Below are positions 1-64,000 of a DNA stretch of 64,000 nt, in pieces; position 1 is the stretch's first letter, and each line of letters begins with the position of its first letter. Both the position numbers and the translations under genes were made by a program. The stretch spans positions 124,001 to 188,000 of the forward strand of contig JABTUS010000009.1 in assembly GCA_015075305.1 (NCBI GenBank). Direction: 5' to 3'. Below the pieces are notes generated by a model, which ran no database searches, was not told the origin of the DNA, and was given only the letters and a program-made list of their open reading frames with translations. The stretch comes from Opitutaceae bacterium (lineage in GTDB: Bacteria > Verrucomicrobiota > Verrucomicrobiia > Opitutales > Opitutaceae).

Positions 1-1235
1 GAGGCTACACCCGTGTAGCCGGTCGGCACATGGGTATAGGGAGAATTGAGCGCCGTGCCGCTCTTCAGCATCAGGTTTGAGCCGTTCTGGCTGCGAATGT
101 TGGGCGTATAGCCCTGCGGCGGAGTGACACTCGGCCCATAAATCGCCGCCGGATTGTTCGCCAAAAGCAACGCGCGCGAGCGCTGCGCAAAGTCACGGTC
201 CTGCACCAGCAGCGAGGTGCCATCCGAAAAACTGGAACTGAAGGTCAGGAATGTTCTGCCGCCTTGCAGCGAGAGGCTGCCGTTCAGGTCGATCCGGCGC
301 GTGGATGTATCGGTGTCGAAGGTGTTGCCGTAGGACAGGGTGGTCTCGATGCCGGTGTAGTCCTTCTTGGTGATGATGTTGATGACACCGCCGGTGGCGC
401 CGCCGCCGTAGATACCCGAGGCCGTCGATGGCAGAATCTCAATGCGCTCAATCATGCTCAAAGGGATGCCATTGACATCACCCTGCGCGGTGCCGTTGCC
501 TGCAGGGCCAACGTTTAGGGAAGGGATGCGCCGGCCGTCTACAAGGATGAGGGTCTGGTTCACGCCGAGTCCCCGCAGATTGACGGAGCTGTAGCTGTAG
601 GAGCCCTGATTTCTAAGGGGCGTGCCGGCCCCGCTATTATTCATTGGCAGGCGGGTGCGGAAGAACTCGTCCAGGTTGGTGGCATTGGACTGCTCGATCT
701 GGTCGCGACCGAAGACCACATATGGCTGCACGTCATCGCGCGTGCGCGGGAGGTCGGCGTTGATCGATTTCAAACCGAAGACCTCGAACTTGTTGAGTAT
801 CACCTTTCCGTCTTCAACCCTCGCCGGCACCTCATCGCTTTGGGGCCGGCGTGGGGCGTTTGGGTCGGGGACCCTCACCAGGCTCAACGCACCATTGGTG
901 CGATCAGACACCACCTTCAATTCGGTCCCCTCCACCATCCGGTCGAGTGCCTCTCGCGGGGTGAGGTAACCATTCACAGCCTTGGTGGCGACGCCGGTCA
1001 CGGCTTCTGCGGAATAGAGCAACTGCTCGCTGGACTGCTTGGCGAACTGCTTGAGCGCCGGCAAGGCCTCGCCCGCCGGGATGTCGAATGTCCTTTTCAC
1101 CGCGGCCGCGAAGGAGGTGATGGACAGGCCAATGACACAGACAAGCGCAGCCGGTGCTGCGCGCAGGAATCGAGGTGTGCGGGTGATCATGAGATGAACC
1201 GCGAAAGCACGCGGGTTGACGGAACCACGCGCCAT
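1..1235 (-). CDS. TonB-dependent receptor with N-terminal STN domain (truncated by window edge)
   Basis: This is the N-terminal ~411 residues of an outer-membrane TonB-dependent receptor; the beta-barrel continues beyond the window start. I see a signal peptide rich in Ala/Leu, then an STN (secretin/TonB short N-terminal) domain at about residues 45-110 beginning RTFDIPAGEALPALKQF. A plug domain follows with the typical phrases VNLRGLGVNQTLILVDGRR and IYGGGATGGVINIITKK. STN domains in FecA-type receptors contact an inner-membrane FecR, and a FecR and sigma gene lie directly upstream on the same strand, so this receptor probably signals as well as transports. The substrate is unknown. The ATG at 1235 is used; an in-frame ATG at 1190 is an alternative. 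Neither has a strong ribosome binding site. Confidence 0.85.
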   Translation of the reverse strand, partial: MARGSVNPRAFAVHLMITRTPRFLRAAPAALVCVIGLSITSFAAAVKRTFDIPAGEALPALKQFAKQSSEQLLYSAEAVTGVATKAVNGYLTPREALDRMVEGTELKVVSDRTNGALSLVRVPDPNAPRRPQSDEVPARVEDGKVILNKFEVFGLKSINADLPRTRDDVQPYVVFGRDQIEQSNATNLDEFFRTRLPMNNSGAGTPLRNQGSYSYSSVNLRGLGVNQTLILVDGRRIPSLNVGPAGNGTAQGDVNGIPLSMIERIEILPSTASGIYGGGATGGVINIITKKDYTGIETTLSYGNTFDTDTSTRRIDLNGSLSLQGGRTFLTFSSSFSDGTSLLVQDRDFAQRSRALLLANNPAAIYGPSVTPPQGYTPNIRSQNGSNLMLKSGTALNSPYTHVPTGYTGVA

Positions 1236-1335
1236 CACGGCAAACACCCTACGCAAGGGTGGCGAAGATTTTCACGGTTGGCCTGCCAGACCTGAGCAAC
1301 ACTCGGGCGAATCTCCGCTTGGACGAGAGAGGCCA

Positions 1336-2403
1336 CTACCGCGCGGCACGCAGAATGGAGGCGGACTCGGTTTCCTCCACGCGCACCCCGTAGTTGTCGT
1401 GCAGCATGCGTACGAAGCCAGCCGGGTCATCTGACCGGAATGATCCGCCGAAGCATTTTGCGGCGAGATCCGGATCGGCAATGGCCAGTTGATGCCGGTT
1501 GTAGCGGTTGAATTCGGCGACGATTCCGCGGAGTGGAGCCAGTTCAAACTCGAGGCGTCCCTCCCGCCACGCCAGTTCGCGCCGGACTTCCTCCGAAGAT
1601 ACCGCCGCGCCGGCGCTGGCTGGCAGCACCGCCTCGACCCGGGCGGCGGGTGCGGGCCGCGCCACCACGACTTTCTGGTTGGCGGTGAGGACCGGCGCAC
1701 CAAAGGCGTCCATCGTGGCGCTGTCCACGTCGGGAGCGTGCGCAAGCAGACTGTGGCCGGAAACGGCATCATCCACGCGGACGCGTCCTTCCGTTACCAA
1801 CACCTCGATGGCGTGATCATCCAGCCGCACGTTGAACGCGGTGCCGACGGCCCGGACGGAAACGCCACCGGCCTCGACGATGAAGGGACGGGCGGGATTC
1901 CTCGCCACGGTGAAGTGTGCTTCGCCACGTTCGAGTCGCACGAGCCTTTCGGCTGGGCTGAAGTCAGCCGCGAGAACGCTGTCCGTATTCAGCGCAACCA
2001 AGGTGCCGTCGGGCAAATTCAGGGTGCGCAGACCTCCGACCTGGGTCGTGATTTCCCCGGAGTAGTGCGCGGGGTGCCAGTAACCGACGTAGGCAAGCGC
2101 GATTGCTGCTGCGGCGGCGCACGACAGTGCCCACGCGCGCAGCAACCGGTGGGTTGGAGCAGCTGGCACCGCGGGCGGCGCAAGCACAGTGGCGGCGGCT
2201 CCGCGTCCGAGAAGATTCCAGGTGCCGGCGAGTTCGTTGAAGATCTCCGCGTGGCGGGGGTCCGCGGTTAGCCAGGCTTCGAACTCGGCTTCCTGCTCCG
2301 GGCTCAGTCCGCGATCGCAGCGGCTGAACCAGTCGAGCGCGGCCTGCTCCCGGGCGTTTGGCGCGGGCATGGGTGTCGGCGATGAGGAAAACGGCGAGGA
2401 CAT
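1336..2403 (-). CDS. FecR-family anti-sigma factor
   Basis: A 355-residue FecR-type inner-membrane regulator. The cytoplasmic N-terminus has a DUF4880-like segment (ALDWFSRCDRGLSPEQEAEF, WLTADPRH). One transmembrane helix lies at about residues 86-108. The periplasmic FecR domain follows (LPDGTLVALNTDS, VRLERGEAHFTV, VRAVGTAFNVR), then a DUF4974-like C-terminus. In the Fec paradigm it relays the state of a receptor's STN domain to the partner sigma factor. The start chosen is the ATG at 2403, five bases after the sigma gene stop; a longer frame reaching 2502 would overlap the sigma gene and looks non-coding. The STN receptor gene follows 100 bases downstream, so the three form a likely signalling unit. 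Confidence 0.85.
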   Translation of the reverse strand: MSSPFSSSPTPMPAPNAREQAALDWFSRCDRGLSPEQEAEFEAWLTADPRHAEIFNELAGTWNLLGRGAAATVLAPPAVPAAPTHRLLRAWALSCAAAAAIALAYVGYWHPAHYSGEITTQVGGLRTLNLPDGTLVALNTDSVLAADFSPAERLVRLERGEAHFTVARNPARPFIVEAGGVSVRAVGTAFNVRLDDHAIEVLVTEGRVRVDDAVSGHSLLAHAPDVDSATMDAFGAPVLTANQKVVVARPAPAARVEAVLPASAGAAVSSEEVRRELAWREGRLEFELAPLRGIVAEFNRYNRHQLAIADPDLAAKCFGGSFRSDDPAGFVRMLHDNYGVRVEETESASILRAAR

Positions 2404-2408
2404 TGCGG

Positions 2409-3113
2409 TCAGTGATTCATCGATGGCGAGGCCCGGGCGAGGCGTTCGCGGGTGACTCCACGGACGAGCAGGAACTGGCGGCAGCGGAAAACAGCGAGGC
2501 ACAACTGGGCGTCCACGGTGTTCGCCGAAATGCCGAGACGTGCGCCGATCTCGCGGTGCGAGAGGTCGTGAAAGCGGCGAAGCGTGAGAATTTCGCGGCA
2601 GCGCGGCGGCAGGGCGGCGATGGCCTCGTGGAGAATGGCGAGTTCCTGCTCATGGGAGAATTTTTCGGCCGCATCGGGTCTTTCCTCCACCACGGGCAGG
2701 CGCTCGATATTCCCTATGGCGTCGGTCATCGACGCCTTCTGATGCCTCAGGATGTCAATGGCGGCGTTGCGGGCCGTGGCGAAGAGGTAGGGCCGGACTT
2801 CGCGGAGCTGTCCCGCCGAACGGGCGCGGAGCACCCGGGCGTAGGTTTCCTGGACCAGGTCGTCCACGTCGGCGAGTCCGGGAAATCGTCCGCGCAGGAA
2901 CGCGCGCAGGGCGGGCTCGTGGGGCTGCACCTGCTCCGCGAACCACCGCGCATGGTCGGTGGCGTCGATCTGGCCGAACGCGGGCTGAGGCGGGTTCACG
3001 CTGGGAAAAGCGGGCAGCCGACACCCGTTGCGGGAGAAACGCAAGCGGACCAGCCACTGTGTCCGGAAAAACACTTTTCTTGAAAATTTGTTTAGGGTGT
3101 CCTGCCGGCTCAC
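2409..3113 (-). CDS. ECF-type RNA polymerase sigma factor (FecI-like)
   Basis: A sigma-70 family ECF factor. Region 2 shows DDLVQETYARVLRA and the -10 recognition helix PYLFATARNAAIDILR. Region 4 shows ALPPRCREILTLRRFHDLSH followed by the helix-turn-helix REIGARLGISANTVDAQL. It is the first gene of a minus-strand unit with the FecR gene (five-base gap) and a STN-type TonB receptor, and probably transcribes that receptor. The open frame begins at 3113, but the first ~38 residues do not resemble the family; a GTG at 2999 gives a more typical ~196-residue protein and may be the true start. Confidence 0.85.
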   Translation of the reverse strand: MSRQDTLNKFSRKVFFRTQWLVRLRFSRNGCRLPAFPSVNPPQPAFGQIDATDHARWFAEQVQPHEPALRAFLRGRFPGLADVDDLVQETYARVLRARSAGQLREVRPYLFATARNAAIDILRHQKASMTDAIGNIERLPVVEERPDAAEKFSHEQELAILHEAIAALPPRCREILTLRRFHDLSHREIGARLGISANTVDAQLCLAVFRCRQFLLVRGVTRERLARASPSMNH

Positions 3114-3525
3114 TCGTTATAGCACTGGCCGGAGGAGGCTGCGCGCCTCGCGATCATGGGCCGCCGTGGAGAACTTGCCAGCGCCGTTTCGCAACGCACG
3201 TCTCCCGGGCACAACAGAGCGTGCCCCTCCAAATGGTGAAAGATCAGTGGTCAATTTTCTGCGGTCAGTTTCTGAACTCGGCCCGCCGAAATCCGGTTCG
3301 TATTCGTTTCTATCCGTGATCATGACTCCGGAGACTTTCATCCCGTCTGGATCGTCATCGGCGGCGCGCAGTGTATCCCTTGACAGATAAAGTGATCACT
3401 GGGTTGCGAAAATGTGGATTGACCGCTGCCCTGTCAGGATCGGTCTCCAGGCACACCTTCCGGACGCCGCTCATGCAATTCCGTTGAGCAGCCCGGACCC
3501 GACCTTTTCACCTCAAGACGCAACC
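3114..3525. other. Intergenic region with one copy of a dispersed repeat
   Basis: A divergent gap between the sigma gene and the large secreted protein. The only structure I recognise is an inverted copy of the dispersed repeat at 3171-3230. Promoters for both flanking genes must lie here, but no convincing -35/-10 pair stands out. An in-frame upstream extension of the large gene to 3412 looks non-coding. Confidence 0.5.
3171..3230 (-). repeat. Dispersed intergenic repeat, copy 1
   Basis: Read on the minus strand, this segment carries GGCACGCTCTGTTGTGCCC and then GTTGCGAAACGGCGCTGG. By hand alignment it matches the copy at 35906-35965 at about 45 of 57 positions, and resembles the copy at 22426-22485. 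All copies lie between genes. Confidence 0.6.
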
Positions 3526-6500
3526 ATGAATCCGAAAATCCGGCGCAACAAACCTTTCACGCAGTACGCATGGATGACGGCGCTGCTCATTGCCATGAGC
3601 GCATTTGTCTTCACTGCGCAAGCGCAGGCTCAGGACTGGCTGCCGGCGGCGAATCGCTACAGGGGCGTTTACGACAACAAACTCATCGGCAACTACGGCA
3701 TTCAGTTTCAACGCGTCATCACCTGGAATGAGGGCAGGGCCGATGCCGGCAAGCGCGGATGGATCGTCACCGGCCAGGACGAAAACGGCGTGCGGGTTTC
3801 CCGCGATTATGGCGCCACATGGACGCATCCGCGCCTGTCCGGGTTGTTCTGCTCAAAGATTGCCGGGCTGTATCTGAATTCCGACGATGATCTGTTTGTC
3901 GCCCTGGGAGGGCAGTTCAGCTCGCAGGATTTTGTCACGATTTCAGTCGACGGCATTTATGTGGGTGACAGCAGCCTCACTCGCGCGAAACGCGTTGAAA
4001 TCACGCGCCCGAGCGGACCCGGGCCGGACGCTCCAGGCGGCAAGCGCGCGTTCACCGAAGTCTCGTACGCGGGCAACAGCGTCATCCGCAGCAGCAATTT
4101 TGTGGCGCGCCGGCCGCAGACGGGCGGGTTGTCGGATGCGGATCGGCCGATCTGGGCGCTTGAGCAGATCCTGACCGACGGCAGCATCAGTTACATCGCT
4201 CTGTACAAGAGCACGGACGCCGGGGCTTCTTTCCAGTTTGTTCAGGAGCTTCCTGTCTCGCAGTATGCCTCCGGCAACGATGGCATCTACCACATCCTCG
4301 CCGCTCCGAACGGTGATGTCGCCATCCTCGGAAAACGGGGGCTGTGGGTGTCGCGGGACATGGGAGCCACCTTCACAAGGAAATTCCCTTCCAGCGGCAG
4401 CGTAGAAATCTCCGCGGGGTACTTTTTCGGCGGCGGAGCGGCCGCGCCTTCGGGCATGCGCATCGGAGTGTACGCAGCGAACGCCGACGGCGGCGTCTGG
4501 GAGACATCGGACATTCGTTCTGTCGCTTTTGCCAAACCCAATGGAAACAACGGCCTGCCCGCAAACTATCGGGTCTGGCATTTGGGCGGTTCGCCGGCGA
4601 ACCCGGACAGGCTGGCGGTCTGCACCGACCTGCAGCCGGGGCTGCCGCCCTTTCTCAGCTCCGACGGCGGCAGAAATTTCACCGTCATTGAGGAGATAAC
4701 GGGAAGCGGAGACGAAGCCTGGCGGTACAATGTCCGGCGCGGGCACGCCGGCTTTCATTTCTGTCCCACGGATGAATTCAAGTGCCTTATTCCGACGTTT
4801 CAGACCATGGCCCGCTCCCTCGACGGAGCGGAGCGCTCGGATGGAGACCTGGTCTCGGGATTCGACGGCATGCACACGAAAGGCAACGGATTCGATGCCT
4901 GGGGCGGCGACTGGAGGAAGATGCTGCGGGTCTGCCAGGATTCATTCGTCAACTCTTCGTACGGCGGAATGCATTGGGTTGCATCGGCCGGACTTGGAAC
5001 CGGTTCGCCGGCCTTCAAGGATGCTCTTGGCGCGGCGGGTGCTGGGACCACGGGTTACGTCTCCGGCGCCGGCGGTGTCATTTGCCCGAACAACCGCGTC
5101 ATTGCGGGAGCCAACCGGAACTCCGGGGGGCAATCGAATGTAATGGTGATCCTCGATCTCAATCCCGATGGCACCGTTGCCTCCTACACGCTCGAAAGTT
5201 CGCAGCTTAAATCGCGCGCCACGCACAGTCGAAGAAGCCCCAAAAATCCCGACGTGGCCTTTGTCGGCCGCTGGGCGATCAGCAATCTTGGCGCACCGAA
5301 TCCTGCTGACATCGTCTTCACTGACCACAACAGCCACGAGATTTTCGACTGCCTCATGGATGGCGGCACCCTCGTCTCCTACTGGGCGAACGTCAGATCA
5401 GGGGGAACTCGAAGTGGAACGGAGATCTACCGGTCGACACACGACACCGGTGCGAACAATCAGACTATTCCCTGGTACATTCTGCCGACATCCTCATTTG
5501 TCGAACGCGCCATCTGCGCGGATTGTTTCAATCCGGAGCGCGTGCTCTATGTGCGGAATGATGACCGCAACGTGATCCGCGAAATCAGGCGCGTGGGTGC
5601 TGACCTGGTTGATTCGCCTCTGCGAAATTCCAGCGGACAGCCGGTCAACCTGCGCACCATGGCGGGCGGGATGCTCGACATTCTCACGACTGAGATCGGC
5701 TCCGCGGTCACGGTGCCGCCCGTGGCCACGGCGATCACGCAGCTCATCGCAGATCCCAACCAGCCCGGCGTCTTCTACGCCATCGCTGGTCTGCATGGCA
5801 TGCCGAACTGGTGGAGGACGGTCGACAATGGAGTGACTTGGACGAACATTTCCGGTGACGCACCGAGGACGCTGTGGACGGGCGTGGTTCATCCGATGAC
5901 GGGAGAGGTTATGGGTTTCAGCTCGATGGGTGAACACATTCACAGGTCCCCGGACGTTTACCCCGATCTGCCCGATCGCGATGCCCTGACCAGGCAGATG
6001 AAGGAGTATTTCGCAGATGTGCCGAAGGCGCCAGTCCTCTCCGCCGTGGGTCGGCTCGCAGCCGGAACGGAAGCCATCCAGCCCGCGCTTCCGACCGGGA
6101 TCGAGGCCGGGGACATTCTACTGCTGATCGCCGAGACCGCCAATGAAGTGATCCACATCGCCGATGCCAACGGTGGATCGTGGACCCCAGTTGCCGGCAC
6201 TCCGCAGGGAACCGGGTCACCGGGCGCTCCGGACGCCACTCGCCTTACCGCTTTCTGGTCGCGCTACAATGGCACGCAGGGAGCTCCGATGCTTTCCGAC
6301 TCCGGAGATCATCAGATGGCCCGCATCCTGTCGTTTCGCGGGGCGGTCGCATCCGGCGATCCTTTCGACTCCGCCGCTTCAGGTGTCGAAGCGACGGCGG
6401 GGACAAGCGCGAACATTCCGGGAGCAACCACGCGCGCAGCGAACACCCTGCTGGTACTTGCAGCGACAGGCAGCCTACCGAATGCAAACGGCACGGCCAA

Positions 6501-8088
6501 TTTCTCGGCATGGTCAAATGAAGATCTTGTCGCATTGAAGGAACGCTCGGATGAATCTTCCGATGCTGGCAACGGGGGATCCCTTGGCATTGCCACGGGA
6601 ATTCTTGCCGAAGCAGGAGCCTGCGAAAACACGCGCGTCACCCTCGCCGTGTCGGGATCCCGGAGCCTTCTCAGTCTTGCCATAAAACCTGCGAGCGGAT
6701 CCAACAGCGCGCCTTTGATAACAACAACCGCGCTGCCGAATGGTGTTCTCGGGCAGGCCTACAGCAGCAGGCTCGCGGCGAGTGGCGGGGACGGCGCGCT
6801 CGTGTGGAGCCTGGCATCAGGCAGTCTTCCGGCTGGACTGAGCCTTTCGGGCGAAGGCATCATCAGCGGCACTCCAACAGTCTATGGCGGTCCGATTGTT
6901 TTCACGGTTCGGGTTTCCGATGTTGATGGAAGCACTGGTGCCAGTGACGAGGACACCCAGACTCTGGGCATGGCGATTGATCCAGGCGTCAATGGGGTCT
7001 TTGCGTCCAGTCAGGATGTCGGCTCTCCTGTCCGCGCGGGCTCCGTCAGCTACAATTCATCAACGGGTGGCTACACGATTTCCGGTGGCGGGGCAGATAT
7101 CACTGGAATGTCGGATCAATTCCATTTCGTGCATCAGTCGTGGGAGGGGGATGGCCGGATTGTTGCGCGGGTGACATCCGTTCAGAATACACACCCGTCG
7201 GCAAAGGCCGGTCTCATGTTTCGCGGAGGCACCGCCGCAAACGCAGTCAACGTCAATATCGCGCTCAGCGCCTCGGGTGGCACGCAGCTTTCGCATCGCG
7301 AACAGACTGGAGGGGAGACGATGGAGGACGCGCATGTATCCGGGGTTTCGGCCCCCTATTGGCTGAGATTGGAGCGCGTGGGGGACAGGTTCACAGCATG
7401 GCAGTCGCCCGATGGGCTTCTCTGGTTCCAGTCGGGCTCAACCTTGTTTGCGATGGCGGACAGTGCAGAGGTGGGGCTGGCCGTCACCTCGCATGACAAC
7501 GCACAGTTGAATGCCTCAACCTTCGAATCTGTCAGTGTGACGAAGCCGCCCGATTGGTTCTCCGCCGACATCGGGTACATCGGATCAACGGGCAATACGG
7601 TTCATGACCGTGGAACCGACGTGATCACATTGAACAGTTCCGGAGCCGACATCGGCGGATACGCGGATGCGTTTCAATTTCACTATCTGGAAGCAAGGGG
7701 AGACACGACCATTGTCGCCGAAATATCCGCCGTTGAAAACTCCCACCCTGATGCGAAGGGCGGGGTGATGATCCGGGCGAATCTTTCGAGTGGATCATCG
7801 CATGCGTATCTTGGAATCTTGGCTGGAGGCGGCATCGAATTCCGCTTCCGCAAGGCCGAAGGCGGCGGCACGTCGCAGGAGGTCGACGCGGACGTCGCAG
7901 CACCGCGATTCGTCAAACCTCGTTCGCGCTGGATCAACATTCCGCGTCATCACCCCCGATGGCGGCATTTGGACACAGCTGGTCAGCCCGCAACCATCCC
8001 GATGAATGAAGCCGCATGTGGGCCTTTGCGTCGTTCCATCGTCAACCGCCGTTCCTCTTCAAGTCCGCTTTCGAAAGCGTGTATGTGA
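3526..8088 (+). CDS. Large secreted protein: sialidase/BNR-like propeller, Ig-like domain and two lectin-like domains; C-terminus frame-scrambled
   Basis: A secreted protein of about 1520 residues. The ATG at 3526 begins a long signal peptide ending near AQAQAQDW. The first ~800 residues contain repeated propeller-blade phrases (DYGATWTHP, STDAGASFQF, SSDGGRNFTV, VDNGVTWTNIS) like BNR/sialidase or sortilin-type propellers. A putative Ig (He_PIG-like) domain follows (GVLGQAYSSRLAASGGDGAL, LPAGLSLSGEGIISGTPT). Last come two tandem domains resembling DUF1349/concanavalin-like folds (DQFHFVHQSWEGDGRIVARV; DAFQFHYLEARGDTTIVAEI). The last domain loses its frame after about 7917: its expected residues continue in other frames to a TAG at 8091-8093. 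Function unknown; a role in binding or cleaving extracellular glycans is inference. Confidence 0.8.
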   Translation: MNPKIRRNKPFTQYAWMTALLIAMSAFVFTAQAQAQDWLPAANRYRGVYDNKLIGNYGIQFQRVITWNEGRADAGKRGWIVTGQDENGVRVSRDYGATWTHPRLSGLFCSKIAGLYLNSDDDLFVALGGQFSSQDFVTISVDGIYVGDSSLTRAKRVEITRPSGPGPDAPGGKRAFTEVSYAGNSVIRSSNFVARRPQTGGLSDADRPIWALEQILTDGSISYIALYKSTDAGASFQFVQELPVSQYASGNDGIYHILAAPNGDVAILGKRGLWVSRDMGATFTRKFPSSGSVEISAGYFFGGGAAAPSGMRIGVYAANADGGVWETSDIRSVAFAKPNGNNGLPANYRVWHLGGSPANPDRLAVCTDLQPGLPPFLSSDGGRNFTVIEEITGSGDEAWRYNVRRGHAGFHFCPTDEFKCLIPTFQTMARSLDGAERSDGDLVSGFDGMHTKGNGFDAWGGDWRKMLRVCQDSFVNSSYGGMHWVASAGLGTGSPAFKDALGAAGAGTTGYVSGAGGVICPNNRVIAGANRNSGGQSNVMVILDLNPDGTVASYTLESSQLKSRATHSRRSPKNPDVAFVGRWAISNLGAPNPADIVFTDHNSHEIFDCLMDGGTLVSYWANVRSGGTRSGTEIYRSTHDTGANNQTIPWYILPTSSFVERAICADCFNPERVLYVRNDDRNVIREIRRVGADLVDSPLRNSSGQPVNLRTMAGGMLDILTTEIGSAVTVPPVATAITQLIADPNQPGVFYAIAGLHGMPNWWRTVDNGVTWTNISGDAPRTLWTGVVHPMTGEVMGFSSMGEHIHRSPDVYPDLPDRDALTRQMKEYFADVPKAPVLSAVGRLAAGTEAIQPALPTGIEAGDILLLIAETANEVIHIADANGGSWTPVAGTPQGTGSPGAPDATRLTAFWSRYNGTQGAPMLSDSGDHQMARILSFRGAVASGDPFDSAASGVEATAGTSANIPGATTRAANTLLVLAATGSLPNANGTANFSAWSNEDLVALKERSDESSDAGNGGSLGIATGILAEAGACENTRVTLAVSGSRSLLSLAIKPASGSNSAPLITTTALPNGVLGQAYSSRLAASGGDGALVWSLASGSLPAGLSLSGEGIISGTPTVYGGPIVFTVRVSDVDGSTGASDEDTQTLGMAIDPGVNGVFASSQDVGSPVRAGSVSYNSSTGGYTISGGGADITGMSDQFHFVHQSWEGDGRIVARVTSVQNTHPSAKAGLMFRGGTAANAVNVNIALSASGGTQLSHREQTGGETMEDAHVSGVSAPYWLRLERVGDRFTAWQSPDGLLWFQSGSTLFAMADSAEVGLAVTSHDNAQLNASTFESVSVTKPPDWFSADIGYIGSTGNTVHDRGTDVITLNSSGADIGGYADAFQFHYLEARGDTTIVAEISAVENSHPDAKGGVMIRANLSSGSSHAYLGILAGGGIEFRFRKAEGGGTSQEVDADVAAPRFVKPRSRWINIPRHHPRWRHLDTAGQPATIPMNEAACGPLRRSIVNRRSSSSPLSKACM

Positions 8089-8093
8089 AGTAG

Positions 8094-9025
8094 CGCTCCC
8101 GGGGAAATTTGCATCGGCCGGGCGCATGCTTGCGGGATCTCTCCATAGGGCGTATGGAGGAGGGCGCGCCGTTGCACCCGAGGATGGGCGTGAAGTTTGT
8201 CGCCGGACCATCTCCACACGGGCATGACAAGGTTCGAGGCAGGCCGTCGACGGCGCGGCCGCGGCAGGCGGTTCCATTCCCATTTGAATCATGTGTTGCC
8301 GATTCCGCCATGGCATCAAGCGGAATAGCGCCTTCCCGCTGGTCATTGTGTGCCGAGACTTATTGATGCGAATGATGATGTGTGCCCCGCGGTCTCCGGA
8401 CTGACACAAGTACGAAAAGTGAGGTTTGACCCCTTTGGCTTGAGAAGCCGTGGAAACGGTTTGATTCGGACATGTGGTTACACTTTGTCCGGGGACATAG
8501 GTTACTTTATGATGCCTAAAATTGACCTTTGTGTAGCAGCGCAACACCACTAGCCAGGCCAGCATCGGAGACGATGCGAAGAAAGGTCGGCTGTGGACGT
8601 TTTACCCATGAAAACCCGATACGCCCTTTTTGAAAGCCTCCGATTGTCAGTCTCGCCATGCTGTCCGTCTAGAGCATGTCCGAAAACATGCATTCTTGAT
8701 GGCAAGAATGTAACCCATCACCATGGACAATCTGTCACCTATCACTCCGGATCATACCAACCGCGGTTTCCACGTGCGACGAACCTCGGCCGGAACTTGG
8801 TCGTGTGGAATTTCCCCTCGTAGCACCGGGGCGGAATCTTCGCGGCCCTCGCCGAGAAATGGGCGAACAATGCGGACATGGCTTCACGTCGATGACCCCG
8901 CGGACCTCCGCCCTCAAATCGTCAGAATTCCGCTGTGTCTCGGTGGTCGGAATGGTCCGCGTGGCCTCCTCCTCCTGCCACCCCACCCGGAAATCCCGTG
9001 GCGAGTCAAAGGGCTGCAACTGGAT
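8094..9025. other. Accessory intergenic region with mobile-element-like remnants
   Basis: Almost 1 kb without a convincing gene; open frames on both strands lack recognisable domains. At about 8415-8440 there is GTGAGGTTTGACCCCTTTGG, a phrase I associate from memory with DNA around REP-associated (Y1) transposases. At 8486-8505 and 8710-8729 are imperfect inverted repeats (15 of 20 positions) resembling insertion-sequence termini, about 200 bases apart. No transposase is encoded between them, so this would be a remnant at best. Confidence 0.35.
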
Positions 9026-9072
9026 TTGACAGCCCTGCCCTGACGGTGCTACACTAGTTACAAGAGTTACCA
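9026..9072 (+). promoter_or_regulatory. Promoter and possible operator of the toxin-antitoxin operon
   Basis: TTGACA at 9026-9031 and TACACT at 9050-9055 are separated by 18 bases, a good sigma-70-type promoter. Immediately downstream, GTTAC occurs twice, in AGTTACAAGAGTTACC, a direct repeat that could be the binding site for the ribbon-helix-helix part of the antitoxin. A strong Shine-Dalgarno (AGGAGG) follows, before the ATG at 9086. Confidence 0.6.
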
Positions 9073-9085
9073 TAGGAGGAAAACC

Positions 9086-9529
9086 ATGAAAACAACCGGA
9101 TCGATGGTCATCAGCATGCGTCTGCCGCTCCACAGCGGGAAGCGCCTCAAGCGCATGGCGGCCACCCACGGCTGGACGCCGAGCGACGCCAGCGCCCGCC
9201 TGGTCGAGGAAGGGCTGCGCCGCGCCGATTTTGCCTTCATCGACTTCCGCGACACCAAGGCCGGCCGGCAAGCCTGCGTGCAGGGCAGCTCGCTGGCCGT
9301 GTGGGAAATCATGCTGCTCGCCCGCGCGCACGGCACCAAGGCCGCCGTGGTCGCGAAGCACCTGCGCTGGCCCGAGGCCAAGGTGCAGGCGGCCTTCAAC
9401 TATGCCCGCGCCTACCCGGACGAGATCGACGCCGCACTCGCCGAGCACGACGAGACGGGCTTCGACACCCTGTCGCGGATGCTGCCGCAGGCGCGGGAGT
9501 TTGTCGGTCGCGGTCCCACCGGAGATTGA
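9086..9529 (+). CDS. Antitoxin-like protein: N-terminal RHH-like segment plus DUF433-type domain
   Basis: A 147-residue protein. The first ~45 residues (VISMRLPLHSGKRLKRMA, SDASARLVEEGLRR) look like a ribbon-helix-helix DNA-binding segment. The rest resembles DUF433 antitoxins (DTKAGRQACVQGSSLAVWEI, AAVVAKHLRWPEAKVQAAFN). DUF433 proteins are commonly paired with PIN-like DUF5615 toxins, and such a gene follows after only four bases. A strong AGGAGG ribosome binding site and a clear promoter precede it. Autoregulation through the direct repeat in the leader is inference. Confidence 0.75.
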   Translation: MKTTGSMVISMRLPLHSGKRLKRMAATHGWTPSDASARLVEEGLRRADFAFIDFRDTKAGRQACVQGSSLAVWEIMLLARAHGTKAAVVAKHLRWPEAKVQAAFNYARAYPDEIDAALAEHDETGFDTLSRMLPQAREFVGRGPTGD

Positions 9530-9533
9530 TCCC

Positions 9534-9917
9534 GTGCTGAGGCTCCTGCTCGACGAGCACGTATCGCCGGACGTGGCGGACGGCCTGCGCCGCCGGCCCA
9601 AGGCGCCGGCGGCCATCGGCCTCGCCGAATGGGAGGACGGCCGGTTCCTCGGCGTGTCCGACGAGCTGACTCTCGCCGCCGCCGCGGAGCAAAACCTCAC
9701 GCTCGTGACCTACGACTGCAAGACCATCCCGCCCCTGCTCAAGGCCTGGGCGGAGGAAGGCCGTGCGCACGGCGGTGTGATCTTCGTCGATGACAAGACC
9801 ATCGCGCCGTCCGACATCGGCGGGTTAGTGCGCGCCCTTGCGGAACTCGCGCGCGATCTCGCCAAGGCCGACATGACGGACGCGGTGATTTTCCTGCGCC
9901 GGGAAAAGCGGCCCTGA
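9534..9917 (+). CDS. DUF5615-type PIN-like toxin
   Basis: A 127-residue protein beginning with GTG at 9534, four bases after the antitoxin stop, which supports translational coupling. The start LRLLLDEHVSPDVADGL and the internal LVTYDCKTIPPLLKAW match DUF5615 PIN-like proteins; the Asp residues in LLDEH and TYD are the family's acidic positions. PIN-like toxins are typically RNases, so the pair is probably a VapBC-like type II toxin-antitoxin module. It sits in a gene-poor, remnant-rich stretch, as expected for a mobile module. RNase activity itself is inferred. Confidence 0.75.
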   Translation: MLRLLLDEHVSPDVADGLRRRPKAPAAIGLAEWEDGRFLGVSDELTLAAAAEQNLTLVTYDCKTIPPLLKAWAEEGRAHGGVIFVDDKTIAPSDIGGLVRALAELARDLAKADMTDAVIFLRREKRP

Positions 9918-10587
9918 CGCGAACCTGCCGGATTTGGGCGTGCCGTGGCGCGTTCTTTGGTATGAGCGATCAAAAGAGGGTCAGCCTTGAATGGCACTAA
10001 GTTAAATGATGGAGAGACTAGCACTGGCCACTGGGAAGAAATCGGGCGAAGCCGAGTACGGCGACGATCAAGCTGGAGGTGCAGGCAGCGGGATTCATGG
10101 GTTGGTGCGGCGGAAAACTTGCGGATGCGCGTTCCATATTGCCGGAGAGCGCGGACAAAAGGCGCCGGAATGCCGACGCCGGTTTTTGCGGACAACTCGA
10201 ATGCGATATTGGGTGAAAGCTTCCCCGTCGCGTTGGGATATTCGATATTCTGGTCCAAGAGCGGAAATGATGCTTGGAGTGGAGAGTCGTGAAGTCGTGT
10301 GCATGAAATCGAACGCAGTTCGTCTCATCTCCATGCGCCCCTGAGGGTGCCGCCGATTCACCCCGTGTTGCATTTCTTGAAATGCGGTCGAGACCAATTG
10401 CCAGGACATCTTGGCTGAATTGGCGGCCCGCATAGGCCGCTCAGGGCATTGACCCGGACCGGCGATGTACCGGGTCGCGGTCGGATCCCTGTTGCTTTCA
10501 CCTCAAGGTGGACTGCTTTCCGCTCGCCCGCGCGCGGCGCATGGCTGAATCTTTCTTCGCCGGCGGCTACGCGGCTGCCGGTTTCTT
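9918..10587. other. Intergenic region without a convincing gene; two hairpins
   Basis: I find no supportable coding frame in these 670 bases. Two short hairpins lie close together: GACCCGG (10451-10457) with CCGGGTC (10470-10476), and CACCT/AGGTG (10499-10510). They precede the small gene at 10588 and could belong to its leader, but they match no RNA family I know. Confidence 0.4.
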
Positions 10588-10869
10588 ATGGAGCACGTTC
10601 TGATCATCCACGAGGTCGCTGACTATGACGCCTGGAAAAGGGTGTTTGATGACGCTGCAGGGATTCGAAAGGCGGCCGGCGAACGCTCGTATCAGGTTCT
10701 TCGCTACGAAAATGAACCAAGGAGGATCGTCCATTTTTCGGCGTGGACGTCGGCTGCGGCGGCGCGGGCTTTCTTCGAGAGCCCTCGTCTGGTGCAGATC
10801 CGCAAGGATGCGGGTGTCAGGGCGCCGGACTTCATCTACCTCAAGGAGCTGGAGTCCGGCACGCTTTGA
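10588..10869 (+). CDS. Small ABM-like (dimeric alpha/beta barrel) protein
   Basis: A 93-residue protein. The opening MEHVLIIHEVADYDAWKRVF followed by RSYQVLRYENEPRRIVHFSA and AFFESPRLVQIRKDAGV is the layout of antibiotic-biosynthesis-monooxygenase/EthD-like dimeric alpha-beta barrels. Such proteins bind small aromatic or quinone-like molecules, or act as stress-related monooxygenases; the reaction here cannot be read from the sequence. There is no obvious Shine-Dalgarno before the ATG. It stands alone, more than 200 bases from the next gene on the same strand. Confidence 0.65.
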   Translation: MEHVLIIHEVADYDAWKRVFDDAAGIRKAAGERSYQVLRYENEPRRIVHFSAWTSAAAARAFFESPRLVQIRKDAGVRAPDFIYLKELESGTL

Positions 10870-11096
10870 CGAAGTCTCTTGGTTTTTCCCTGGTCCCCTC
10901 TGTGTGTCTGCACGTCCGTTGTGCTTTGCCGTTTGCTAGAATCGGCCAAGCCAGGTGAGCGGATCGGACGCACTGGGAATGACGGCAGCGAGTCATCGTT
11001 GAAGCCCGCTGGCCGGACATCGGAGTTTGCTTCCGGGAATAGCGCCGGCACGATTCATCCGGTCATCGGTCAGTCCCACCTCAACCCCAGAACACC

Positions 11097-11986
11097 ATGA
11101 AAGGTCCCACTGCCCGGGAATTCGACCAGGAACTCCTGGATCTCTACGACTACTACGCACACGGCCAGATTGACCGCCGGACTTTCTTGGACCGCGCGGC
11201 GAAATTTGCCGTCGGCGGCATCACGGCGGCGGCCTTGCTGGACATGCTCAGCCTGCAATACGCGTTTGCCAGCCAGGTGCCGAAGGACGACGGCCGCGTC
11301 ATGTCTTCCTACGTGAACTATGAGTCGCCGGATGGCAGCGGCGGGATGCGCGGCTTGTTCGCCAAACCCGCCGGGGCGACCGGACCAACCGCGGGAGTCG
11401 TGGTCGTCCATGAAAATCGCGGCCTCAATCCCTACATTGAGGACGTGGCCCGTCGGGTGGCGCTCGCCGGCTTCGTCGCCTTCGCCCCCGACGCCCTTTA
11501 CCCGCTCGGCGGCTATCCCGGCAACGACGACGAAGGGCGCAAGATGCAGCAGAAACTCGATGGCAAAAAGTCACCGAGGACTTTGTCGCGGCCACGAGGT
11601 TTCTGCAGACCCACTCGGAATGCAACGGATCGATCGGCGTCACCGGATTCTGTTTCGGAGGCGGCATGGCCAACACGCTGGCCTGGCGTCTGCCCGAAAT
11701 CGTCAGGGCCGCGGTTCCCTACTACGGAGGCCAGCCGTCCGCGGAGAACGCCGCGAAAATCAAGGGCTCGCTCCTGCTGCACTACGCGGAGCTCGACACC
11801 CGGGTCAACGCGGGATGGCCCGACTACGAAAAAGCCCTGAAGGCGGCGGGCATCGACTATCAGGCGTTCATCTACCCTGGCGTGCACCATGGGTTTCACA
11901 ACGACACCACGCCCCGCTACAATAAGGCGGCGGCCGAATTGTCGTGGAGGCGCACGATCGAGTTTTTAAAGAACAAACTGGCGTAA
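11097..11986 (+). pseudogene. Dienelactone hydrolase family protein (YghX-like), interrupted by a -1 frameshift
   Basis: Two overlapping frames together encode one alpha/beta hydrolase of about 296 residues. The N-terminus carries a twin-arginine-like signal ([16 protein letters not shown]) and then the dienelactone hydrolase fold ([20 protein letters not shown]). After codon GGC AAA AAG (11562-11570) the frame is wrong; reading on in the -1 frame restores [12 protein letters not shown], the nucleophile [15 protein letters not shown], the acid ELDTRVNAG and the histidine GVHHGFHND, ending at 11986. All catalytic residues survive. The shift falls in a run of five A before G: it could be a lost A, a sequencing error, or programmed slippage. 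Start chosen at the ATG at 11097. An export role is inferred from the Tat-like signal. Confidence 0.8.
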
Positions 11987-11988
11987 GG

Positions 11989-12004
11989 CGGGGCGTCAGC
12001 CCCG
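11989..12004 (+). terminator. Possible terminator hairpin after the hydrolase gene
   Basis: CGGGGC and GCCCCG form a perfect six-base stem with a GTCA loop, just three bases after the hydrolase stop. There is no T-run after it, so it is a weak candidate. Confidence 0.35.
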
Positions 12005-12225
12005 ATGCTTGATGCGTCGTTCCTCATTGATCTCAAACGTGATATTGGCACGGGTGCCGCGGGACCTGCGATGGACTGGCTTCGCAGGAGTCGCGGTGCA
12101 CGGCAGCGCGCCTTGCTGATCAGCTGCGTGTTGGCTGTTCGGAGTTAACGTATGCCAGCGTTCTGCGTCCGCCGGGCAAATCCGATTTGCGGACTTTGAC
12201 GGAAACCGGCAGATTGGGGGGCTCA

Positions 12226-15200
12226 ATGACCTCTTGTTCCCCGATCCTCCGTGGTGCTGCGTGTATCGCCTTGTTTGTTGCCGGAATGGGCACCCTTTCA
12301 ATCCGTGCCGCGGCGAATGGGGAGGGTGGGCTGGCGCTCGTGAAGTGGTCGGGCGCAATCAATGTACCCGATCCCGTGGCCTGCAGCGTGGATCCGCAGG
12401 GGCGGGTCTATGTCACCTCGACAACGCGCCGCAAGGCCGCGGATCTCGACATCCGCGAGCACCTGATGTGGGTTCCAGACGATGTCGCATTGACGAGCGT
12501 GGATGAAAAGCGCGCCTTCCTGAAGCGGGAGCTGGCACCGGGAAAACTGCGGGTGCCGCGCGGGATGCTGAAGGACCACAATGGCGACGGCTCCATCGAC
12601 TGGCATGACCTGACCGCCTTGAAGGAACGCGTGTACCAGATGCGCGACACCGATGGCGATGGCGTGGCCGATCGCCTGACTGTGTTTGCCGAGGGATTCA
12701 ACAGCGAGGTCAATGGAATCGCCGCGGGCGTGCTCTATCACGACGGCTGGGTGTATGTCACGGTGGCGCCTGAACTCTGGCGGCTCAGGGACACCGATGA
12801 CGACGGCGTCGCGGACATCCGCGAACTCGTGGTGAGCGGCATGGGCCTGCATTTCGGCTACGCCGGTCATGACATGCACGGGCTGATGGTGGGACCTGAC
12901 GGCCGGATTTATTGGAGCAACGGCGACAAGGGTGTGAACGTGACCACGAAGGACGGGCGCCACTTTTTTTATCCCAATGAAGGGAGCGTCTTCCGCATCG
13001 AACCCGATGGAAGCGGATTCGAGGTTTATGCGCACGGCCTTCGCAATGTGCAGGAGCCGGCGTTCGATGATTTTGGAGATCTCTTCGGCGTGGACAACGA
13101 CGCGGACATGAACGGGGAGCGGGAGCGTTTTGTCTGCATTCTTGAAGGCTCCGACAGCGGGTGGCGGTGCAACTACCAGTACATGATGGAGCAGAGCCCA
13201 TGGATGCGGGAGCTCCTGTGGAAACCCGCGTTTGACGGACAGAGTGCCCATCACCTGCCGCCGCTTTCAAACTACTCCGACGGTCCGGCGGGTTTTCGTC
13301 ATGATCCGGGCACCGCGCTTTCAGGAGCGCAGCGCGGCATGTTCCTCCTGAATGAGTTTCCCTCGGGAAAAATGCGGGGCTTCCGTGTGGAGGAGACAGG
13401 GGATTCCTACCGGATGGTTGATGCGCGCATCCTTCATGAGGGGGTGATGGGCATCGGCATGGCCTGGCATCCCGATGGATCGCTGATGATGGTGGACTGG
13501 ATCGGCGGCTATCCGCTCGACGGGCTGGGGGCGGTCTGGAAGGTGGACGCCGCTTCGGGGGTGGATGTGGAGGAGCGGCGCCAGACGCAGGCGATCTTGT
13601 CCGCGGGATTCGACCAGCGGTCGCTAAATGAGCTGAAGACCCTGATGGCGCATCGCGACCAGCGTGTGCGTCAGGGTGCACAATTCGCGCTCGCGGCGAG
13701 GAATGACGCGGTGACGCTGCTGGCCATGGCGTCGGATGCGAAAGGCGCGCTGCTGGGGCGCATACATGCAATCTGGGGTTTCGGACAACTGCTCAGACGG
13801 CGGGCGGCCGCTGTGGATGACATGGTGCCGCTTGCGCGGGACACCGAGCCCGAGGTTCGCCGGCAGGTCGTCCGCATTCTGGGAGACGCGCCGCTGACCT
13901 CGGAGTCGACCTCTGCGATGATAGCGTGCCTCGCCGATGAATCCGCGCGGGTTCGTGTTCAAGCTGCGATCGCGCTGGGCAAGAAGCATGTCGCCGAAGC
14001 GGCGAATGCGCTTTGGCGGTACGCGGATGCTGCGGGCAACGATCCCGTTGGCCGCCACGCAGCCGTCTTTGCGCTTGCGGGATGCGCGCGACCGGAAGAA
14101 CTCGCGGGCAGGAAGAATGCCGCGTCCGCCGCTCAGCGCATGGCTGCCGTGCTTGCCTTGCGCAAGCTCGCGTCGCCGCGCATAGCGGAGTTTCTCGCGG
14201 ACCCGGAGCCGCGGATTGTGGCGGAGGCGGTGCGCGGCATCCACGACGATCGTGGTATTCCCGACGCTCTTCCCGCGCTTGGCGCGCTGCTTGACGACAA
14301 CCCTTCCGAAGATGCCGTCGCGAGGCGAGCCATCAATGCCTGCTTGCGCCTGGGTACGGAGGGTGCGGCGAAGCGCCTTCTCGCGTATTCACTCAATGCG
14401 TCCGCTGAGACGGAATATCGTGCCATCGCGCTCAACGCTCTCTGCGTCTGGCCCGAACCTCCGAGGCTCGATCTGGTGGATGGCTGCGCGCGGACATTTC
14501 ATCCGGCGCCGATAGCGGAGCAGCTCACGCCCAGGCTTGGCGAACTCCTGGCCGTTGCCGATCCGACACTGAAGTCGCTGGCGATCCGCGTGATGATCGC
14601 CCACTCCCTGCGTGCGCGTCCCGAGCAGATCGCCGCGATCGTCCTGGACCCCACGGCTGCCGCCGATCAGCGGGCGCTTGCGCTCAAGCTGCTCGGCGAA
14701 AAAGTCCGCGAGCCGGGCGCTGGAGCGAGCGCCATGCAGGCGGCGTTGGACAAAGGATCGCCTGATGCGCTGCACATGGCTGCGATGGAACTGCTGATTC
14801 CGAGCGACGCGGCGAAACTGTGCGCCGAAGCGCGAACGGTCCTCGCTGAACGCGGCGTGACGGAAAAGCAGCACACGATTGCACTGCTGGCGCGCGCGGG
14901 AGCGGAGAAAGCTGATGCTCTCCTGCTGGAACTTGGACGCGATCTGGCCGCCGGGCGCTGTGATCCGGCGCTGAAGCTCGATGTGATCGAGGCGCTGCGG
15001 AGCCGGGCACGGGAGAACGCGGCGCTTGAGGCACCCGTGAAATCGTATGATGCGTCGGCGGAAGGAAAGGCGCATGCGCAACTTCTGCAGGGCGGTGATA
15101 CCCGCGCCGGTGAAACCATCGTCAACACCCACCTCAATGCGAACTGCCTCGCGTGCCATTCGCTTTCGAACAATGGCGGAAGCGAGGTGGGTCCGAATCT

Positions 15201-15558
15201 CAGGACAATCGGTTCACAGCGTTCGAGCGCGGAATTGCTGGAGTCGCTTCTGGCGCCTTCGTCGAAGATCGCCCAGGGATTCGGACTCGTGACGGTTGCG
15301 CTGCGCGATGGAAGCACGGTCAGCGGCACGCTGGCGAAGGAGGACGGCACGACGGTTTCGGTGCGGCAGTTTGACGGTCGCTATCAGCACATTCCCCGTT
15401 CGAACATCAGGGAGCAGAGCGCGGCAGTTTCCATCATGCCACCGATGCTGGGCATACTTGAGCCGCGGGAAATCCGCGATGTCGTCGCGTTTCTTTCCTC
15501 CTTGAAGTCAGGGCGGCAGTCGCGTGCGGCGGAGGAAACGGACGTCCGCAAAGAGTAG
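12226..15558 (+). CDS. PVC-type membrane-bound dehydrogenase-like protein with HEAT repeats and C-terminal cytochrome c
   Basis: A ~1110-residue exported protein. The ATG at 12226 lies just after a G-rich stretch that may act as the ribosome binding site and starts a signal peptide (SPILRGAACIALFVAGMGTL). The first half is a PQQ-dehydrogenase-like beta-propeller with acidic loops such as DTDGDGVADR and DTDDDGVAD. The middle is a long run of alpha-helical HEAT-like repeats (EPEVRRQVVRILGDA, ESARVRVQAAIALGKK). The C-terminus has a c-type heme motif CLACH (Cys974, Cys977, His978) and a Met-rich region (IMPPM) that could supply the distal ligand. This architecture is a hallmark of Planctomycetes-Verrucomicrobia-Chlamydiae, where it is often abundant. 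The redox substrate is unknown. It ends two bases before the convergent helicase gene. Confidence 0.85.
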   Translation: MTSCSPILRGAACIALFVAGMGTLSIRAAANGEGGLALVKWSGAINVPDPVACSVDPQGRVYVTSTTRRKAADLDIREHLMWVPDDVALTSVDEKRAFLKRELAPGKLRVPRGMLKDHNGDGSIDWHDLTALKERVYQMRDTDGDGVADRLTVFAEGFNSEVNGIAAGVLYHDGWVYVTVAPELWRLRDTDDDGVADIRELVVSGMGLHFGYAGHDMHGLMVGPDGRIYWSNGDKGVNVTTKDGRHFFYPNEGSVFRIEPDGSGFEVYAHGLRNVQEPAFDDFGDLFGVDNDADMNGERERFVCILEGSDSGWRCNYQYMMEQSPWMRELLWKPAFDGQSAHHLPPLSNYSDGPAGFRHDPGTALSGAQRGMFLLNEFPSGKMRGFRVEETGDSYRMVDARILHEGVMGIGMAWHPDGSLMMVDWIGGYPLDGLGAVWKVDAASGVDVEERRQTQAILSAGFDQRSLNELKTLMAHRDQRVRQGAQFALAARNDAVTLLAMASDAKGALLGRIHAIWGFGQLLRRRAAAVDDMVPLARDTEPEVRRQVVRILGDAPLTSESTSAMIACLADESARVRVQAAIALGKKHVAEAANALWRYADAAGNDPVGRHAAVFALAGCARPEELAGRKNAASAAQRMAAVLALRKLASPRIAEFLADPEPRIVAEAVRGIHDDRGIPDALPALGALLDDNPSEDAVARRAINACLRLGTEGAAKRLLAYSLNASAETEYRAIALNALCVWPEPPRLDLVDGCARTFHPAPIAEQLTPRLGELLAVADPTLKSLAIRVMIAHSLRARPEQIAAIVLDPTAAADQRALALKLLGEKVREPGAGASAMQAALDKGSPDALHMAAMELLIPSDAAKLCAEARTVLAERGVTEKQHTIALLARAGAEKADALLLELGRDLAAGRCDPALKLDVIEALRSRARENAALEAPVKSYDASAEGKAHAQLLQGGDTRAGETIVNTHLNANCLACHSLSNNGGSEVGPNLRTIGSQRSSAELLESLLAPSSKIAQGFGLVTVALRDGSTVSGTLAKEDGTTVSVRQFDGRYQHIPRSNIREQSAAVSIMPPMLGILEPREIRDVVAFLSSLKSGRQSRAAEETDVRKE

Positions 15559-15560
15559 GG

Positions 15561-18017
15561 TCAAGCCGGCGGGAGGATTGGCTCCGGAAACCCGGGTGAG
15601 CCAAGCCACCCCGCAAGATCCTCGTCGCTGAGAATGTTGCTTCCAAACTGGTAGTCCGACGCGAGCAGCGAGGCGTAGGCGGTCTCGCCAAAGCGGCGGC
15701 AGTGGAGAAGGACGTGCGCGTGCTGACCGGGTCCGCGCACGAGCCTGCCGATCGCCTGGTTCACCTTCTGCATGCCGGGAATCTGGTAGACTCTCCTGAA
15801 CGCGGCGTCCCGCCCCTCCGATTGCAGGCCGTTCATGCGGGCGTGCTGGACCGCGTTGACTTCCGGAAGCGCCGGGCCGACGACCATGGCGTGGGTGACG
15901 CGGCCGCCGAGAAGATCGACGCTCTCGGCGAAGCCCGATCCGAGCACGAGAAAGAGCGCATCCGACAGAAGCAGGGACTCCTCGACCCAGGCGGCCTGCG
16001 CCGCCAGGTCCATGGCGCGCGGCTGCATTGCGACACGAAGCGGGTTTCCGGAGCGGGCAAGGGCGTCGGCGATGGATTCGGCATAGCGAAAACTCGGAAA
16101 GAAGACGACGATGGCGGACGCGGCTGCAGCGCGCAGCGACTCCACGGTCGCGGCCGTCGTTGCGGCGGACACGGCGCGTTTACGGTAGGAGGTGTCAACC
16201 CTCAGATCGTAGGCTATGCGATAAGCGCCTGTGCGCCAGGGCGTGTGTGCGACGACCTGGGAAAAGTCTGATGCGCACGAAACGGAGACCTGTTCGCGGA
16301 GGGAACCCGCGATGTGTGGATCGCCATCCAGTCCCACCGCCGTCCTGAAGGCGTCGCTCGGTCCGAATGTGGCGCTTGAAAATATCACCGCTCCGAAGCT
16401 TCGCAGCGTGTTGCCGGTGAACGTCGATGCGTCGAGACAGGTGAACCTGAGTTCTCCGGACGACGGACTCCAAAGCAGCCTGGGGAACGACGACTCTGTC
16501 AACCAGGCGTTCAACTCGACGACCTGCCACAGGCGCTCGCTCGAGACGGGGCCGAGAGTGGAATAGTCCACAAAGCCGCCCGCGATATTTTCCGCCAGAC
16601 GCTGCAGAGTGTCCTTCAGATCGTCCTCGATTCTCGGGACAAGTTCGTCGCATACCGGCAGGCTCGCCAGCAGGTCGGTCCACGCCGTCCATGCCCGGCG
16701 CAGCGCGGTGCCGGCATCCGAGTGTTCGAGATCGGCGAGGGTCGCCTGGGCATCGGCGGCGTTCATGGAATGGGAAAGGGCGTCCGCGACGCGGCTGGGC
16801 AGGTTGTGCGCTTCGTCGACGATGAGCAGGGTTTGTGAAGCATCGAATCCGGGCTGCTCAAGAAATAGGCCGCGGTTGCGTGGCGCGAAGACGTAGTTGT
16901 AATCGCCGATCCAGACGTCGTTGAAGGCCAGGGCCGCCCTCGTGATTTCGTAGGGGCAGATGAAAGCGTCACGTCCGGCGACCCTCAGTGCATCGAGGTC
17001 GCGCCGATGGTCATCCAGCAGAAAAAAGCGGGAGAGCCCGCTTGCCGGCCAGCGATCAGCCGCTCCCGCGAGGTAGGCGCAGCTTTCGCGGGCGCAATGA
17101 AAGGTGGTGTTGATGCAGTGTTCCGATTTCGCGCGCACCTGCCAGACGGCGAGCGACTGCGTGGAGGACCCGGATCCCGGGTGATCCGGCGTTTCGTCCG
17201 CTGCGGTCATTGTCTTCAGCGTCTTGACGACCTGGAGCTGACCGGTCGACTTGCCGGTCAGATAGATCACGCGGGAGAATCTCCCGTCGCGAAGCTGTCC
17301 GAGCGCGCACTCAAGCAGCATGCCAGTCTTGCCGAACCCCGTTGGAGCCTCAAAGGCGACAAACCGGTGCGCCGCAAGGGCGGCATCGAGGTCGATGCGC
17401 GTGGACTCCTGGCCCGGGCGCAGATCGCTGAAGGCGGGGCGGAACCGAAGCCGCCTCAAGCGCTCGCGCGCCTGCCGGCGCAGGTCGAGAAATGCGACCA
17501 GGCTTTCGAGTCGCGAAGTGAAAAGCGACTCCTCCTCCCGCGTGATCCTGACGATCTGAGCCGCCCCCGAACCGATCTCGATGAAGAGCAACTGGCCGGT
17601 GACGCTTGTATCGGGATTCTCGATACGCCAGAGCGCCAGGTAGGCCGCCACCTGGACAAAGTAGTGCGGATACAGGGCGCGAAGGGCGGTGTCGTCGGCG
17701 GGCAGGGGAGTTGTGATGGTCTTGATCTCGCGAAGCGTGCGCGGCGACGACTCCGCGGGAGGAAGAATCTGGTCGATGCGTCCGTTCAGGGTGATGAGCC
17801 ATCCGCGATGAGCGACGGAGCCTGCGATGGGCGCCTCCGCCTGCGCTGTCGGTTGCCCGGCCAGGGTCTGTCTGTGCAAACGCTGGTGCCAGTGGGTTCC
17901 GATCTGCGCGCGCCAGAGGCCCTGCTGACCTCCGGAACTCTCGCGCGGGCCGACGACAAACTCCGAAAACTCACCCACGCTCAGGGCGGCGGTTCGGCGA
18001 TCGAGGTCAAATTCCAT
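15561..18017 (-). CDS. Fe-S superfamily 2 helicase (DinG/XPD-like) fused to an N-terminal PD-(D/E)XK nuclease
   Basis: An 818-residue DNA-processing enzyme. Residues ~60-180 show a RecB/Cas4-type nuclease signature: GRIDQI (Asp82), LREIKT (Glu97, Lys99) and QVAAYL (Gln122, Tyr126). The helicase begins with Walker A APTGFGKTG at ~224-232. Four cysteines in the Fe-S pattern of XPD/DinG follow (Cys301, 308, 313, and 354 in ICPYE). The DEAH box is at 401-404, and the C-terminal HELICc2 part ends with QAIGRLVRGPGQHAHVLL. Fe-S helicases of this class unwind 5'-3'; the nuclease suggests a DNA repair or end-processing role. It follows a RecO-like gene by 18 bases on the same strand. Confidence 0.88.
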   Translation of the reverse strand: MEFDLDRRTAALSVGEFSEFVVGPRESSGGQQGLWRAQIGTHWHQRLHRQTLAGQPTAQAEAPIAGSVAHRGWLITLNGRIDQILPPAESSPRTLREIKTITTPLPADDTALRALYPHYFVQVAAYLALWRIENPDTSVTGQLLFIEIGSGAAQIVRITREEESLFTSRLESLVAFLDLRRQARERLRRLRFRPAFSDLRPGQESTRIDLDAALAAHRFVAFEAPTGFGKTGMLLECALGQLRDGRFSRVIYLTGKSTGQLQVVKTLKTMTAADETPDHPGSGSSTQSLAVWQVRAKSEHCINTTFHCARESCAYLAGAADRWPASGLSRFFLLDDHRRDLDALRVAGRDAFICPYEITRAALAFNDVWIGDYNYVFAPRNRGLFLEQPGFDASQTLLIVDEAHNLPSRVADALSHSMNAADAQATLADLEHSDAGTALRRAWTAWTDLLASLPVCDELVPRIEDDLKDTLQRLAENIAGGFVDYSTLGPVSSERLWQVVELNAWLTESSFPRLLWSPSSGELRFTCLDASTFTGNTLRSFGAVIFSSATFGPSDAFRTAVGLDGDPHIAGSLREQVSVSCASDFSQVVAHTPWRTGAYRIAYDLRVDTSYRKRAVSAATTAATVESLRAAAASAIVVFFPSFRYAESIADALARSGNPLRVAMQPRAMDLAAQAAWVEESLLLSDALFLVLGSGFAESVDLLGGRVTHAMVVGPALPEVNAVQHARMNGLQSEGRDAAFRRVYQIPGMQKVNQAIGRLVRGPGQHAHVLLHCRRFGETAYASLLASDYQFGSNILSDEDLAGWLGSPGFPEPILPPA

Positions 18018-18035
18018 CGAAGCGGGGGGGGACGT

Positions 18036-18662
18036 CTAGTCGACCAGCACGTCCGTGTGTCCGCGCAGAAACTCCTCCATGCGCTGCTGGAGCTCCGGGA
18101 GTTCGGGGATGCCGGCGGCGTCCGCAGGCAGTTCGGCCAGGGGACTCTTGAGAAGCTTTTCCGCGGGTTCGCGCAGCGATGGTGGAAGGGACGGCAGCCA
18201 TTGCTGCTTGATCGGATAGCCCTCGTCGCGGGCGAAGCAGTACAGGCTCTTGAAATAGACGATTTCAGGCGAGGCATTGCTCGCAAACGCCGAAAAGCTT
18301 GTGCGAAGCAGCGCGTACAGTTTCGTCCGGCTGTCCTCCGCGACCGGGTTTCGGCAGACGAGCGTGGCAAAGGCTGATGCATGCCGTAGTGATTCGAAAT
18401 CCCTGCCTATTCCGGAGAGGCGCGTGAGCAGACGTGTCTCCCTGACAAACCAGGTTGGCCCCTGTCCGCGGTTTTCGACCTGGAGAGAAACTTCGTCGAA
18501 GAGGTCGATGACCGGCTGGGTGGATCCCGCCTTGCGGGACAGGCGATTCAAGACTGTGAGATGGCCGTGCTCGGAGGAGAAGACAACGAAGGTCTGGAAT
18601 TTCTCCGCCGGGGGCTTCTTGAAAATAACCCAGGCGTCGGTGGCCAACGACGGGCTTGACAC
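18036..18662 (-). CDS. recO: RecO-like DNA repair protein
   Basis: A 208-residue protein starting with GTG at 18662. The N-terminus reads like the RecO oligonucleotide-binding fold (EKFQTFVVFSSEHGHLTVLN), and the helical remainder fits RecO's C-terminal domain. I see no zinc-finger cysteine cluster, which many RecO proteins have. RecO helps load RecA onto SSB-coated DNA with RecR. It lies 21 bases after DUF502 and 18 bases before a nuclease-helicase gene, so a repair operon is likely. The assignment rests on weak N-terminal similarity and context; divergence from the family is considerable. Confidence 0.6.
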   Translation of the reverse strand: MSSPSLATDAWVIFKKPPAEKFQTFVVFSSEHGHLTVLNRLSRKAGSTQPVIDLFDEVSLQVENRGQGPTWFVRETRLLTRLSGIGRDFESLRHASAFATLVCRNPVAEDSRTKLYALLRTSFSAFASNASPEIVYFKSLYCFARDEGYPIKQQWLPSLPPSLREPAEKLLKSPLAELPADAAGIPELPELQQRMEEFLRGHTDVLVD

Positions 18663-18683
18663 GGTAGGTGGTGGATCAGGGCG

Positions 18684-19370
18684 TCAGCGTGGGCTGAGGC
18701 TGTCCTGGAAGGCTGATTTTTCCGACGGCTGGGTCCATGGAGGAACGACTGCGCCCCCCGAGATGATCAGCTTCATTCCATCGCCCACACTCATGTCCAG
18801 GTCCACGATCCTGTTTCTCGGGACCATGATGAGAAACCCGCTCGTTGGGTTTGGGGTGGTTGGAACAAAAACAGACCAAGTCTCCTCGGGTAGCTTCGCC
18901 TGGGTTTCACCCCGGGCGCGATCGGTGAGAAAGCCGATCGTCCAGACCCCCTCCCGCGGAAACTCCACCATGACCACCTTGCTGAAGATGTTTCGATTCT
19001 GGGAGCTGAACGTGCCCACGATCTGCTTGACCGTGTTGTAGACCGTGTTGACCCCGGGGATGGATTGAACGGCGCGTTCCGCGAGGTGGCCGAAGTAGCG
19101 TCCGAGGAAGAACCGCGAGACATGACCGAGCAGGGTGACGACACTGACGACGAGCAGGGTCGCGAGCACGTTCCACAGGATCTCCAGGCTCGGATGCTCG
19201 CGCAGGTGGTCCGGAAGGAAGAAGAAAAACAACGGGCGGAACCGGCCGCCGACCGCCTCGACCAGCCAGGAAAACACGACCCAGGTCACCGCCAGCGGGG
19301 CCAGGAGCACGAGTCCCGTGAGGAACGCATTGCGAAGGGAGGCGAGGCGTGAAATCGGCGCGGACGACAT
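18684..19370 (-). CDS. DUF502 family membrane protein
   Basis: A 228-residue inner-membrane protein of the DUF502 family. Two transmembrane segments are visible ([38 protein letters not shown]). They are followed by the conserved [18 protein letters not shown] and [18 protein letters not shown], and near the end the motif [14 protein letters not shown] that identifies the family. The function of DUF502 is not established. The ATG at 19370 (MSSAPIS) is preferred; the frame is open to 19457. It heads a minus-strand group with the RecO-like and helicase genes and is divergent from uvrA. Confidence 0.8.
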
Positions 19371-19522
19371 GGAGAGGCGGCATTGTCGGTGCATGCCTCG
19401 CGTGACGCAATCGCCAAGCGGGCGCGGCGAAGCGCACTCCGCGCAGTTCATTGGCACTGCGGAAATCTTTGCGATATTCGCGTTTGCATACGGGCGGGAA
19501 GCGATAAGTTGCGGATTTCGCC

Positions 19523-22390
<2,868 letters not shown>

Positions 22391-22700
22391 ATTTCACGCG
22401 GAGTCGAGGATCGGCCAATGCAGTTGGTGGGGCACGCTTTGTCGTGACCAGGGGACGTGCGATGCGCAACGGTGCCGGAAGGTTCAAACGCGAAGTCGCG
22501 AAGACGCGAAGGATGGAGAGGGAATCGGACGGATGATTTTCACGCGGAGCCGCGGAGCACGCGGAGAGATCGGTCGGAGGGCGAAGCCATCATTCGAATT
22601 TGAGGGCGGATTGGCGGATGTTGTTGGGTGGCGCGCTCCGTCGTGCCCGGGGTTGCCTTTGCAGGCGGTTTGTCCAGATTTGAGGCCTGTACTCCATTCC
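22391..22700. other. Intergenic region with repeats
   Basis: This gap is largely repetitive. One full copy of the dispersed repeat is at 22426-22485 and a partial copy (GGTGGCGCGCTCCGTCGTGC) at 22626-22660. The phrase TTTCACGCGGAG occurs at both ends (22392 and 22538 areas), with GCGAAGTCGCGAAGACGCG between. No gene is visible; an upstream in-frame extension of the AraC gene through this region is not credible. Confidence 0.55.
22426..22485 (+). repeat. Dispersed intergenic repeat, copy 2
   Basis: Carries GGCACGCTTTGTCGTGACC followed by GGGGACGTGCGATGCGCAAC and GCCGGAAGG. It aligns without gaps to copy 3 (35906-35965) with about ten mismatches over the last 45 bases. A partial fourth copy lies at 22626-22660. 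Confidence 0.6.
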
Positions 22701-23561
22701 ATGCTGAACCTTCCGGACGTGATTCGGTCGAACCGCGCCTTTGATCGCCTGAGCATCGGCGATGTGCTTATCGCGCGTTACACGTGTCCGCTGACCGATG
22801 ACGAGGTGGGCTTGTGGGCGGAAAGCGATTACCTTGTGCACGTCCTGACCGGCAGGAAGACCTGGCGCACGGCCGCCGGCACGTGGACTGCGCGGGCTGG
22901 CGACGCGATCTTTTTCAAGAAGGGCGCCTGCATCGTGGAGCAGCACCGCGAGGAGGAATTCTGCGTGCTGATGTTCTTCATTCCCGATGCGCTTGTGCGC
23001 GAAGTGGTGAATGACCTGGGGCCAGGTCCGGCGCGGGAGTCGAAGGCTGTGCAGGATCCGTCGGCCGCGATCCGCGTGCTCGATGACGTCACGCTCACGG
23101 GCTTTTTCCACTCGATGCGGACCTATTTTGCGCAAACTGAGCGCCCGCCTGAGGCGCTGCTGCGGCTGAAGCTGAAGGAACTGCTCGTGGGGGTGATGAC
23201 GGGTCGGCACAATCCCGAACTCGCTGCGTACCTCGGGTGGCTTGCGGGTCACGTTCTCCCGCCGCTGGCGTCGCTCATGGAGGCCAATTTCCGCCACAAT
23301 CTGCCGCTTGAAGCGTATGCGCGGATGTCGCATCGGAGCCTCTCGTCGTTCAAGCGGGAGTTCCACGCGCAGTTTGGCGTGCCGCCGGGACAATGGCTTC
23401 GGGATCGACGGCTCGCGCACGCTGCGCAGTTGCTCCGCGCGACGGATCGTCCGGTGACCGAGATCGCGTTCGACTGCGGTTTTGAAGATGCCTCGCATTT
23501 TACCAAGGCATTCCACCTGCGGTTCGGACAACCACCATCGGCCATGCGGAATCGGCGCTGA
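22701..23561 (+). CDS. AraC-family transcriptional regulator
   Basis: A 286-residue regulator starting at the ATG at 22701 (MLNLPDVIRSN). The N-terminal sensor domain looks cupin-like or ExsA-like (YLVHVLTGRKTWRTAAGTW, AGDAIFFKKGACIVEQ). The C-terminal double helix-turn-helix is typical of AraC proteins (MSHRSLSSFKREFHAQFGVP, then VTEIAFDCGFEDASHFTKAF and FGQPPSAMR). The ligand is unknown. The acyl-CoA dehydrogenase-like gene follows 80 bases downstream on the same strand and may be its target. Confidence 0.85.
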   Translation: MLNLPDVIRSNRAFDRLSIGDVLIARYTCPLTDDEVGLWAESDYLVHVLTGRKTWRTAAGTWTARAGDAIFFKKGACIVEQHREEEFCVLMFFIPDALVREVVNDLGPGPARESKAVQDPSAAIRVLDDVTLTGFFHSMRTYFAQTERPPEALLRLKLKELLVGVMTGRHNPELAAYLGWLAGHVLPPLASLMEANFRHNLPLEAYARMSHRSLSSFKREFHAQFGVPPGQWLRDRRLAHAAQLLRATDRPVTEIAFDCGFEDASHFTKAFHLRFGQPPSAMRNRR

Positions 23562-23641
23562 ATACGCCGATTGGACCGGACAGACCAGTGATTGGACTCC
23601 ACGCCCAGGCGCCGGAGGAGGAAATCGGGTATAACTGGGGC

Positions 23642-24802
23642 ATGTCATCAACCCAGATTCTCTCCACACCTGTTCTTTCATCCTCAGTTTCTTCATCCGC
23701 TTGGGAACCACGGATACGCAATCTGAGCGCCCGGTTTGCAACGCGGGCCGCATCCGCGGACGAAGACGCGACCTTTGTTGCTCAGAACTACGCCGAGTTG
23801 AAGGCTGAGGGCTTTCTGGCTGCAGCCATTCCGGTCGAGCTGGGCGGGGGAGGGGTGTCGCATTCGCAAATGTGCGATCTGCTGCGTGTAGTCGGCCAGC
23901 ACTGCGGCTCGACCGCGCTGGCGCTCTCGATGCACCAGCACCTCCTTGCGGCGATCCTGTGGCGTCACCGCCAGGGACAAACTGGGGCGGAGGCGACGCT
24001 GCGGCGCGTTGCCGAGCAGCAGCCGGTCATGGTGAGCACGGGCGCCCGCGACTGGACGGAATCGAACGGTGTGGCGCTGAAGGTTCCCGGTGGCTACCGG
24101 GTAAGCGGCACGAAGGCATTCGCCAGCCAGTCGGCTGGAGGCGACCTGCTGGTGACCAGCGCCCAAAGCCAGGATCCCGAACGCAGGGCTGTAGTGGTGC
24201 ATTTCACCGTGCCGCTGAGGGCCGACGGTGTGGTTCTGCTCGACGACTGGGATACGCTTGGCATGCGGGGCACCGGCTCGAAGACCGTGCGGCTGACCGA
24301 CGTGTTCGTGCCGGATTCGGCGGTGACACTGGTGCGACCGCAGGAGGGGTTTCATCCGGTGTTCCATGTCATCCTGGCGGTGGCGATGCCGTTGATCATG
24401 TCAGCCTATGTCGGCATCGCCCAGCGGGCCGCTGCGCTCGTGACCGAGCACGCACGGCAGCAGGCTCGCCGCAAGCCGCACGTCGGCCCGGCGCTGGCGG
24501 CGATGCACAACGAACTGATCACCGCAGAGCTCAACTGGCGCGATCTCGTCCGGATGGCGAACGATCTTGCTTTCACGCCGGGCATGGCGAACAGCCACGA
24601 GGTCGTGAGCCGCAAGACCAACACGGCAAACGCCTGCATGGCGGTTGTGACCCAGGCGCTGGCGATCGCCGGCGGCCCCGGATACTATCGCAGCTTCAAC
24701 CTGGAGCGCCTGTTCCGTGACATCCAGGCCGCGCGCTACCACCCGCTGCCGGAACCGGACCAGCTGCAGTTCTCCGGTGACCACCTGCTCGCAGGTTCAT
24801 GA
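23642..24802 (+). CDS. Acyl-CoA dehydrogenase-family flavoprotein
   Basis: A 386-residue protein of the acyl-CoA dehydrogenase fold: the N-terminal helical domain (AAAIPVELGGGGVSHSQMCD), the central strand domain (DDWDTLGMRGTGSKTVRLTD) and the C-terminal four-helix bundle ending HPLPEPDQLQFSGDHLL. The usual catalytic Glu context is not visible. The C-terminal pattern is nearer to the DszC/SfnB-like monooxygenase branch than to fatty-acid beta-oxidation enzymes, so the reaction is uncertain. The ATG at 23642 is preferred; the frame is open to 23588. An AraC regulator lies directly upstream. Confidence 0.75.
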   Translation: MSSTQILSTPVLSSSVSSSAWEPRIRNLSARFATRAASADEDATFVAQNYAELKAEGFLAAAIPVELGGGGVSHSQMCDLLRVVGQHCGSTALALSMHQHLLAAILWRHRQGQTGAEATLRRVAEQQPVMVSTGARDWTESNGVALKVPGGYRVSGTKAFASQSAGGDLLVTSAQSQDPERRAVVVHFTVPLRADGVVLLDDWDTLGMRGTGSKTVRLTDVFVPDSAVTLVRPQEGFHPVFHVILAVAMPLIMSAYVGIAQRAAALVTEHARQQARRKPHVGPALAAMHNELITAELNWRDLVRMANDLAFTPGMANSHEVVSRKTNTANACMAVVTQALAIAGGPGYYRSFNLERLFRDIQAARYHPLPEPDQLQFSGDHLLAGS

Positions 24803-24968
24803 ACCTCCATGCTTTCTCCAGGCAACCGCCTCACGCCAATTGAAACTCCGGCGTGCGCGGCCGCGGTGTTTGTTGAAAATGGAGTGATGGAATGCCAAAT
24901 GCCCCGGGAATTTTCACGATCTTTCATCTTGTGGATCGCCCTGGCGCGCCGTGTTGTGGCGGACAAGT

Positions 24969-27161
24969 ATGCCATCCATGCGCTGTCTCCACGTTTTGCT
25001 TTCTCTCGTCATCATCGCCGTCGCGTCTGCCGAGGCTGAGTCTCGCGTCGACTTCAGCCATGCCTTTGGCCCGCCGCATCGCGTGACGGTGGCTCCGCCT
25101 GACAGCGGCGACAAAACGCTCGTGGATTGCGAACCGGGAAAGGTGTCCCTTTCGTGGAGCAACAATACGCTCATGGATTATCCCGTGGGCAATTTCTTCG
25201 GACCGGAGACGCAGTGGAAACTGGTCTTCCAAGTGCGGGTGGACGATCAAAGAATCGAGACTTCCACCTGGCGCCGTCTCGACGGCTGGCTTCCCGCCCT
25301 CTCCGCCGATTTTCCGCATCCGGCGGTGCGCGCCAAGATGGAGGTCATCGGCACCCCGCGGGCTGCGGTCATGCGGGTCGAGTTCACCAATCTGGACAAG
25401 ACCGCCGCGCACAAGGCCTCGGTCGAATGTGCCGTTCCGGGCAACTGGAGGGGCGTCATGCCGGCCTTCGTCGATCCCGGGCTGGCGGGCAATGCGAGCG
25501 ACGCGCTTGTCGCGGGATGGAAGGCGCGGGCGGACCGTGTGCTTGTCGCCGCACTCGGAGGCGAGGACTATCCGCTGTCGCCAAACACGCTTGCGCCTGT
25601 GGTCCGGCTCCAGCCGGGCGAAAGCAAGGTGATCTGGGTGGTGCGGCCCTACCGGGTCTATGAGTCGATGCTGCCGGAGCTGCGGGTGCGCGACTGGGCG
25701 GCAGAGTTTGAAGAGGCGCGCGCAGGCTGGCACCGGCTCGCGTCGCGCGCGGCACGCCTGCAAGTGGCCGACGAGGGAGTGCGCAACGCCTATTATGCGA
25801 TGCTTGCCGACATCTTCATCATGCGCGAACCCGTGCCCGGCGACTACCTCGCCGTGCTGCCCGGCACCGAACTTTATCGCGGGGCCAATCCAGTCGAGGG
25901 CGCCCTTGCCTGCATCGTGCTGGACCAGGCCGGCCTGTCCGTGGATGCGGCGGACGGCTACCGCCTTTCGCTGGACACGCAGAACTTTGACGGCTGCTGG
26001 AGCGAGGATCATGGCTGGATGCGCACCTTCTGGGGTGCGTCTGGATTCAAGTGCTGGTTCGTTATGGAACACTATCGCATCACGCGTGACCGCGGTTTCC
26101 TTGCGCAGGTTTTTCCACGCATGCTGGCGAGCGCCCGCTGGCAGGAACGCGCGCGACAGCGCACCCGCGTCCTGGTGGGAGGAAACAAGACGCTCGACTA
26201 CGGTCTGCTTCCGCGCGGCATGGGCGATGGCGGACTCAAGAACGAGGGCGGTCACTACGGGGTTTTTCTCCCGCACAACATCTGGGCGGTTTTTGCCGAC
26301 CGGCTCACGCTCGAGGCGGCTGAAGCACTCGGGCTCAAGGCCGAGGCGGCCGAGTTGCGCGGGAACTACGGGATGGCGCGGACCGACCTGATCAACTCAA
26401 TCCGCGCCGGTGCGATCACCGAAGGCGACTATCAGTGGATCCCTGGCGTTGCCGGCAAGACCGAGGGCAGCCGGTGGGCTGCGTTGAACGCCGCATTTCC
26501 CACCCGCCTGCTCGCTGCCGACGATCCGCTCATCACCGGCACGATCCGGAGGATGGAGTCGAAGATCAGTCCTGGAGGCCTTCCGATTCACCTGGGTTGG
26601 ATGGAGGATGGACTGTGGGTGGCAATCGCCCTCGACAACCTGGCAGAGACTCACCTCCTGCGCGGCGATGGCGATGCCTCGGCACGCTACCTTTACGCCG
26701 CCTTGAATCACGGCACGCCCCTCTATTCGTGGTGCGAGGAACGCGGTCCCGAACCCGGCACCCTGAGAACCATGGGCGACCGGCAGCATATCTGGACGCC
26801 GGTGTCCGTTGCCCGCCTGCTGCGCGATTCGCTGGTGTTCGAGGAGGGTGACACACTGTGCCTCGCACGCGGGGCCGATCGGTCCTGGCTGGCGCGCGGT
26901 CCGCTCGGCGGGTCCGGGCTTGGCAGTCATTTCGGTCCCGTGAGTTACACCTTCGCCATGGCCGATGCCGATCATGTGAACGGAGAGATCCTGCTTACCG
27001 AAGGGAGGCAGCCGGGCAGGCTCCAGGCGCATCTCCGTCTTCCAAACGGCCGGAAGATCACCGCGGTGGATGACCCACAGGCGCGAATGCTCCCTGATGG
27101 TGAGACTCTCGAGTGGATCAAGCCGGCGGCCAGCCTTCGTTTCACCGCCACGATCCGGTGA
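24969..27161 (+). CDS. Secreted (alpha/alpha)6-barrel glycosidase-like protein
   Basis: A ~730-residue exported protein: the ATG at 24969 precedes a signal peptide (CLHVLLSLVIIAVASAEA). The body starts with a beta-rich domain and continues as a helical toroid with phrases common in six-hairpin glycosidases (SEDHGWMRTFWGASGFKCWF, RITRDRGFLAQVFPRMLASA, MGDGGLKNEGGHYGVFLPHN). Many tryptophans and paired acidic residues fit a carbohydrate-binding cleft. I cannot name the glycoside hydrolase family or the catalytic pair. A GTG at 24951 is an alternative start. It ends at a perfect hairpin (27170-27187). Confidence 0.65.
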   Translation: MPSMRCLHVLLSLVIIAVASAEAESRVDFSHAFGPPHRVTVAPPDSGDKTLVDCEPGKVSLSWSNNTLMDYPVGNFFGPETQWKLVFQVRVDDQRIETSTWRRLDGWLPALSADFPHPAVRAKMEVIGTPRAAVMRVEFTNLDKTAAHKASVECAVPGNWRGVMPAFVDPGLAGNASDALVAGWKARADRVLVAALGGEDYPLSPNTLAPVVRLQPGESKVIWVVRPYRVYESMLPELRVRDWAAEFEEARAGWHRLASRAARLQVADEGVRNAYYAMLADIFIMREPVPGDYLAVLPGTELYRGANPVEGALACIVLDQAGLSVDAADGYRLSLDTQNFDGCWSEDHGWMRTFWGASGFKCWFVMEHYRITRDRGFLAQVFPRMLASARWQERARQRTRVLVGGNKTLDYGLLPRGMGDGGLKNEGGHYGVFLPHNIWAVFADRLTLEAAEALGLKAEAAELRGNYGMARTDLINSIRAGAITEGDYQWIPGVAGKTEGSRWAALNAAFPTRLLAADDPLITGTIRRMESKISPGGLPIHLGWMEDGLWVAIALDNLAETHLLRGDGDASARYLYAALNHGTPLYSWCEERGPEPGTLRTMGDRQHIWTPVSVARLLRDSLVFEEGDTLCLARGADRSWLARGPLGGSGLGSHFGPVSYTFAMADADHVNGEILLTEGRQPGRLQAHLRLPNGRKITAVDDPQARMLPDGETLEWIKPAASLRFTATIR

Positions 27162-27169
27162 TTCGATTG

Positions 27170-27190
27170 GCGCGACTGTCGTCGCGCTTG
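27170..27190 (+). terminator. Possible terminator between convergent genes
   Basis: GCGCGAC and GTCGCGC form a perfect seven-base stem with a TGTC loop at 27170-27187, nine bases after the glycosidase-like gene stop. Only a short TT follows. It could serve both this gene and the convergent kdpE. Confidence 0.4.
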
Positions 27191-27323
27191 CGCATGATAC
27201 CGCGTTGAAGAACGCTTTTCACATTTGCGAAATGGTGATCAGCCGTTCGGGCAGGCTTGCGCTCGTCACCGGCAGGGAGGCTGCGGAGCCGACGGTTGTC
27301 GGGCCTGACGGCTGCCAGCGGGG

Positions 27324-28013
27324 TCACTCGACAAGCCGGTATCCAATGCCCGCGTCCGTAAGCAGGTGGCGCGGGGTCTGCGGGTTCCCCTCAAGCTTCT
27401 GCCGCAGGTGCGTCATGTGCACGCGGAGGTAGTGCGTGTTGTTCTCCCCCGCCGGGCCCCAGACTTCCCGAAGAATGTGGTCGTGCGTAACGACCCTGCC
27501 GCGATGCTGGACCAGCAGGCGAAAAAGCGCGTACTCCTTCGCCGTGAGGTGCACCTCGGCGCCGCTGCGCCGGACTATTCTCGCCGCAAGATCGATCTCG
27601 ATTTCTCCGAAGCGCACGAGCGAGGTGTCGCTGTTCAGCTGCGTGCGGCGCATGATCGCGCGCATGCGCGCCAGCAGTTCACCTGCACTGAATGGCTTGG
27701 AAAGGTAGTCGTCCGCCCCGGCATCCAGCGCCTCGATCTTCTCCCGCTCGCCGGAGCGGACCGAAAGAATGAGAACGGGGGCTCGCGACCACTCGCGGAG
27801 CCTGCGCAGCACTTCCACGCCGTCCATGTCGGGCAGTCCCAGATCGAGAATGATGCCATCCGGCTGGTTGAAGGCGGCCTCCTGCAGGCCGGTCTGGCCG
27901 GTTTCCGCTTCGCAGACCCCATAGCCCGCGCTCGTCAATGTCAGCCGCAGCAGACGGCGAATCTGGAGCTCGTCGTCGATGATCAGCACCTTTTGACCAG
28001 GGGTCGGGTTCAT
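27324..28013 (-). CDS. kdpE: KdpE response regulator
   Basis: A 229-residue OmpR-type response regulator. The receiver domain has the acidic pair at 13-14 (IIDDE), the phospho-acceptor Asp57 (IILDLGLPDMDG) and the conserved Lys (YLSKPFSAGE). The winged-helix output domain follows (VHLTAKEYALFRLLVQHRGR, NTHYLRVHMTHLRQKLE), with the KdpE-typical HYLRVHMTHLRQKLE. KdpE activates the kdp operon on potassium limitation or salt stress when phosphorylated by KdpD. Its start overlaps the kdpD stop (ATGA), so the two are translationally coupled. Confidence 0.95.
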   Translation of the reverse strand: MNPTPGQKVLIIDDELQIRRLLRLTLTSAGYGVCEAETGQTGLQEAAFNQPDGIILDLGLPDMDGVEVLRRLREWSRAPVLILSVRSGEREKIEALDAGADDYLSKPFSAGELLARMRAIMRRTQLNSDTSLVRFGEIEIDLAARIVRRSGAEVHLTAKEYALFRLLVQHRGRVVTHDHILREVWGPAGENNTHYLRVHMTHLRQKLEGNPQTPRHLLTDAGIGYRLVE

Positions 28014-30670
28014 TCGGAGGAGGCGGGCTGGGGGGCCTTGAAGGGCAGGTAGATCGTGAAGGCGGCGCCGCCACCGGGATTCTCTCCGGCGACAATTTCG
28101 CCGCCCTGTGCGACGATGAATCCGCGCACAATCGAGAGCCCGAGGCCCAGGCCGCCGGCGCGCGCGGCGTCGCCTCGGGAAAACTTCTGGAACACCCGGT
28201 CCTTCATCGAGGCAGGCAGTCCCGGACCCCTGTCGGCGACCATGAAGAAGACGCGCTCCTTCCCCCTGTCCATGCCGGCGGTCAGAAACACGGTGGTTCC
28301 CGGCGGCGTGTGCGTGGCGGCATTGAGGAGCAGGTTGGCAAGCGCCTGCTCCGTGAGCGCAAAATCCGCCTGGACGGGAGGCAGATCGGGCGGAACCGAA
28401 ACGTCGACCGGATGATTTGCCAGGGCATCGCGCACTTCATTCAGCGCCGCGTTCAGCATGTCGTTCATGTCGCACCAGTCGAGCCGGGGTTTGAGCGCGC
28501 CGCTTTCGAGCCGCGTCTGGTCGAGCAGATTGCCGACGAGACGATTGAGGCGGCGGGAGGCGGTCCGCCCCTCCGCCATCAGGCTTTCCCGCAATTCCGC
28601 ACCGCCAGTCTCCGCCAGACTGTCAAATGCGCTGGTGATGACGGAGAGAGGGGTTCTCAGTTCGTGCGACACGCTGTCGAGGAGGACGCGATGCAGCTTG
28701 TCAGACTCAGCGAGGAGCTTCTCGCGCTCGCCGGCCTCTCGGAGGTGCTCGCGCTCGACCGACAGCGCGAGCTGCCGCGCAAAGGCGTCGAGCAGGTCGC
28801 GCTGGGCCAGCGTGAGCTTCTCCCCCGAGGGAACCATGACACCCAGCACGCCGAGCGACTGATTCTCCAGGGTCATGGGAACATAGTAGCCGGAGCTGCC
28901 GGGAAGCGTGTCGGTGAACCGCCCCGCAGGCCGCCTGTGGCGGAAAGCCCAGTTTGCCACGCCCGCTTCATTCTCGTTGAGCGAGTAGGAACCGGCGTAG
29001 TGCAGCACGGGCGCGGCGCCGCGGTCGAGCGCGAGAAGCAGCGCGGTCCGCGCGCCGAGAAGCCCGTCAAGCTGACGCAATGCGGCGAACACCGCCTCAT
29101 CCAGCGTTCCCGCCTCCGCGAGCGATCGCGTGAGGGTGAAGAGGGCGACGGCCCGCTCCTCCCGCCTCCGTTCGTTGCGCGCCTGCGCGCGGATGCGCGA
29201 TGTCATCTGCCCCGCCACGAGCGCGACGATGAAATACGTGATGAAGAGGATGCCGTTCTCGATGTTGCCAATGTGGAAGGTGAATTTTGGAGGAATGAAC
29301 AGGTAGTTCCATGTCAGGGCGCTGAGCATCGCCGCGAGGAGGACCGGCCATCGGCCCACGCGAAGCGGCAGGAAGACGATTGCGAGCAGGTAGATCAATC
29401 CGATGGCAAGGTAGTATTTCTCGGGAAGCGCCAGACCGAGGGCCGTGACGGCGGCCACGGCGAGAGCCGACCAACCATACTCGGATGGGCGGCGAACCAT
29501 GGCCTCCAGGCCGCTCCAGACGGGACGCTGCGAGCGCGGTTCGGCGGGCACGACATAGATGTCGATGTTTCCTCCCTGGCGAAACAGCCGGTCGACCAGG
29601 TTGCCCCGAATCCAATCGAGCGGTCGGAAACCCCTGGGTTTTCCCACTACGATCTGCGTCGCGTTGTGATGCAGGGCGAGGCGCACCAAAGCTGCGGCAG
29701 CGTCCTCGTCGTGGGTGATGACAACTTCGGCGCCCAGTTCACGGGCGAGCGAAAGATTTCGGTCGAGCAGGGCCTGTTCATTGGGGGAAAGGGCGCGCGA
29801 CGATTCGATGTGGGCGGCGATCCAGGGTGCGCCCTGGGCGGCGGCCAGGCGCCTCGTCCAGCGCACGAGCTGCGTTGAAAACGGGCTTGAGCCTACTGCG
29901 ACGAGCATGCGTTCGCTGCTTCGCCACACGGTCTTCTTCACCTGGGTCGAGCGCAGGCTGCGCAACTGGCGCTCGACGCGTTCGGCGGTGAATCGAAGGG
30001 CGAGCTCCCTCAATGCGGTGAGATGGGTGTCCTTGAAAAAGTTTTCCGCCGCCGTCGCGGCCTTTTCACCGAGGTAGACCTTCCCCGCGGACAGGCGCTC
30101 CTGCAGAGCCTCGGGAGTGAGATCGATCAGCTCGATCTGGTCGGCCAGGTCGAGGAGTGAATCCGGAACGGTTTCGTGGACGGTCACGCCCGTGATCTGA
30201 CGGACTGTGTCCGCGCGGGACTCCACGTGCTGGATGTTGAGAGTTGTGAAGACATCGATGCCTGCATCGAGAAGCTGAATAACGTCCTGGTAGCGTTTGG
30301 CGTGAATCGACCCCGGAGCGTTTGTGTGCGCCAGTTCGTCCACCAGCACGAGCTGCGGCTTGCGGGCCAGAATGGCCTCAAGATCCATCTCCTCGAGATG
30401 AATGTCCCTGTAGGCGATCTTTTTCCTCGGCACCTGTGGCAGACCCTCGAGCAGCGCCTCCGTTTCCGCGCGGCGGTGAGTCTCGACGATTCCCACGACG
30501 ACATCCACGCGGTCGCGCAGCTCGTCGTGGGCGGCCTGGAGCATGGCGTACGTTTTTCCGACTCCCGGGCACATGCCGAAAAAAACCTTGAGCATGCCGC
30601 GGCGAGCCCGCTCCTCTCCGCGTTTCAACGAGGCCAGCAGTGCATCGGGGTCGGGTTTTCGCTCGGTCAT
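28010..30670 (-). CDS. kdpD: KdpD sensor histidine kinase
   Basis: An 886-residue KdpD. The N-terminal KdpD domain has a Walker A motif (CPGVGKT at ~34-40). A universal-stress-protein-like domain follows (QIVVGKPRGFRPLDWIRGNL), then four closely spaced DUF4118 transmembrane segments, a GAF-like domain, and a histidine kinase core with SHELRTPL (His669) and the ATPase boxes ADRGPGLP and GLGLGLSIVRGF. It senses potassium or turgor status and controls KdpE. The gene overlaps kdpE by four bases and follows kdpC with one small gene between. Confidence 0.95.
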   Translation of the reverse strand: MTERKPDPDALLASLKRGEERARRGMLKVFFGMCPGVGKTYAMLQAAHDELRDRVDVVVGIVETHRRAETEALLEGLPQVPRKKIAYRDIHLEEMDLEAILARKPQLVLVDELAHTNAPGSIHAKRYQDVIQLLDAGIDVFTTLNIQHVESRADTVRQITGVTVHETVPDSLLDLADQIELIDLTPEALQERLSAGKVYLGEKAATAAENFFKDTHLTALRELALRFTAERVERQLRSLRSTQVKKTVWRSSERMLVAVGSSPFSTQLVRWTRRLAAAQGAPWIAAHIESSRALSPNEQALLDRNLSLARELGAEVVITHDEDAAAALVRLALHHNATQIVVGKPRGFRPLDWIRGNLVDRLFRQGGNIDIYVVPAEPRSQRPVWSGLEAMVRRPSEYGWSALAVAAVTALGLALPEKYYLAIGLIYLLAIVFLPLRVGRWPVLLAAMLSALTWNYLFIPPKFTFHIGNIENGILFITYFIVALVAGQMTSRIRAQARNERRREERAVALFTLTRSLAEAGTLDEAVFAALRQLDGLLGARTALLLALDRGAAPVLHYAGSYSLNENEAGVANWAFRHRRPAGRFTDTLPGSSGYYVPMTLENQSLGVLGVMVPSGEKLTLAQRDLLDAFARQLALSVEREHLREAGEREKLLAESDKLHRVLLDSVSHELRTPLSVITSAFDSLAETGGAELRESLMAEGRTASRRLNRLVGNLLDQTRLESGALKPRLDWCDMNDMLNAALNEVRDALANHPVDVSVPPDLPPVQADFALTEQALANLLLNAATHTPPGTTVFLTAGMDRGKERVFFMVADRGPGLPASMKDRVFQKFSRGDAARAGGLGLGLSIVRGFIVAQGGEIVAGENPGGGAAFTIYLPFKAPQPASSE

Positions 30671-30731
30671 GGGCTCGGCCGGAATGCTACGGGGACGGAA
30701 TCACGCGGCAAGGCGACTTGGAGTCGCAGAT

Positions 30732-30890
30732 TTACGGGGTCCGTCCGGGTGTGTGGAAAGGGGCCCATCGACCCTTGTCGGTGATGGTCTGGCGACAGGA
30801 GGGATCGAGCACGGCCATGGTGGCAATCGCGGTCAGGATCACCGCCAGAACAACCGCCCTTTTCAACTCCTTTGTCGAATATTGTCTCAT
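30732..30890 (-). CDS. Small membrane protein between kdpC and kdpD (unrecognised)
   Basis: A 52-residue frame with a start of ATG at 30890 and stop TAA at 30732-30734, 15 bases after kdpC and 61 bases before kdpD, same strand. It begins MRQYSTKELKRAVVLAVILT and continues AIATMAVLDPSCRQ: a positively charged N-terminus, one hydrophobic segment and a short polar tail, as in a single-pass or exported small protein. There is no clear Shine-Dalgarno. The tight spacing in an operon supports it being real, but I know no family for it. Confidence 0.45.
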   Translation of the reverse strand: MRQYSTKELKRAVVLAVILTAIATMAVLDPSCRQTITDKGRWAPFHTPGRTP

Positions 30891-30905
30891 GCCTGTGAGG
30901 GACGT

Positions 30906-31526
30906 TCAGGGAGTCTCGTGTCCATGGATTCCGGGGTGCGTCCTGGCCAATCCGTCGAGCGTGCGATTCAGCTGGACAACGTTGACACGCGATGCGCCGA
31001 GGACGCCGAGATCCCGAGCCTTTGTGTGCTCCATCACCAGGGCGCGGACCGTGTCAATAGGCAGACCGCGGGCCATGGCGACGCGTGCTGTCTGAAGGTC
31101 CGCGTTGACGACGCTGATCTCGGGATCCAGACCGCTGCCGGAAGCTGTGACCGCGTCGGCGGGCACGGGTGTCATCGCCGTCAGTCCATTGCGCGAGCGA
31201 TATGCGCTGACATTGACCGCGATGAGGTCGGCGAGTTTTCTGCTGGTCGGTCCGAGATTTGATCCGGAGGAGGCTGTTGCGTCATAGCCCGCGCCCGCCG
31301 CAGAGGGGCGGGGGTGAAAATAGCGGTCGCTCGGGAAGGGCTGTGCGATCAACTCGGAACCTCGAATCGTGCCATCGGCGTCGACGATCAGGCTGCCGTT
31401 TGCCTTGTGGGGAAAGAGCGCCTGAGCGCCGGCCCATACGGTAAGCGGATAGAGCGCGCAGAGCAGCACGGCCATGACGAGCGTCAGCAGGGATGAAGTG
31501 GCAAGTGCGGACAGGAAGGTTTTCAT
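30906..31526 (-). CDS. kdpC: KdpC subunit of the potassium-transporting ATPase
   Basis: A 206-residue KdpC: a single N-terminal transmembrane segment (LATSSLLTLVMAVLLCALYP) and an extracytoplasmic domain with family phrases (GSELIAQPF, YFHPRPSAAG, SGSGLDPEIS, GVLGASRVNVVQLN). KdpC is the accessory subunit that stabilises the KdpAB complex and assists ATP binding. It lies 15 bases after kdpB. Confidence 0.95.
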   Translation of the reverse strand: MKTFLSALATSSLLTLVMAVLLCALYPLTVWAGAQALFPHKANGSLIVDADGTIRGSELIAQPFPSDRYFHPRPSAAGAGYDATASSGSNLGPTSRKLADLIAVNVSAYRSRNGLTAMTPVPADAVTASGSGLDPEISVVNADLQTARVAMARGLPIDTVRALVMEHTKARDLGVLGASRVNVVQLNRTLDGLARTHPGIHGHETP

Positions 31527-31541
31527 GGTGCGGGAAAAGGT

Positions 31542-33584
31542 CTAGACGAGATTCAATGCATTGATGGCGATATCGATCAGCTTGATGCCGGCGAAAGGGA
31601 TCAGCATTCCGCCCACGCCGTAGACAAGGAGATTGCGGCGAAGAAGAGCCGCGGCGCCGATGGGTTGATATGACACTCCCCTGAGCGCGAGAGGGATGAG
31701 CGCGATGATGATTAGCGCGTTGAAGATCACCGCGCTCAGGATTGCGCTGTGGGGGGAGCCCAGGTGCATGACATTGAGCGGCGCGATGGCGGGAAACGCG
31801 ACGATGAGCATGGCGGGAATGATCGCGAAATACTTGGCGACGTCATTGGCGATGCTGAAGGTCGTCAGCGCCCCGCGCGTGATGAGCATCTGCTTTCCAA
31901 TTTCAACGATCTCCAGGAGCTTCGTGGGATTCGAGTCCAGGTCGACCATGTTGCCGGCCTCCCGCGCGGCCTGGGTTCCCGTGTTCATGGCGACACCGAC
32001 GTCGGCCTGGGCGAGCGCGGGCGCATCGTTGGTGCCGTCGCCCGTCATGGCGACCAGATGGCCCTCCTCCTGTTCGCGGCGGATTCTTGCGAGCTTCATC
32101 TCCGGTGTGGCCTGCGCGAGAAAGTCGTCGACTCCCGCCTCGGCGGCGATGGCCGCGGCCGTCAGCGGGTTGTCGCCGGTGATCATCACCGTGCGGATGC
32201 CCATGGCGCGAAGCTGGGCGAAGCGCTCCCTGATGCCTCCCTTGACCACGTCCTTGAGGGCGATGACACCGAGAACCTCGCGCCCATCCGCGACAACCAG
32301 CGGGGTGCCGCCCTGCCTTGAGATATCCTCGACCGAATTTGTGATGGCCGCTGGATAGGCGCCGCCTTGGCCTTCAACCCATTGTCTGATGTTTTCCGCC
32401 GCGCCCTTGCGGATCCGCCGTGGACCGTGGCCGACTTCGCCGGACAGATCCACGCCGCTCATGCGGGTCTGCGCGGTGAAGGGCACGAACACTGCGTGCG
32501 GTGCCGCGAGGTCGCGTGCCCGCAGGTTGAACCGCTCCTTGGCGAGAATGACGATGCTGCGGCCCTCGGGTGTTTCGTCGGCGAGCGAGGCGAGCTGCGC
32601 CGCATCCGCCAGGCGCTCGCGCGCGACTCCCGGGGCAGGGATGAACTCAGCAGCCTGGCGGTTGCCGAGGGTGATGGTTCCGGTCTTGTCGAGCAGGAGA
32701 ATGTCGATGTCGCCTGCGGCCTCGACCGCGCGCCCGCTGGCCGCGAGGACATTGCGCCGCAGCAGCCGGTCCATGCCCGCTATGCCAATGGCGCTGAGCA
32801 GGCCTCCGATCGTCGTCGGAATCAGACAGACCAGCAGCGCGATCAGGGTCGCGATCGAGAACGTGGCGTTTGCGTGCTCCCCGAAGGGCTTCAACGTGAG
32901 CACCACGATCAGGAAGATGAACGTCAGCGCGGACAGGAGAATCGTGAGGGCGATTTCGTTGGGGGTCTTCTGGCGCCTGGCTCCCTCGACGAGACTGATC
33001 ATGTGGTCGAGAAATCCCTCACCCGAGCCCGCCGTTATCCGGATCAGCAGCGTGTCCGACAGCAGGGAGGTTCCGCCAGTGACCGCGCTGCGATCTCCGC
33101 CCGCCTCGCGAATGACGGGAGCGGACTCTCCGGTGATGGCGGATTCGTCAACGGATGCGGCTCCCTCGATGACCTCGCCGTCGCCCGGTATCAGCTCGCC
33201 AGCATTGACCTTGACGAAATCGCCCCTGGCAAGTGTGGAGGCATCGATCGTCTCCCATGATCCGTCCGCGCTGCGCCGTCGGGCGCTCATCTGCCGGCGT
33301 GTGGCCCGCAGCGCGCGCGCCTGCGCCTTGCCGCGCCCTTCGGCGACGGCTTCGGCGAAGTTGGCGAAGAGCACGGTGAAGAGAAGCCACAGGGCGATTT
33401 GGAGGACGTAGGTGAACGGCTCCTTCGAGGTGAAGAGCTGCAGGAAACAGAGCAGGGATCCGGTCAGGGTCACAAGCATCACGGGGTTCCTCAACTGAAG
33501 CCACGGATTGAGCCTTCGGATGGAATCGACGGCCGCTTGACGAAGAATCGTGCGATCGAAGAGCGAGATTGATTTTGTGCTCAT
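31542..33584 (-). CDS. kdpB: KdpB, P-type ATPase catalytic subunit
   Basis: A 680-residue P-type ATPase subunit that energises KdpA. Start chosen at ATG 33584 ([11 protein letters not shown]), 28 bases after kdpA; the frame is open further upstream into kdpA but that part looks non-coding. Key motifs: TGES at 151-154, the phosphorylated Asp299 in [17 protein letters not shown] and [18 protein letters not shown]. The C-terminal part has several transmembrane helices ([20 protein letters not shown]). TGES, the regulatory motif, is intact. Confidence 0.96.
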
Positions 33585-33612
33585 GGTTGGAGAAGACAGA
33601 CGTGCGGATGGC

Positions 33613-35427
33613 TCAGAACAGGACTCCACCGGCCATCAGGAAATGCTCCACGATGGGTCCCATCGCGAGGGCCGGAAGGTAGGAGAGGGCTCCCACGAGA
33701 AGAATCGTGCCTATCAGCAGCAGGACGAAGGTGGGGCCCCCGGTGTCGAGGGTTCCCATGGTTGCGGGCGCGCAACGCTTGTTGGCGAGGCTTCCGGCGA
33801 TCGCCATGACAGGCACGATCATGAGGAAACGCCCGATGAGCATGGCGATGCCAAGTGTCACGTTGTAGCGGGGGTCGCCATCGGCGGGATTGGCCACGAG
33901 ACCGGCGAATGCGCTGCCGTTGTTGCCGATTGCGGAGCTGTAGGCGTAGAGGATTTCCGTGAATCCATGCTGTCCGGCGTTGCTGAGCCCGGCCTGTCCC
34001 CAGGTGCTTGCGCAAGCCCACGCCGTGAATCCCAGCAGAGGTGTGGACAGCGCCATCAGGACCAGCACGCACATCTTCATGTCGAAGGCCCCGATCTTCT
34101 TGCCCAGGTATTCGGGCGTGCGCCCGACCATCAGGCCTGCGATGAACACGGAAAGCAGGGCAAAGATCAGGATTCCGTAGAGCCCGGCGCCGACGCCGCC
34201 GAAGATCACCTCGCCGGTCTGCATGTTGAACAACGGGACGAGTCCGCCGAGAGGCGTGAACGAATCGTGCATCGCGTTGACAGCGCCGCAGGAGGCAGCG
34301 GTCGTAACGGTCGCAAAGAGCGTGGAGCCTGGAATGCCGAAGCGGGTTTCCTTGCCCTCCATGTTGCCGTCCGCCGCCGCGACACCGAGCGCCTGATGAA
34401 CAGGATTGCCGGAAGCCTCGGCCCACCAGGACGTGCAGGCACCCGCGACAAACAGCAGCGTCATCGCGGTCCAGAGCGCCCAGCCATGCCTCTGGTTCCG
34501 TGTCTCACGGCCAAAGTAGTAGGTGAGCGCGCTCGGGATGGCCAGGATGGCGAGCATCTGGAGAAAGTTCGAAAGCGGAGTGGGGTTCTCGTAGGGATGC
34601 GCCGCATTGGCCCCGAAGAAACCGCCGCCATTCGTGCCGAGGAGCTTGATGGCGATCTGCGACGCCACGGGGCCCTGGGGGATGAGCTGGGAATTGACGG
34701 TCTTCGACGTCATCACCGGGGCTCCATCCGTCCCGGTGATGACCTTGCCCTGTGCGTCCACCGCCGGCGATTCCCGGGTGATGGCCTCAAGGGTCTTCGC
34801 GGAGACGCAAGGCCTGAAATTCTGGATCATTCCCTGCGAAACGAACGCCAGGGCCAGGACCAGGCAGATCGGGAGCAGCACATAGCAGGTGACCCGCACG
34901 ATGTCGGTCCAGAAATTTCCGATGCTCCTGGCGGACTTTCTGGCAATGCCGCGGGTGAGCGCCGCGGCGACGCCGATGCCGACCGCCGCGGAGGTGAAGT
35001 TGTGGATGGTGAGCGCCACCATTTGGGAAAAATAGGACAGCGTCGACTCGCCGCTGTAGCTTTGCCAGTTGGTGTTTGTCGTGAAACTGGCGGCGGTGTT
35101 GAACGCAAGGTGTGCGGATAGGCCGGGCAGGCCCTGTGGATTGAGGGGAAGCAGGTGCTGGTATCGAAGGATGAAATAGGTGAAGAGCATGCCCACGAGG
35201 CTGAAGGCGAGCAGTGAGGTCGTGTAACTGATCCAGGTCTGCTCAACCTCCGGCCGAATGCCGCAGATCCGGTAGGTGATTCGCTCGATCGGCTTGACGG
35301 CGCGATCGAGGCAGGTTCTGCCGTTCGCATCGAGAACCCGGACAAGGTGCAGCCCGAGGGGTTTTGTCAGGAGCGTGAGTGTCCCGAGGAAGAGGGCGAA
35401 TTGAAGCCAGTCGCTGGTGTTGTTCAT
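33613..35427 (-). CDS. kdpA: KdpA, potassium-binding channel subunit
   Basis: A 604-residue polytopic membrane protein, the potassium-selective subunit of KdpFABC. The four selectivity-filter-like loops are recognisable ([65 protein letters not shown]). Length is slightly above the E. coli protein. It lies eight bases after kdpF and begins with [10 protein letters not shown]. Confidence 0.96.
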
Positions 35428-35435
35428 CGCAGTGC

Positions 35436-35519
35436 CTAGAATTTTTCGGGCCAGAGCACGGCGGCGAGCAGGTAGGCCAGCGTTGCCATGGCGAAGAGAA
35501 GGATCAGCGCGGTCTGCAT
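35436..35519 (-). CDS. kdpF: KdpF, small membrane subunit
   Basis: A 27-residue single-pass membrane peptide (MQTALILLFAMATLAYLLAA, then a short tail ending in WPEKF), stop TAG at 35436-35438. It sits eight bases before kdpA, the standard place for kdpF, and has the usual length and hydrophobicity plus the YLLAAVLWPEKF-type ending of that peptide. KdpF stabilises the Kdp complex. Confidence 0.88.
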   Translation of the reverse strand: MQTALILLFAMATLAYLLAAVLWPEKF

Positions 35520-35550
35520 GTGACGGATGTTGATTGTGTTGACCGCGACA

Positions 35551-35640
35551 CTACCGAAGCCGTTCGCAGAGGCGTGCGTACGCCAGGCAGAGGCAGAAGA
35601 AGATCACCGTGGTGCCGCTGAATATCAGGTCGCTCATCAT
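35551..35640 (-). CDS. Tiny transmembrane protein upstream of kdpF
   Basis: A 29-residue frame with start ATG at 35640 (a second ATG follows directly) and stop TAG at 35551-35553. The sequence MMSDLIFSGTTVIFFCLCLA continues YARLCERLR: one transmembrane helix and a basic tail. It lies 31 bases before kdpF as the first frame of the operon. I recall comparable short proteins ending in CERL or CDRL ahead of kdpF in other phyla; its role is not established. A charged end after a helix resembles a small regulatory or assembly subunit. Confidence 0.65.
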   Translation of the reverse strand: MMSDLIFSGTTVIFFCLCLAYARLCERLR

Positions 35641-35675
35641 GCGCCCATCATGCCACACCGGATTGTCGGCGCATA

Positions 35676-35713
35676 ATTAAGACCAGAGCCGAAAGCATTA
35701 AGAAAGTGTTAAG
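35676..35713 (-). promoter_or_regulatory. Candidate KdpE operator: three phased CTTAAY repeats
   Basis: On the minus strand CTTAAC (35708-35713), CTTAAT (35697-35702) and CTTAAT (35676-35681) are spaced 11 and 21 bases apart, one and two helical turns. OmpR-family regulators bind direct repeats with about this spacing. The site lies 36-73 bases before the first kdp frame, so KdpE is the natural candidate. Confidence 0.5.
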
Positions 35714-36036
35714 GCCCGCGGATACGGAGCAGCATGGGGTGAGCAGGGGATGAACTTCAGGATTAAAGAGCTTCATGTGGGCGCAGCCGTTGGAACGCGG
35801 CAGTCCAATGGGGCCCGATCAGTCGTTCTCAATCACCTGGGCATGACTGCATGTCACCTCCAACGGAGCGGGGGACGCATGATCGAGCAGCCGAGGGGAA
35901 AATCGGGTGGAGAGGCACGCTCCGTCGTGACCTGGGGACGCGCATCGCGAAACGACGCCGGAAGGGAGGGTAAATTGGCGGACGGTCGAAATTTTTGGCT
36001 TGCGAAACGGTGAGGATGGGTGTTTGTCACGTTTCT
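35714..36036. other. Intergenic region between the divergent kdp operon and TPP riboswitch
   Basis: Holds one dispersed repeat copy (35906-35965). At 35834-35878 there is a second motif (CCTGGGCATGACTGCATG) that resembles the reverse complement of 59494-59531, so a second repeat family is possible. No gene is visible. Confidence 0.5.
35906..35965 (+). repeat. Dispersed intergenic repeat, copy 3
   Basis: Carries GGCACGCTCCGTCGTGACC, GGGGACGCGCATCGCGAAAC and GACGCCGGAAGG. It is the best-preserved copy and serves as reference for the alignments with copies 1 and 2. Confidence 0.6.
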
Positions 36037-36137
36037 GCTCGTAGGGGTGTCCTCCGCGGAGGACTGAGATTGCGGTGCGCTCGGCCGCTCGACCCTTTGA
36101 ACCTGAAACGGATCATACCGGCGAAGGAAACAAGCGA
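36037..36137 (+). ncRNA. TPP (thiamin pyrophosphate) riboswitch
   Basis: The thi-box is clear: AGGGGTGTCC (36043-36052), ACTGAGA (36062-36068), ACCCTTTGAACCTG (starting 36092) and GGATCATACCGGCGAAGG (36110-36127). CTCG (36038-36041) can pair with CGAG (36135-36138) to close helix P1. It lies about 70 bases before the TonB receptor start, followed directly by a hairpin terminator. TPP binding would stabilise P1 and repress the receptor. Confidence 0.93.
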
Positions 36138-36165
36138 GGTCGCGTCGCGGGACGCGTCCTTTTTC
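36137..36165 (+). terminator. Riboswitch-controlled intrinsic terminator
   Basis: AGG-T-CGCGTC (36137-36146) pairs with GACGCG-T-CCT (36151-36160) around a GCGG loop, followed by TTTTT. Its 5' end shares bases with the 3' strand of riboswitch helix P1, the usual geometry for ligand-dependent transcription termination. Confidence 0.75.
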
Positions 36166-36208
36166 CGTCTCCCGGGAGTTCGAATTGGGTCGGGCATCAT
36201 TCAACATG

Positions 36209-38551
36209 CGACACCCAACACGAATCCTTCTCATCGGCCTCGCCAGTCTCGCGGCCGAAACCAGCGTCCCGGGGCAGACCTCCGCCGATGACGTGGTTGC
36301 CCTGGAAAAGTTCCAGGTGACAGGCCTCCCGGTGGAAAAATCGATCAACCCGCTCACGCGTGCGATCTCATCCGTCTTCGGGGACGATCGAAATCCACTC
36401 GAGACGGCCCGCTCGGTGAGCACGCTGACGACCGCGCTGTTCAACGAGCGCCAGATTCACGGCGTCAGGGAGATCCTCCTGTATTCACCCGGCAGCTACG
36501 CCGGGGCGAGTTATGGAAAAACGACGGTGCCCAACCTGCGCGGTGACACCGCGGAGACCTACCTCAATGGACAGCGGTTGAGCTACAATCTCTACGGGTA
36601 CTTTCCGTCGTTCAACGGCGTCGAGGCCGTCGACATGGTCCGCGGGCCGGGCTCGGCCGTTTTCGGCGCCGGCTATTTCCAGGGGGGATACGTCAACTAT
36701 GTGACCAAGCGGCCGCAGTTTTCGCACCCGTCAACGGTGATCACCACCCGTGTCGGAACCTGGGCGCCGGGCGACACCAGTTTTCTGAACGGCTCCGTGC
36801 AGATCGACACGACCGCCCCCGTCAGCGACCGCCTGGCGTGGCACCTGAGTCTGGAAGGCATGGGCGGGAAAACCTACTTCAGGAAGAACCATGTGCGGGA
36901 TGATCGGATTGACGCCTTCGCCGCCGTTTCCTGGAAACCCGCCGAAGGCACCAGCGTGGAGTTTGTGGCACAGTACCTCTGGCAGGCGGCGCCGGAAATC
37001 CTCGGCGTGAACAGGCCCAGCCAGGAGCTGATCGACTCCGCGCGCTACTACACCGGGGACTCGGCGGATCTGTCCCCTTATCCCGGGCCGATTCCAGCGA
37101 CGGGTTCCATCATTCTTCCCCGCGATGCGACGCTCTTTTCGAAGGGGGATTTCTCAAACGCCAATGTCTTCCGCAGTCAGGGCGTGCTCACCCGGATGAT
37201 TTCACCGGCCCTGACGCTTGTGAACCGCACCCTTGTCGAGCATGTGAACCGGCGCCGGGTGCACAGCTTCGAGTACGCGGAATACGTGACGCAGGACACG
37301 GCGGAGAACCGAACGGAGGCTCATGCGAGCTTTTCGCTCGCCGGCATGCCGCAGCGGGTGATAGCGGGGGCGACGGTTCGTTACGAGGGACGCCGGAGCT
37401 TCACGAACTATTTCAACGAATACTTCTACAACTTCGACATCACGAATCCCGCGCGTGTGTTTGACGAAAAGAACCGGTATCCCGCCTCCTATTTTCATGG
37501 CTTCATCGGACCGGGCGGGCGCGAGTTTTTTCCCGCCAGCTATGACAGTCCTGAAACCGTTCGCAGCGAGACGTGGAATCCCGCGTTGTTCTGGCAGCAG
37601 GACATTCAGTTCACGCCGAAACTTTCGGGCACGATCGGCTGGCGCGAGGACGTGTTTTTCGCTCGGGCGCGGGATCCCCTCGAGGATGCGTCGGGAATTT
37701 CCTTTCGCGACGCCGAAACGGTCGATGCCCTTTCCGAAGCCTACAGCCTGGTTTATCGCGCGGCGGCCAATATCTCCGTCTATGCCACCCACAACCGCAT
37801 GCGCTCGGCGCTCGGGAATGTCACGGGAGGAGGCGTGATCCTGAATGTGCCGGATGGGCAGATCAACCGGGACGACTTCCGCAATCTCTCAGAACTGGTG
37901 GAGATCGGCGCCAAGGCATCGTGGCTGGAGAATCAGCTCTTCACCGCGACGACGGCGTTCGAGCAGACACGGTCGCGTGTTTCAATCGGTGGGCGCAGGA
38001 ATGACATCCGCGTGAGCGGGATCGAAATTGAGGCGGTGTACCAGCCGAATGCGCGGCTGCAATGGACGGCGAACGCGACCTTTCAAAATGGCTGCTACCT
38101 GCAATCCCGCCCCTTTCAGCTCGGCGGAAGGTCGATCTACGCCGCCTATGCCGCCGGCAGGGGGCCCTATGGAAAGGGAACCGCCGGCGCTGAGTTTGAT
38201 CCATACGCGAACCAGGTGTCGCCAGGCGACTGGCCGCTGCTGGGGTTTTCAGACACACTGTTGAACGGCAGCGTCCGCTATCGCTGGGAGAACGGGTTTG
38301 GGGCGGGAGCCACGATCGCCTGGCAGAGCGAGCAGCCGGGGAATCTCGACAAGGAGTGGATGATCCGCGATCAGTTTCTGATCAATCTGTCGCTGTCGTT
38401 TGAAACAAGAAAATGGACCGCCAATCTCGATCTGCTGAATGTCACAAATGAGAGAAACTGGATTCACAATGGCGATGCCTACACCGGCAGCCAGATCGTG
38501 TTTGCCGAACTGCCCTTTCGGCTCGAGGGGTACGTCAAGTTTCGCTTTTAG
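36209..38551 (+). CDS. TonB-dependent receptor under TPP riboswitch control (probable thiamin uptake)
   Basis: A ~780-residue outer-membrane TonB-dependent receptor. The ATG at 36209 starts a signal peptide (TRILLIGLASLAAETS). A plug domain follows (VPNLRGDTAETYLNGQRLSY, VEAVDMVRGPGSAVFGAGYF), then a beta-barrel ending in the terminal aromatic residue (YVKFRF). The leader carries a TPP riboswitch with terminator, so expression rises when thiamin pyrophosphate is low; uptake of thiamin or a precursor is the simplest reading. No other thiamin gene is nearby. The frame is open to a TTG at 36185. The following nuclease gene is 90 bases downstream. Confidence 0.88.
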   Translation, partial: RHPTRILLIGLASLAAETSVPGQTSADDVVALEKFQVTGLPVEKSINPLTRAISSVFGDDRNPLETARSVSTLTTALFNERQIHGVREILLYSPGSYAGASYGKTTVPNLRGDTAETYLNGQRLSYNLYGYFPSFNGVEAVDMVRGPGSAVFGAGYFQGGYVNYVTKRPQFSHPSTVITTRVGTWAPGDTSFLNGSVQIDTTAPVSDRLAWHLSLEGMGGKTYFRKNHVRDDRIDAFAAVSWKPAEGTSVEFVAQYLWQAAPEILGVNRPSQELIDSARYYTGDSADLSPYPGPIPATGSIILPRDATLFSKGDFSNANVFRSQGVLTRMISPALTLVNRTLVEHVNRRRVHSFEYAEYVTQDTAENRTEAHASFSLAGMPQRVIAGATVRYEGRRSFTNYFNEYFYNFDITNPARVFDEKNRYPASYFHGFIGPGGREFFPASYDSPETVRSETWNPALFWQQDIQFTPKLSGTIGWREDVFFARARDPLEDASGISFRDAETVDALSEAYSLVYRAAANISVYATHNRMRSALGNVTGGGVILNVPDGQINRDDFRNLSELVEIGAKASWLENQLFTATTAFEQTRSRVSIGGRRNDIRVSGIEIEAVYQPNARLQWTANATFQNGCYLQSRPFQLGGRSIYAAYAAGRGPYGKGTAGAEFDPYANQVSPGDWPLLGFSDTLLNGSVRYRWENGFGAGATIAWQSEQPGNLDKEWMIRDQFLINLSLSFETRKWTANLDLLNVTNERNWIHNGDAYTGSQIVFAELPFRLEGYVKFRF

Positions 38552-38641
38552 CACGAGAGCGGATTCGATGGCGCTGATGGTGCAGCGGCTGGACTGCGAT
38601 CCGGTGAAATTCGAAAAGGCCATTCGAAAGCCGGGGCGGTC

Positions 38642-39607
38642 GTGAGGGCGGGCGGGGTTTCGATCCGGGGGGTGTCCAGACTGTTCCGCTTGGGACGGCG
38701 CCTGCTGTGGCTCAACATCATCGCGCTGGGTGTGTTTGGAGGCTGGTATCTGTTTCAACCGGATGGCCGGCAGCGCGAGGTGGCGCAGCTCGTGCACAAT
38801 GCCTTCATCGCCGAAAAGCATGTTTCGCCCTTCGAGGTGGTCTGGGACATCTGGCAGCTCTACTACGGGGATGATTCCACCGCCGCCCTTCGATTGAACG
38901 CCGATCGGCGTCTGGCGATCGGCGGGCTGCCGGATTCAACCGCCTTTCACCACGGCAAGGTCCGCGTCCTGATGAACTCGGCCTACGTCGTCGGGTACAG
39001 CGAAACACTGTGCGGTCCGGTGTGGGCGGCCTATCGCATTCAGGATCTTGACCGGTTGGAGCCCGCGCCGCCCCGTCCGGATCACTTTGAGATCGACATG
39101 CGGACTCTGGCCAGGGTTTCCCCGGAGGCGTATCGAAAAAGCCACTACGACCGCGGCCACCTGGCGCCGAATCATGCGATCGCCACACGGTTCGGCGAAG
39201 CCGCGCAAAGGGAGACGTTCCTGATGTCCAACATCGTTCCGCAGTCGCACGAACTCAACGCCGGTCTGTGGAAGGAACTCGAGCAAAGGATCGCCGGCAA
39301 CTATCCCGCGCGCTACGGCGAGGTGTGGGTGTTTTGTGGCCCCATCTTCCCCGAGAATCCGCGCCGTCTGTCGAGGCGCGTGGCGATTCCGGACCGCTTC
39401 TTCATGATCATCCTCGACGAAGTCGAGGGGCGGCTGCGCAGCCAGGCGTTTGTGCTGCCTCAGGACGCCCCCGCCGGCGCGTCGCTTGCGGCGTATGGCA
39501 CTTCGATCGACAGGATCGAGGAAATGACCGGACTTGATTTCCTGAGTGAGCTTGATCCCCAGTCCGTCGCGGCCCTTGAGGCGAAAGTCACCCGCACGCC
39601 GTGGTGA
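38642..39607 (+). CDS. Membrane-anchored DNA/RNA non-specific endonuclease
   Basis: A 321-residue NUC1/NucA-type nuclease starting with GTG at 38642. A transmembrane anchor lies near residues 20-40 (LLWLNIIALGVFGGWYLF). The catalytic motif is YDRGHLAPNHA with the general-base His173, then SNIVPQSHELNAGLWKELEQ carrying the metal-binding Asn and Glu, as in the family. The anchored nuclease domain probably faces the periplasm and degrades nucleic acids there, for nutrition or DNA uptake control. The exact start is uncertain because the upstream frame is short and no Shine-Dalgarno is clear. Confidence 0.85.
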   Translation: MRAGGVSIRGVSRLFRLGRRLLWLNIIALGVFGGWYLFQPDGRQREVAQLVHNAFIAEKHVSPFEVVWDIWQLYYGDDSTAALRLNADRRLAIGGLPDSTAFHHGKVRVLMNSAYVVGYSETLCGPVWAAYRIQDLDRLEPAPPRPDHFEIDMRTLARVSPEAYRKSHYDRGHLAPNHAIATRFGEAAQRETFLMSNIVPQSHELNAGLWKELEQRIAGNYPARYGEVWVFCGPIFPENPRRLSRRVAIPDRFFMIILDEVEGRLRSQAFVLPQDAPAGASLAAYGTSIDRIEEMTGLDFLSELDPQSVAALEAKVTRTPW

Positions 39608-39639
39608 CGGATGTCCCAAGGCGGCGTGCGTGAAGACTG

Positions 39640-41067
39640 TCAGGATTTGGGAGCGGTTCCGACGGTGCCGGCCTTGATCAAGGTCATCCGATCCGGGTTC
39701 ACGTGCCTTCGGATTGCGCCATTCACCTGGTCGAGTGTCAGAGCGTCGATCATCGACGGGTAGCGGTCCAGCCAGTCGATTCCGTAGCCGCGGTGGATGG
39801 AGATGAGCAGGGAATCCGCGAGACCGTCGGTTGTCGCCATGCCGACCTTGAAGGTTCCGATCAGGTCCTGCTTCACGCGCTGGAGTTCGGCGGCGGTGAT
39901 GCCGTTGTCATGCCACTTGCGGAGCTCGCGCTCCGTGGAGGCGATGCCCTTGTCGAGCAGTGCGGGACTGAATTCCGCGCTGATCCGGAAATCGCCGTCG
40001 GCAAAGGTGTCGTTGCCCTCCGCAGCCCAGATGCTGTAGGTCAGGCCCTCCTTGTCGCGCACGGTCGCCATCAGGCGGCCGGTGAATCCGCGGCCAAGCA
40101 CGGCTCCCGCCACGCGCATCGCGAGGGCGTCGGGATCGGTGTACTGAAGTTGTGTCGCCTGGCCGAGAATCACGCTCACGTTTGTCTTGTCGGCCATGAA
40201 GACGGTCTCTTGGTGAAAGCTGCGCGATGCCCCGGCCCTGGCAAAGGCCGGCAGCGGGGGGCCCCCGCGCCAGCCTTCAAAATGATGCGCAACCTCGGCT
40301 TGCAGCGTGGACGGATCGACGTCGCCAACCACAACAAGCGTGAACCTGGCGGGACCGTAGAATGCGGCGTGGAAGTCGCGAACCTGCTGCAGGGTCGCCC
40401 CGTTGACGGCTGCAATGAAGTCCGCGGTGGCGGGCGTGTGGTTGGGGTGACCTTCCGGATAGACCGACTGAACGAACACCTCGTTCGCGCGATAGTCGGT
40501 GCGCTCCAGCATGCGCTGAAGGTTTCCGGCGAGCTGCTTCTTCAGCTTTTCGAACTCCACCTCCGAGAACGCCGGAAAACGCAGTTGCTCCGCGAGCAGC
40601 GACACCACCAAGGGCAGATCCCTGCGCAGGCATTTGCCGCTGATGGTGAGCATGGTTTCATCGACCTTGAACGCGAGCGACGCGCCGACTCCCTCCAGAA
40701 GGCCTGCTATGGCAAACTTGTCGTGACGCCGGGTGCCCTTGTCCAGCATGCCTCCGGCGAGTGTTGCGATGGCGGGATTTGACCCGGGGGAGAGCACGTC
40801 ACCGGCCGGCAGCGATGCGCGGAGGGTGACGACTTCCTTCACGCCTGTCGGGTAGGCGATGACATCGATCCCGGCGACGTTTGCACGGATTGCATGAGCG
40901 GCCATCGACGAAGCTCCGGCGGATACGGGCAGGGTTATCGCGAGGAGTGAGCCGGCCGCGGCCGCAACGAGGAATCGCCGCGCCTGGCGCGGCAGCGAAG
41001 TGGTGTTTTCCGCAGAGGAGAAGGGATTGAACATGAAACTCATGGAAGTTGGGAGCAATGGCCTCAT
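39640..41067 (-). CDS. M16 family peptidase-like protein lacking the zinc motif (M16B partner subunit)
   Basis: A ~475-residue exported protein of the M16 fold (FAIAGLLEGVGASLAFKVDE, LKKQLAGNLQRMLERTDYRA, FTLVVVGDVDPSTLQAEV, VAGAVLGRGFTGRLMATVRD). The HxxEH zinc-binding motif is absent, as in the non-catalytic chain of heterodimeric M16B proteases. The catalytic partner is encoded directly upstream and its stop overlaps this start (ATGA at 41064-41067), which favours the 41067 start; ATGs at 41043 and 41034 give shorter versions. A signal sequence is visible (RRFLVAAAAGSLLAITLPVS). Confidence 0.85.
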   Translation of the reverse strand: MRPLLPTSMSFMFNPFSSAENTTSLPRQARRFLVAAAAGSLLAITLPVSAGASSMAAHAIRANVAGIDVIAYPTGVKEVVTLRASLPAGDVLSPGSNPAIATLAGGMLDKGTRRHDKFAIAGLLEGVGASLAFKVDETMLTISGKCLRRDLPLVVSLLAEQLRFPAFSEVEFEKLKKQLAGNLQRMLERTDYRANEVFVQSVYPEGHPNHTPATADFIAAVNGATLQQVRDFHAAFYGPARFTLVVVGDVDPSTLQAEVAHHFEGWRGGPPLPAFARAGASRSFHQETVFMADKTNVSVILGQATQLQYTDPDALAMRVAGAVLGRGFTGRLMATVRDKEGLTYSIWAAEGNDTFADGDFRISAEFSPALLDKGIASTERELRKWHDNGITAAELQRVKQDLIGTFKVGMATTDGLADSLLISIHRGYGIDWLDRYPSMIDALTLDQVNGAIRRHVNPDRMTLIKAGTVGTAPKS

Positions 41068-42449
41068 TTCTCAGTGGATTCGGCGTTCGTTGGAACGAAC
41101 CAGCCGGTCGTGCTCTGGTCCTCGAGCAGGTAGCGGTTCGCAACGCGGGCGACATCGCCGGCGGCCACCTTTTTCAATGCATCGTTGATCGTGACGAACA
41201 GCGTCCAGTCGCCTGTGGCGATGAACTCGTTGATCGCGCTGGCGATCGCGAAGGAGCCGTCGCGGGCAAAGGCGGACGCTGCGAGAAGCTGGTTGACCGC
41301 GCTGCTCACCTCGCCCTCGGTGACGCCATCCTTTTTCAGTCTCTCGATTTCTGAGATCATGACCTTCTCCACCTGATCGTGAGTGGCTCCGGGTGCCAGC
41401 CAGGCGGAGATCGAGATCAGCGAGGGGTCATGGAACATGCCGGCGTCGCTTTGCACGTTTGTCGTGAGGTTCTTGTCCGTCAGCGCACGGTAGAAGCGGC
41501 TGCCCTTTCCGGAGGAGAGTATGGCATTCAGCACCGCGATGGCGGCGGTGTCGGGATCGCGCCCGGAGGGGACCTTGTAGGCGATGCCGACGATGCCGAG
41601 CTGGCCGGCGAGTTTGGTGACGACGCGGCGCGGACCGGTCTGGGGGGGTTCGACCGTGTAAACGACGGGAATGGGTTTTGGTGCGCGCGGGTAGGGGCCG
41701 TAATATTCTTCGATGAGCGCGAGCGCAGAGGAAGGATCGAAGTCGCCCACGACGGTGACGGTAGCGTTGTCCGGCCAGTAGAAGGTGTTGTAGAATTCGC
41801 GCAGCTTCTCGATCGGCACGTTCTCGATGTCGCTGCGCCAGCCAATGGTGGAGTGGTGGTACGGGTGCGCGACGTACGCGGCCGCGGTGATCTCCCGATC
41901 GAGCACGCGGAGAGGATCGTTTTCGCCGATCTCGAATTCATTGCGCACGACGGTCATCTCGGGGCGGCGGTCCTCCTCGCGCAACCGCAGGTTGCGCATG
42001 CGGTCGGCCTCGAGTTCGACGATCTTCGCCAGATGCTCGCTGCCGAGATTGGCGTAGTAGTTGGTGCGGTCCAGCCAGGTGGTGGCGTTGGAAATGGCCC
42101 CGACGCTTTCGAGGAACTGGTCGAGACTCGTGCCCGATTCACGGTTGTGCGAGGGCGTTCCCTTGAACATGAGGTGCTCCAGGAGGTGGGTCGCACCGGT
42201 CGTGCCGGTTACCTCGTTGCGGGAGCCGACGCGATACGTCACCATGAAGGTGAGAACGGGGGTCGAGTGGTCTGGAAGGAGCAGCACCTGCAGGCCGTTT
42301 CTGTCGAGGGAGTACTCCTGGATGCCGCCCAGGGTGCGGACGTAGCTGAAGCCGGCAACCTTCGCCGGAGGTTCGGACGTGGGCACAGCTGCTTGGAGCG
42401 CAAGTGCCGATACTGCCAGGGATGCGGTCAGCCAGGATCTGAATTTCAT
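41064..42449 (-). CDS. M16 family zinc metalloprotease
   Basis: A 461-residue exported M16B protease. The ATG at 42449 starts a signal peptide (SWLTASLAVSALALQAA). The inverted zinc motif HLLEH is at 88-92 (GATHLLEHLMFKG), with a third ligand probably Glu171 in VVRNEFEIGEN. The arginine/tyrosine-rich part of the fold and VTVVGDFDPSSALALIEEYY are typical. It probably forms a heterodimer with the inactive paralogue encoded by the overlapping downstream gene and degrades peptides in the periplasm. Upstream in-frame sequence to 42644 would invade the recD2 gene and is not used. Confidence 0.9.
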   Translation of the reverse strand: MKFRSWLTASLAVSALALQAAVPTSEPPAKVAGFSYVRTLGGIQEYSLDRNGLQVLLLPDHSTPVLTFMVTYRVGSRNEVTGTTGATHLLEHLMFKGTPSHNRESGTSLDQFLESVGAISNATTWLDRTNYYANLGSEHLAKIVELEADRMRNLRLREEDRRPEMTVVRNEFEIGENDPLRVLDREITAAAYVAHPYHHSTIGWRSDIENVPIEKLREFYNTFYWPDNATVTVVGDFDPSSALALIEEYYGPYPRAPKPIPVVYTVEPPQTGPRRVVTKLAGQLGIVGIAYKVPSGRDPDTAAIAVLNAILSSGKGSRFYRALTDKNLTTNVQSDAGMFHDPSLISISAWLAPGATHDQVEKVMISEIERLKKDGVTEGEVSSAVNQLLAASAFARDGSFAIASAINEFIATGDWTLFVTINDALKKVAAGDVARVANRYLLEDQSTTGWFVPTNAESTEK

Positions 42450-42504
42450 GGAGAGTTTGAACCACCCTAGCGATGCGAGTTCCCGCGCCAAGCGCGGATC
42501 GGCA

Positions 42505-44769
42505 TCAGTGGCGGGTTGCGGATGGCGGTGCGATCCGGGCCAGTTTTTCCCTGAGATGGGTGATGCGCTGCCTGGCCTCATTGTTGCGAACCGCCATGCC
42601 ATAGGCCGCGGGTTCGCCGACCAGGAACACCTTTTTCCTGCCACGGGTGATCGCGGTGTAGAGAAGGTTCCGCTGCAGCATCATGAAGTGGCCCTTGAGG
42701 AGGGGGATGACGACCACCGGAAATTCGCTGCCCTGCGACTTGTGGATGCTGATCGCGTACGCCAGGGCGAGGTCGCTGAGATCGCCGCGGCTGAAATCAT
42801 GGGTCTGGCCGTCAAAACTGGCCGTGAGTGTTCCCTCCTCAGCGTTGACGCTCTTGACCGTTCCGATGTCGCCGTTGAACAGAACCTTGTCGTAGTTGTT
42901 TCTCAACTGGATGACCTTGTCCCCGGGCCGGTATTCAGCGCCGCCCCACTTGATCCCGCGGGAATGGGGATTGAGCTCCGCCTGCAGCCGCGCGTTCAGG
43001 TTGCCCACGCCGGCGAGTCCCTTGTGCATCGGCGCGAGAACCTGGACATCCTGCACGGGGTTCAGCCCGTCATGGTGGGCGGGAATGAAGTCGCGGCAGA
43101 GCTGGACGACCTTGCCCAGCGCATCCTCGGGGGAGTCGGCGAGAATGAAACTGAGATCGCTCCAGGCGGGGATGCCGGCGACATCCCTGACTGCCGGTGG
43201 AATTGAGGCGTCGCCGGCGTTGATGCCGTGTGCGACAGAGACGATGTCGCTTCGCCCCTCCTGGCGGTAGATGACCTGGAGTCGCGTGACGGGAGCGAGG
43301 TCGGAGGCGATGAGGTCCTTGAGGACGACGCCGGCGCCGACGCTCGGCAGTTGATCGGTGTCGCCCACGAGCAGCAGGTGCGCCCGCGCCGGAACGGCTT
43401 GCAGGAGGGCGGCGGCGAGACGGGTGTCGAGCATGGACGCCTCGTCGACGATGAGGAAGTCGGTTGCCAGCGGATGCGATTCGTTGACGGTGAAGCCGCC
43501 TTTCGCCGGATCGAAGCGGAGCAGGCGGTGAATCGTGGAAGCGAATCCGCCGGTGGTCTCCGAGAGCCTCTGGGCGGCGCGGCCAGTCGGGGCGGCGAGG
43601 GTGACGCGCACGCGCTTCGCCCTGAGGATCTCGACCAGCGCGCGGATGATCGTTGTTTTTCCGGTGCCGGGGCCGCCGGTGAGGATCGAGAATTTCTGCG
43701 CGAGCGCGGTCTGCACGGCGATGCGCTGCTGGTCCGCGAAGGTGAAGCCGGCCTTTTGGCCCGCCCATTCCAGCGCGGCGGGTATCTTGATCGGAGGCAG
43801 CGCGCTGGATGCGCTGCGCAGGCGGGCGATGACGTCGGTGATGCGCTGCTCCCACCGGTCGTTGTGAGGCAGTTGGAGGATGCCGGAACCCGGGAGCGGA
43901 TTCTCCCCCGCGGCGCGGTGGCGGACCATGGCGGAGGTTGTCACCAGATTTTCAATACGCTCCTCAAGGCGGGCGGCCGACGTCTCCAGCAGCGCGGCGC
44001 AATGGTCCCTGAGGTCGGCCTCGCGCATGGCGGTGTGGCCCTCGTCCTGCAGGGACTCAAGTCCGTACAGCAGGCCGGCGTCGAGCCGCGGTGGCGCGTC
44101 GTTGGCAAAGCCGAGATTGATGGCGATGCGGTCGGCGGTCTTGAACCCGATGCCGTCGATCTCGCGGGCGACGCGGTAGGGCTCGGTCATCAGGATGTTT
44201 CTTGCGCCACCGCCGAATTGTTTCACCAGCTTGAGGCACTGACTTGGGGTGACGCCGTAGGTCTGGAGAAAGATGTAGAGCTCCCGGAAGGTTTTCTGCT
44301 CCTCCCACGCGGCGCGAATGGCCTTTGCGCGCTTTGGACCGATGCCGGGCACCGAACGCAGTTTCGCGGACTCCTCACTGAGCACGCGCAGGGTGTCTGT
44401 GCCGAAGGCGTCGACGATCTTCTCTGCGTATGTTTTTCCAATGCCGGGCACCAGGCCGCTGCCGAGAAACTTCCGGATCCCGTAGACGCCCGCGGGCAGT
44501 TCCGAACGAAAGGAGGCGATCTTGAACTGCGTGCCGTGCTGGCTGTGGCGCGTCCATTCGCCGGCGAGAAAAAGCGTTTCGCCGCATTGCACGCCGGGCA
44601 GCGTGCCCACGATGGTGACTTTGTCCTGGCCGGATGACTTCGCGCCACTGGACTCATCCCGGCGGAATTCGGCGATGGTGTAGTGGTTTTCCTCGTTAAG
44701 GAAGAGGATCCGTTCGAGCACACCGGTGATGCTTGTGGCGGAGGTGGAGGAGTGTGGCGGGGAAGCCAA
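42505..44769 (-). CDS. recD2: RecD2-type ATP-dependent DNA helicase
   Basis: A 754-residue RecD2 (RecD-like superfamily 1B helicase without RecBC). The long N-terminal extension has an OB-like part and tandem helix-hairpin-helix motifs (LVPGIGKTYAEKIVDAFG, VPGIGPKRAKAIRAAW, IDGIGFKTADRIAINLG). The helicase core has Walker A GGPGTGKTT at 365-373, FLIVDEASML, LLVGDTDQLPSVGAG and the C-terminal YAISIHKSQGSEFPVVV. RecD2 moves 5'-3' and acts in DNA repair and replication-fork maintenance. It lies 55 bases upstream of the M16 pair on the same strand. Confidence 0.93.
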   Translation of the reverse strand: MASPPHSSTSATSITGVLERILFLNEENHYTIAEFRRDESSGAKSSGQDKVTIVGTLPGVQCGETLFLAGEWTRHSQHGTQFKIASFRSELPAGVYGIRKFLGSGLVPGIGKTYAEKIVDAFGTDTLRVLSEESAKLRSVPGIGPKRAKAIRAAWEEQKTFRELYIFLQTYGVTPSQCLKLVKQFGGGARNILMTEPYRVAREIDGIGFKTADRIAINLGFANDAPPRLDAGLLYGLESLQDEGHTAMREADLRDHCAALLETSAARLEERIENLVTTSAMVRHRAAGENPLPGSGILQLPHNDRWEQRITDVIARLRSASSALPPIKIPAALEWAGQKAGFTFADQQRIAVQTALAQKFSILTGGPGTGKTTIIRALVEILRAKRVRVTLAAPTGRAAQRLSETTGGFASTIHRLLRFDPAKGGFTVNESHPLATDFLIVDEASMLDTRLAAALLQAVPARAHLLLVGDTDQLPSVGAGVVLKDLIASDLAPVTRLQVIYRQEGRSDIVSVAHGINAGDASIPPAVRDVAGIPAWSDLSFILADSPEDALGKVVQLCRDFIPAHHDGLNPVQDVQVLAPMHKGLAGVGNLNARLQAELNPHSRGIKWGGAEYRPGDKVIQLRNNYDKVLFNGDIGTVKSVNAEEGTLTASFDGQTHDFSRGDLSDLALAYAISIHKSQGSEFPVVVIPLLKGHFMMLQRNLLYTAITRGRKKVFLVGEPAAYGMAVRNNEARQRITHLREKLARIAPPSATRH

Positions 44770-44907
44770 GGCGATTTCAGACCGTGCCGGTATTGGAATC
44801 CTTCAAAGGGGAAATGGCAATTGTCCAGGATTGCCGAAGACGGGGCTGCGTTTGAAGCACGGGCGGCGGCGTTGCGGGTGGGTGGAATGCGGGACCGCCT
44901 TGAGTCA

Positions 44908-45564
44908 TCAGCGTGATGCAGGCTCTGCCAGAAGAGCGGCGGTCAGCGAAGTGAGATCGGGAAACACCCGTGATGCACCGGCGGCGAGAAGCTGGCCGGT
45001 GTCGTGGGTGCCGGTCGTGACCGCCCAGCAGGGACACTGCGCATTGATGCCAGTCTGCACGTCGAACGGAGAGTCACCAATCATCAGCAGCCGCTCGGCG
45101 GGCAGCTTCATTTCGGCGAGTGCATGGGTGAGAAAACGAACGTCCGGCTTGAGCCAGGGAGTGTCGTGCGCTCCGAAAACCCCCTTGAGCCAGTGCGTGA
45201 TTCCCAGGTGTTCGCAGATGCGGCGGGATGCGGTTCCCAGTTTGTTGGTGAGGACTGCGCACGAGCAGCCCCGTGCTGAGAACGCCGCAAGGGATTCTTT
45301 GGCACCCGGAAGCAGGATTACATCATCGAGCATGGTGCGATCGAAGTAGTCGCGGTAGATTGTCAGAGCGTCGGCGAGCTGCGCCTGAGTGACAAATCGA
45401 AGCATCGCCCGCTCCAAGCCGCCGCCGACAGCGCTGCGGACCTGTTCCAGCGTGGGGGCGGGCAGGCCCAACTGAGGCAGGGTGTGAACATAGCTTCGAT
45501 GGATGGCGGCAAAATGATCCACCAGGGTGCCATCGAGGTCGAAGAATGCGGTGCGCGGAGGCAT
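44908..45564 (-). CDS. HAD-family phosphatase (phosphoglycolate phosphatase-like)
   Basis: A 218-residue HAD hydrolase. The ATG at 45564 is followed by the catalytic FFDLDGTLVD (Asp9 nucleophile, Asp11 acid/base). Motif II is AVLTNK and motifs III/IV are WLKPDVRF and MIGDSPFDVQTG. The cap domain is of the small helical C1 type. Gph-like removal of phosphoglycolate or another small phosphate ester is likely; the substrate is not determined by the sequence. It is divergent from the lipid-transport operon, and 138 bases separate it from recD2. Confidence 0.85.
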   Translation of the reverse strand: MPPRTAFFDLDGTLVDHFAAIHRSYVHTLPQLGLPAPTLEQVRSAVGGGLERAMLRFVTQAQLADALTIYRDYFDRTMLDDVILLPGAKESLAAFSARGCSCAVLTNKLGTASRRICEHLGITHWLKGVFGAHDTPWLKPDVRFLTHALAEMKLPAERLLMIGDSPFDVQTGINAQCPCWAVTTGTHDTGQLLAAGASRVFPDLTSLTAALLAEPASR

Positions 45565-45650
45565 GAGAGGGTCAAAGCTCCCCAAAACTTCAGCACGGGT
45601 GCAAGCAGTTTGGCTTTGCCGTGTCGCCTGGACTGGATGATTTTCCGTCA

Positions 45651-46784
45651 ATGCCGGTTTCCCCCGCGACAAATCCCGCGCGAGCCCAGGTGAGCACGCA
45701 CGATGACTCCCTCATCGTGGAGCTTGGCGGACAGTGGCGCATTGCGGAGGCAAGGCCGGATTTTGCGGACCTGGTCCGGGGCCACAAGCCGGCGGAAGTG
45801 GTTCTTCAGATGGACGCCGTACAGTCGTGGGACAGCGCTCTCGTCCTGTTTTTGAATGAAGCCAGGACTTGGGCGAATGATCGGGGGATGCGCTGTGATC
45901 TGGCACGCATTCCAGCCGAAATCCAGGCGATGGTCGACAAGCTGCAACAGACGTCGGATTCGACTGGAGGGGCGGGTGGAAGGGCCCGGAAGGATGTGCT
46001 GACGCGAGTTGGACTGGCGACCCATGACCTCGCCAAGCGCTCGCGAAGCATGTACACATTCGTTGGCGAATGCGTGCTGAGCGCCTTCCGGCTGGCTCGG
46101 CAGCCGCAGCGCTTTCGATGGAGGGACTGTCTTTCGGAGATGCAGCAGTGCGGGGCGATGGCATTGCCGATCGTGAGCCTCATCAGCCTGCTCGTGGGTC
46201 TGATCCTCGCGTATCAGGCGGCGGTGCAGTTGCGCCAGTTCGGCGCCGACATCTATGTCGCCGATCTTGTCGGCCTGGCTGTGGTGAGGGAGATGGGACC
46301 CATGATGGCGGCCGTGATCATGGCGGGCCGCACAGGCGCGGCCTTTGCCGCCACCCTTGGCAACATGAAGGCCGGTGAGGAAATCGACGCACTGGAGAGT
46401 CTTGGAATCGTATCGATCGATTTTCTGGTGATGCCCCGCCTTGTCGCGCTCGGGATCATGATGCCGCTGCTGGCCATGTATGCGAACCTGCTGGGCGTGC
46501 TGGGGGGCATGTTCGTGGCGAAGACGGTGCTGGAAATTCCGCCCAGCGCCTATTGGGTGGAAATGCAGACGATCGTGGACCTGTCCGACATCTCGACCGG
46601 GATCATAAAGGCCGTGGTGTTCGGCCTGCTAATTGGATTTTCCGGATGCCTGCGCGGCCTGGAGGCGGACCGCAGCGCCGCGGGGGTTGGGCGGGCGGCG
46701 ACCTCGGCGGTGGTCACGTCGATCCTTCTTGTAATCGTAGCTGACGCCGTGTTCGCGGTGGTCTTTAACATCCTTGGACTCTAG
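45651..46784 (+). CDS. mlaE: MlaE-family lipid ABC transporter permease with N-terminal STAS domain
   Basis: A 377-residue protein. About 90 N-terminal residues look like a STAS domain (VELGGQWRIAEARPDFADLV, VVLQMDAVQSWDSALVLFL), the domain that is a separate protein, MlaB, in E. coli. The rest is the MlaE/YrbE permease (ALPIVSLISLLVGLILAYQA, REMGPMMAAVIMAGRTGAAF, MKAGEEIDALESLGI). It is the first gene of a four-gene operon with an ATPase, an MCE protein and a lipoprotein, a system for moving lipids between the inner and outer membranes. A GTG at 45621 is an alternative start. Confidence 0.9.
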   Translation: MPVSPATNPARAQVSTHDDSLIVELGGQWRIAEARPDFADLVRGHKPAEVVLQMDAVQSWDSALVLFLNEARTWANDRGMRCDLARIPAEIQAMVDKLQQTSDSTGGAGGRARKDVLTRVGLATHDLAKRSRSMYTFVGECVLSAFRLARQPQRFRWRDCLSEMQQCGAMALPIVSLISLLVGLILAYQAAVQLRQFGADIYVADLVGLAVVREMGPMMAAVIMAGRTGAAFAATLGNMKAGEEIDALESLGIVSIDFLVMPRLVALGIMMPLLAMYANLLGVLGGMFVAKTVLEIPPSAYWVEMQTIVDLSDISTGIIKAVVFGLLIGFSGCLRGLEADRSAAGVGRAATSAVVTSILLVIVADAVFAVVFNILGL

Positions 46785-46788
46785 CACA

Positions 46789-47583
46789 ATGGTGGACACT
46801 CAACCCGCGATCGACGTCAAGGATCTGGATTGTGGATACGGTGGACGTTTGGTTTTGGAGCACATCACGTTCTCGGTTGGGCGCGGCGAGATCTTTTTCA
46901 TCATAGGAGGATCCGGTTGCGGCAAGAGCACGCTGCTGCGCAATATGATCGGACTGGTCCGGCCCATGCATGGAGAGGTTTCGTTCTTTGGGCAGCCGTT
47001 TCTGGACGCGGATGCCGCCGCGCGCCGCGAGTTGTTGAGAACCTTTGGCGTGCTCTTTCAGAGCGCGGCCCTGTGGACGTCCCTCACTTTGCGCGAAAAT
47101 GTCGCGCTTCCCCTCCAGGAATACTCGCGGCTTTCGCCGCGTGAGATTGATGACCTTGTCCGCCTGAAGCTCGCCCAGGTTGGATTGACCGGGTATGAGG
47201 ATTTTTATCCGGTGGCCTTGTCGGGAGGAATGAAGAAAAGGGCCGGCCTGGCCAGGGCGCTGGCACTGGACCCGGCGATTGTCTTTTTTGACGAACCGTC
47301 CGCGGGCCTGGATCCCGTCACCTCGCGGGAGATTGACGATCTCATCCTGGAGATCAGGGCGACGCGCGGAACAACCTGTGTTGTCGTGTCGCACGAACTC
47401 GACAGCATCTTCAGGATTGGCGACCGGGTCATCATGCTGGACAAGGCGACAAAGGGGATCATCGCCACGGGTGCTCCGGGTGAATTGTGCGCAAACAGTC
47501 CGGATGACCGGGTGAGAAGGTTTCTCAGGTGCCAGGAGTCCGCCGCCGCTCACTCTGGCGCGGGCCCCGGCGCAACAACATGA
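46789..47583 (+). CDS. mlaF: MlaF-type ABC transporter ATP-binding protein
   Basis: A 264-residue ATPase. Walker A is GGSGCGKST at 40-48, the Q-loop context is FGVLFQSAALWTSLT, the signature LSGGMKKRAGLARALALDP, and Walker B with the catalytic Glu VFFDEPSAGLDP. GVLFQSAALWTSLTL and GGMKKRAGLARAL are typical of MlaF. The gene starts four bases after the permease stop. It energises the permease; the STAS domain fused to the permease probably contacts this subunit as MlaB does. Confidence 0.92.
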   Translation: MVDTQPAIDVKDLDCGYGGRLVLEHITFSVGRGEIFFIIGGSGCGKSTLLRNMIGLVRPMHGEVSFFGQPFLDADAAARRELLRTFGVLFQSAALWTSLTLRENVALPLQEYSRLSPREIDDLVRLKLAQVGLTGYEDFYPVALSGGMKKRAGLARALALDPAIVFFDEPSAGLDPVTSREIDDLILEIRATRGTTCVVVSHELDSIFRIGDRVIMLDKATKGIIATGAPGELCANSPDDRVRRFLRCQESAAAHSGAGPGATT

Positions 47584-47639
47584 AATCACCCCAAACCCTG
47601 CGTTGAATTTCGACGAGAGCTCCTGTCTATTCCAATCCA

Positions 47640-48644
47640 GTGAAAAACAAGGTCAGTCCCGCGCTCGTTGGCTTCTTCGTCCTGGGCGCCATCGTGCTCG
47701 CGCTCATCGCGCTGTTCTCATTTGGCGGCATCAACCTTTTCGCCAAGCCCGAGCGCTTCATGGTCTATTTCAATGAGTCGATCCAAGGACTCGACCTCGG
47801 ATCGCCGGTGAAGCTCCGCGGCGTGCGTGTCGGCAGGGTGGTGGACCTCAACATCCGCTATTCGTCCCCGAAGAACCTTTCGGTTGTCGCCGTCGTGTGC
47901 GAGCTGAGCCGAAATTCGCTGACGGACGAAAAGGGTGACCTGATTGATCTATCGAGCCGGAAGGAGTTGCAGAAGCTGATCGACCATGGCCTGCGTGCGC
48001 AGCTTGGGGTTCTTGGTCTTGCGACCGGCCTGTTGTACGTGGAGCTGAACTTTGTCGATCCCAGGGAGTATCCTCTGCCGTCGACTCCCTCCAGTGACGC
48101 CAGGTACGTGGTGATGCCGGCAATGGATTCCTCCCTCAAGGAGTTTCAGGCGAATCTGGATGAGATACTCGTGGATCTGAGGCATGTGGATTTCGCGGGA
48201 CTTGCGAAGGAGATCAAGGGACTGCTGGTCGATGCCCGGCGGCAGATCAACGGCCTCGATCTTGCGGTGCTCACGCAGGAATGGACCAAGGCGGGGCGGT
48301 CGCTTGATGCGCTGGCCTCATCGAAGGAGCTGCCCGATGCCATTCAGAACCTGAACGCGGCGCTGGTTGAGTTCCGCGCGACGCTTGCGCGGCTGGATGG
48401 CACGATTGAGCCAACCGTGAAGCAGCTCGGGGAGACCCTGGCTCAGGCCCGGGGCACGTTGGAATCGTTCTCCTCCGCGGCTGCAACGGTTCAGACGTTT
48501 GTCAATGCGCAAAGCGGTCTTGGCGAAGAGGCCGGACGGGCGCTCTCCCAGTTCACGGATGCCGTGGCTTCGATCCAGAGGCTCACGGACTTTCTTGAGC
48601 GCAATCCAAATTCACTCCTGACCGGAAGGAAGCATCCCCAATGA
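47640..48644 (+). CDS. MCE (MlaD/PqiB-like) substrate-binding protein
   Basis: A 334-residue protein with GTG start at 47640. One N-terminal transmembrane helix (ALVGFFVLGAIVLALIALFS) is followed by a single MCE domain (FMVYFNESIQGLDLGSPVKL, GVRVGRVVDLNIRY). A long, probably helical C-terminal tail (LVDARRQINGLDLAVLTQEW, ALSQFTDAVASIQRLTDFLE) could form part of a periplasm-spanning tunnel, as shown for PqiB-type proteins. It probably forms a hexamer that carries lipid between the permease and the outer membrane. Its stop overlaps the next start by four bases. Confidence 0.88.
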   Translation: MKNKVSPALVGFFVLGAIVLALIALFSFGGINLFAKPERFMVYFNESIQGLDLGSPVKLRGVRVGRVVDLNIRYSSPKNLSVVAVVCELSRNSLTDEKGDLIDLSSRKELQKLIDHGLRAQLGVLGLATGLLYVELNFVDPREYPLPSTPSSDARYVVMPAMDSSLKEFQANLDEILVDLRHVDFAGLAKEIKGLLVDARRQINGLDLAVLTQEWTKAGRSLDALASSKELPDAIQNLNAALVEFRATLARLDGTIEPTVKQLGETLAQARGTLESFSSAAATVQTFVNAQSGLGEEAGRALSQFTDAVASIQRLTDFLERNPNSLLTGRKHPQ

Positions 48645-49318
48645 GAAACTCTCCTGCGCAAATGGCAGCCATGGATTTTGTCCGCGCCGCAAGCGCCGCC
48701 TTTTCCCGCCAGGCAAGATTGATTCTTCTGGTGCTTGGAGGGATTGCGGTTGCGGGCTGCTCCATCATTCCCGAAGCGGCGGCGGATCCCACCCGCTATT
48801 ATGTCCTGGATGGACCCGAAGCCGCGACCCTGCCTGCGATTGCGGCAGGTGGGACGCTGGCCATTCGATCGATTGAACTGCCGGCGTACCTGAGGAATAC
48901 CAAGAGCATGGTCGTGCGCGTGGGGGAGAATGAAGTGCGCTACGAGGATTATTCGCGCTGGGCCGAGCCGTTGGATGCCGGAATTCAGCGGATCGTCAGG
49001 GAGCGGCTTGTCAACCTGCTGGGTGCCGCGTCCGTCGTTTCTTTTCCGCTGAATGCCGGCGAAACGAGGCGGTGGGACCTTCGGGTGCAGGTGCTGCGGT
49101 GCGAAGGCAGCGCGCCTCGCGGAGGGAGTCCGGGGATGCTGTTTGTGGCGGGCTTCCAGATACTTGACGCAACCGATGGCAGGCAGGTTGCGCGGGACCA
49201 GGTGATCGTGAACGATCTGGACTGGGACGGGCGTGATTTCGGGGCGCTTGCGCGGCAGTTGAGCGCGGCGGTGACGCGTTTTGCGGACGATGTCGCCAGA
49301 AACGTGCCAGGCCGCTGA
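48641..49318 (+). CDS. ABC-type transport auxiliary lipoprotein (PqiC-like)
   Basis: A 225-residue lipoprotein. A signal sequence (LILLVLGGIAVAGC) ends in a lipobox cysteine. The mature domain has the YmbA/PqiC pattern (TRYYVLDGP, AIRSIELPAYLRNTKSMVVR, YSRWAEPLDAGIQRIVRERL). PqiC-type lipoproteins sit in the outer membrane and receive the MCE tunnel. It starts within the MCE gene stop (ATGA), so it is translationally coupled and completes the lipid-transport operon. Confidence 0.85.
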   Translation: MRNSPAQMAAMDFVRAASAAFSRQARLILLVLGGIAVAGCSIIPEAAADPTRYYVLDGPEAATLPAIAAGGTLAIRSIELPAYLRNTKSMVVRVGENEVRYEDYSRWAEPLDAGIQRIVRERLVNLLGAASVVSFPLNAGETRRWDLRVQVLRCEGSAPRGGSPGMLFVAGFQILDATDGRQVARDQVIVNDLDWDGRDFGALARQLSAAVTRFADDVARNVPGR

Positions 49319-49440
49319 GTTGCAGCCCGTGAAATTCCCCAATTTTTCGGAAAAAACTACCCGCGCAGCACTTGGGGGTTCGCAATACTACTGAGGATAA
49401 AACCCTAGCATTTCAGAGCGAAAAGAGTAAGCTGCTTTCC

Positions 49441-49752
49441 ATGGAAAATTTGAAGTCAACCACCACGGCGTTCACGGTCCTGCAGTTTTCCCTTGAGGTG
49501 GGGAAGGACGGGCAGCCGACGCAGCGCACCAAGTCGTGCGGGGTGTTTACTTCAGTGGAGGAAGCCTTCGTGTCCGCGCGCCTACTTGCGGTGCGTGAAT
49601 GGAGCCGGCTGCAGCGGCTCGCCCTGCAGGGTGGCGCCAATGCCAATCCTGCGGAGATGCTGGACACGGAATGGGGCTACGATGTGCGCCAAGGGCACCT
49701 TGTGGTGACCCGCTTCTGGGTGCACGAGCGCCAGCCGGTTCAGCCGGCCTGA
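49441..49752 (+). CDS. Hypothetical protein
   Basis: A 103-residue protein starting with ATG at 49441 (MENLKSTTTAFTVLQFSLEV). No domain is recognised. It has no signal peptide or transmembrane segment; it is a mixed alpha/beta-type sequence (SVEEAFVSARLLAVREWSRL, GYDVRQGHLVVTRFWVHERQ). It lies 120 bases after the lipid-transport operon and 94 bases before a sugar-type permease, same strand. The 5' region is AT-richer than its surroundings, as expected for a promoter. Confidence 0.55.
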   Translation: MENLKSTTTAFTVLQFSLEVGKDGQPTQRTKSCGVFTSVEEAFVSARLLAVREWSRLQRLALQGGANANPAEMLDTEWGYDVRQGHLVVTRFWVHERQPVQPA

Positions 49753-49846
49753 GGATGCGGGGCAGTGGCTGCCTCACGCAGGCGGTCGGGCTCGACTCAG
49801 AATCCGGTTGAGGGAGGACGGCTGCCGGACAAGTCTCTCGCGGAAG

Positions 49847-50683
49847 ATGATTTCGCGACGACTGATTTTCATCCTGCTTGCCGGATATGCGGTCTGGGTC
49901 GTGTATCCGATGGTCTGGGTTGCCTATTCGTCGCTCAAGGAGGACGCCGCCATCTATCGCGATGCGTTCGCGCTCCCGGCGCTTGATGACCTGCGCACGG
50001 AGAACTATGTGCGCGCCTGGCGCGAGGCCCGGTTTGGCGACTACCTGTTCAACAGCGTGGTGGTGACCGTGGTGTCGGTGACCGGCATCGTCCTGCTCGG
50101 ATCGATGGCCGGATATGCACTCGCACGATTCTATCATCCTGCAGGCGGGGTTGTCTTCTGGCTTTTTCTCGCGGGTCTGATGATCCCGGCGCAGCTCGCC
50201 GTTGTGCCGCTCTTCTTTGAACTGCGTTCGGTGGGCCTGCTGAATTCCCGGATCGGCCTGATTGCCGTTTACATCGCGAACGGGCTGCCGTTCGCGATCT
50301 TCATCCTCGCGGGATTCTTCAGGGCCCTGCCGCGCTCCCTGCATGAGGCTGCGGTGATGGACGGATGCGGGGAGTTCGCCTCTTTCTGGCGCGTCCAACT
50401 GCCTCTCGCCAGGCCGGGGCTGATCACTGTGGCGATTTTTCAGTTCATCGGTGTGTGGAAGGAATACTTCTTTGCCTTCATGCTTACGAGCGGAGGAGCC
50501 GACGATGCGGCGCGGACGCTGCCGATGGGGCTGGCCAATCTTTCGATCACCGCGCAGTACCGCGGCACCTATGGATCGCTGTTCGCAGGCATAGTGCTCG
50601 TCACGGTGCCGATCCTCTTCGTGTACCTGCTGCTGCAGCGTCACATCGTGAAGGGAGTCGTGGCCGGCGCAGTCAAGGGGTGA
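49847..50683 (+). CDS. MalG-type carbohydrate ABC transporter permease (orphan)
   Basis: A 278-residue inner-membrane permease with six transmembrane segments. The cytoplasmic EAA loop reads LPRSLHEAAVMDGCGEFASF, the hallmark of MalG-like permeases, and the N- and C-terminal phrases fit (SLKEDAAIYRDAFALP; FAGIVLVTVPILFVYLLLQR). Start at ATG 49847 (MISRRLIF). Transporters of this family need a second permease (MalF), a binding protein and an ATPase, and none of these is within the window. It may work with subunits encoded elsewhere. The menB gene is convergent downstream. Confidence 0.85.
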   Translation: MISRRLIFILLAGYAVWVVYPMVWVAYSSLKEDAAIYRDAFALPALDDLRTENYVRAWREARFGDYLFNSVVVTVVSVTGIVLLGSMAGYALARFYHPAGGVVFWLFLAGLMIPAQLAVVPLFFELRSVGLLNSRIGLIAVYIANGLPFAIFILAGFFRALPRSLHEAAVMDGCGEFASFWRVQLPLARPGLITVAIFQFIGVWKEYFFAFMLTSGGADDAARTLPMGLANLSITAQYRGTYGSLFAGIVLVTVPILFVYLLLQRHIVKGVVAGAVKG

Positions 50684-50786
50684 GCAGCCACGCGGATGGG
50701 ACGCCTTCGCATGGCCTGGCGCGCATGCGCGATGGGCGACGGTGCCGCTGGATGTATTCAAATTATGGATACCCGGGGCGGGCTTC

Positions 50787-51626
50787 CTATGGCAGCCAGG
50801 GAAACTTTCGGGAGTCTGGCTTGCGCTTCTGTCGCTGTGCGCCGTGAAACTCCTTCGCCTCCTCGCTCATGTAGTAGAGCAGCGTGGCGTTTCCGGCCAG
50901 TTCCTGGATGCCGGCCTGCCCGTCGAGTTCGGCGTTGAATGCGCTCTTCAGCGCCCGAATCGCCAGCGGGCTGTGACCCAGGATTTCGCGTCCCCACTTG
51001 ACGCCCTCGGCCTCGAGGTCCGCGACAGGCACCACCGCATTGATCAATCCCATGTCGAGCGCCTGCTGTGCGCTGTATTGGCGACACAGATACCAGATCT
51101 CACGCGCCTTCTTCTGTCCCACGAGGCGCGCGAGATAGCTGGATCCAAAACCCGCGTCAAAGCTGCCCATGCGCGGTCCCACCTGGCCGAAGATTGCGTT
51201 GTCCGCTCCAATCGTGAGGTCGCAGACGACGTGGAGCACGTGTCCGCCGCCGATGGCGTAACCCGCAACGAGCGCGATGACCACCTTCGGAATCGATCGA
51301 ATCAATTTCTGGAGATCCAGGACGTTGAGCCGCGGCACACCGTCGCCCCCCACGTATCCCGCGTGGCCGCGGACGGACTGATCCCCGCCTGCGCAGAACG
51401 CATATTTCCCGTCCGTGTGCGGACCCGCTCCGGTGAGCAGAATCACCCCGATGCCCGGATCCTCCCGGGCGTCAATGAACGCGTCGTACATCTGAAAGAC
51501 CGTCTCGGGTGTGAAGGAATTGCGTCGGTGCGGGCGGTTGATCGTCACCTTTGCGATTCCATCCATCTTGCAATAGAGAATGTCTGAATACGTTTTGACC
51601 TCTTTCCATTCGGGCGGATTCATCAT
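50787..51626 (-). CDS. menB: 1,4-dihydroxy-2-naphthoyl-CoA synthase (MenB)
   Basis: A 279-residue crotonase-fold enzyme that closes the second ring in menaquinone synthesis. MenB-typical segments are visible: [75 protein letters not shown] and the C-terminal [27 protein letters not shown] and SFDAGFGS separate MenB from general enoyl-CoA hydratases. A second menaquinone gene, menD, lies about 2 kb away on the same strand, with kup in between on the other strand. Confidence 0.95.
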
Positions 51627-51666
51627 CCTGCAACGCTGGATGGATTTGCGGCGACGTCAATGCACC

Positions 51667-51680
51667 ACGGTTGCAACCGT
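51667..51680. promoter_or_regulatory. 14-base palindrome in the menB-kup divergent region
   Basis: ACGGTTGCAACCGT is a perfect palindrome between the divergent starts of menB (51626) and kup (51733), followed by a possible -10 element CATAAT (51686-51691). It could be a repressor operator, but no -35 element with standard spacing is visible. Confidence 0.35.
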
Positions 51681-51732
51681 TGGGTCATAATGGAAGAAAA
51701 GGGCTTGGAGAGTCGGGAATCTTGAAAGAACA

Positions 51733-53637
51733 ATGAAGTCCATGTCGTCTCCGTCCGCTTCATCCACGTCTGGACGTGGTGTGCCGATTTCCCTGCTGGC
51801 GGGGGCCTTGGGCGTGGTCTTTGGCGACATCGGGACGAGTCCCCTCTACGCGTTTCGAGAATCGATCGAGCATCTCGCGCCTGCGGATCGCATCGGCGGG
51901 GTGATGGGGGTGCTCTCGCTGATTTTCTGGTCGTTGATGCTCATCGTGAGCGTGAAGTACATCACGGTGGTGATGCGGGCGGGGAATCACGGTGAGGGGG
52001 GGATTTTCGCGCTGCTTGCGCTGAGCGGGCTGGAGCGGGTGAAGCAGGCTCCGGGCAGGATCGGATCGGGAGTCACGCTCGTGCTGCTGGGCGCATGCAT
52101 GCTTTGCGGCGAGGGTGTGATCACCCCCGCCATCTCCGTGCTGAGCGCCGCCGAGGGATTGAAACTGGTGCTGCCCGCTTCGGAACGTTTCGTGGTTCCG
52201 CTCTGCATCGCCATTCTCGTGGCGCTGTATTGGGTGCAGCACAAGGGCACGCATCGCATCGGCCAGTTGTTTGGTCCGATCATGGCGGGCTGGTTCATCG
52301 TGCTTGGTTCGCTGGGTTTGTTTCACGTTGTGAACACTCCCGCCATCCTGCGGGCGCTGAATCCGGTGCATGCCTTCCTCCTCCTTGGAAACCATCCCGC
52401 TGAAGCCGCCGGCATTCTGGGCTCCGTTGTCCTGGCGATCACCGGTGTCGAGGCGCTGTATGCGGACATGGGCCATTTCGGGCGTCCCGCCATCCTGCGC
52501 GCCTGGTACACTCTCGTCCTGCCCGGGCTCGCGCTGAACTATTTCGGACAGGGGGCCTACGTCCTCTCCCATCCGTACGACAATGGAAACCCGTTTCTTT
52601 CGCTTGCGCCTGAGGGTGCGGCGCGAAGCGCGCTACTCATTCTCTCGGTCATTGCCGCGGTGATTGCCAGCCAGGCGTTGATCTCCGGCACGTTTTCACT
52701 GATTCGCCAGGCTATCCAGCTCGGCTATTTCCCCCGCCTGCGGGTGAGCCACACCAATGCCGAGCAGCGGGGTCAGATCTATGTCCCATTGGTCAACATC
52801 TGCATGGCGATCGCCTCGATCGCGACGGTGCTCTTGTTCCAGACTTCATCGGCGCTGGCCGGAGCCTACGGCATTGCGGTCACCGCAACGATGTCGGTGA
52901 CAACTTTTGCGCTGTTCTTTGTGGCCCGGCGTGCGTGGGGCTGGTCGTTCGCCGCCGCGGTTTCGATGTGCGTGTGTTTCGCCGCCGTCGACCTTGGATT
53001 TCTCGCCGCGAATGTCCCGAAGATCATCCACGGCGGCTGGCTTCCGCTGGCGCTGGCGGCCGGATTGTTCGCCATCATGCACACCTGGAAGACAGGCAAG
53101 ACGGAGATCCGGGAGCGCGTTTACGGCACTGCGATCACCGAACTCGAACTTTCCAGCATAGCGAAGAGCAGGAACATCGTCCGCATCCCCGGAAGCGCCG
53201 TCTTCATGGTGGGCACGCCCAGGGGCACGCCGCTCGCGCTGCTGCATCATCTCAAGGCGAACAAGTGCCTTCAGCAAACGGTGCTTCTGCTGACGATCAC
53301 CACTCAGGAGGTGCCTGTCGTCGATGAAGAGGAGCGCATGACCCTGAGCTTCATGGGGGAGGGCGTGTGGCGCGCCATCGTGCGCTACGGCTACATGGAG
53401 CTGCCCGACGTGAGCCGCCTGGTCGAGCGCATCATGGCCCAGGGGATCCCCGTGAATCCGCAAAGCACGACCTACTACTTCAACCGCGAGATGATCATCG
53501 GCGGAGGCAGCGCGCGCATGTTCCACTGGCAGAAAAACCTGTACGCGTTTCTCAGCCGCAACGCCACCTCCGTGAAGGACTACTACCGCATCGCGCCCAC
53601 GCAGATCATCGAGATAGGACTGCCGGTCCAGCTCTGA
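51733..53637 (+). CDS. kup: Kup potassium uptake protein
   Basis: A 634-residue KUP/HAK/KT-family potassium transporter. The N-terminal motif GVVFGDIGTSPLYAFRES is diagnostic, and the family phrases GEGGIFALLALSG, CGEGVITPAISVLSA and GVEALYADMGHFGR follow. About twelve transmembrane helices fill the first ~440 residues, and the C-terminal ~190 residues form the cytoplasmic domain. Kup imports potassium with protons at low affinity, complementing the high-affinity Kdp system encoded 16 kb upstream. Confidence 0.95.
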   Translation: MKSMSSPSASSTSGRGVPISLLAGALGVVFGDIGTSPLYAFRESIEHLAPADRIGGVMGVLSLIFWSLMLIVSVKYITVVMRAGNHGEGGIFALLALSGLERVKQAPGRIGSGVTLVLLGACMLCGEGVITPAISVLSAAEGLKLVLPASERFVVPLCIAILVALYWVQHKGTHRIGQLFGPIMAGWFIVLGSLGLFHVVNTPAILRALNPVHAFLLLGNHPAEAAGILGSVVLAITGVEALYADMGHFGRPAILRAWYTLVLPGLALNYFGQGAYVLSHPYDNGNPFLSLAPEGAARSALLILSVIAAVIASQALISGTFSLIRQAIQLGYFPRLRVSHTNAEQRGQIYVPLVNICMAIASIATVLLFQTSSALAGAYGIAVTATMSVTTFALFFVARRAWGWSFAAAVSMCVCFAAVDLGFLAANVPKIIHGGWLPLALAAGLFAIMHTWKTGKTEIRERVYGTAITELELSSIAKSRNIVRIPGSAVFMVGTPRGTPLALLHHLKANKCLQQTVLLLTITTQEVPVVDEEERMTLSFMGEGVWRAIVRYGYMELPDVSRLVERIMAQGIPVNPQSTTYYFNREMIIGGGSARMFHWQKNLYAFLSRNATSVKDYYRIAPTQIIEIGLPVQL

Positions 53638-53668
53638 CGGATCCGCCCGGTCCGAGCCGGCGGCACCG

Positions 53669-55414
53669 TCAGGTCGCGATGGCTTCGCCCACCCGCGCCG
53701 CCACCTGCGCGAAAAGCGCCTTGCGGAACGCCGCGTCTGATTTGCGATCAGTGCGCACCTCAAGCAGACGCACGCCCGACGCGGGCAGCGCGCCCACCGC
53801 TCGTTCGAAGGCATTCCAGTCACCCACCAGAGTGTGCTCGATTCCGTAGGTCGCAGCCCAGCGGGAGAAGTCCACAAGCTGCGGCGTGGCAAAGTAGTCC
53901 TCGAACGGAGGATTGAACGCGGCGATGGGCAGATGCTCAAAAATTCCCCCTCCGCGGTTGTTGATCAGGACGATCGTCAGCGAACCACGAAACCGGTTGA
54001 GCAGCAGACCGCCATTGGTGTCGTGCAGCAGGGCGAGATCTCCGGTGAGCAGAACCGACGGGCGGCCGCCGTGAGCCATGCCCAGGGCGGAGGACAGGGT
54101 GCCGTCGATGCCATTGGCGCCGCGGTTGAACGCGAATTGCGGGCGCCGGTGGTTCACCGGCCAGAAGTACTCGACATCGCGCACGGGCATGCTTCCCGCG
54201 ACAAAGACCGGAGTGTTTTCCGGCAGCACCTGAGCGAGTAGCCAGGCCGCCTTGCCTTCAAACTGGCCGCAGTCCTTCAATCCCGCATCCAGGGCGGAAC
54301 GCGCGACAGCCTCGGCCCTGCGCCAGAGGGACGCATACGCGTCGTCCCCCGGCGCCGCGCCCTCGGGCACGAGCGATTCGACCGGGGCCGCGATCTGACG
54401 GGTGCGGGCATGGAGGGAATCGCGATTCCTTTCGGTGGGAGACACCAGCAGCACATCCGCCTGGCTCGCCTCCAGGTACGCGCGCAGCACTTTGCTGGTC
54501 GGCCATCCTCCGAGGCACAGGATCTGCCGGGGGGCGAGAAGGCGGGAAACGCGTTCGTTGCGCAGGATCGCGTCATAGGACGAAACGATCGGCGCGTTTG
54601 TATCCAAAGACTCAGTACGCAGCGAGGAAAGCGTGTCCGCGAGGACCGGCCAGCCGGTGGCCGCGGCGAGCCTGCCCGCAGCCGCCGCGTAGACTGCGGC
54701 GTTAAAGGGCGCGGCCGGTCCTGCGACAATCAACCCGCGCGAGGTGGCCGTACGGAAGCGAGTGACGACTTCGGATCCGGCGCACACCGCAGTGCCGAGG
54801 TGCTCAAAAAACAAATCATCGATCCTCCCCTCGAGTTCGCGCACCCGTCCGTCGGGAAGCGGGGCCAGCGGATCGCGGAAAGGCACGTTCAAATGCACGG
54901 GACCGGGAAAAGGCCCGCTCGCGCGGCTCCAGCCGTGAGCCATCTGCTGGCGCACACACCGCAGCAGGTCCAGAGCCGGCTCCGGGACGGCAAGCTCGTG
55001 ATACCAGCGCACATGGTCTCCGTACAATTTCTGCTGATCGATCGTCTGGCCGGAATGGCACTCCCTGAGCTCCGGAGGACGATCGGCGGTGAGCACGATC
55101 AGCGGGACGCCGGACTCGGAAGCTTCGATGATGGCGGGATAAAGATGGGCTCCCGCCGACCCGCTGGTGCAAACGAGGACCACGGGCTTTCCCGCGCGGC
55201 GTGCCAGCCCGAGCGCAAAGAAACCGGCCGAGCGCTCATCCAGTGCGGGAATTGTCTCGACCGCGGAGTGACGCACGAGCGCCATCGTTAGCGGTGTCGA
55301 GCGCGATCCCGGCGAAACGACCGCCTGGCGCAGGCCGAGTCGCACCAGCGACTCCACCATCACGGAGGACCAGACGGTGTTCGTATTCCGGAAGTCAATT
55401 GAAGCCGATGCCAT
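53669..55414 (-). CDS. menD: SEPHCHC synthase (MenD)
   Basis: A 581-residue thiamin-diphosphate enzyme that makes the succinyl-cyclohexadiene intermediate of menaquinone synthesis. Family motifs are clear: VVSPGSRSTPLTMAL, ALDERSAGFFALGLAR, TSGSAGAHLYPAIIEAS, LTADRPPELRECHSGQTIDQ and the ThDP-binding NNRGGGIFEHLPI. Start at ATG 55414 (MASASIDFRN); the open frame extends upstream to 55747 without family similarity. Its cofactor links it loosely to the TPP-controlled receptor at 36209. It is convergent with kup. Confidence 0.93.
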   Translation of the reverse strand: MASASIDFRNTNTVWSSVMVESLVRLGLRQAVVSPGSRSTPLTMALVRHSAVETIPALDERSAGFFALGLARRAGKPVVLVCTSGSAGAHLYPAIIEASESGVPLIVLTADRPPELRECHSGQTIDQQKLYGDHVRWYHELAVPEPALDLLRCVRQQMAHGWSRASGPFPGPVHLNVPFRDPLAPLPDGRVRELEGRIDDLFFEHLGTAVCAGSEVVTRFRTATSRGLIVAGPAAPFNAAVYAAAAGRLAAATGWPVLADTLSSLRTESLDTNAPIVSSYDAILRNERVSRLLAPRQILCLGGWPTSKVLRAYLEASQADVLLVSPTERNRDSLHARTRQIAAPVESLVPEGAAPGDDAYASLWRRAEAVARSALDAGLKDCGQFEGKAAWLLAQVLPENTPVFVAGSMPVRDVEYFWPVNHRRPQFAFNRGANGIDGTLSSALGMAHGGRPSVLLTGDLALLHDTNGGLLLNRFRGSLTIVLINNRGGGIFEHLPIAAFNPPFEDYFATPQLVDFSRWAATYGIEHTLVGDWNAFERAVGALPASGVRLLEVRTDRKSDAAFRKALFAQVAARVGEAIAT

Positions 55415-55499
55415 GTCCTGAGATTTCAAAAAATCTGCCAAAGGGCAAAGCCCAAGGAACAGCTCATGCGTCAGCTCCCGATGGGGCTCTTTGAATGCG

Positions 55500-56069
55500 T
55501 CACTTCGTGAGCTCGACGATGAGGTTGAGATCCATTTGATCGGGACGCGTTTCCCTTCCACGCAGCGCGTCATGTTCCGATTTCCCAAAGGGAACCTCTT
55601 GGACCTCTCGAAAACCAATGTGCCTTGCCACCAGCCCGAGGCCGTCCTTGCAACAGAAGTGCTAGAGGCGCCAGGTCTGGAATGCCTCCACAATTCCGGT
55701 GTGGCTCCCTTGAAAATCGCTGGATCGGTAGTGTCTGGAGAGAACACCGGACAGGCCCGGAAACGAAAGGCGAAGCACCCCGGTGGATTGCAGGCATCGG
55801 CAGGCTTCGCTCAGGAAGATCAGCGACTCGGCCTGATCGAGATGTTCCAGAAAGTCCTCTGCAAAGCCAAATCGAAAGTGGTTGCTTGGAAACGGATGCT
55901 CGCCCACCAGCTCACACCGGAAGATCTGCGCCTTGACGGCATCCGGCACAACGTCCCAGGCATAGTAGTGCTTGAAGCCGTCCACATTCAGCCAGCCGTC
56001 GATGAGATTCTATCCGCACCCGTATTGAATCCTGTCGAATTTCAGAGGGTCGACTGCGTATTCCTCCAT
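55500..56069 (-). pseudogene. Class I SAM-dependent methyltransferase interrupted by two in-frame TAG codons
   Basis: A continuous frame of 190 codons from ATG 56069 to TGA 55500-55502 has the layout of a short methyltransferase: KFDRIQYGCG-stop-NLIDGWLNVDG, a glycine-rich SAM motif; FGFAEDFLEHLDQAESLIFL, motif II; ACRCLQSTGVLRLSFPGLSG; and a C-terminal GLVARHIGFREVQEVPFGKS. TAG occurs at codon 20 (56010-56012) and codon 136 (55662-55664), and the frame never shifts. Each could have been CAG (Gln) by one C-to-T change. Other genes here end in TAG, so TAG reads as stop and this is most likely a pseudogene. Confidence 0.75.
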
Positions 56070-56356
56070 TTCCGCGGAGGACCCGCCACCTGGATGAGTG
56101 TCAAGTGGCAGGGCGAAACGGCCTTCCGGCGACACAGGGGAACTTGTCCATTGTTGATGCGCAGATATCGACGACTGGGCGGAAGGCGGTGAAGAGGATG
56201 GCGGTCGCTGGGTCAATTTCTGACGCGCGCCTCATTAGCTGCCGCAAGAGGTGGTCTGACTTCTGCAAATAGTCGCCGGGTTTTCGACGATGCCGTTTGA
56301 CGGCGGCTTTCCGACAGTCTTCCTCTCAGCTTGAACAGTCACGTCCAACCCAGCCC

Positions 56357-56791
56357 ATGATCACACCGTCCAGTCACGGTCGAGTCCCAGTGCGCCAGGC
56401 ACCAGGCCTTGCCCATCTGAGACTGATCCTTCTGCTTCTGGGTGGCGTGTTCGCCACGGGTGTGCACTGGGATGCCCTGCAGGTTTTCGCATGGGGCCGC
56501 ATGGTGGCCGTCAGTCTTGAGGATGAGACACCGGCGGAGGCGATCGCCACGCTGCTCTCCCCTGAGAAACGCTGCGAGATCTGCCGGGTCGTCAGTGACG
56601 CCAAGGCAGAAGCCTCTGATGGATTGGAGTCCGCCGCGGGATTCATCAAGTCCCCCCTGCTCATTCCGTCCATTCCGCCAATCATGGTTTTTGCGCCGCT
56701 CGGTTCATCGGGGCGGCGTTGGGTTGAGTCGCAGGCACTGGCTCCCAACAAGGAGGCGCCACCGGTGCCTCCACCGCGGGTCGTCGCCTGA
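56357..56791 (+). CDS. Hypothetical membrane protein with CxxC motif, next to a copper-type receptor
   Basis: A 144-residue protein from ATG 56357. One N-terminal hydrophobic segment (LRLILLLLGGVFATG) is followed by HWDALQVFAWGRMVAVSLED and a CxxC motif in SPEKRCEICRVVSDAK, then a proline-rich end (APPVPPPRVVA). A similar pattern recurs, from memory, in small proteins beside copper transport genes in related bacteria. The neighbouring downstream gene is a copper-type TonB receptor. Copper binding by the cysteines is inference. Confidence 0.65.
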   Translation: MITPSSHGRVPVRQAPGLAHLRLILLLLGGVFATGVHWDALQVFAWGRMVAVSLEDETPAEAIATLLSPEKRCEICRVVSDAKAEASDGLESAAGFIKSPLLIPSIPPIMVFAPLGSSGRRWVESQALAPNKEAPPVPPPRVVA

Positions 56792-56919
56792 TTCTTTGGC
56801 GGGGAGTCTTCCCCGCAATCAGGACACCGCCGCCTTCGTGCGGCATCACCCCGACGGACAGCGTCCAACGGCAGCGTCTGCCGTGCATGGACATCCGCGG
56901 ATGAACAAACCCGACCGCC

Positions 56920-59019
56920 ATGAAATCCATTTCTTCCTCCATCACTTCATCCTTTCCACGCTCCAGCTCCGCGCTCTGCGCACTCGCATGCGCACATTCG
57001 CTTTGCGCCGATGACATCGGCCATCAGCATGCCGTTGAACTCGAACGCGTGGTCATCACCGCACGCCCCAGTGAGCGCCCTCTCAGCGTAACCACCGATC
57101 CTCGCGCACCCGCGCAGCCCATTCCCGCCCAGGACGGTGCGGAGGCCCTGCGCGGTATCGCGGGCATGAACGTCATCCGCAAGGGAGGCACCGACGGCGA
57201 TCCCGTTTTGCGCGGCATGGCGGGCTCGCGGCTCGGCATCCTTCTCGACGGCGAGAACATCCTCGGCGGCTGCGGCAGTCGCATGGACCCGCCGACCGCC
57301 TATGTTTTCCCCGCATCCTACGATCGCATCACGGTCCTGAAAGGTCCCCAGTCGGTGCTGCACGGATCCGGCAACTCCGCGGGAGTCGTGCTGTTCGAAC
57401 GCAATCCTCCCCGGTATTCCGAACCATCCTCGAAAACCACGGGCGCGCTGACTTTCGGATCATACGGGCGCAACGACCAGTTCCTGGAAATCCGCGCGGG
57501 AAAGCCGCGTGTGTATGGCGAGGTTGCTGGGACACGCACCGCTTCCGACGACTACCGCGACGGAGACGGAAGGTCCGTCGCTTCGGCGTATGAGCGCTGG
57601 AGCGGCCGTGCAGCGCTCGGCTGGACTCCCTCCGCGGACACCGTGATTGAGCTTTCGTCAATTGCCAGCGATGGCGAGGCGGCCTATGCTGATCGCGCGA
57701 TGGACGGCTCGAAGTTTGCGCGTCGCAATCTCAGTTTGCGGATCCGGACGAACGCGGCCGCGGAAGCCATCGATTCAATCGAGGCCAACCTGTTCTACAA
57801 CGGGGTCGACCATGTGATGGACAACTACTCGATCCGCTCCTTTGGCCCGACGCCGATGATGCCCGGAAAGGCGGCATCGAATCCCGATAGACAGACCATC
57901 GGGGGTCGCATGCTGGCCAGGATGTCGCCGGATCGGGCGGGGGTGTGGAAACTCGCCTCCGGTGCCGATTTTCAGGCCAATCGTCACCGCATCCGAAGCA
58001 CCGGCGATGAAGCTGCAGATCCGTATGAATCCAAGGTTCGCGTGAAGGATGCAGCATTTTCCGTTCTCGGGGTTTTCACGGAGGCCACGCGTATCATTGC
58101 TGAAAGCCAGCGCATCGTGTCGGGTGTCCGGCTCGATGCATGGAGGGCGACCGATCACCGCATGACTGTCGCGACCGGTATGATGGGCTCGGCGATGAAT
58201 CCCACTGCGGCGCACACGCGCGCCGCGCGGCTGCCTTCATATTTCCTGCGCTACGAGAATGAATGGCGTCCCGGCTTTTCCGCTTTCGCCGGTCTGGGAC
58301 ACACCCGGCGCTTCCCCGACTACTGGGAACTCTTCAGCAAGGAGAGCGCTGATTCGGTCAGCGCTTTTGCCTCGCGTCCCGAACTGACAACCCAGTTCGA
58401 CGCCGGCATCACCCACCGCTCCCGTCTCGTGCAGGCATCGTTCACAGTCTTCGCAAATCGGATTGAGGATTACATTCTGATCGAAAGCGCGTTTTCGAAA
58501 TCGATGGGCATGATGACGAATCGGCGGACGACGATCACACGCAATGTCGATGCGCGCAGCCTCGGCGCGGAATCCAGTCTGAGCTGGATCTTTGCCGAAG
58601 GATGGACCGTGGACGCTTCCGTTTCCATAGTGCGCGGCGACAACCGAACGGACGATCGCCCGCTCGCCCAGCAGCCGCCTCCTGAGGGCCGGCTGGGGGT
58701 GAGTTATGCCACATCGACCTGGAGCATCGGATCGCTTGTCCGCTCTGTCGCCCGGCAGAATCGATTTGCGATCAACCAAGGCAGCATTGTCGGACAGGAC
58801 CTCGGACCCTCCCCGGGATTCACGACACTTTCATTGAACGGAGCCTGGAAACCCTCAGCGCACTGGCAGTTGTCCGCGGGCGTGGACAATATCCTTGATC
58901 GCACCTACGCGGAGCACCTCAGTCGCGGAGGAACCCTGGTGCCCGGATTTCCTCCTCCCACGATTCGCGTGAATGAACCCGGACGCACGCTGTGGGCGAA
59001 GCTGGATTGCAAGTGGTAG
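56920..59019 (+). CDS. TonB-dependent copper receptor (OprC/NosA-like)
   Basis: A 699-residue outer-membrane receptor with signal peptide (SSALCALACAHSLCA). The plug domain carries the copper-receptor signature GGCGSRMDPPTAYVFPASYD with RITVLKGPQSVLHGSGNSAG, and VDHVMDNYSIRSF is another family phrase. The barrel ends with the terminal aromatic residue (WAKLDCKW). OprC/NosA-type receptors take up copper, for instance for denitrification enzymes and oxidases. The upstream CxxC protein and the downstream globin are neighbours on the same strand. Confidence 0.88.
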   Translation: MKSISSSITSSFPRSSSALCALACAHSLCADDIGHQHAVELERVVITARPSERPLSVTTDPRAPAQPIPAQDGAEALRGIAGMNVIRKGGTDGDPVLRGMAGSRLGILLDGENILGGCGSRMDPPTAYVFPASYDRITVLKGPQSVLHGSGNSAGVVLFERNPPRYSEPSSKTTGALTFGSYGRNDQFLEIRAGKPRVYGEVAGTRTASDDYRDGDGRSVASAYERWSGRAALGWTPSADTVIELSSIASDGEAAYADRAMDGSKFARRNLSLRIRTNAAAEAIDSIEANLFYNGVDHVMDNYSIRSFGPTPMMPGKAASNPDRQTIGGRMLARMSPDRAGVWKLASGADFQANRHRIRSTGDEAADPYESKVRVKDAAFSVLGVFTEATRIIAESQRIVSGVRLDAWRATDHRMTVATGMMGSAMNPTAAHTRAARLPSYFLRYENEWRPGFSAFAGLGHTRRFPDYWELFSKESADSVSAFASRPELTTQFDAGITHRSRLVQASFTVFANRIEDYILIESAFSKSMGMMTNRRTTITRNVDARSLGAESSLSWIFAEGWTVDASVSIVRGDNRTDDRPLAQQPPPEGRLGVSYATSTWSIGSLVRSVARQNRFAINQGSIVGQDLGPSPGFTTLSLNGAWKPSAHWQLSAGVDNILDRTYAEHLSRGGTLVPGFPPPTIRVNEPGRTLWAKLDCKW

Positions 59020-59076
59020 TCGGTCGCGGGGCCGGTTGTTGTAATTTCCGGTGATTGCTCTACTGCTTGTTCCTTC

Positions 59077-59463
59077 ATGAGCGAATCTCCCCCGACAACA
59101 CTCTTTGCCCGCATGGGTGGACGCGAGCCGTTGATGAAACTGTTGCGCTATTTCTATGCAGATGTCCGCCAGCACCGGGAGATCGGTCCCATCTTCAATG
59201 CCCAGATCGACGACTGGCCCGCGCACATCTCCAAGATCGCGGATTTCTGGTCCGGCGTGACGGGTGGACCCGCGCTCTATAGCGGCCCCATGCCATTCAA
59301 GCACGTGCCGCTCGGACTTCAGGAGCCTCATTTCCAAGCCTGGCTCGATCTCTGGCGGCGCCACTGTCGCGCGCACCTGCCGGAGGCCGAGGCGGAGGAG
59401 ATGATCCTGCGCGCGGAAACGATCGGTCAGCGCCTCCGAGAAATCGTGGCGAGTTTCGGTTGA
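59077..59463 (+). CDS. Truncated hemoglobin, group III-like
   Basis: A 128-residue globin. The sequence LFARMGGREPLMKLLRYFYA begins like group III truncated hemoglobins, and KHVPLGLQEPHFQAWLDLWR contains the proximal His region (HVPL) of the F helix with the following conserved helix. Such proteins bind oxygen, nitric oxide or other ligands and often accompany microaerobic metabolism. It lies 58 bases after the copper receptor, so one transcript is possible. Confidence 0.85.
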   Translation: MSESPPTTLFARMGGREPLMKLLRYFYADVRQHREIGPIFNAQIDDWPAHISKIADFWSGVTGGPALYSGPMPFKHVPLGLQEPHFQAWLDLWRRHCRAHLPEAEAEEMILRAETIGQRLREIVASFG

Positions 59464-59489
59464 ACGGGCGAAGGAACGATCGTCAATTC

Positions 59490-59509
59490 TCCCCCCACTG
59501 GAGCGGGGG
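59490..59509 (+). terminator. Possible terminator hairpin after the globin gene
   Basis: CCCCC and GGGGG around the loop ACTGGAGC form a short GC-rich stem within the stretch after the globin stop. There is no T-run. The motif also resembles the second repeat family at 35834-35878, so it may be repeat DNA instead. Confidence 0.3.
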
Positions 59510-59569
59510 CGTGCATCGTCATGCCCAGGGTTCGTCCGTTACATTGCACCGCCGGCAAATTTGATAAGC

Positions 59570-59583
59570 TTGATTGAGATCAA
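59570..59583 (+). promoter_or_regulatory. FNR/CRP-type binding site upstream of the porin gene
   Basis: TTGATTGAGATCAA matches the FNR/Dnr consensus TTGAT-N4-ATCAA at every fixed position and is centred about 64 bases before the porin ATG. It points to control by an FNR/DNR-type regulator, active under low oxygen or nitric oxide. The regulator is not in this window. Confidence 0.7.
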
Positions 59584-59640
59584 GATCCTGCGCGTTCGGA
59601 GCCGAATCCGGCGCCCGGTTCCTGCTACCGTGCGTCCGCC

Positions 59641-60843
59641 ATGAAACCGTCTCGGTTCCTACTCGTCGCACTGGCTTCGGCCGGCGCGGCCCTCGCCCAA
59701 TCCCAAGTGACGTCCTCGTCGTTCGAGCAGGCGCTCGAATCCGGCAAGGTCTCCTTCAACGCGCGCTTGCGATACGAGCACGTCGACCAAGCCGGCCTGC
59801 CGGAGAAGGCCAACGCCCTCACGCTGCGTTCCCGCCTCGGTTACACAACCGCGGCGTATCGCGGGTTTCAATTCATGGCCGAGGCGGAGAATGTCGTCGC
59901 ACTGGCCGACAATTATGCCGACGGAGTCACCGCCAGTCCCGGGTATCCGGTGGTTGGAGATCCGGAGGTGACCGAAGTCAACCAAGCCTGGGCTTCCTTC
60001 GCGACTGGCAAGACCAAGGGCACGTTGGGACGTCAGCGGCTCGTGCTCGACAATGCGCGCTTCATCGGCGATGTCGGCTGGCGGCAGGACATGCAGACCT
60101 TCGATGCGTTCGTCCTGCAGGACGCCACCGTCGAACGACTCTCCCTCACCTACGCTTACCTGTGGAGGATCAATCGTGTGTTCGCCGACGCGCTGGACTG
60201 GGATTCCGATTCCCATGTCGCCCATGCCAGCTACGCGGGCTTTCCCCTTGGCACGTTGACGGGCTACGCTTACCTGCTCGATTTCGATTCACCTGCCGGC
60301 GCCCGAGGCAGCTCCACCGCCACCTATGGCGCGAGCTTCGCGGGATCCACGCCGCTGAACGACAGCGTGAAGTTTGCGTACCGCGCCGAATACGCCACCC
60401 AGTCCGACTATCGCAGCAGTCCCCTCGACTATCGTGCCGCCTATTACGTTCTCGAACTCGGCGGAGTCTGGAAGACCTTCAGCCTATCCGTCGGTCGCGA
60501 GGTGCTTGGCTCCGACAACGGCCAGGGCTTTCGCACGCCCCTCGCGACCTTGCATGCCTTCAACGGCTGGGCCGACGTCTTCCTCACCACACCCGCCGCC
60601 GGATTGCGCGAGACCTATTTGAAGATCGCCGCCTCGCTACCCGCCAAACTGCAGTTCATCGGTTCGCTTCACCGCTTCGAAGCCGACCGAGGAAACGCAA
60701 CCTATGGCAACGAGATCGACCTGCAGCTCGCCCGTCGCGTCAACAAACGCCTGAACCTCACCGCAAAAGCAGCGCTCTTCGACGGCAAGCCCGGCTTCGC
60801 CGATCGCGACAAGTACATGGTTCAGGCGGACTACGCCTTCTGA
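59641..60843 (+). CDS. Alginate-export/porin-like outer-membrane protein
   Basis: A 400-residue outer-membrane beta-barrel protein. A signal peptide (FLLVALASAGAALAQ) is followed by alternating beta-strand sequence with the phrases FNARLRYEHVDQAG, LTLRSRLGYTTAAYRGFQFM, EVNQAWASFATGKTKGTLGR and the terminal aromatic residue (VQADYAF). This resembles the alginate-export or OprD-like porin families. The substrate is unknown. A perfect FNR-type box in the promoter suggests induction at low oxygen. Confidence 0.8.
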   Translation: MKPSRFLLVALASAGAALAQSQVTSSSFEQALESGKVSFNARLRYEHVDQAGLPEKANALTLRSRLGYTTAAYRGFQFMAEAENVVALADNYADGVTASPGYPVVGDPEVTEVNQAWASFATGKTKGTLGRQRLVLDNARFIGDVGWRQDMQTFDAFVLQDATVERLSLTYAYLWRINRVFADALDWDSDSHVAHASYAGFPLGTLTGYAYLLDFDSPAGARGSSTATYGASFAGSTPLNDSVKFAYRAEYATQSDYRSSPLDYRAAYYVLELGGVWKTFSLSVGREVLGSDNGQGFRTPLATLHAFNGWADVFLTTPAAGLRETYLKIAASLPAKLQFIGSLHRFEADRGNATYGNEIDLQLARRVNKRLNLTAKAALFDGKPGFADRDKYMVQADYAF

Positions 60844-61182
60844 TGCTCCGTGCCCGGCGGCGTTCAATCATTGACGTTGGGCGAAAACGACCTGCTGGCG
60901 GGTAGTGACACGGCACCGCCCCAAGAGTATGACTGGGTGCGATCCAATTCATTCCCTGCGGAGCAGCTGAGGAGGTGGCAGGAGGTGCTGCAATGCCTGA
61001 CCAGCCCTGCCACTCTGGCGACGCAGGAGGGGATTGTGCGCTCGGCGCTCCAACGAATGAACGATCAGTTCACGCGGGATTTTGATTCGCAGCGGAGTCA
61101 TGAATCATCCAAATTTGCCCCACCGATGTCTCTGATCTCAGCTCAATATCCCAGTCGGTGCCGCTCGCCCGTGCGCGGGTTT
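60844..61182. other. Intergenic region, no clear gene
   Basis: A frame from GTG 60850 to 61200 (about 116 codons, including LTLGENDLLAGSD and SFPAEQLRRWQEVLQCLT) has no recognisable domain and no ribosome binding site. I do not count it as a gene. The gap ends at an attC-like segment. Confidence 0.4.
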
Positions 61183-61242
61183 GTTCAACAAGGTGCCTGA
61201 GCAAAGGCGCTAGCGCAGAGTAGCTCACCTAGAACGTTGGGA
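61183..61242 (+). other. attC-like recombination site 1 (candidate)
   Basis: GTTCAAC (61183-61189, fits RYYYAAC) begins and GTTGGGA (61236-61242, near GTTRRRY) ends a 60-base segment. Inside, AGGTG-cct-GAGC pairs with GCTCACCT in the manner of attC arms. The following membrane-protein ATG lies seven bases beyond. This fits a gene cassette junction, but the last base departs from consensus. Confidence 0.35.
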
Positions 61243-61248
61243 AAGAAC

Positions 61249-61683
61249 ATGAAGATTCCTGTGATCGACGAGCCTGTCCGACTTGGGCGAGCATTCTGGG
61301 TCACATACGGTGTGATGCTAATTCCGTCGCTTTGGCTCTTGAAGCCTTGGTCGTGGAAGTTGCCGCTGTTCTCAAAAGTCGCAGGCGCCGTGTTGCCGCC
61401 GTTTCTTGCCGCGATTGCCATCTGTTCATTTGTGCTCCTCACATTTTCGGTAACAGCGCATTTTCATGGCCGGAAGAGGGAGTTTGCCGGAATTGTGGCG
61501 GCGATACTCGGATCGACAATATTCCTGGTCGTGGCTTGGATGTTTTCCGGTTATAAGAATCTTCCAGCAATATGTGCGTTTGTCGCGAGTTGCATCGGCT
61601 ACTCGCTTTTCTACTCCGTGCATCGCAAAGAGCCTGGCAACCCGACAGGTCCAACGCTGCCAGCGCGTCGTGGCTCATGTTGA
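61249..61683 (+). CDS. Hypothetical multi-pass membrane protein (possible gene cassette)
   Basis: A 144-residue protein with about four transmembrane helices (FWVTYGVMLIPSLWLLKPW, AVLPPFLAAIAICSFVLLTF, FAGIVAAILGSTIFLVVAWM, LPAICAFVASCIGYSLFYSV). No family is recognised. Start at ATG 61249. No promoter is apparent, and the gene is framed by two attC-like segments, the second overlapping its C-terminal codons (TGPTLPARRGSC). A promoterless, single-gene unit of about 450 bases is the normal form of an integron cassette. It is AT-richer than most genes here, which is consistent with transfer. Confidence 0.55.
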   Translation: MKIPVIDEPVRLGRAFWVTYGVMLIPSLWLLKPWSWKLPLFSKVAGAVLPPFLAAIAICSFVLLTFSVTAHFHGRKREFAGIVAAILGSTIFLVVAWMFSGYKNLPAICAFVASCIGYSLFYSVHRKEPGNPTGPTLPARRGSC

Positions 61684-61692
61684 ACGCTGGGC
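61649..61692 (+). other. attC-like recombination site 2 (candidate)
   Basis: GTCCAAC (61649-61655) and, 30 bases on, GAACGCTGGGC (61682-61692) resemble the ends of site 1: both sites share GCTCA-N5-AACG(T/C)TGGG. The inner arms pair poorly and the length (44 bases) is shorter than usual. It overlaps the end of the membrane-protein gene and precedes the next small gene by 37 bases. Confidence 0.3.
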
Positions 61693-61729
61693 AATTCTGC
61701 GCGGAGGAAATCGACCGCCACGAACAGCT

Positions 61730-61897
61730 ATGGTTAAACTCTGCATCTTTGTTGGCATGACCGTGGGAGGGCTGGCATTCGGGTGGGCCGCGGATGCGCT
61801 TGGATGCGAGATATTCGCATCGTTCCTGTGGAGCGGACTGGGTTCGCTTGCAGGCTGCTGGATTGGTTGGAAGGTGCACCAATTGTATTTCCAGTGA
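61730..61897 (+). CDS. Small glycine-rich membrane protein
   Basis: A 55-residue protein from ATG 61730. The start MVKLCIFVGMTVGGLAFGWA and the second part SGLGSLAGCWIGWKVHQ show two helices with small-residue (glycine-zipper) packing. Short proteins with the same SG-GS-AG--GWK layout recur, from memory, in Verrucomicrobia and other bacteria; their role is unknown. It follows the attC-like site 2, so it may be a second cassette gene. Confidence 0.6.
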   Translation: MVKLCIFVGMTVGGLAFGWAADALGCEIFASFLWSGLGSLAGCWIGWKVHQLYFQ

Positions 61898-62446
61898 CCT
61901 TGCGCTGACAGGTCGACGATCGGTCGAGGGGGCAATGCGAGAGGGTCAGTCCTTACGCCGAAACCGTGACGGATGAACGGAACGGCTTCTCGTGCAACGC
62001 CGGCCTTGCGGCAGAATTGACATGCGCCTGTTCGCGCACCGCTCTGCCTGGCGCGCCCGGCGACGGAACACACACGCGGACTTTCGAGCACTCCCCGCTT
62101 GCTCGAAGCTTCAATTTGAGTCTTTTCGGTGCACTCCCCGCGGGAGGTGAGAGTATTGGTCTGTCCCCATGAGCGAAACTGTTCAGTGTCATTTTGGAGA
62201 CGGAGTGCCTGACCCTCTTCCGCAGGTGAACCGGTTGCATTTTGTTGTGAGCGGCCGGGTCGTGACGCCATGCAGACGTGCTCCACGTCATGGTGTTTTC
62301 TGAAGACGAGTCTGGCTGAGTTCGAGGTGGCAGCGGCGGTGTCCTGATGGATCGGGTCTGGTGTGCGGCATGTGAATTGGGTGACGAAATGGATCCTTTG
62401 GGGAAGGCAAAATTGGTCCTTGCGCGCCCCAAGGGGCCCGAACTGA
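61898..62446. other. Intergenic region, no clear gene
   Basis: About 550 bases hold only low-quality frames on both strands; a minus-strand frame spanning 61675-62484 has no domain-like sequence. I see no repeats shared with other gaps. The start of the reductase gene is the next supported feature. Confidence 0.4.
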
Positions 62447-63622
62447 ATGTCCGGGCGCATGTCCGCATCCGCCGCTGTCTCCACTTACAACAAGGATCAT
62501 CCTTTTCCCGCAAGGATTCTGGAAAACCGCCTCCTGAGTCGCCCGGGATCGTCCAAGGAAACCCGCCATTTTGTGGTCAGTCTGGTTGGCAGCGGGCTGC
62601 ACTACAAGGCGGGGGACTCCCTGGGCGTTTTTCCCACCAACCGGCCATCGGAGGTGGAGGCCGTCATCAAGGCAATCGGTGCGACTGGTGATGAGTCGGT
62701 CATGCTGCCCAAGGCGACTGAGCCGGCAACGCTCCGAGAGGCGCTTTCCCAAAAGCTGGCTCTTGCGGATCCGACCAGGAAGTTTGTCGAGGCATTGCAG
62801 GCCAGGGCCACCGATCCCGGCGAGGCGGCGAAACTGAGGGGGCTGCTCCTTCCCGAGTCGAAGGAGGTGCTCACGGCGTTTCTTGGCGAACGTGAATACA
62901 TCGATCTGCTCACGGAGTTTCCGAGCGCGCGGCTGACGCCGCAGGAGCTCGTTGATCAGCTTCGCAGGCTGATGCCCCGGCTTTACTCCATCGCCTCCTC
63001 ACCCAAGCTGCACCCCAACGAAATTCATCTGACGGTCGCGGTCGTGCGTTACGAATCCAATCGCCGCGAGCGGCATGGTGTCTGCACCACGTTTCTTGCC
63101 GATCGGGTTCAGGTCGGGGGAACTGAAGCGCCGGTGTTCATTTCGCATTCGCACTTCCGTCCGCCGGAGGACCAATCCAGGGACTGCATCATGGTCGGTC
63201 CCGGCACGGGCATCGCGCCATTCCGGGCGTTTGTGCAGGACAGGTTTGCCGCCAACGGGACGGGGCGGAACTGGATTTTTTTTGGCGATCAGCACCGGGC
63301 GACGGACTTCCTTTACGAGGAGGACTGGCAGGAGTGGACCGCGAGGAAGCAGATTCATCGCATGGACCTGGCCTGGTCGCGCGATCAGGCGACGAAGGTC
63401 TATGTCCAGGATCGAATGCGCGAGAATGCCGCGGAACTTTGGGAGTGGATCAAAGCCGGCGCATATTTTTATGTCTGTGGCGATGCGAAACGCATGGCCA
63501 AGGACGTGGATCAGATGCTGCACTCGATCATCGCTGACCAGGGCGGCAGGACGCTCGAGGAGGCGGCGGAATACGTGAAGCAGATGAAAAAGGACCGGCG
63601 TTATCAGCGCGACGTGTATTAA
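62447..63622 (+). CDS. CysJ-like FAD/NADPH reductase without flavodoxin domain
   Basis: A 391-residue flavoprotein of the sulfite reductase alpha / cytochrome P450 reductase type, but only with the FAD and NADPH modules. FAD-binding: MPRLYSIASSP and RHGVCTTFLADRV; NADPH: MVGPGTGIAPFRAFVQDR, YVQDRMRENAAELW and YFYVCGDAKRMAKDVDQ. The C-terminal end is an aromatic residue (RDVY), as usual for the family. The usual N-terminal FMN/flavodoxin domain is missing, so a separate flavodoxin or direct acceptor is expected. A second ATG at 62459 is an alternative start. fabG follows 24 bases downstream. Confidence 0.85.
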   Translation: MSGRMSASAAVSTYNKDHPFPARILENRLLSRPGSSKETRHFVVSLVGSGLHYKAGDSLGVFPTNRPSEVEAVIKAIGATGDESVMLPKATEPATLREALSQKLALADPTRKFVEALQARATDPGEAAKLRGLLLPESKEVLTAFLGEREYIDLLTEFPSARLTPQELVDQLRRLMPRLYSIASSPKLHPNEIHLTVAVVRYESNRRERHGVCTTFLADRVQVGGTEAPVFISHSHFRPPEDQSRDCIMVGPGTGIAPFRAFVQDRFAANGTGRNWIFFGDQHRATDFLYEEDWQEWTARKQIHRMDLAWSRDQATKVYVQDRMRENAAELWEWIKAGAYFYVCGDAKRMAKDVDQMLHSIIADQGGRTLEEAAEYVKQMKKDRRYQRDVY

Positions 63623-63646
63623 GAATTCAACTACAACCACGGGCAC

Positions 63647-64000
63647 ATGACCTTCAAGGATCGAACAGCGATTGTCACGGGAGCGGGCAGGGGAATCGGC
63701 AGAGGCATCGCCGAGGTCCTTGCGGCGAATGGCGTCACCGTCATCTGCGTCTCAAAATCGGAGTCGTCCTGCGGCGCGGTCGCCTCGGCGATCACAGCCT
63801 CGGGTGGCAAGGCCAGGGCGATGGCCGTGGATGTTTCCGACGGGGCGGCGATCCATGCGGCGGCGGAGGCCCTGCTCAAGGAATTCGGCAGGGTCGACAT
63901 CCTGGTCAACAACGCCGGCATCACCCGTGATGGGCTGCTGGCGCGCATGTCCGACGAGGACTGGAACCTCGTCATTCAAACGAACCTGACGAGCTGCTTT
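63647..64000 (+). CDS. fabG: 3-oxoacyl-ACP reductase (FabG), truncated by window edge
   Basis: The N-terminal 118 codons of a short-chain dehydrogenase/reductase. The Rossmann motif TGAGRGIGRGIA, the aspartate at the end of the following strand (AVDVSD) and the NNAGITRDGLLARM phrase identify a FabG-type reductase, which reduces 3-oxoacyl-ACP in fatty acid synthesis. The catalytic Ser-Tyr-Lys lie beyond the window. GITRDG is characteristic of FabG, but other SDR enzymes share parts of it. Confidence 0.88.
   Translation, partial: MTFKDRTAIVTGAGRGIGRGIAEVLAANGVTVICVSKSESSCGAVASAITASGGKARAMAVDVSDGAAIHAAAEALLKEFGRVDILVNNAGITRDGLLARMSDEDWNLVIQTNLTSCF

Follow-up and report, generated by a model that had tools for sequence, protein, structure and literature searches.

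The window analysed here is a 64,000-nt stretch of one contig of an Opitutaceae genome (4.87 Mb, 17 contigs, 97.6% complete). Its forward strand carries a TPP riboswitch aptamer, a terminator-like hairpin, a conserved leader element termed E, and the gene for a TonB-dependent receptor, receptor A, whose ATG lies 60 nt from the end of the aptamer (Table 1). A gene for a DNA/RNA non-specific endonuclease (PF01223; 38642–39607, + strand) is located approximately 90 bp 3′ of the receptor gene on the same strand, and just upstream of the riboswitch the opposite strand (27324–35427) holds what are presumably the potassium uptake genes kdpA, kdpB, kdpC, kdpD and kdpE.

Table 1 Features of the riboswitch–receptor locus, in window positions
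Feature	Positions	Strand	Basis
TPP riboswitch aptamer (RF00059)	36033–36146	+	Rfam match at 68.2 bits (gathering score 54.3)
Terminator-like hairpin, 10 pairs, one mismatch, with T5	36136–36164	+	Fold and scan
Conserved leader element E, CGGGAGTTCGAATTGGGTCGGGC	36173–36195	+	Complementary to aptamer strand 36087–36105 and to the first codons
Hairpin predicted to enclose the start codon	36178–36225	+	Minimum-energy fold of the aptamer-free leader
TonB-dependent receptor, type A, 781 aa, predicted thiamin receptor	36206–38551	+	PF07715, barrel model, PDB matches, ortholog and exclusion pattern

The aptamer match (E = 2.9e-11) covers the full length of the RF00059 model, positions 1–105 of 105, and exceeds the curated threshold of the family. 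It is the sole Rfam match at gathering score within the window and the single copy found in the genome, and the covariance search bears out the TPP riboswitch proposed in an earlier, sequence-only reading of this DNA. In the Rfam alignment the structure extends from P1 to P1 over 36038–36134. The fold z-score of the leader was unremarkable (−0.44), and a promoter scan yielded nothing useful. The aptamer, the receptor and their fixed association are established at the level of sequence; binding of TPP at 36033–36146 and a change of expression are predicted. For the family as a whole, most of the listed riboswitches precede genes of thiamin synthesis or predicted uptake, the substrate of the receptor being a prediction.

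Receptor A has the architecture of a TonB-dependent receptor, a plug followed by a β-barrel. Only the plug domain was reported by Pfam (PF07715, 35.6 bits), PF00593 not being reported. In the AlphaFold model built from 20 orthologs the barrel is good and the plug is of low confidence (mean pLDDT 59.8). Of the 299 PDB matches to this model at E 0.001 or better, the best belong for the most part to TonB-dependent receptors of the siderophore type, and the PQQ receptor PqqU ranks sixth. Among curated models, those for siderophore and heme receptors come closest, each far below its cut-off, and the solved sequence nearest to receptor A is that of an enantio-pyochelin receptor. Sequence and modelled fold taken alone would suggest iron as the substrate, so that the riboswitch and the comparative evidence decide. 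From the genomic pattern, receptor A is predicted to be a thiamin-specific receptor of the OMthi kind. Among the open reading frames of 28000–46000 no inner-membrane thiamin transporter was recognised; the earlier description of the receptor as standing alone is thus literally true of this region, but a probable inner-membrane partner is encoded on another contig, as described below.

Orthologs of receptor A were found in 20 named GTDB genomes, with 60–84% identity in the best segment and titles of Opitutaceae, Opitutae, Opitutia, Opitutus or unclassified Verrucomicrobia metagenome-assembled genomes. RF00059 lies directly upstream in 19 of them, and the twentieth locus is truncated where its contig stops. 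Across 288 sampled genomes of the phylum, only Opitutaceae gave matches of at least 47% identity. The pattern was followed in 150 genomes of the family, which include part of the 20 ortholog genomes; 141 contain RF00059 at E 0.001, 127 of them over the cut-off. Among the 150 riboswitch matches listed, the target on the same strand within 1.5 kb is receptor A in 34 cases, a second receptor type, receptor B, in 60, ThiC in 40 and none of these in 16. Nine of the last group have ThiE approximately 0.9–1.0 kb downstream, and at four of the nine (L005, L017, L023 and L030) the first open reading frame is presumably ThiM; in G045, G053, G077 and G105 the riboswitch sits about 300 bases or less from a contig end, and the remaining three are in G097, G103 and G112. 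Receptor B is a TonB-dependent receptor with both Pfam domains and is distantly related to receptor A (252 barrel columns, 19% identity and a probability of 91.8 in a profile comparison whose B side comprised 3 sequences).

Receptor A (at least 45% identity), receptor B and ThiC are present in 36, 62 and 47 of the 150 genomes, respectively (one of two G108 rows was omitted from the ThiC table, with genome counts unchanged). No genome has both A and B, two have A with ThiC, four have B with ThiC, and 11 have none of the three; the genomes are drafts, and absences hold within their completeness. This mutual exclusion is not one old split, because at least 11 genera, among 19 picked from 49, contain two of the three states in different species and because the A and B labels change at least 18 times among the 85 labelled rows of the PnuC tree described below. 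A and B occur together in five genera (g1, g4, g37, g39 and g45). Two genomes carry a pair of type A receptor genes: those of G076 (L058:3926–9419) form a tandem on either side of the riboswitch, and those of G045 (L060:1–10116) are approximately 5.6 kb apart.

Neither ThiC, ThiE nor TPK has a match in the 97.6% complete genome of the window, and ThiL has one; the bacterium appears to be unable to make thiamin. Across the family, ThiL was found in 141 of 150 genomes at E 1e-20 and TPK in one. Imported thiamin would require a kinase that forms TMP, the substrate of ThiL. TPP-controlled import of thiamin by receptor A is well supported, in genomic terms, by the riboswitch at 19 of the 20 orthologs together with the replacement pattern with ThiC. 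The sequence-only reading had the receptor importing thiamin or a precursor: thiamin or thiamin phosphate stands, and a precursor falls away, since it would be useless to a genome in which no ThiC or ThiE was found.

The window's genome contains one PnuC-family gene (G000:C5), on a different contig from the receptor. A 4-bp overlap joins it to the gene of an AAA_28 protein that resembles the kinase part of NadR and is encoded at L051:6769–7314 on the − strand. The PnuC assignment follows from PF04973 (174.9 bits), and TIGR01528 matches at 78.2 bits against a cut-off of 42.45; Pfam and NCBIfam label the carrier as a nicotinamide nucleotide/riboside transporter, and for the kinase the match is to the NadR family. 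The full-length NadR model TIGR01526 matches the kinase over positions 164–320 of 325 only (95.7 bits against a cut-off of 341.15), which is the kinase part alone and not the two-part NAD enzyme. The pair has no riboswitch of its own, the genome's sole RF00059 match lying elsewhere. PnuC-family genes are present in 94 of the 98 genomes with A or B, compared with 4 of the 41 with ThiC only. In a tree of 107 PnuC rows, with long branches outside the main clade, 89 rows form a main clade (support 99/94) drawn from A genomes, B genomes and four genomes with none of the three, and from no ThiC-only genome. The clade reaches 85 of the 98 A or B genomes, a lower bound, as fragments of G138 and G067 were left out. 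At 84 of the 89 main-clade loci the kinase gene lies 3′ of PnuC on the same strand, counting hits of at least 250 bits just downstream of PnuC (the kinase profile also caught out-of-frame readings of the PnuC region, giving 178 hits for 108 PnuC hits). A downstream kinase was not found at L139, L158, L148 and L075, and in G009 (L081:1050–2399, − strand) PnuC and the NadR-like kinase are fused in one open frame of 449 aa. A more distant PnuC, again with a kinase, stands beside the riboswitch in seven type B genomes (G008, G019, G048, G089, G101, G110 and G120). The missing inner-membrane part is probably the PnuC-family gene elsewhere in the genome, coupled to the NadR-like kinase, and on the basis of co-occurrence the two are predicted to be PnuT and a thiamin kinase.

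Four genomes with A or B (G032, G070, G079 and G087) lack PnuC. G032, a type B genome with no PnuC over the cut-off and no ThiL, contains the sole TPK of the 150 genomes, and at L168:2904–7115 this TPK and a sodium:solute symporter gene lie beside the TPP riboswitch and receptor B. An exception of this kind is what would be expected under the thiamin reading. Its genus mate G070 (75% complete) has no PnuC, ThiL or TPK, which the thiamin reading leaves unexplained. Receptors approximately 34% identical to receptor A are encoded in G113 (L053:5108–9738, − strand), beside PnuC, NadR-like and NrtR-like genes, and in G014 (L052:4347–9529, − strand), beside PnuC, an NrtR-like gene and a NadR-like kinase hit. 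These receptors probably serve nicotinamide riboside, a possible sister function within the receptor family, and receptor A and a nicotinamide riboside receptor may descend from a common ancestor.

In the leader, the terminator-like hairpin pairs 36136–36139 with 36158–36161 and 36141–36146 with 36151–36156, leaving one U·U mismatch (−17 kcal/mol in the fold of 36130–36166). The 10-pair hairpin with T5 that had been noticed after the aptamer was thereby recovered; the T tract occupies 36160–36164, its first two residues belonging to the stem. A G+C-rich stem followed by a T tract, the form of an intrinsic terminator, is thus present, and only part of the relatives have one. The 3′ strand of P1 in the Rfam alignment (36130–36134) makes no contact with this hairpin. 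The strongest partner of the P1 5′ strand (36038–36042) is 36134–36138, and this alternative register shares 3 nt, 36136–36138, with the hairpin; the overlap between P1 and the hairpin's 5′ end that had been described therefore applies to the strongest-pairing register and not to the Rfam P1.

A simple terminator scan of 35428–38700 returned 3 sites, against 3.5 in shuffled sequences, and by that scan the hairpin, whose 6-pair core is one of the three, is unremarkable. In related leaders, hairpins with at least five T in eight bases occur in 15 of 48 (10 of 26 type A and 5 of 22 type B), compared with 2% of shuffled leaders. Such hairpins are commoner than chance, yet they are not the shared mechanism of these leaders. 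The T run is missing in two of the three closest relatives, L031 reading ccttag and L033 ccttaa at its position; the sequence of the third, L032, ends upstream before reaching it. Termination as a mechanism conserved throughout the family was rejected on these two grounds, and the proposal that the receptor is switched off by transcription termination is weakened accordingly, although termination at the window's own leader is plausible. Inspected by eye, many of the L031–L050 and L191–L210 leaders contain, between P1 and element E, G+C-rich hairpins ending in GCGCCCC and a T run whose length varies widely, from 2 to 7.

Leaders were compared from 30 type A, 35 of 60 type B, 21 of 40 ThiC-type and 4 ThiM-type riboswitches. 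Element E, searched as GGGAGTNNGNNNTGGGTCGGGC with at most three mismatches, occurs in 21 of the 30 leaders of type A and in 17 of the 35 of type B, but in none of the 21 ThiC leaders and in none of the 4 ThiM-type leaders; the window's genome has one exact match, the window copy, and one site with two mismatches. Further tests used 48 of the 65 A and B leaders. The 17 omitted comprise L019, identical to L042 in the stretch used, L044, L058 and L061, in which the start codon is uncertain, and 13 type B leaders with a different hairpin before the ATG; in L035 and L198 the start codon was assigned manually. The 13 represent a second kind of receptor B leader, in which a hairpin formed by GGATCTCAA...TTGAGATCC stands immediately 5′ of the ATG (L002, L003, L004, L006–L010, L013–L016 and L027; genera g8, g19, g20 and g48).

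The coding start is also conserved. Starts like CTCCCGACACGAATC, with at most three mismatches, were found in 12 of 30 A, 16 of 35 B, 0 of 21 ThiC and 1 of 4 ThiM-type leaders, and the commonest start among the 48 leaders reads ATG, CAA or CGA, CTC, CCG, ACA, CGA, ATC, CTC, CTC. Codon 5 is ACA in 22 and codon 6 is CGA in 21 of the 48, whereas from codon 21 onward in ten receptor A genes ACA makes up 3.6% of Thr codons and CGA 3.0% of Arg codons. Because these codons are rare further along and frequent here, the first codons are probably under selection at the nucleotide level, as judged against receptor A genes from codon 21 on.

In the minimum-energy fold of the window's leader without the aptamer, E pairs with the first codons (36178–36182 with 36221–36225, 36185–36190 with 36213–36218, and 36194–36197 with 36206–36209), taking in the AUG itself; the terminator hairpin is not formed in this fold. 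This start-codon hairpin is a product of folding models, and its covariation is weak. With the aptamer kept apart, 45 of the 48 leaders are predicted to pair E with the codons (at least five expected pairs). E is also strongly complementary to the aptamer strand, at a mean of −21.0 kcal/mol against −15.3 kcal/mol for shuffled E. Pairing E with the aptamer strand of its own leader gave no advantage over cross pairs (16909 of 20000 permutations were as good), and for E and codons the duplex energies of own against cross pairs were equalled in 1828 of 20000 permutations. Consensus folding kept 6 pairs of the E–codon helix; covariation exceeded the 95th percentile of background for 2 of the six and the 99th for none, and a proof of the helix by coevolution was given up on the strength of these two results. 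Folding of the full-length leaders does not clearly show the TPP-free state: it pairs E with the aptamer strand (at least five expected pairs) for just 5 of the 48, and for just 14 does inclusion of the aptamer leave the first codons more accessible than in the aptamer-free fold. As the conserved E is complementary both to the aptamer and to the first codons, it suggests translational control besides termination. That E is the switch element itself, freed by TPP binding to close the start, is a tentative proposal held at somewhat less than even confidence.

Several other readings of the uptake system were weighed. A receptor for HMP or another thiamin precursor would equally fit a pattern in which the receptor replaces ThiC, and it is nevertheless very improbable, since ThiE, on which any use of HMP depends, gave no match in 33 of the 36 A genomes and in 57 of the 62 B genomes, the window's included. 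ThiE is thus found in 3 A and 5 B genomes (G110 among the latter below the family cut-off), compared with 40 of 41 ThiC-only genomes; HMP import was rejected on this ground, and neither HMP nor thiazole would help a genome without a ThiE match. Import of TMP or TPP in place of free thiamin would let ThiL alone complete the pathway with no thiamin kinase, in keeping with the near-universal ThiL, shared by the window's genome, and the single TPK of the family. PnuC and NadR work by taking up an unphosphorylated vitamin and trapping it by phosphorylation, and the kinase found next to nearly every main-clade PnuC fits uptake of that sort, which makes import of a phosphate ester improbable. A more substantial alternative, though still unlikely, is that the PnuC clade and its kinase serve NAD salvage from nicotinamide riboside and occur in thiamin auxotrophs by coincidence. 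The family models name both proteins in this way, the kinase resembles the kinase part of NadR, and more distant PnuC genes adjoin NrtR-like genes in G113 and G014, with a NadR-like gene also in G113; moreover, the window's own PnuC is 36–38% identical to the PnuC of NAD clusters and 25–31% identical to the PnuC beside type B riboswitches. Against this, NadA is present in 71 of 89 genomes with the main clade and 49 of 61 without it (Fisher p 1.0), the window's genome being among those that have NadA, and ThiC in 4 of 89 and 43 of 61, respectively; these Fisher values ignore kinship and are descriptive. The clade is thus independent of NadA and strongly opposed to ThiC, so that NAD supply is not what explains its spread. 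In addition, six genomes (G003, G014, G105, G113, G123 and G129) hold a second, different PnuC besides that of the main clade; of the two, this additional copy is the one located in the NrtR cluster of G014 and of G113.

For the leader, the chief alternative is that regulation occurs purely by termination, E and the first codons being kept for the signal peptide, for start-proximal codon choice or through recent leader exchange. The good hairpin with T5 in the window, the excess of such hairpins over shuffled leaders and the outcome of the own-against-cross test for E–codon duplexes all favour it. The loss of the T run in close relatives, the sharing of E by leaders of two distantly related receptor types and the codons at positions 5 and 6, rare by comparison with codon 21 onward, speak against it, and it is considered a real possibility at roughly one chance in three.

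The explanation preferred as a whole, which is considered quite probable on genomic grounds, is that receptor A carries out the outer-membrane stage of thiamin import in a bacterium auxotrophic for this vitamin. At low TPP the leader would permit synthesis of receptor A; when TPP is bound to the aptamer, expression would be shut off. Receptor A would bring thiamin, or possibly thiamin phosphate, across the outer membrane, and thiamin would then cross the inner membrane through the PnuC-family carrier encoded elsewhere (PnuT). The NadR-like AAA_28 kinase, whose gene overlaps that of the carrier, would phosphorylate thiamin to TMP, and ThiL would convert TMP to TPP. With less certainty, the switch may act partly by termination at the window copy and partly through E, which might pair with the aptamer strand without TPP and, once TPP binds, with the first codons so as to cover the AUG. 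A bolder joint reading falls a little short of an even chance: the AAA_28 protein would be an undescribed thiamin kinase, forming TMP from thiamin and with ThiL replacing TPK in the family; E would pair with either the aptamer or the first codons; and leader and coding start would have stayed in place while the receptor body was exchanged between A and B.

TPP-controlled TonB receptors are already known, and the core of the system is of a known kind; the regulatory and metabolic details around the receptor A locus are a variant worth testing. The family offers a natural experiment in which ThiC synthesis, receptor A and receptor B stand in for one another under TPP riboswitches, and the replacement pattern points to the substrate of two unassigned receptor types. 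It suggests that proteins modelled as a nicotinamide riboside transporter and kinase are thiamin proteins in many Opitutaceae genomes, names a candidate for the missing enzyme step, a thiamin kinase, and identifies the bacteria as probable users of thiamin that other organisms produce. A literature search, with most subscription journals outside its reach, found no paper combining Opitut and TPP riboswitch, nothing to the point by title on Opitutaceae and thiamin, and no recognisable report of a NadR-like or PnuC-linked thiamin kinase.

In the E. coli thiM and thiC riboswitches, possible translational control is exerted at the start codon, with the ribosome-binding site as the target; the predicted pairing in the window's leader differs in reaching codons 3 to 7. 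Compared with the NadR and PnuC of NAD salvage, both Opitutaceae genes match the corresponding family models, but only the kinase part of NadR is matched and the distribution follows thiamin auxotrophy, not NadA. A close parallel in arrangement, backed by genetic evidence, is that of OMthi (BT2390), pnuT-tnr3 and the TPP riboswitches in Bacteroides thetaiotaomicron, where a TPP riboswitch precedes a TonB-dependent receptor and the inner-membrane carrier belongs to the PnuC family (PMC5613172). Deletions in that system, made in a background lacking synthesis, increase the thiamin requirement for growth, and transcript levels of its riboswitch-linked transport operons did not change significantly with thiamin (PMC5613172). 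Bacteroides also has a full synthesis operon and couples pnuT with a thiamin pyrophosphokinase (PMC5613172), whereas neither synthesis genes nor TPK turned up in the Opitutaceae genome, whose carrier goes with a NadR-like kinase and ThiL. A TPP riboswitch operon with a TonB-dependent receptor is likewise described for Variovorax; TPP control of such a receptor is common to both groups, the Variovorax receptor lying within a synthesis operon (PMC10409787). A coastal study lists 'omr1' as a TonB-dependent putative B1 transporter (PMC10881298). Finally, an earlier survey assigned thiamin to TonB-dependent receptors of several sequence regions by their linkage to PnuT (PMC2771747); what differs in Opitutaceae is that two receptor types replace each other within one family, in five genera between species, and often under a leader with the same element E.
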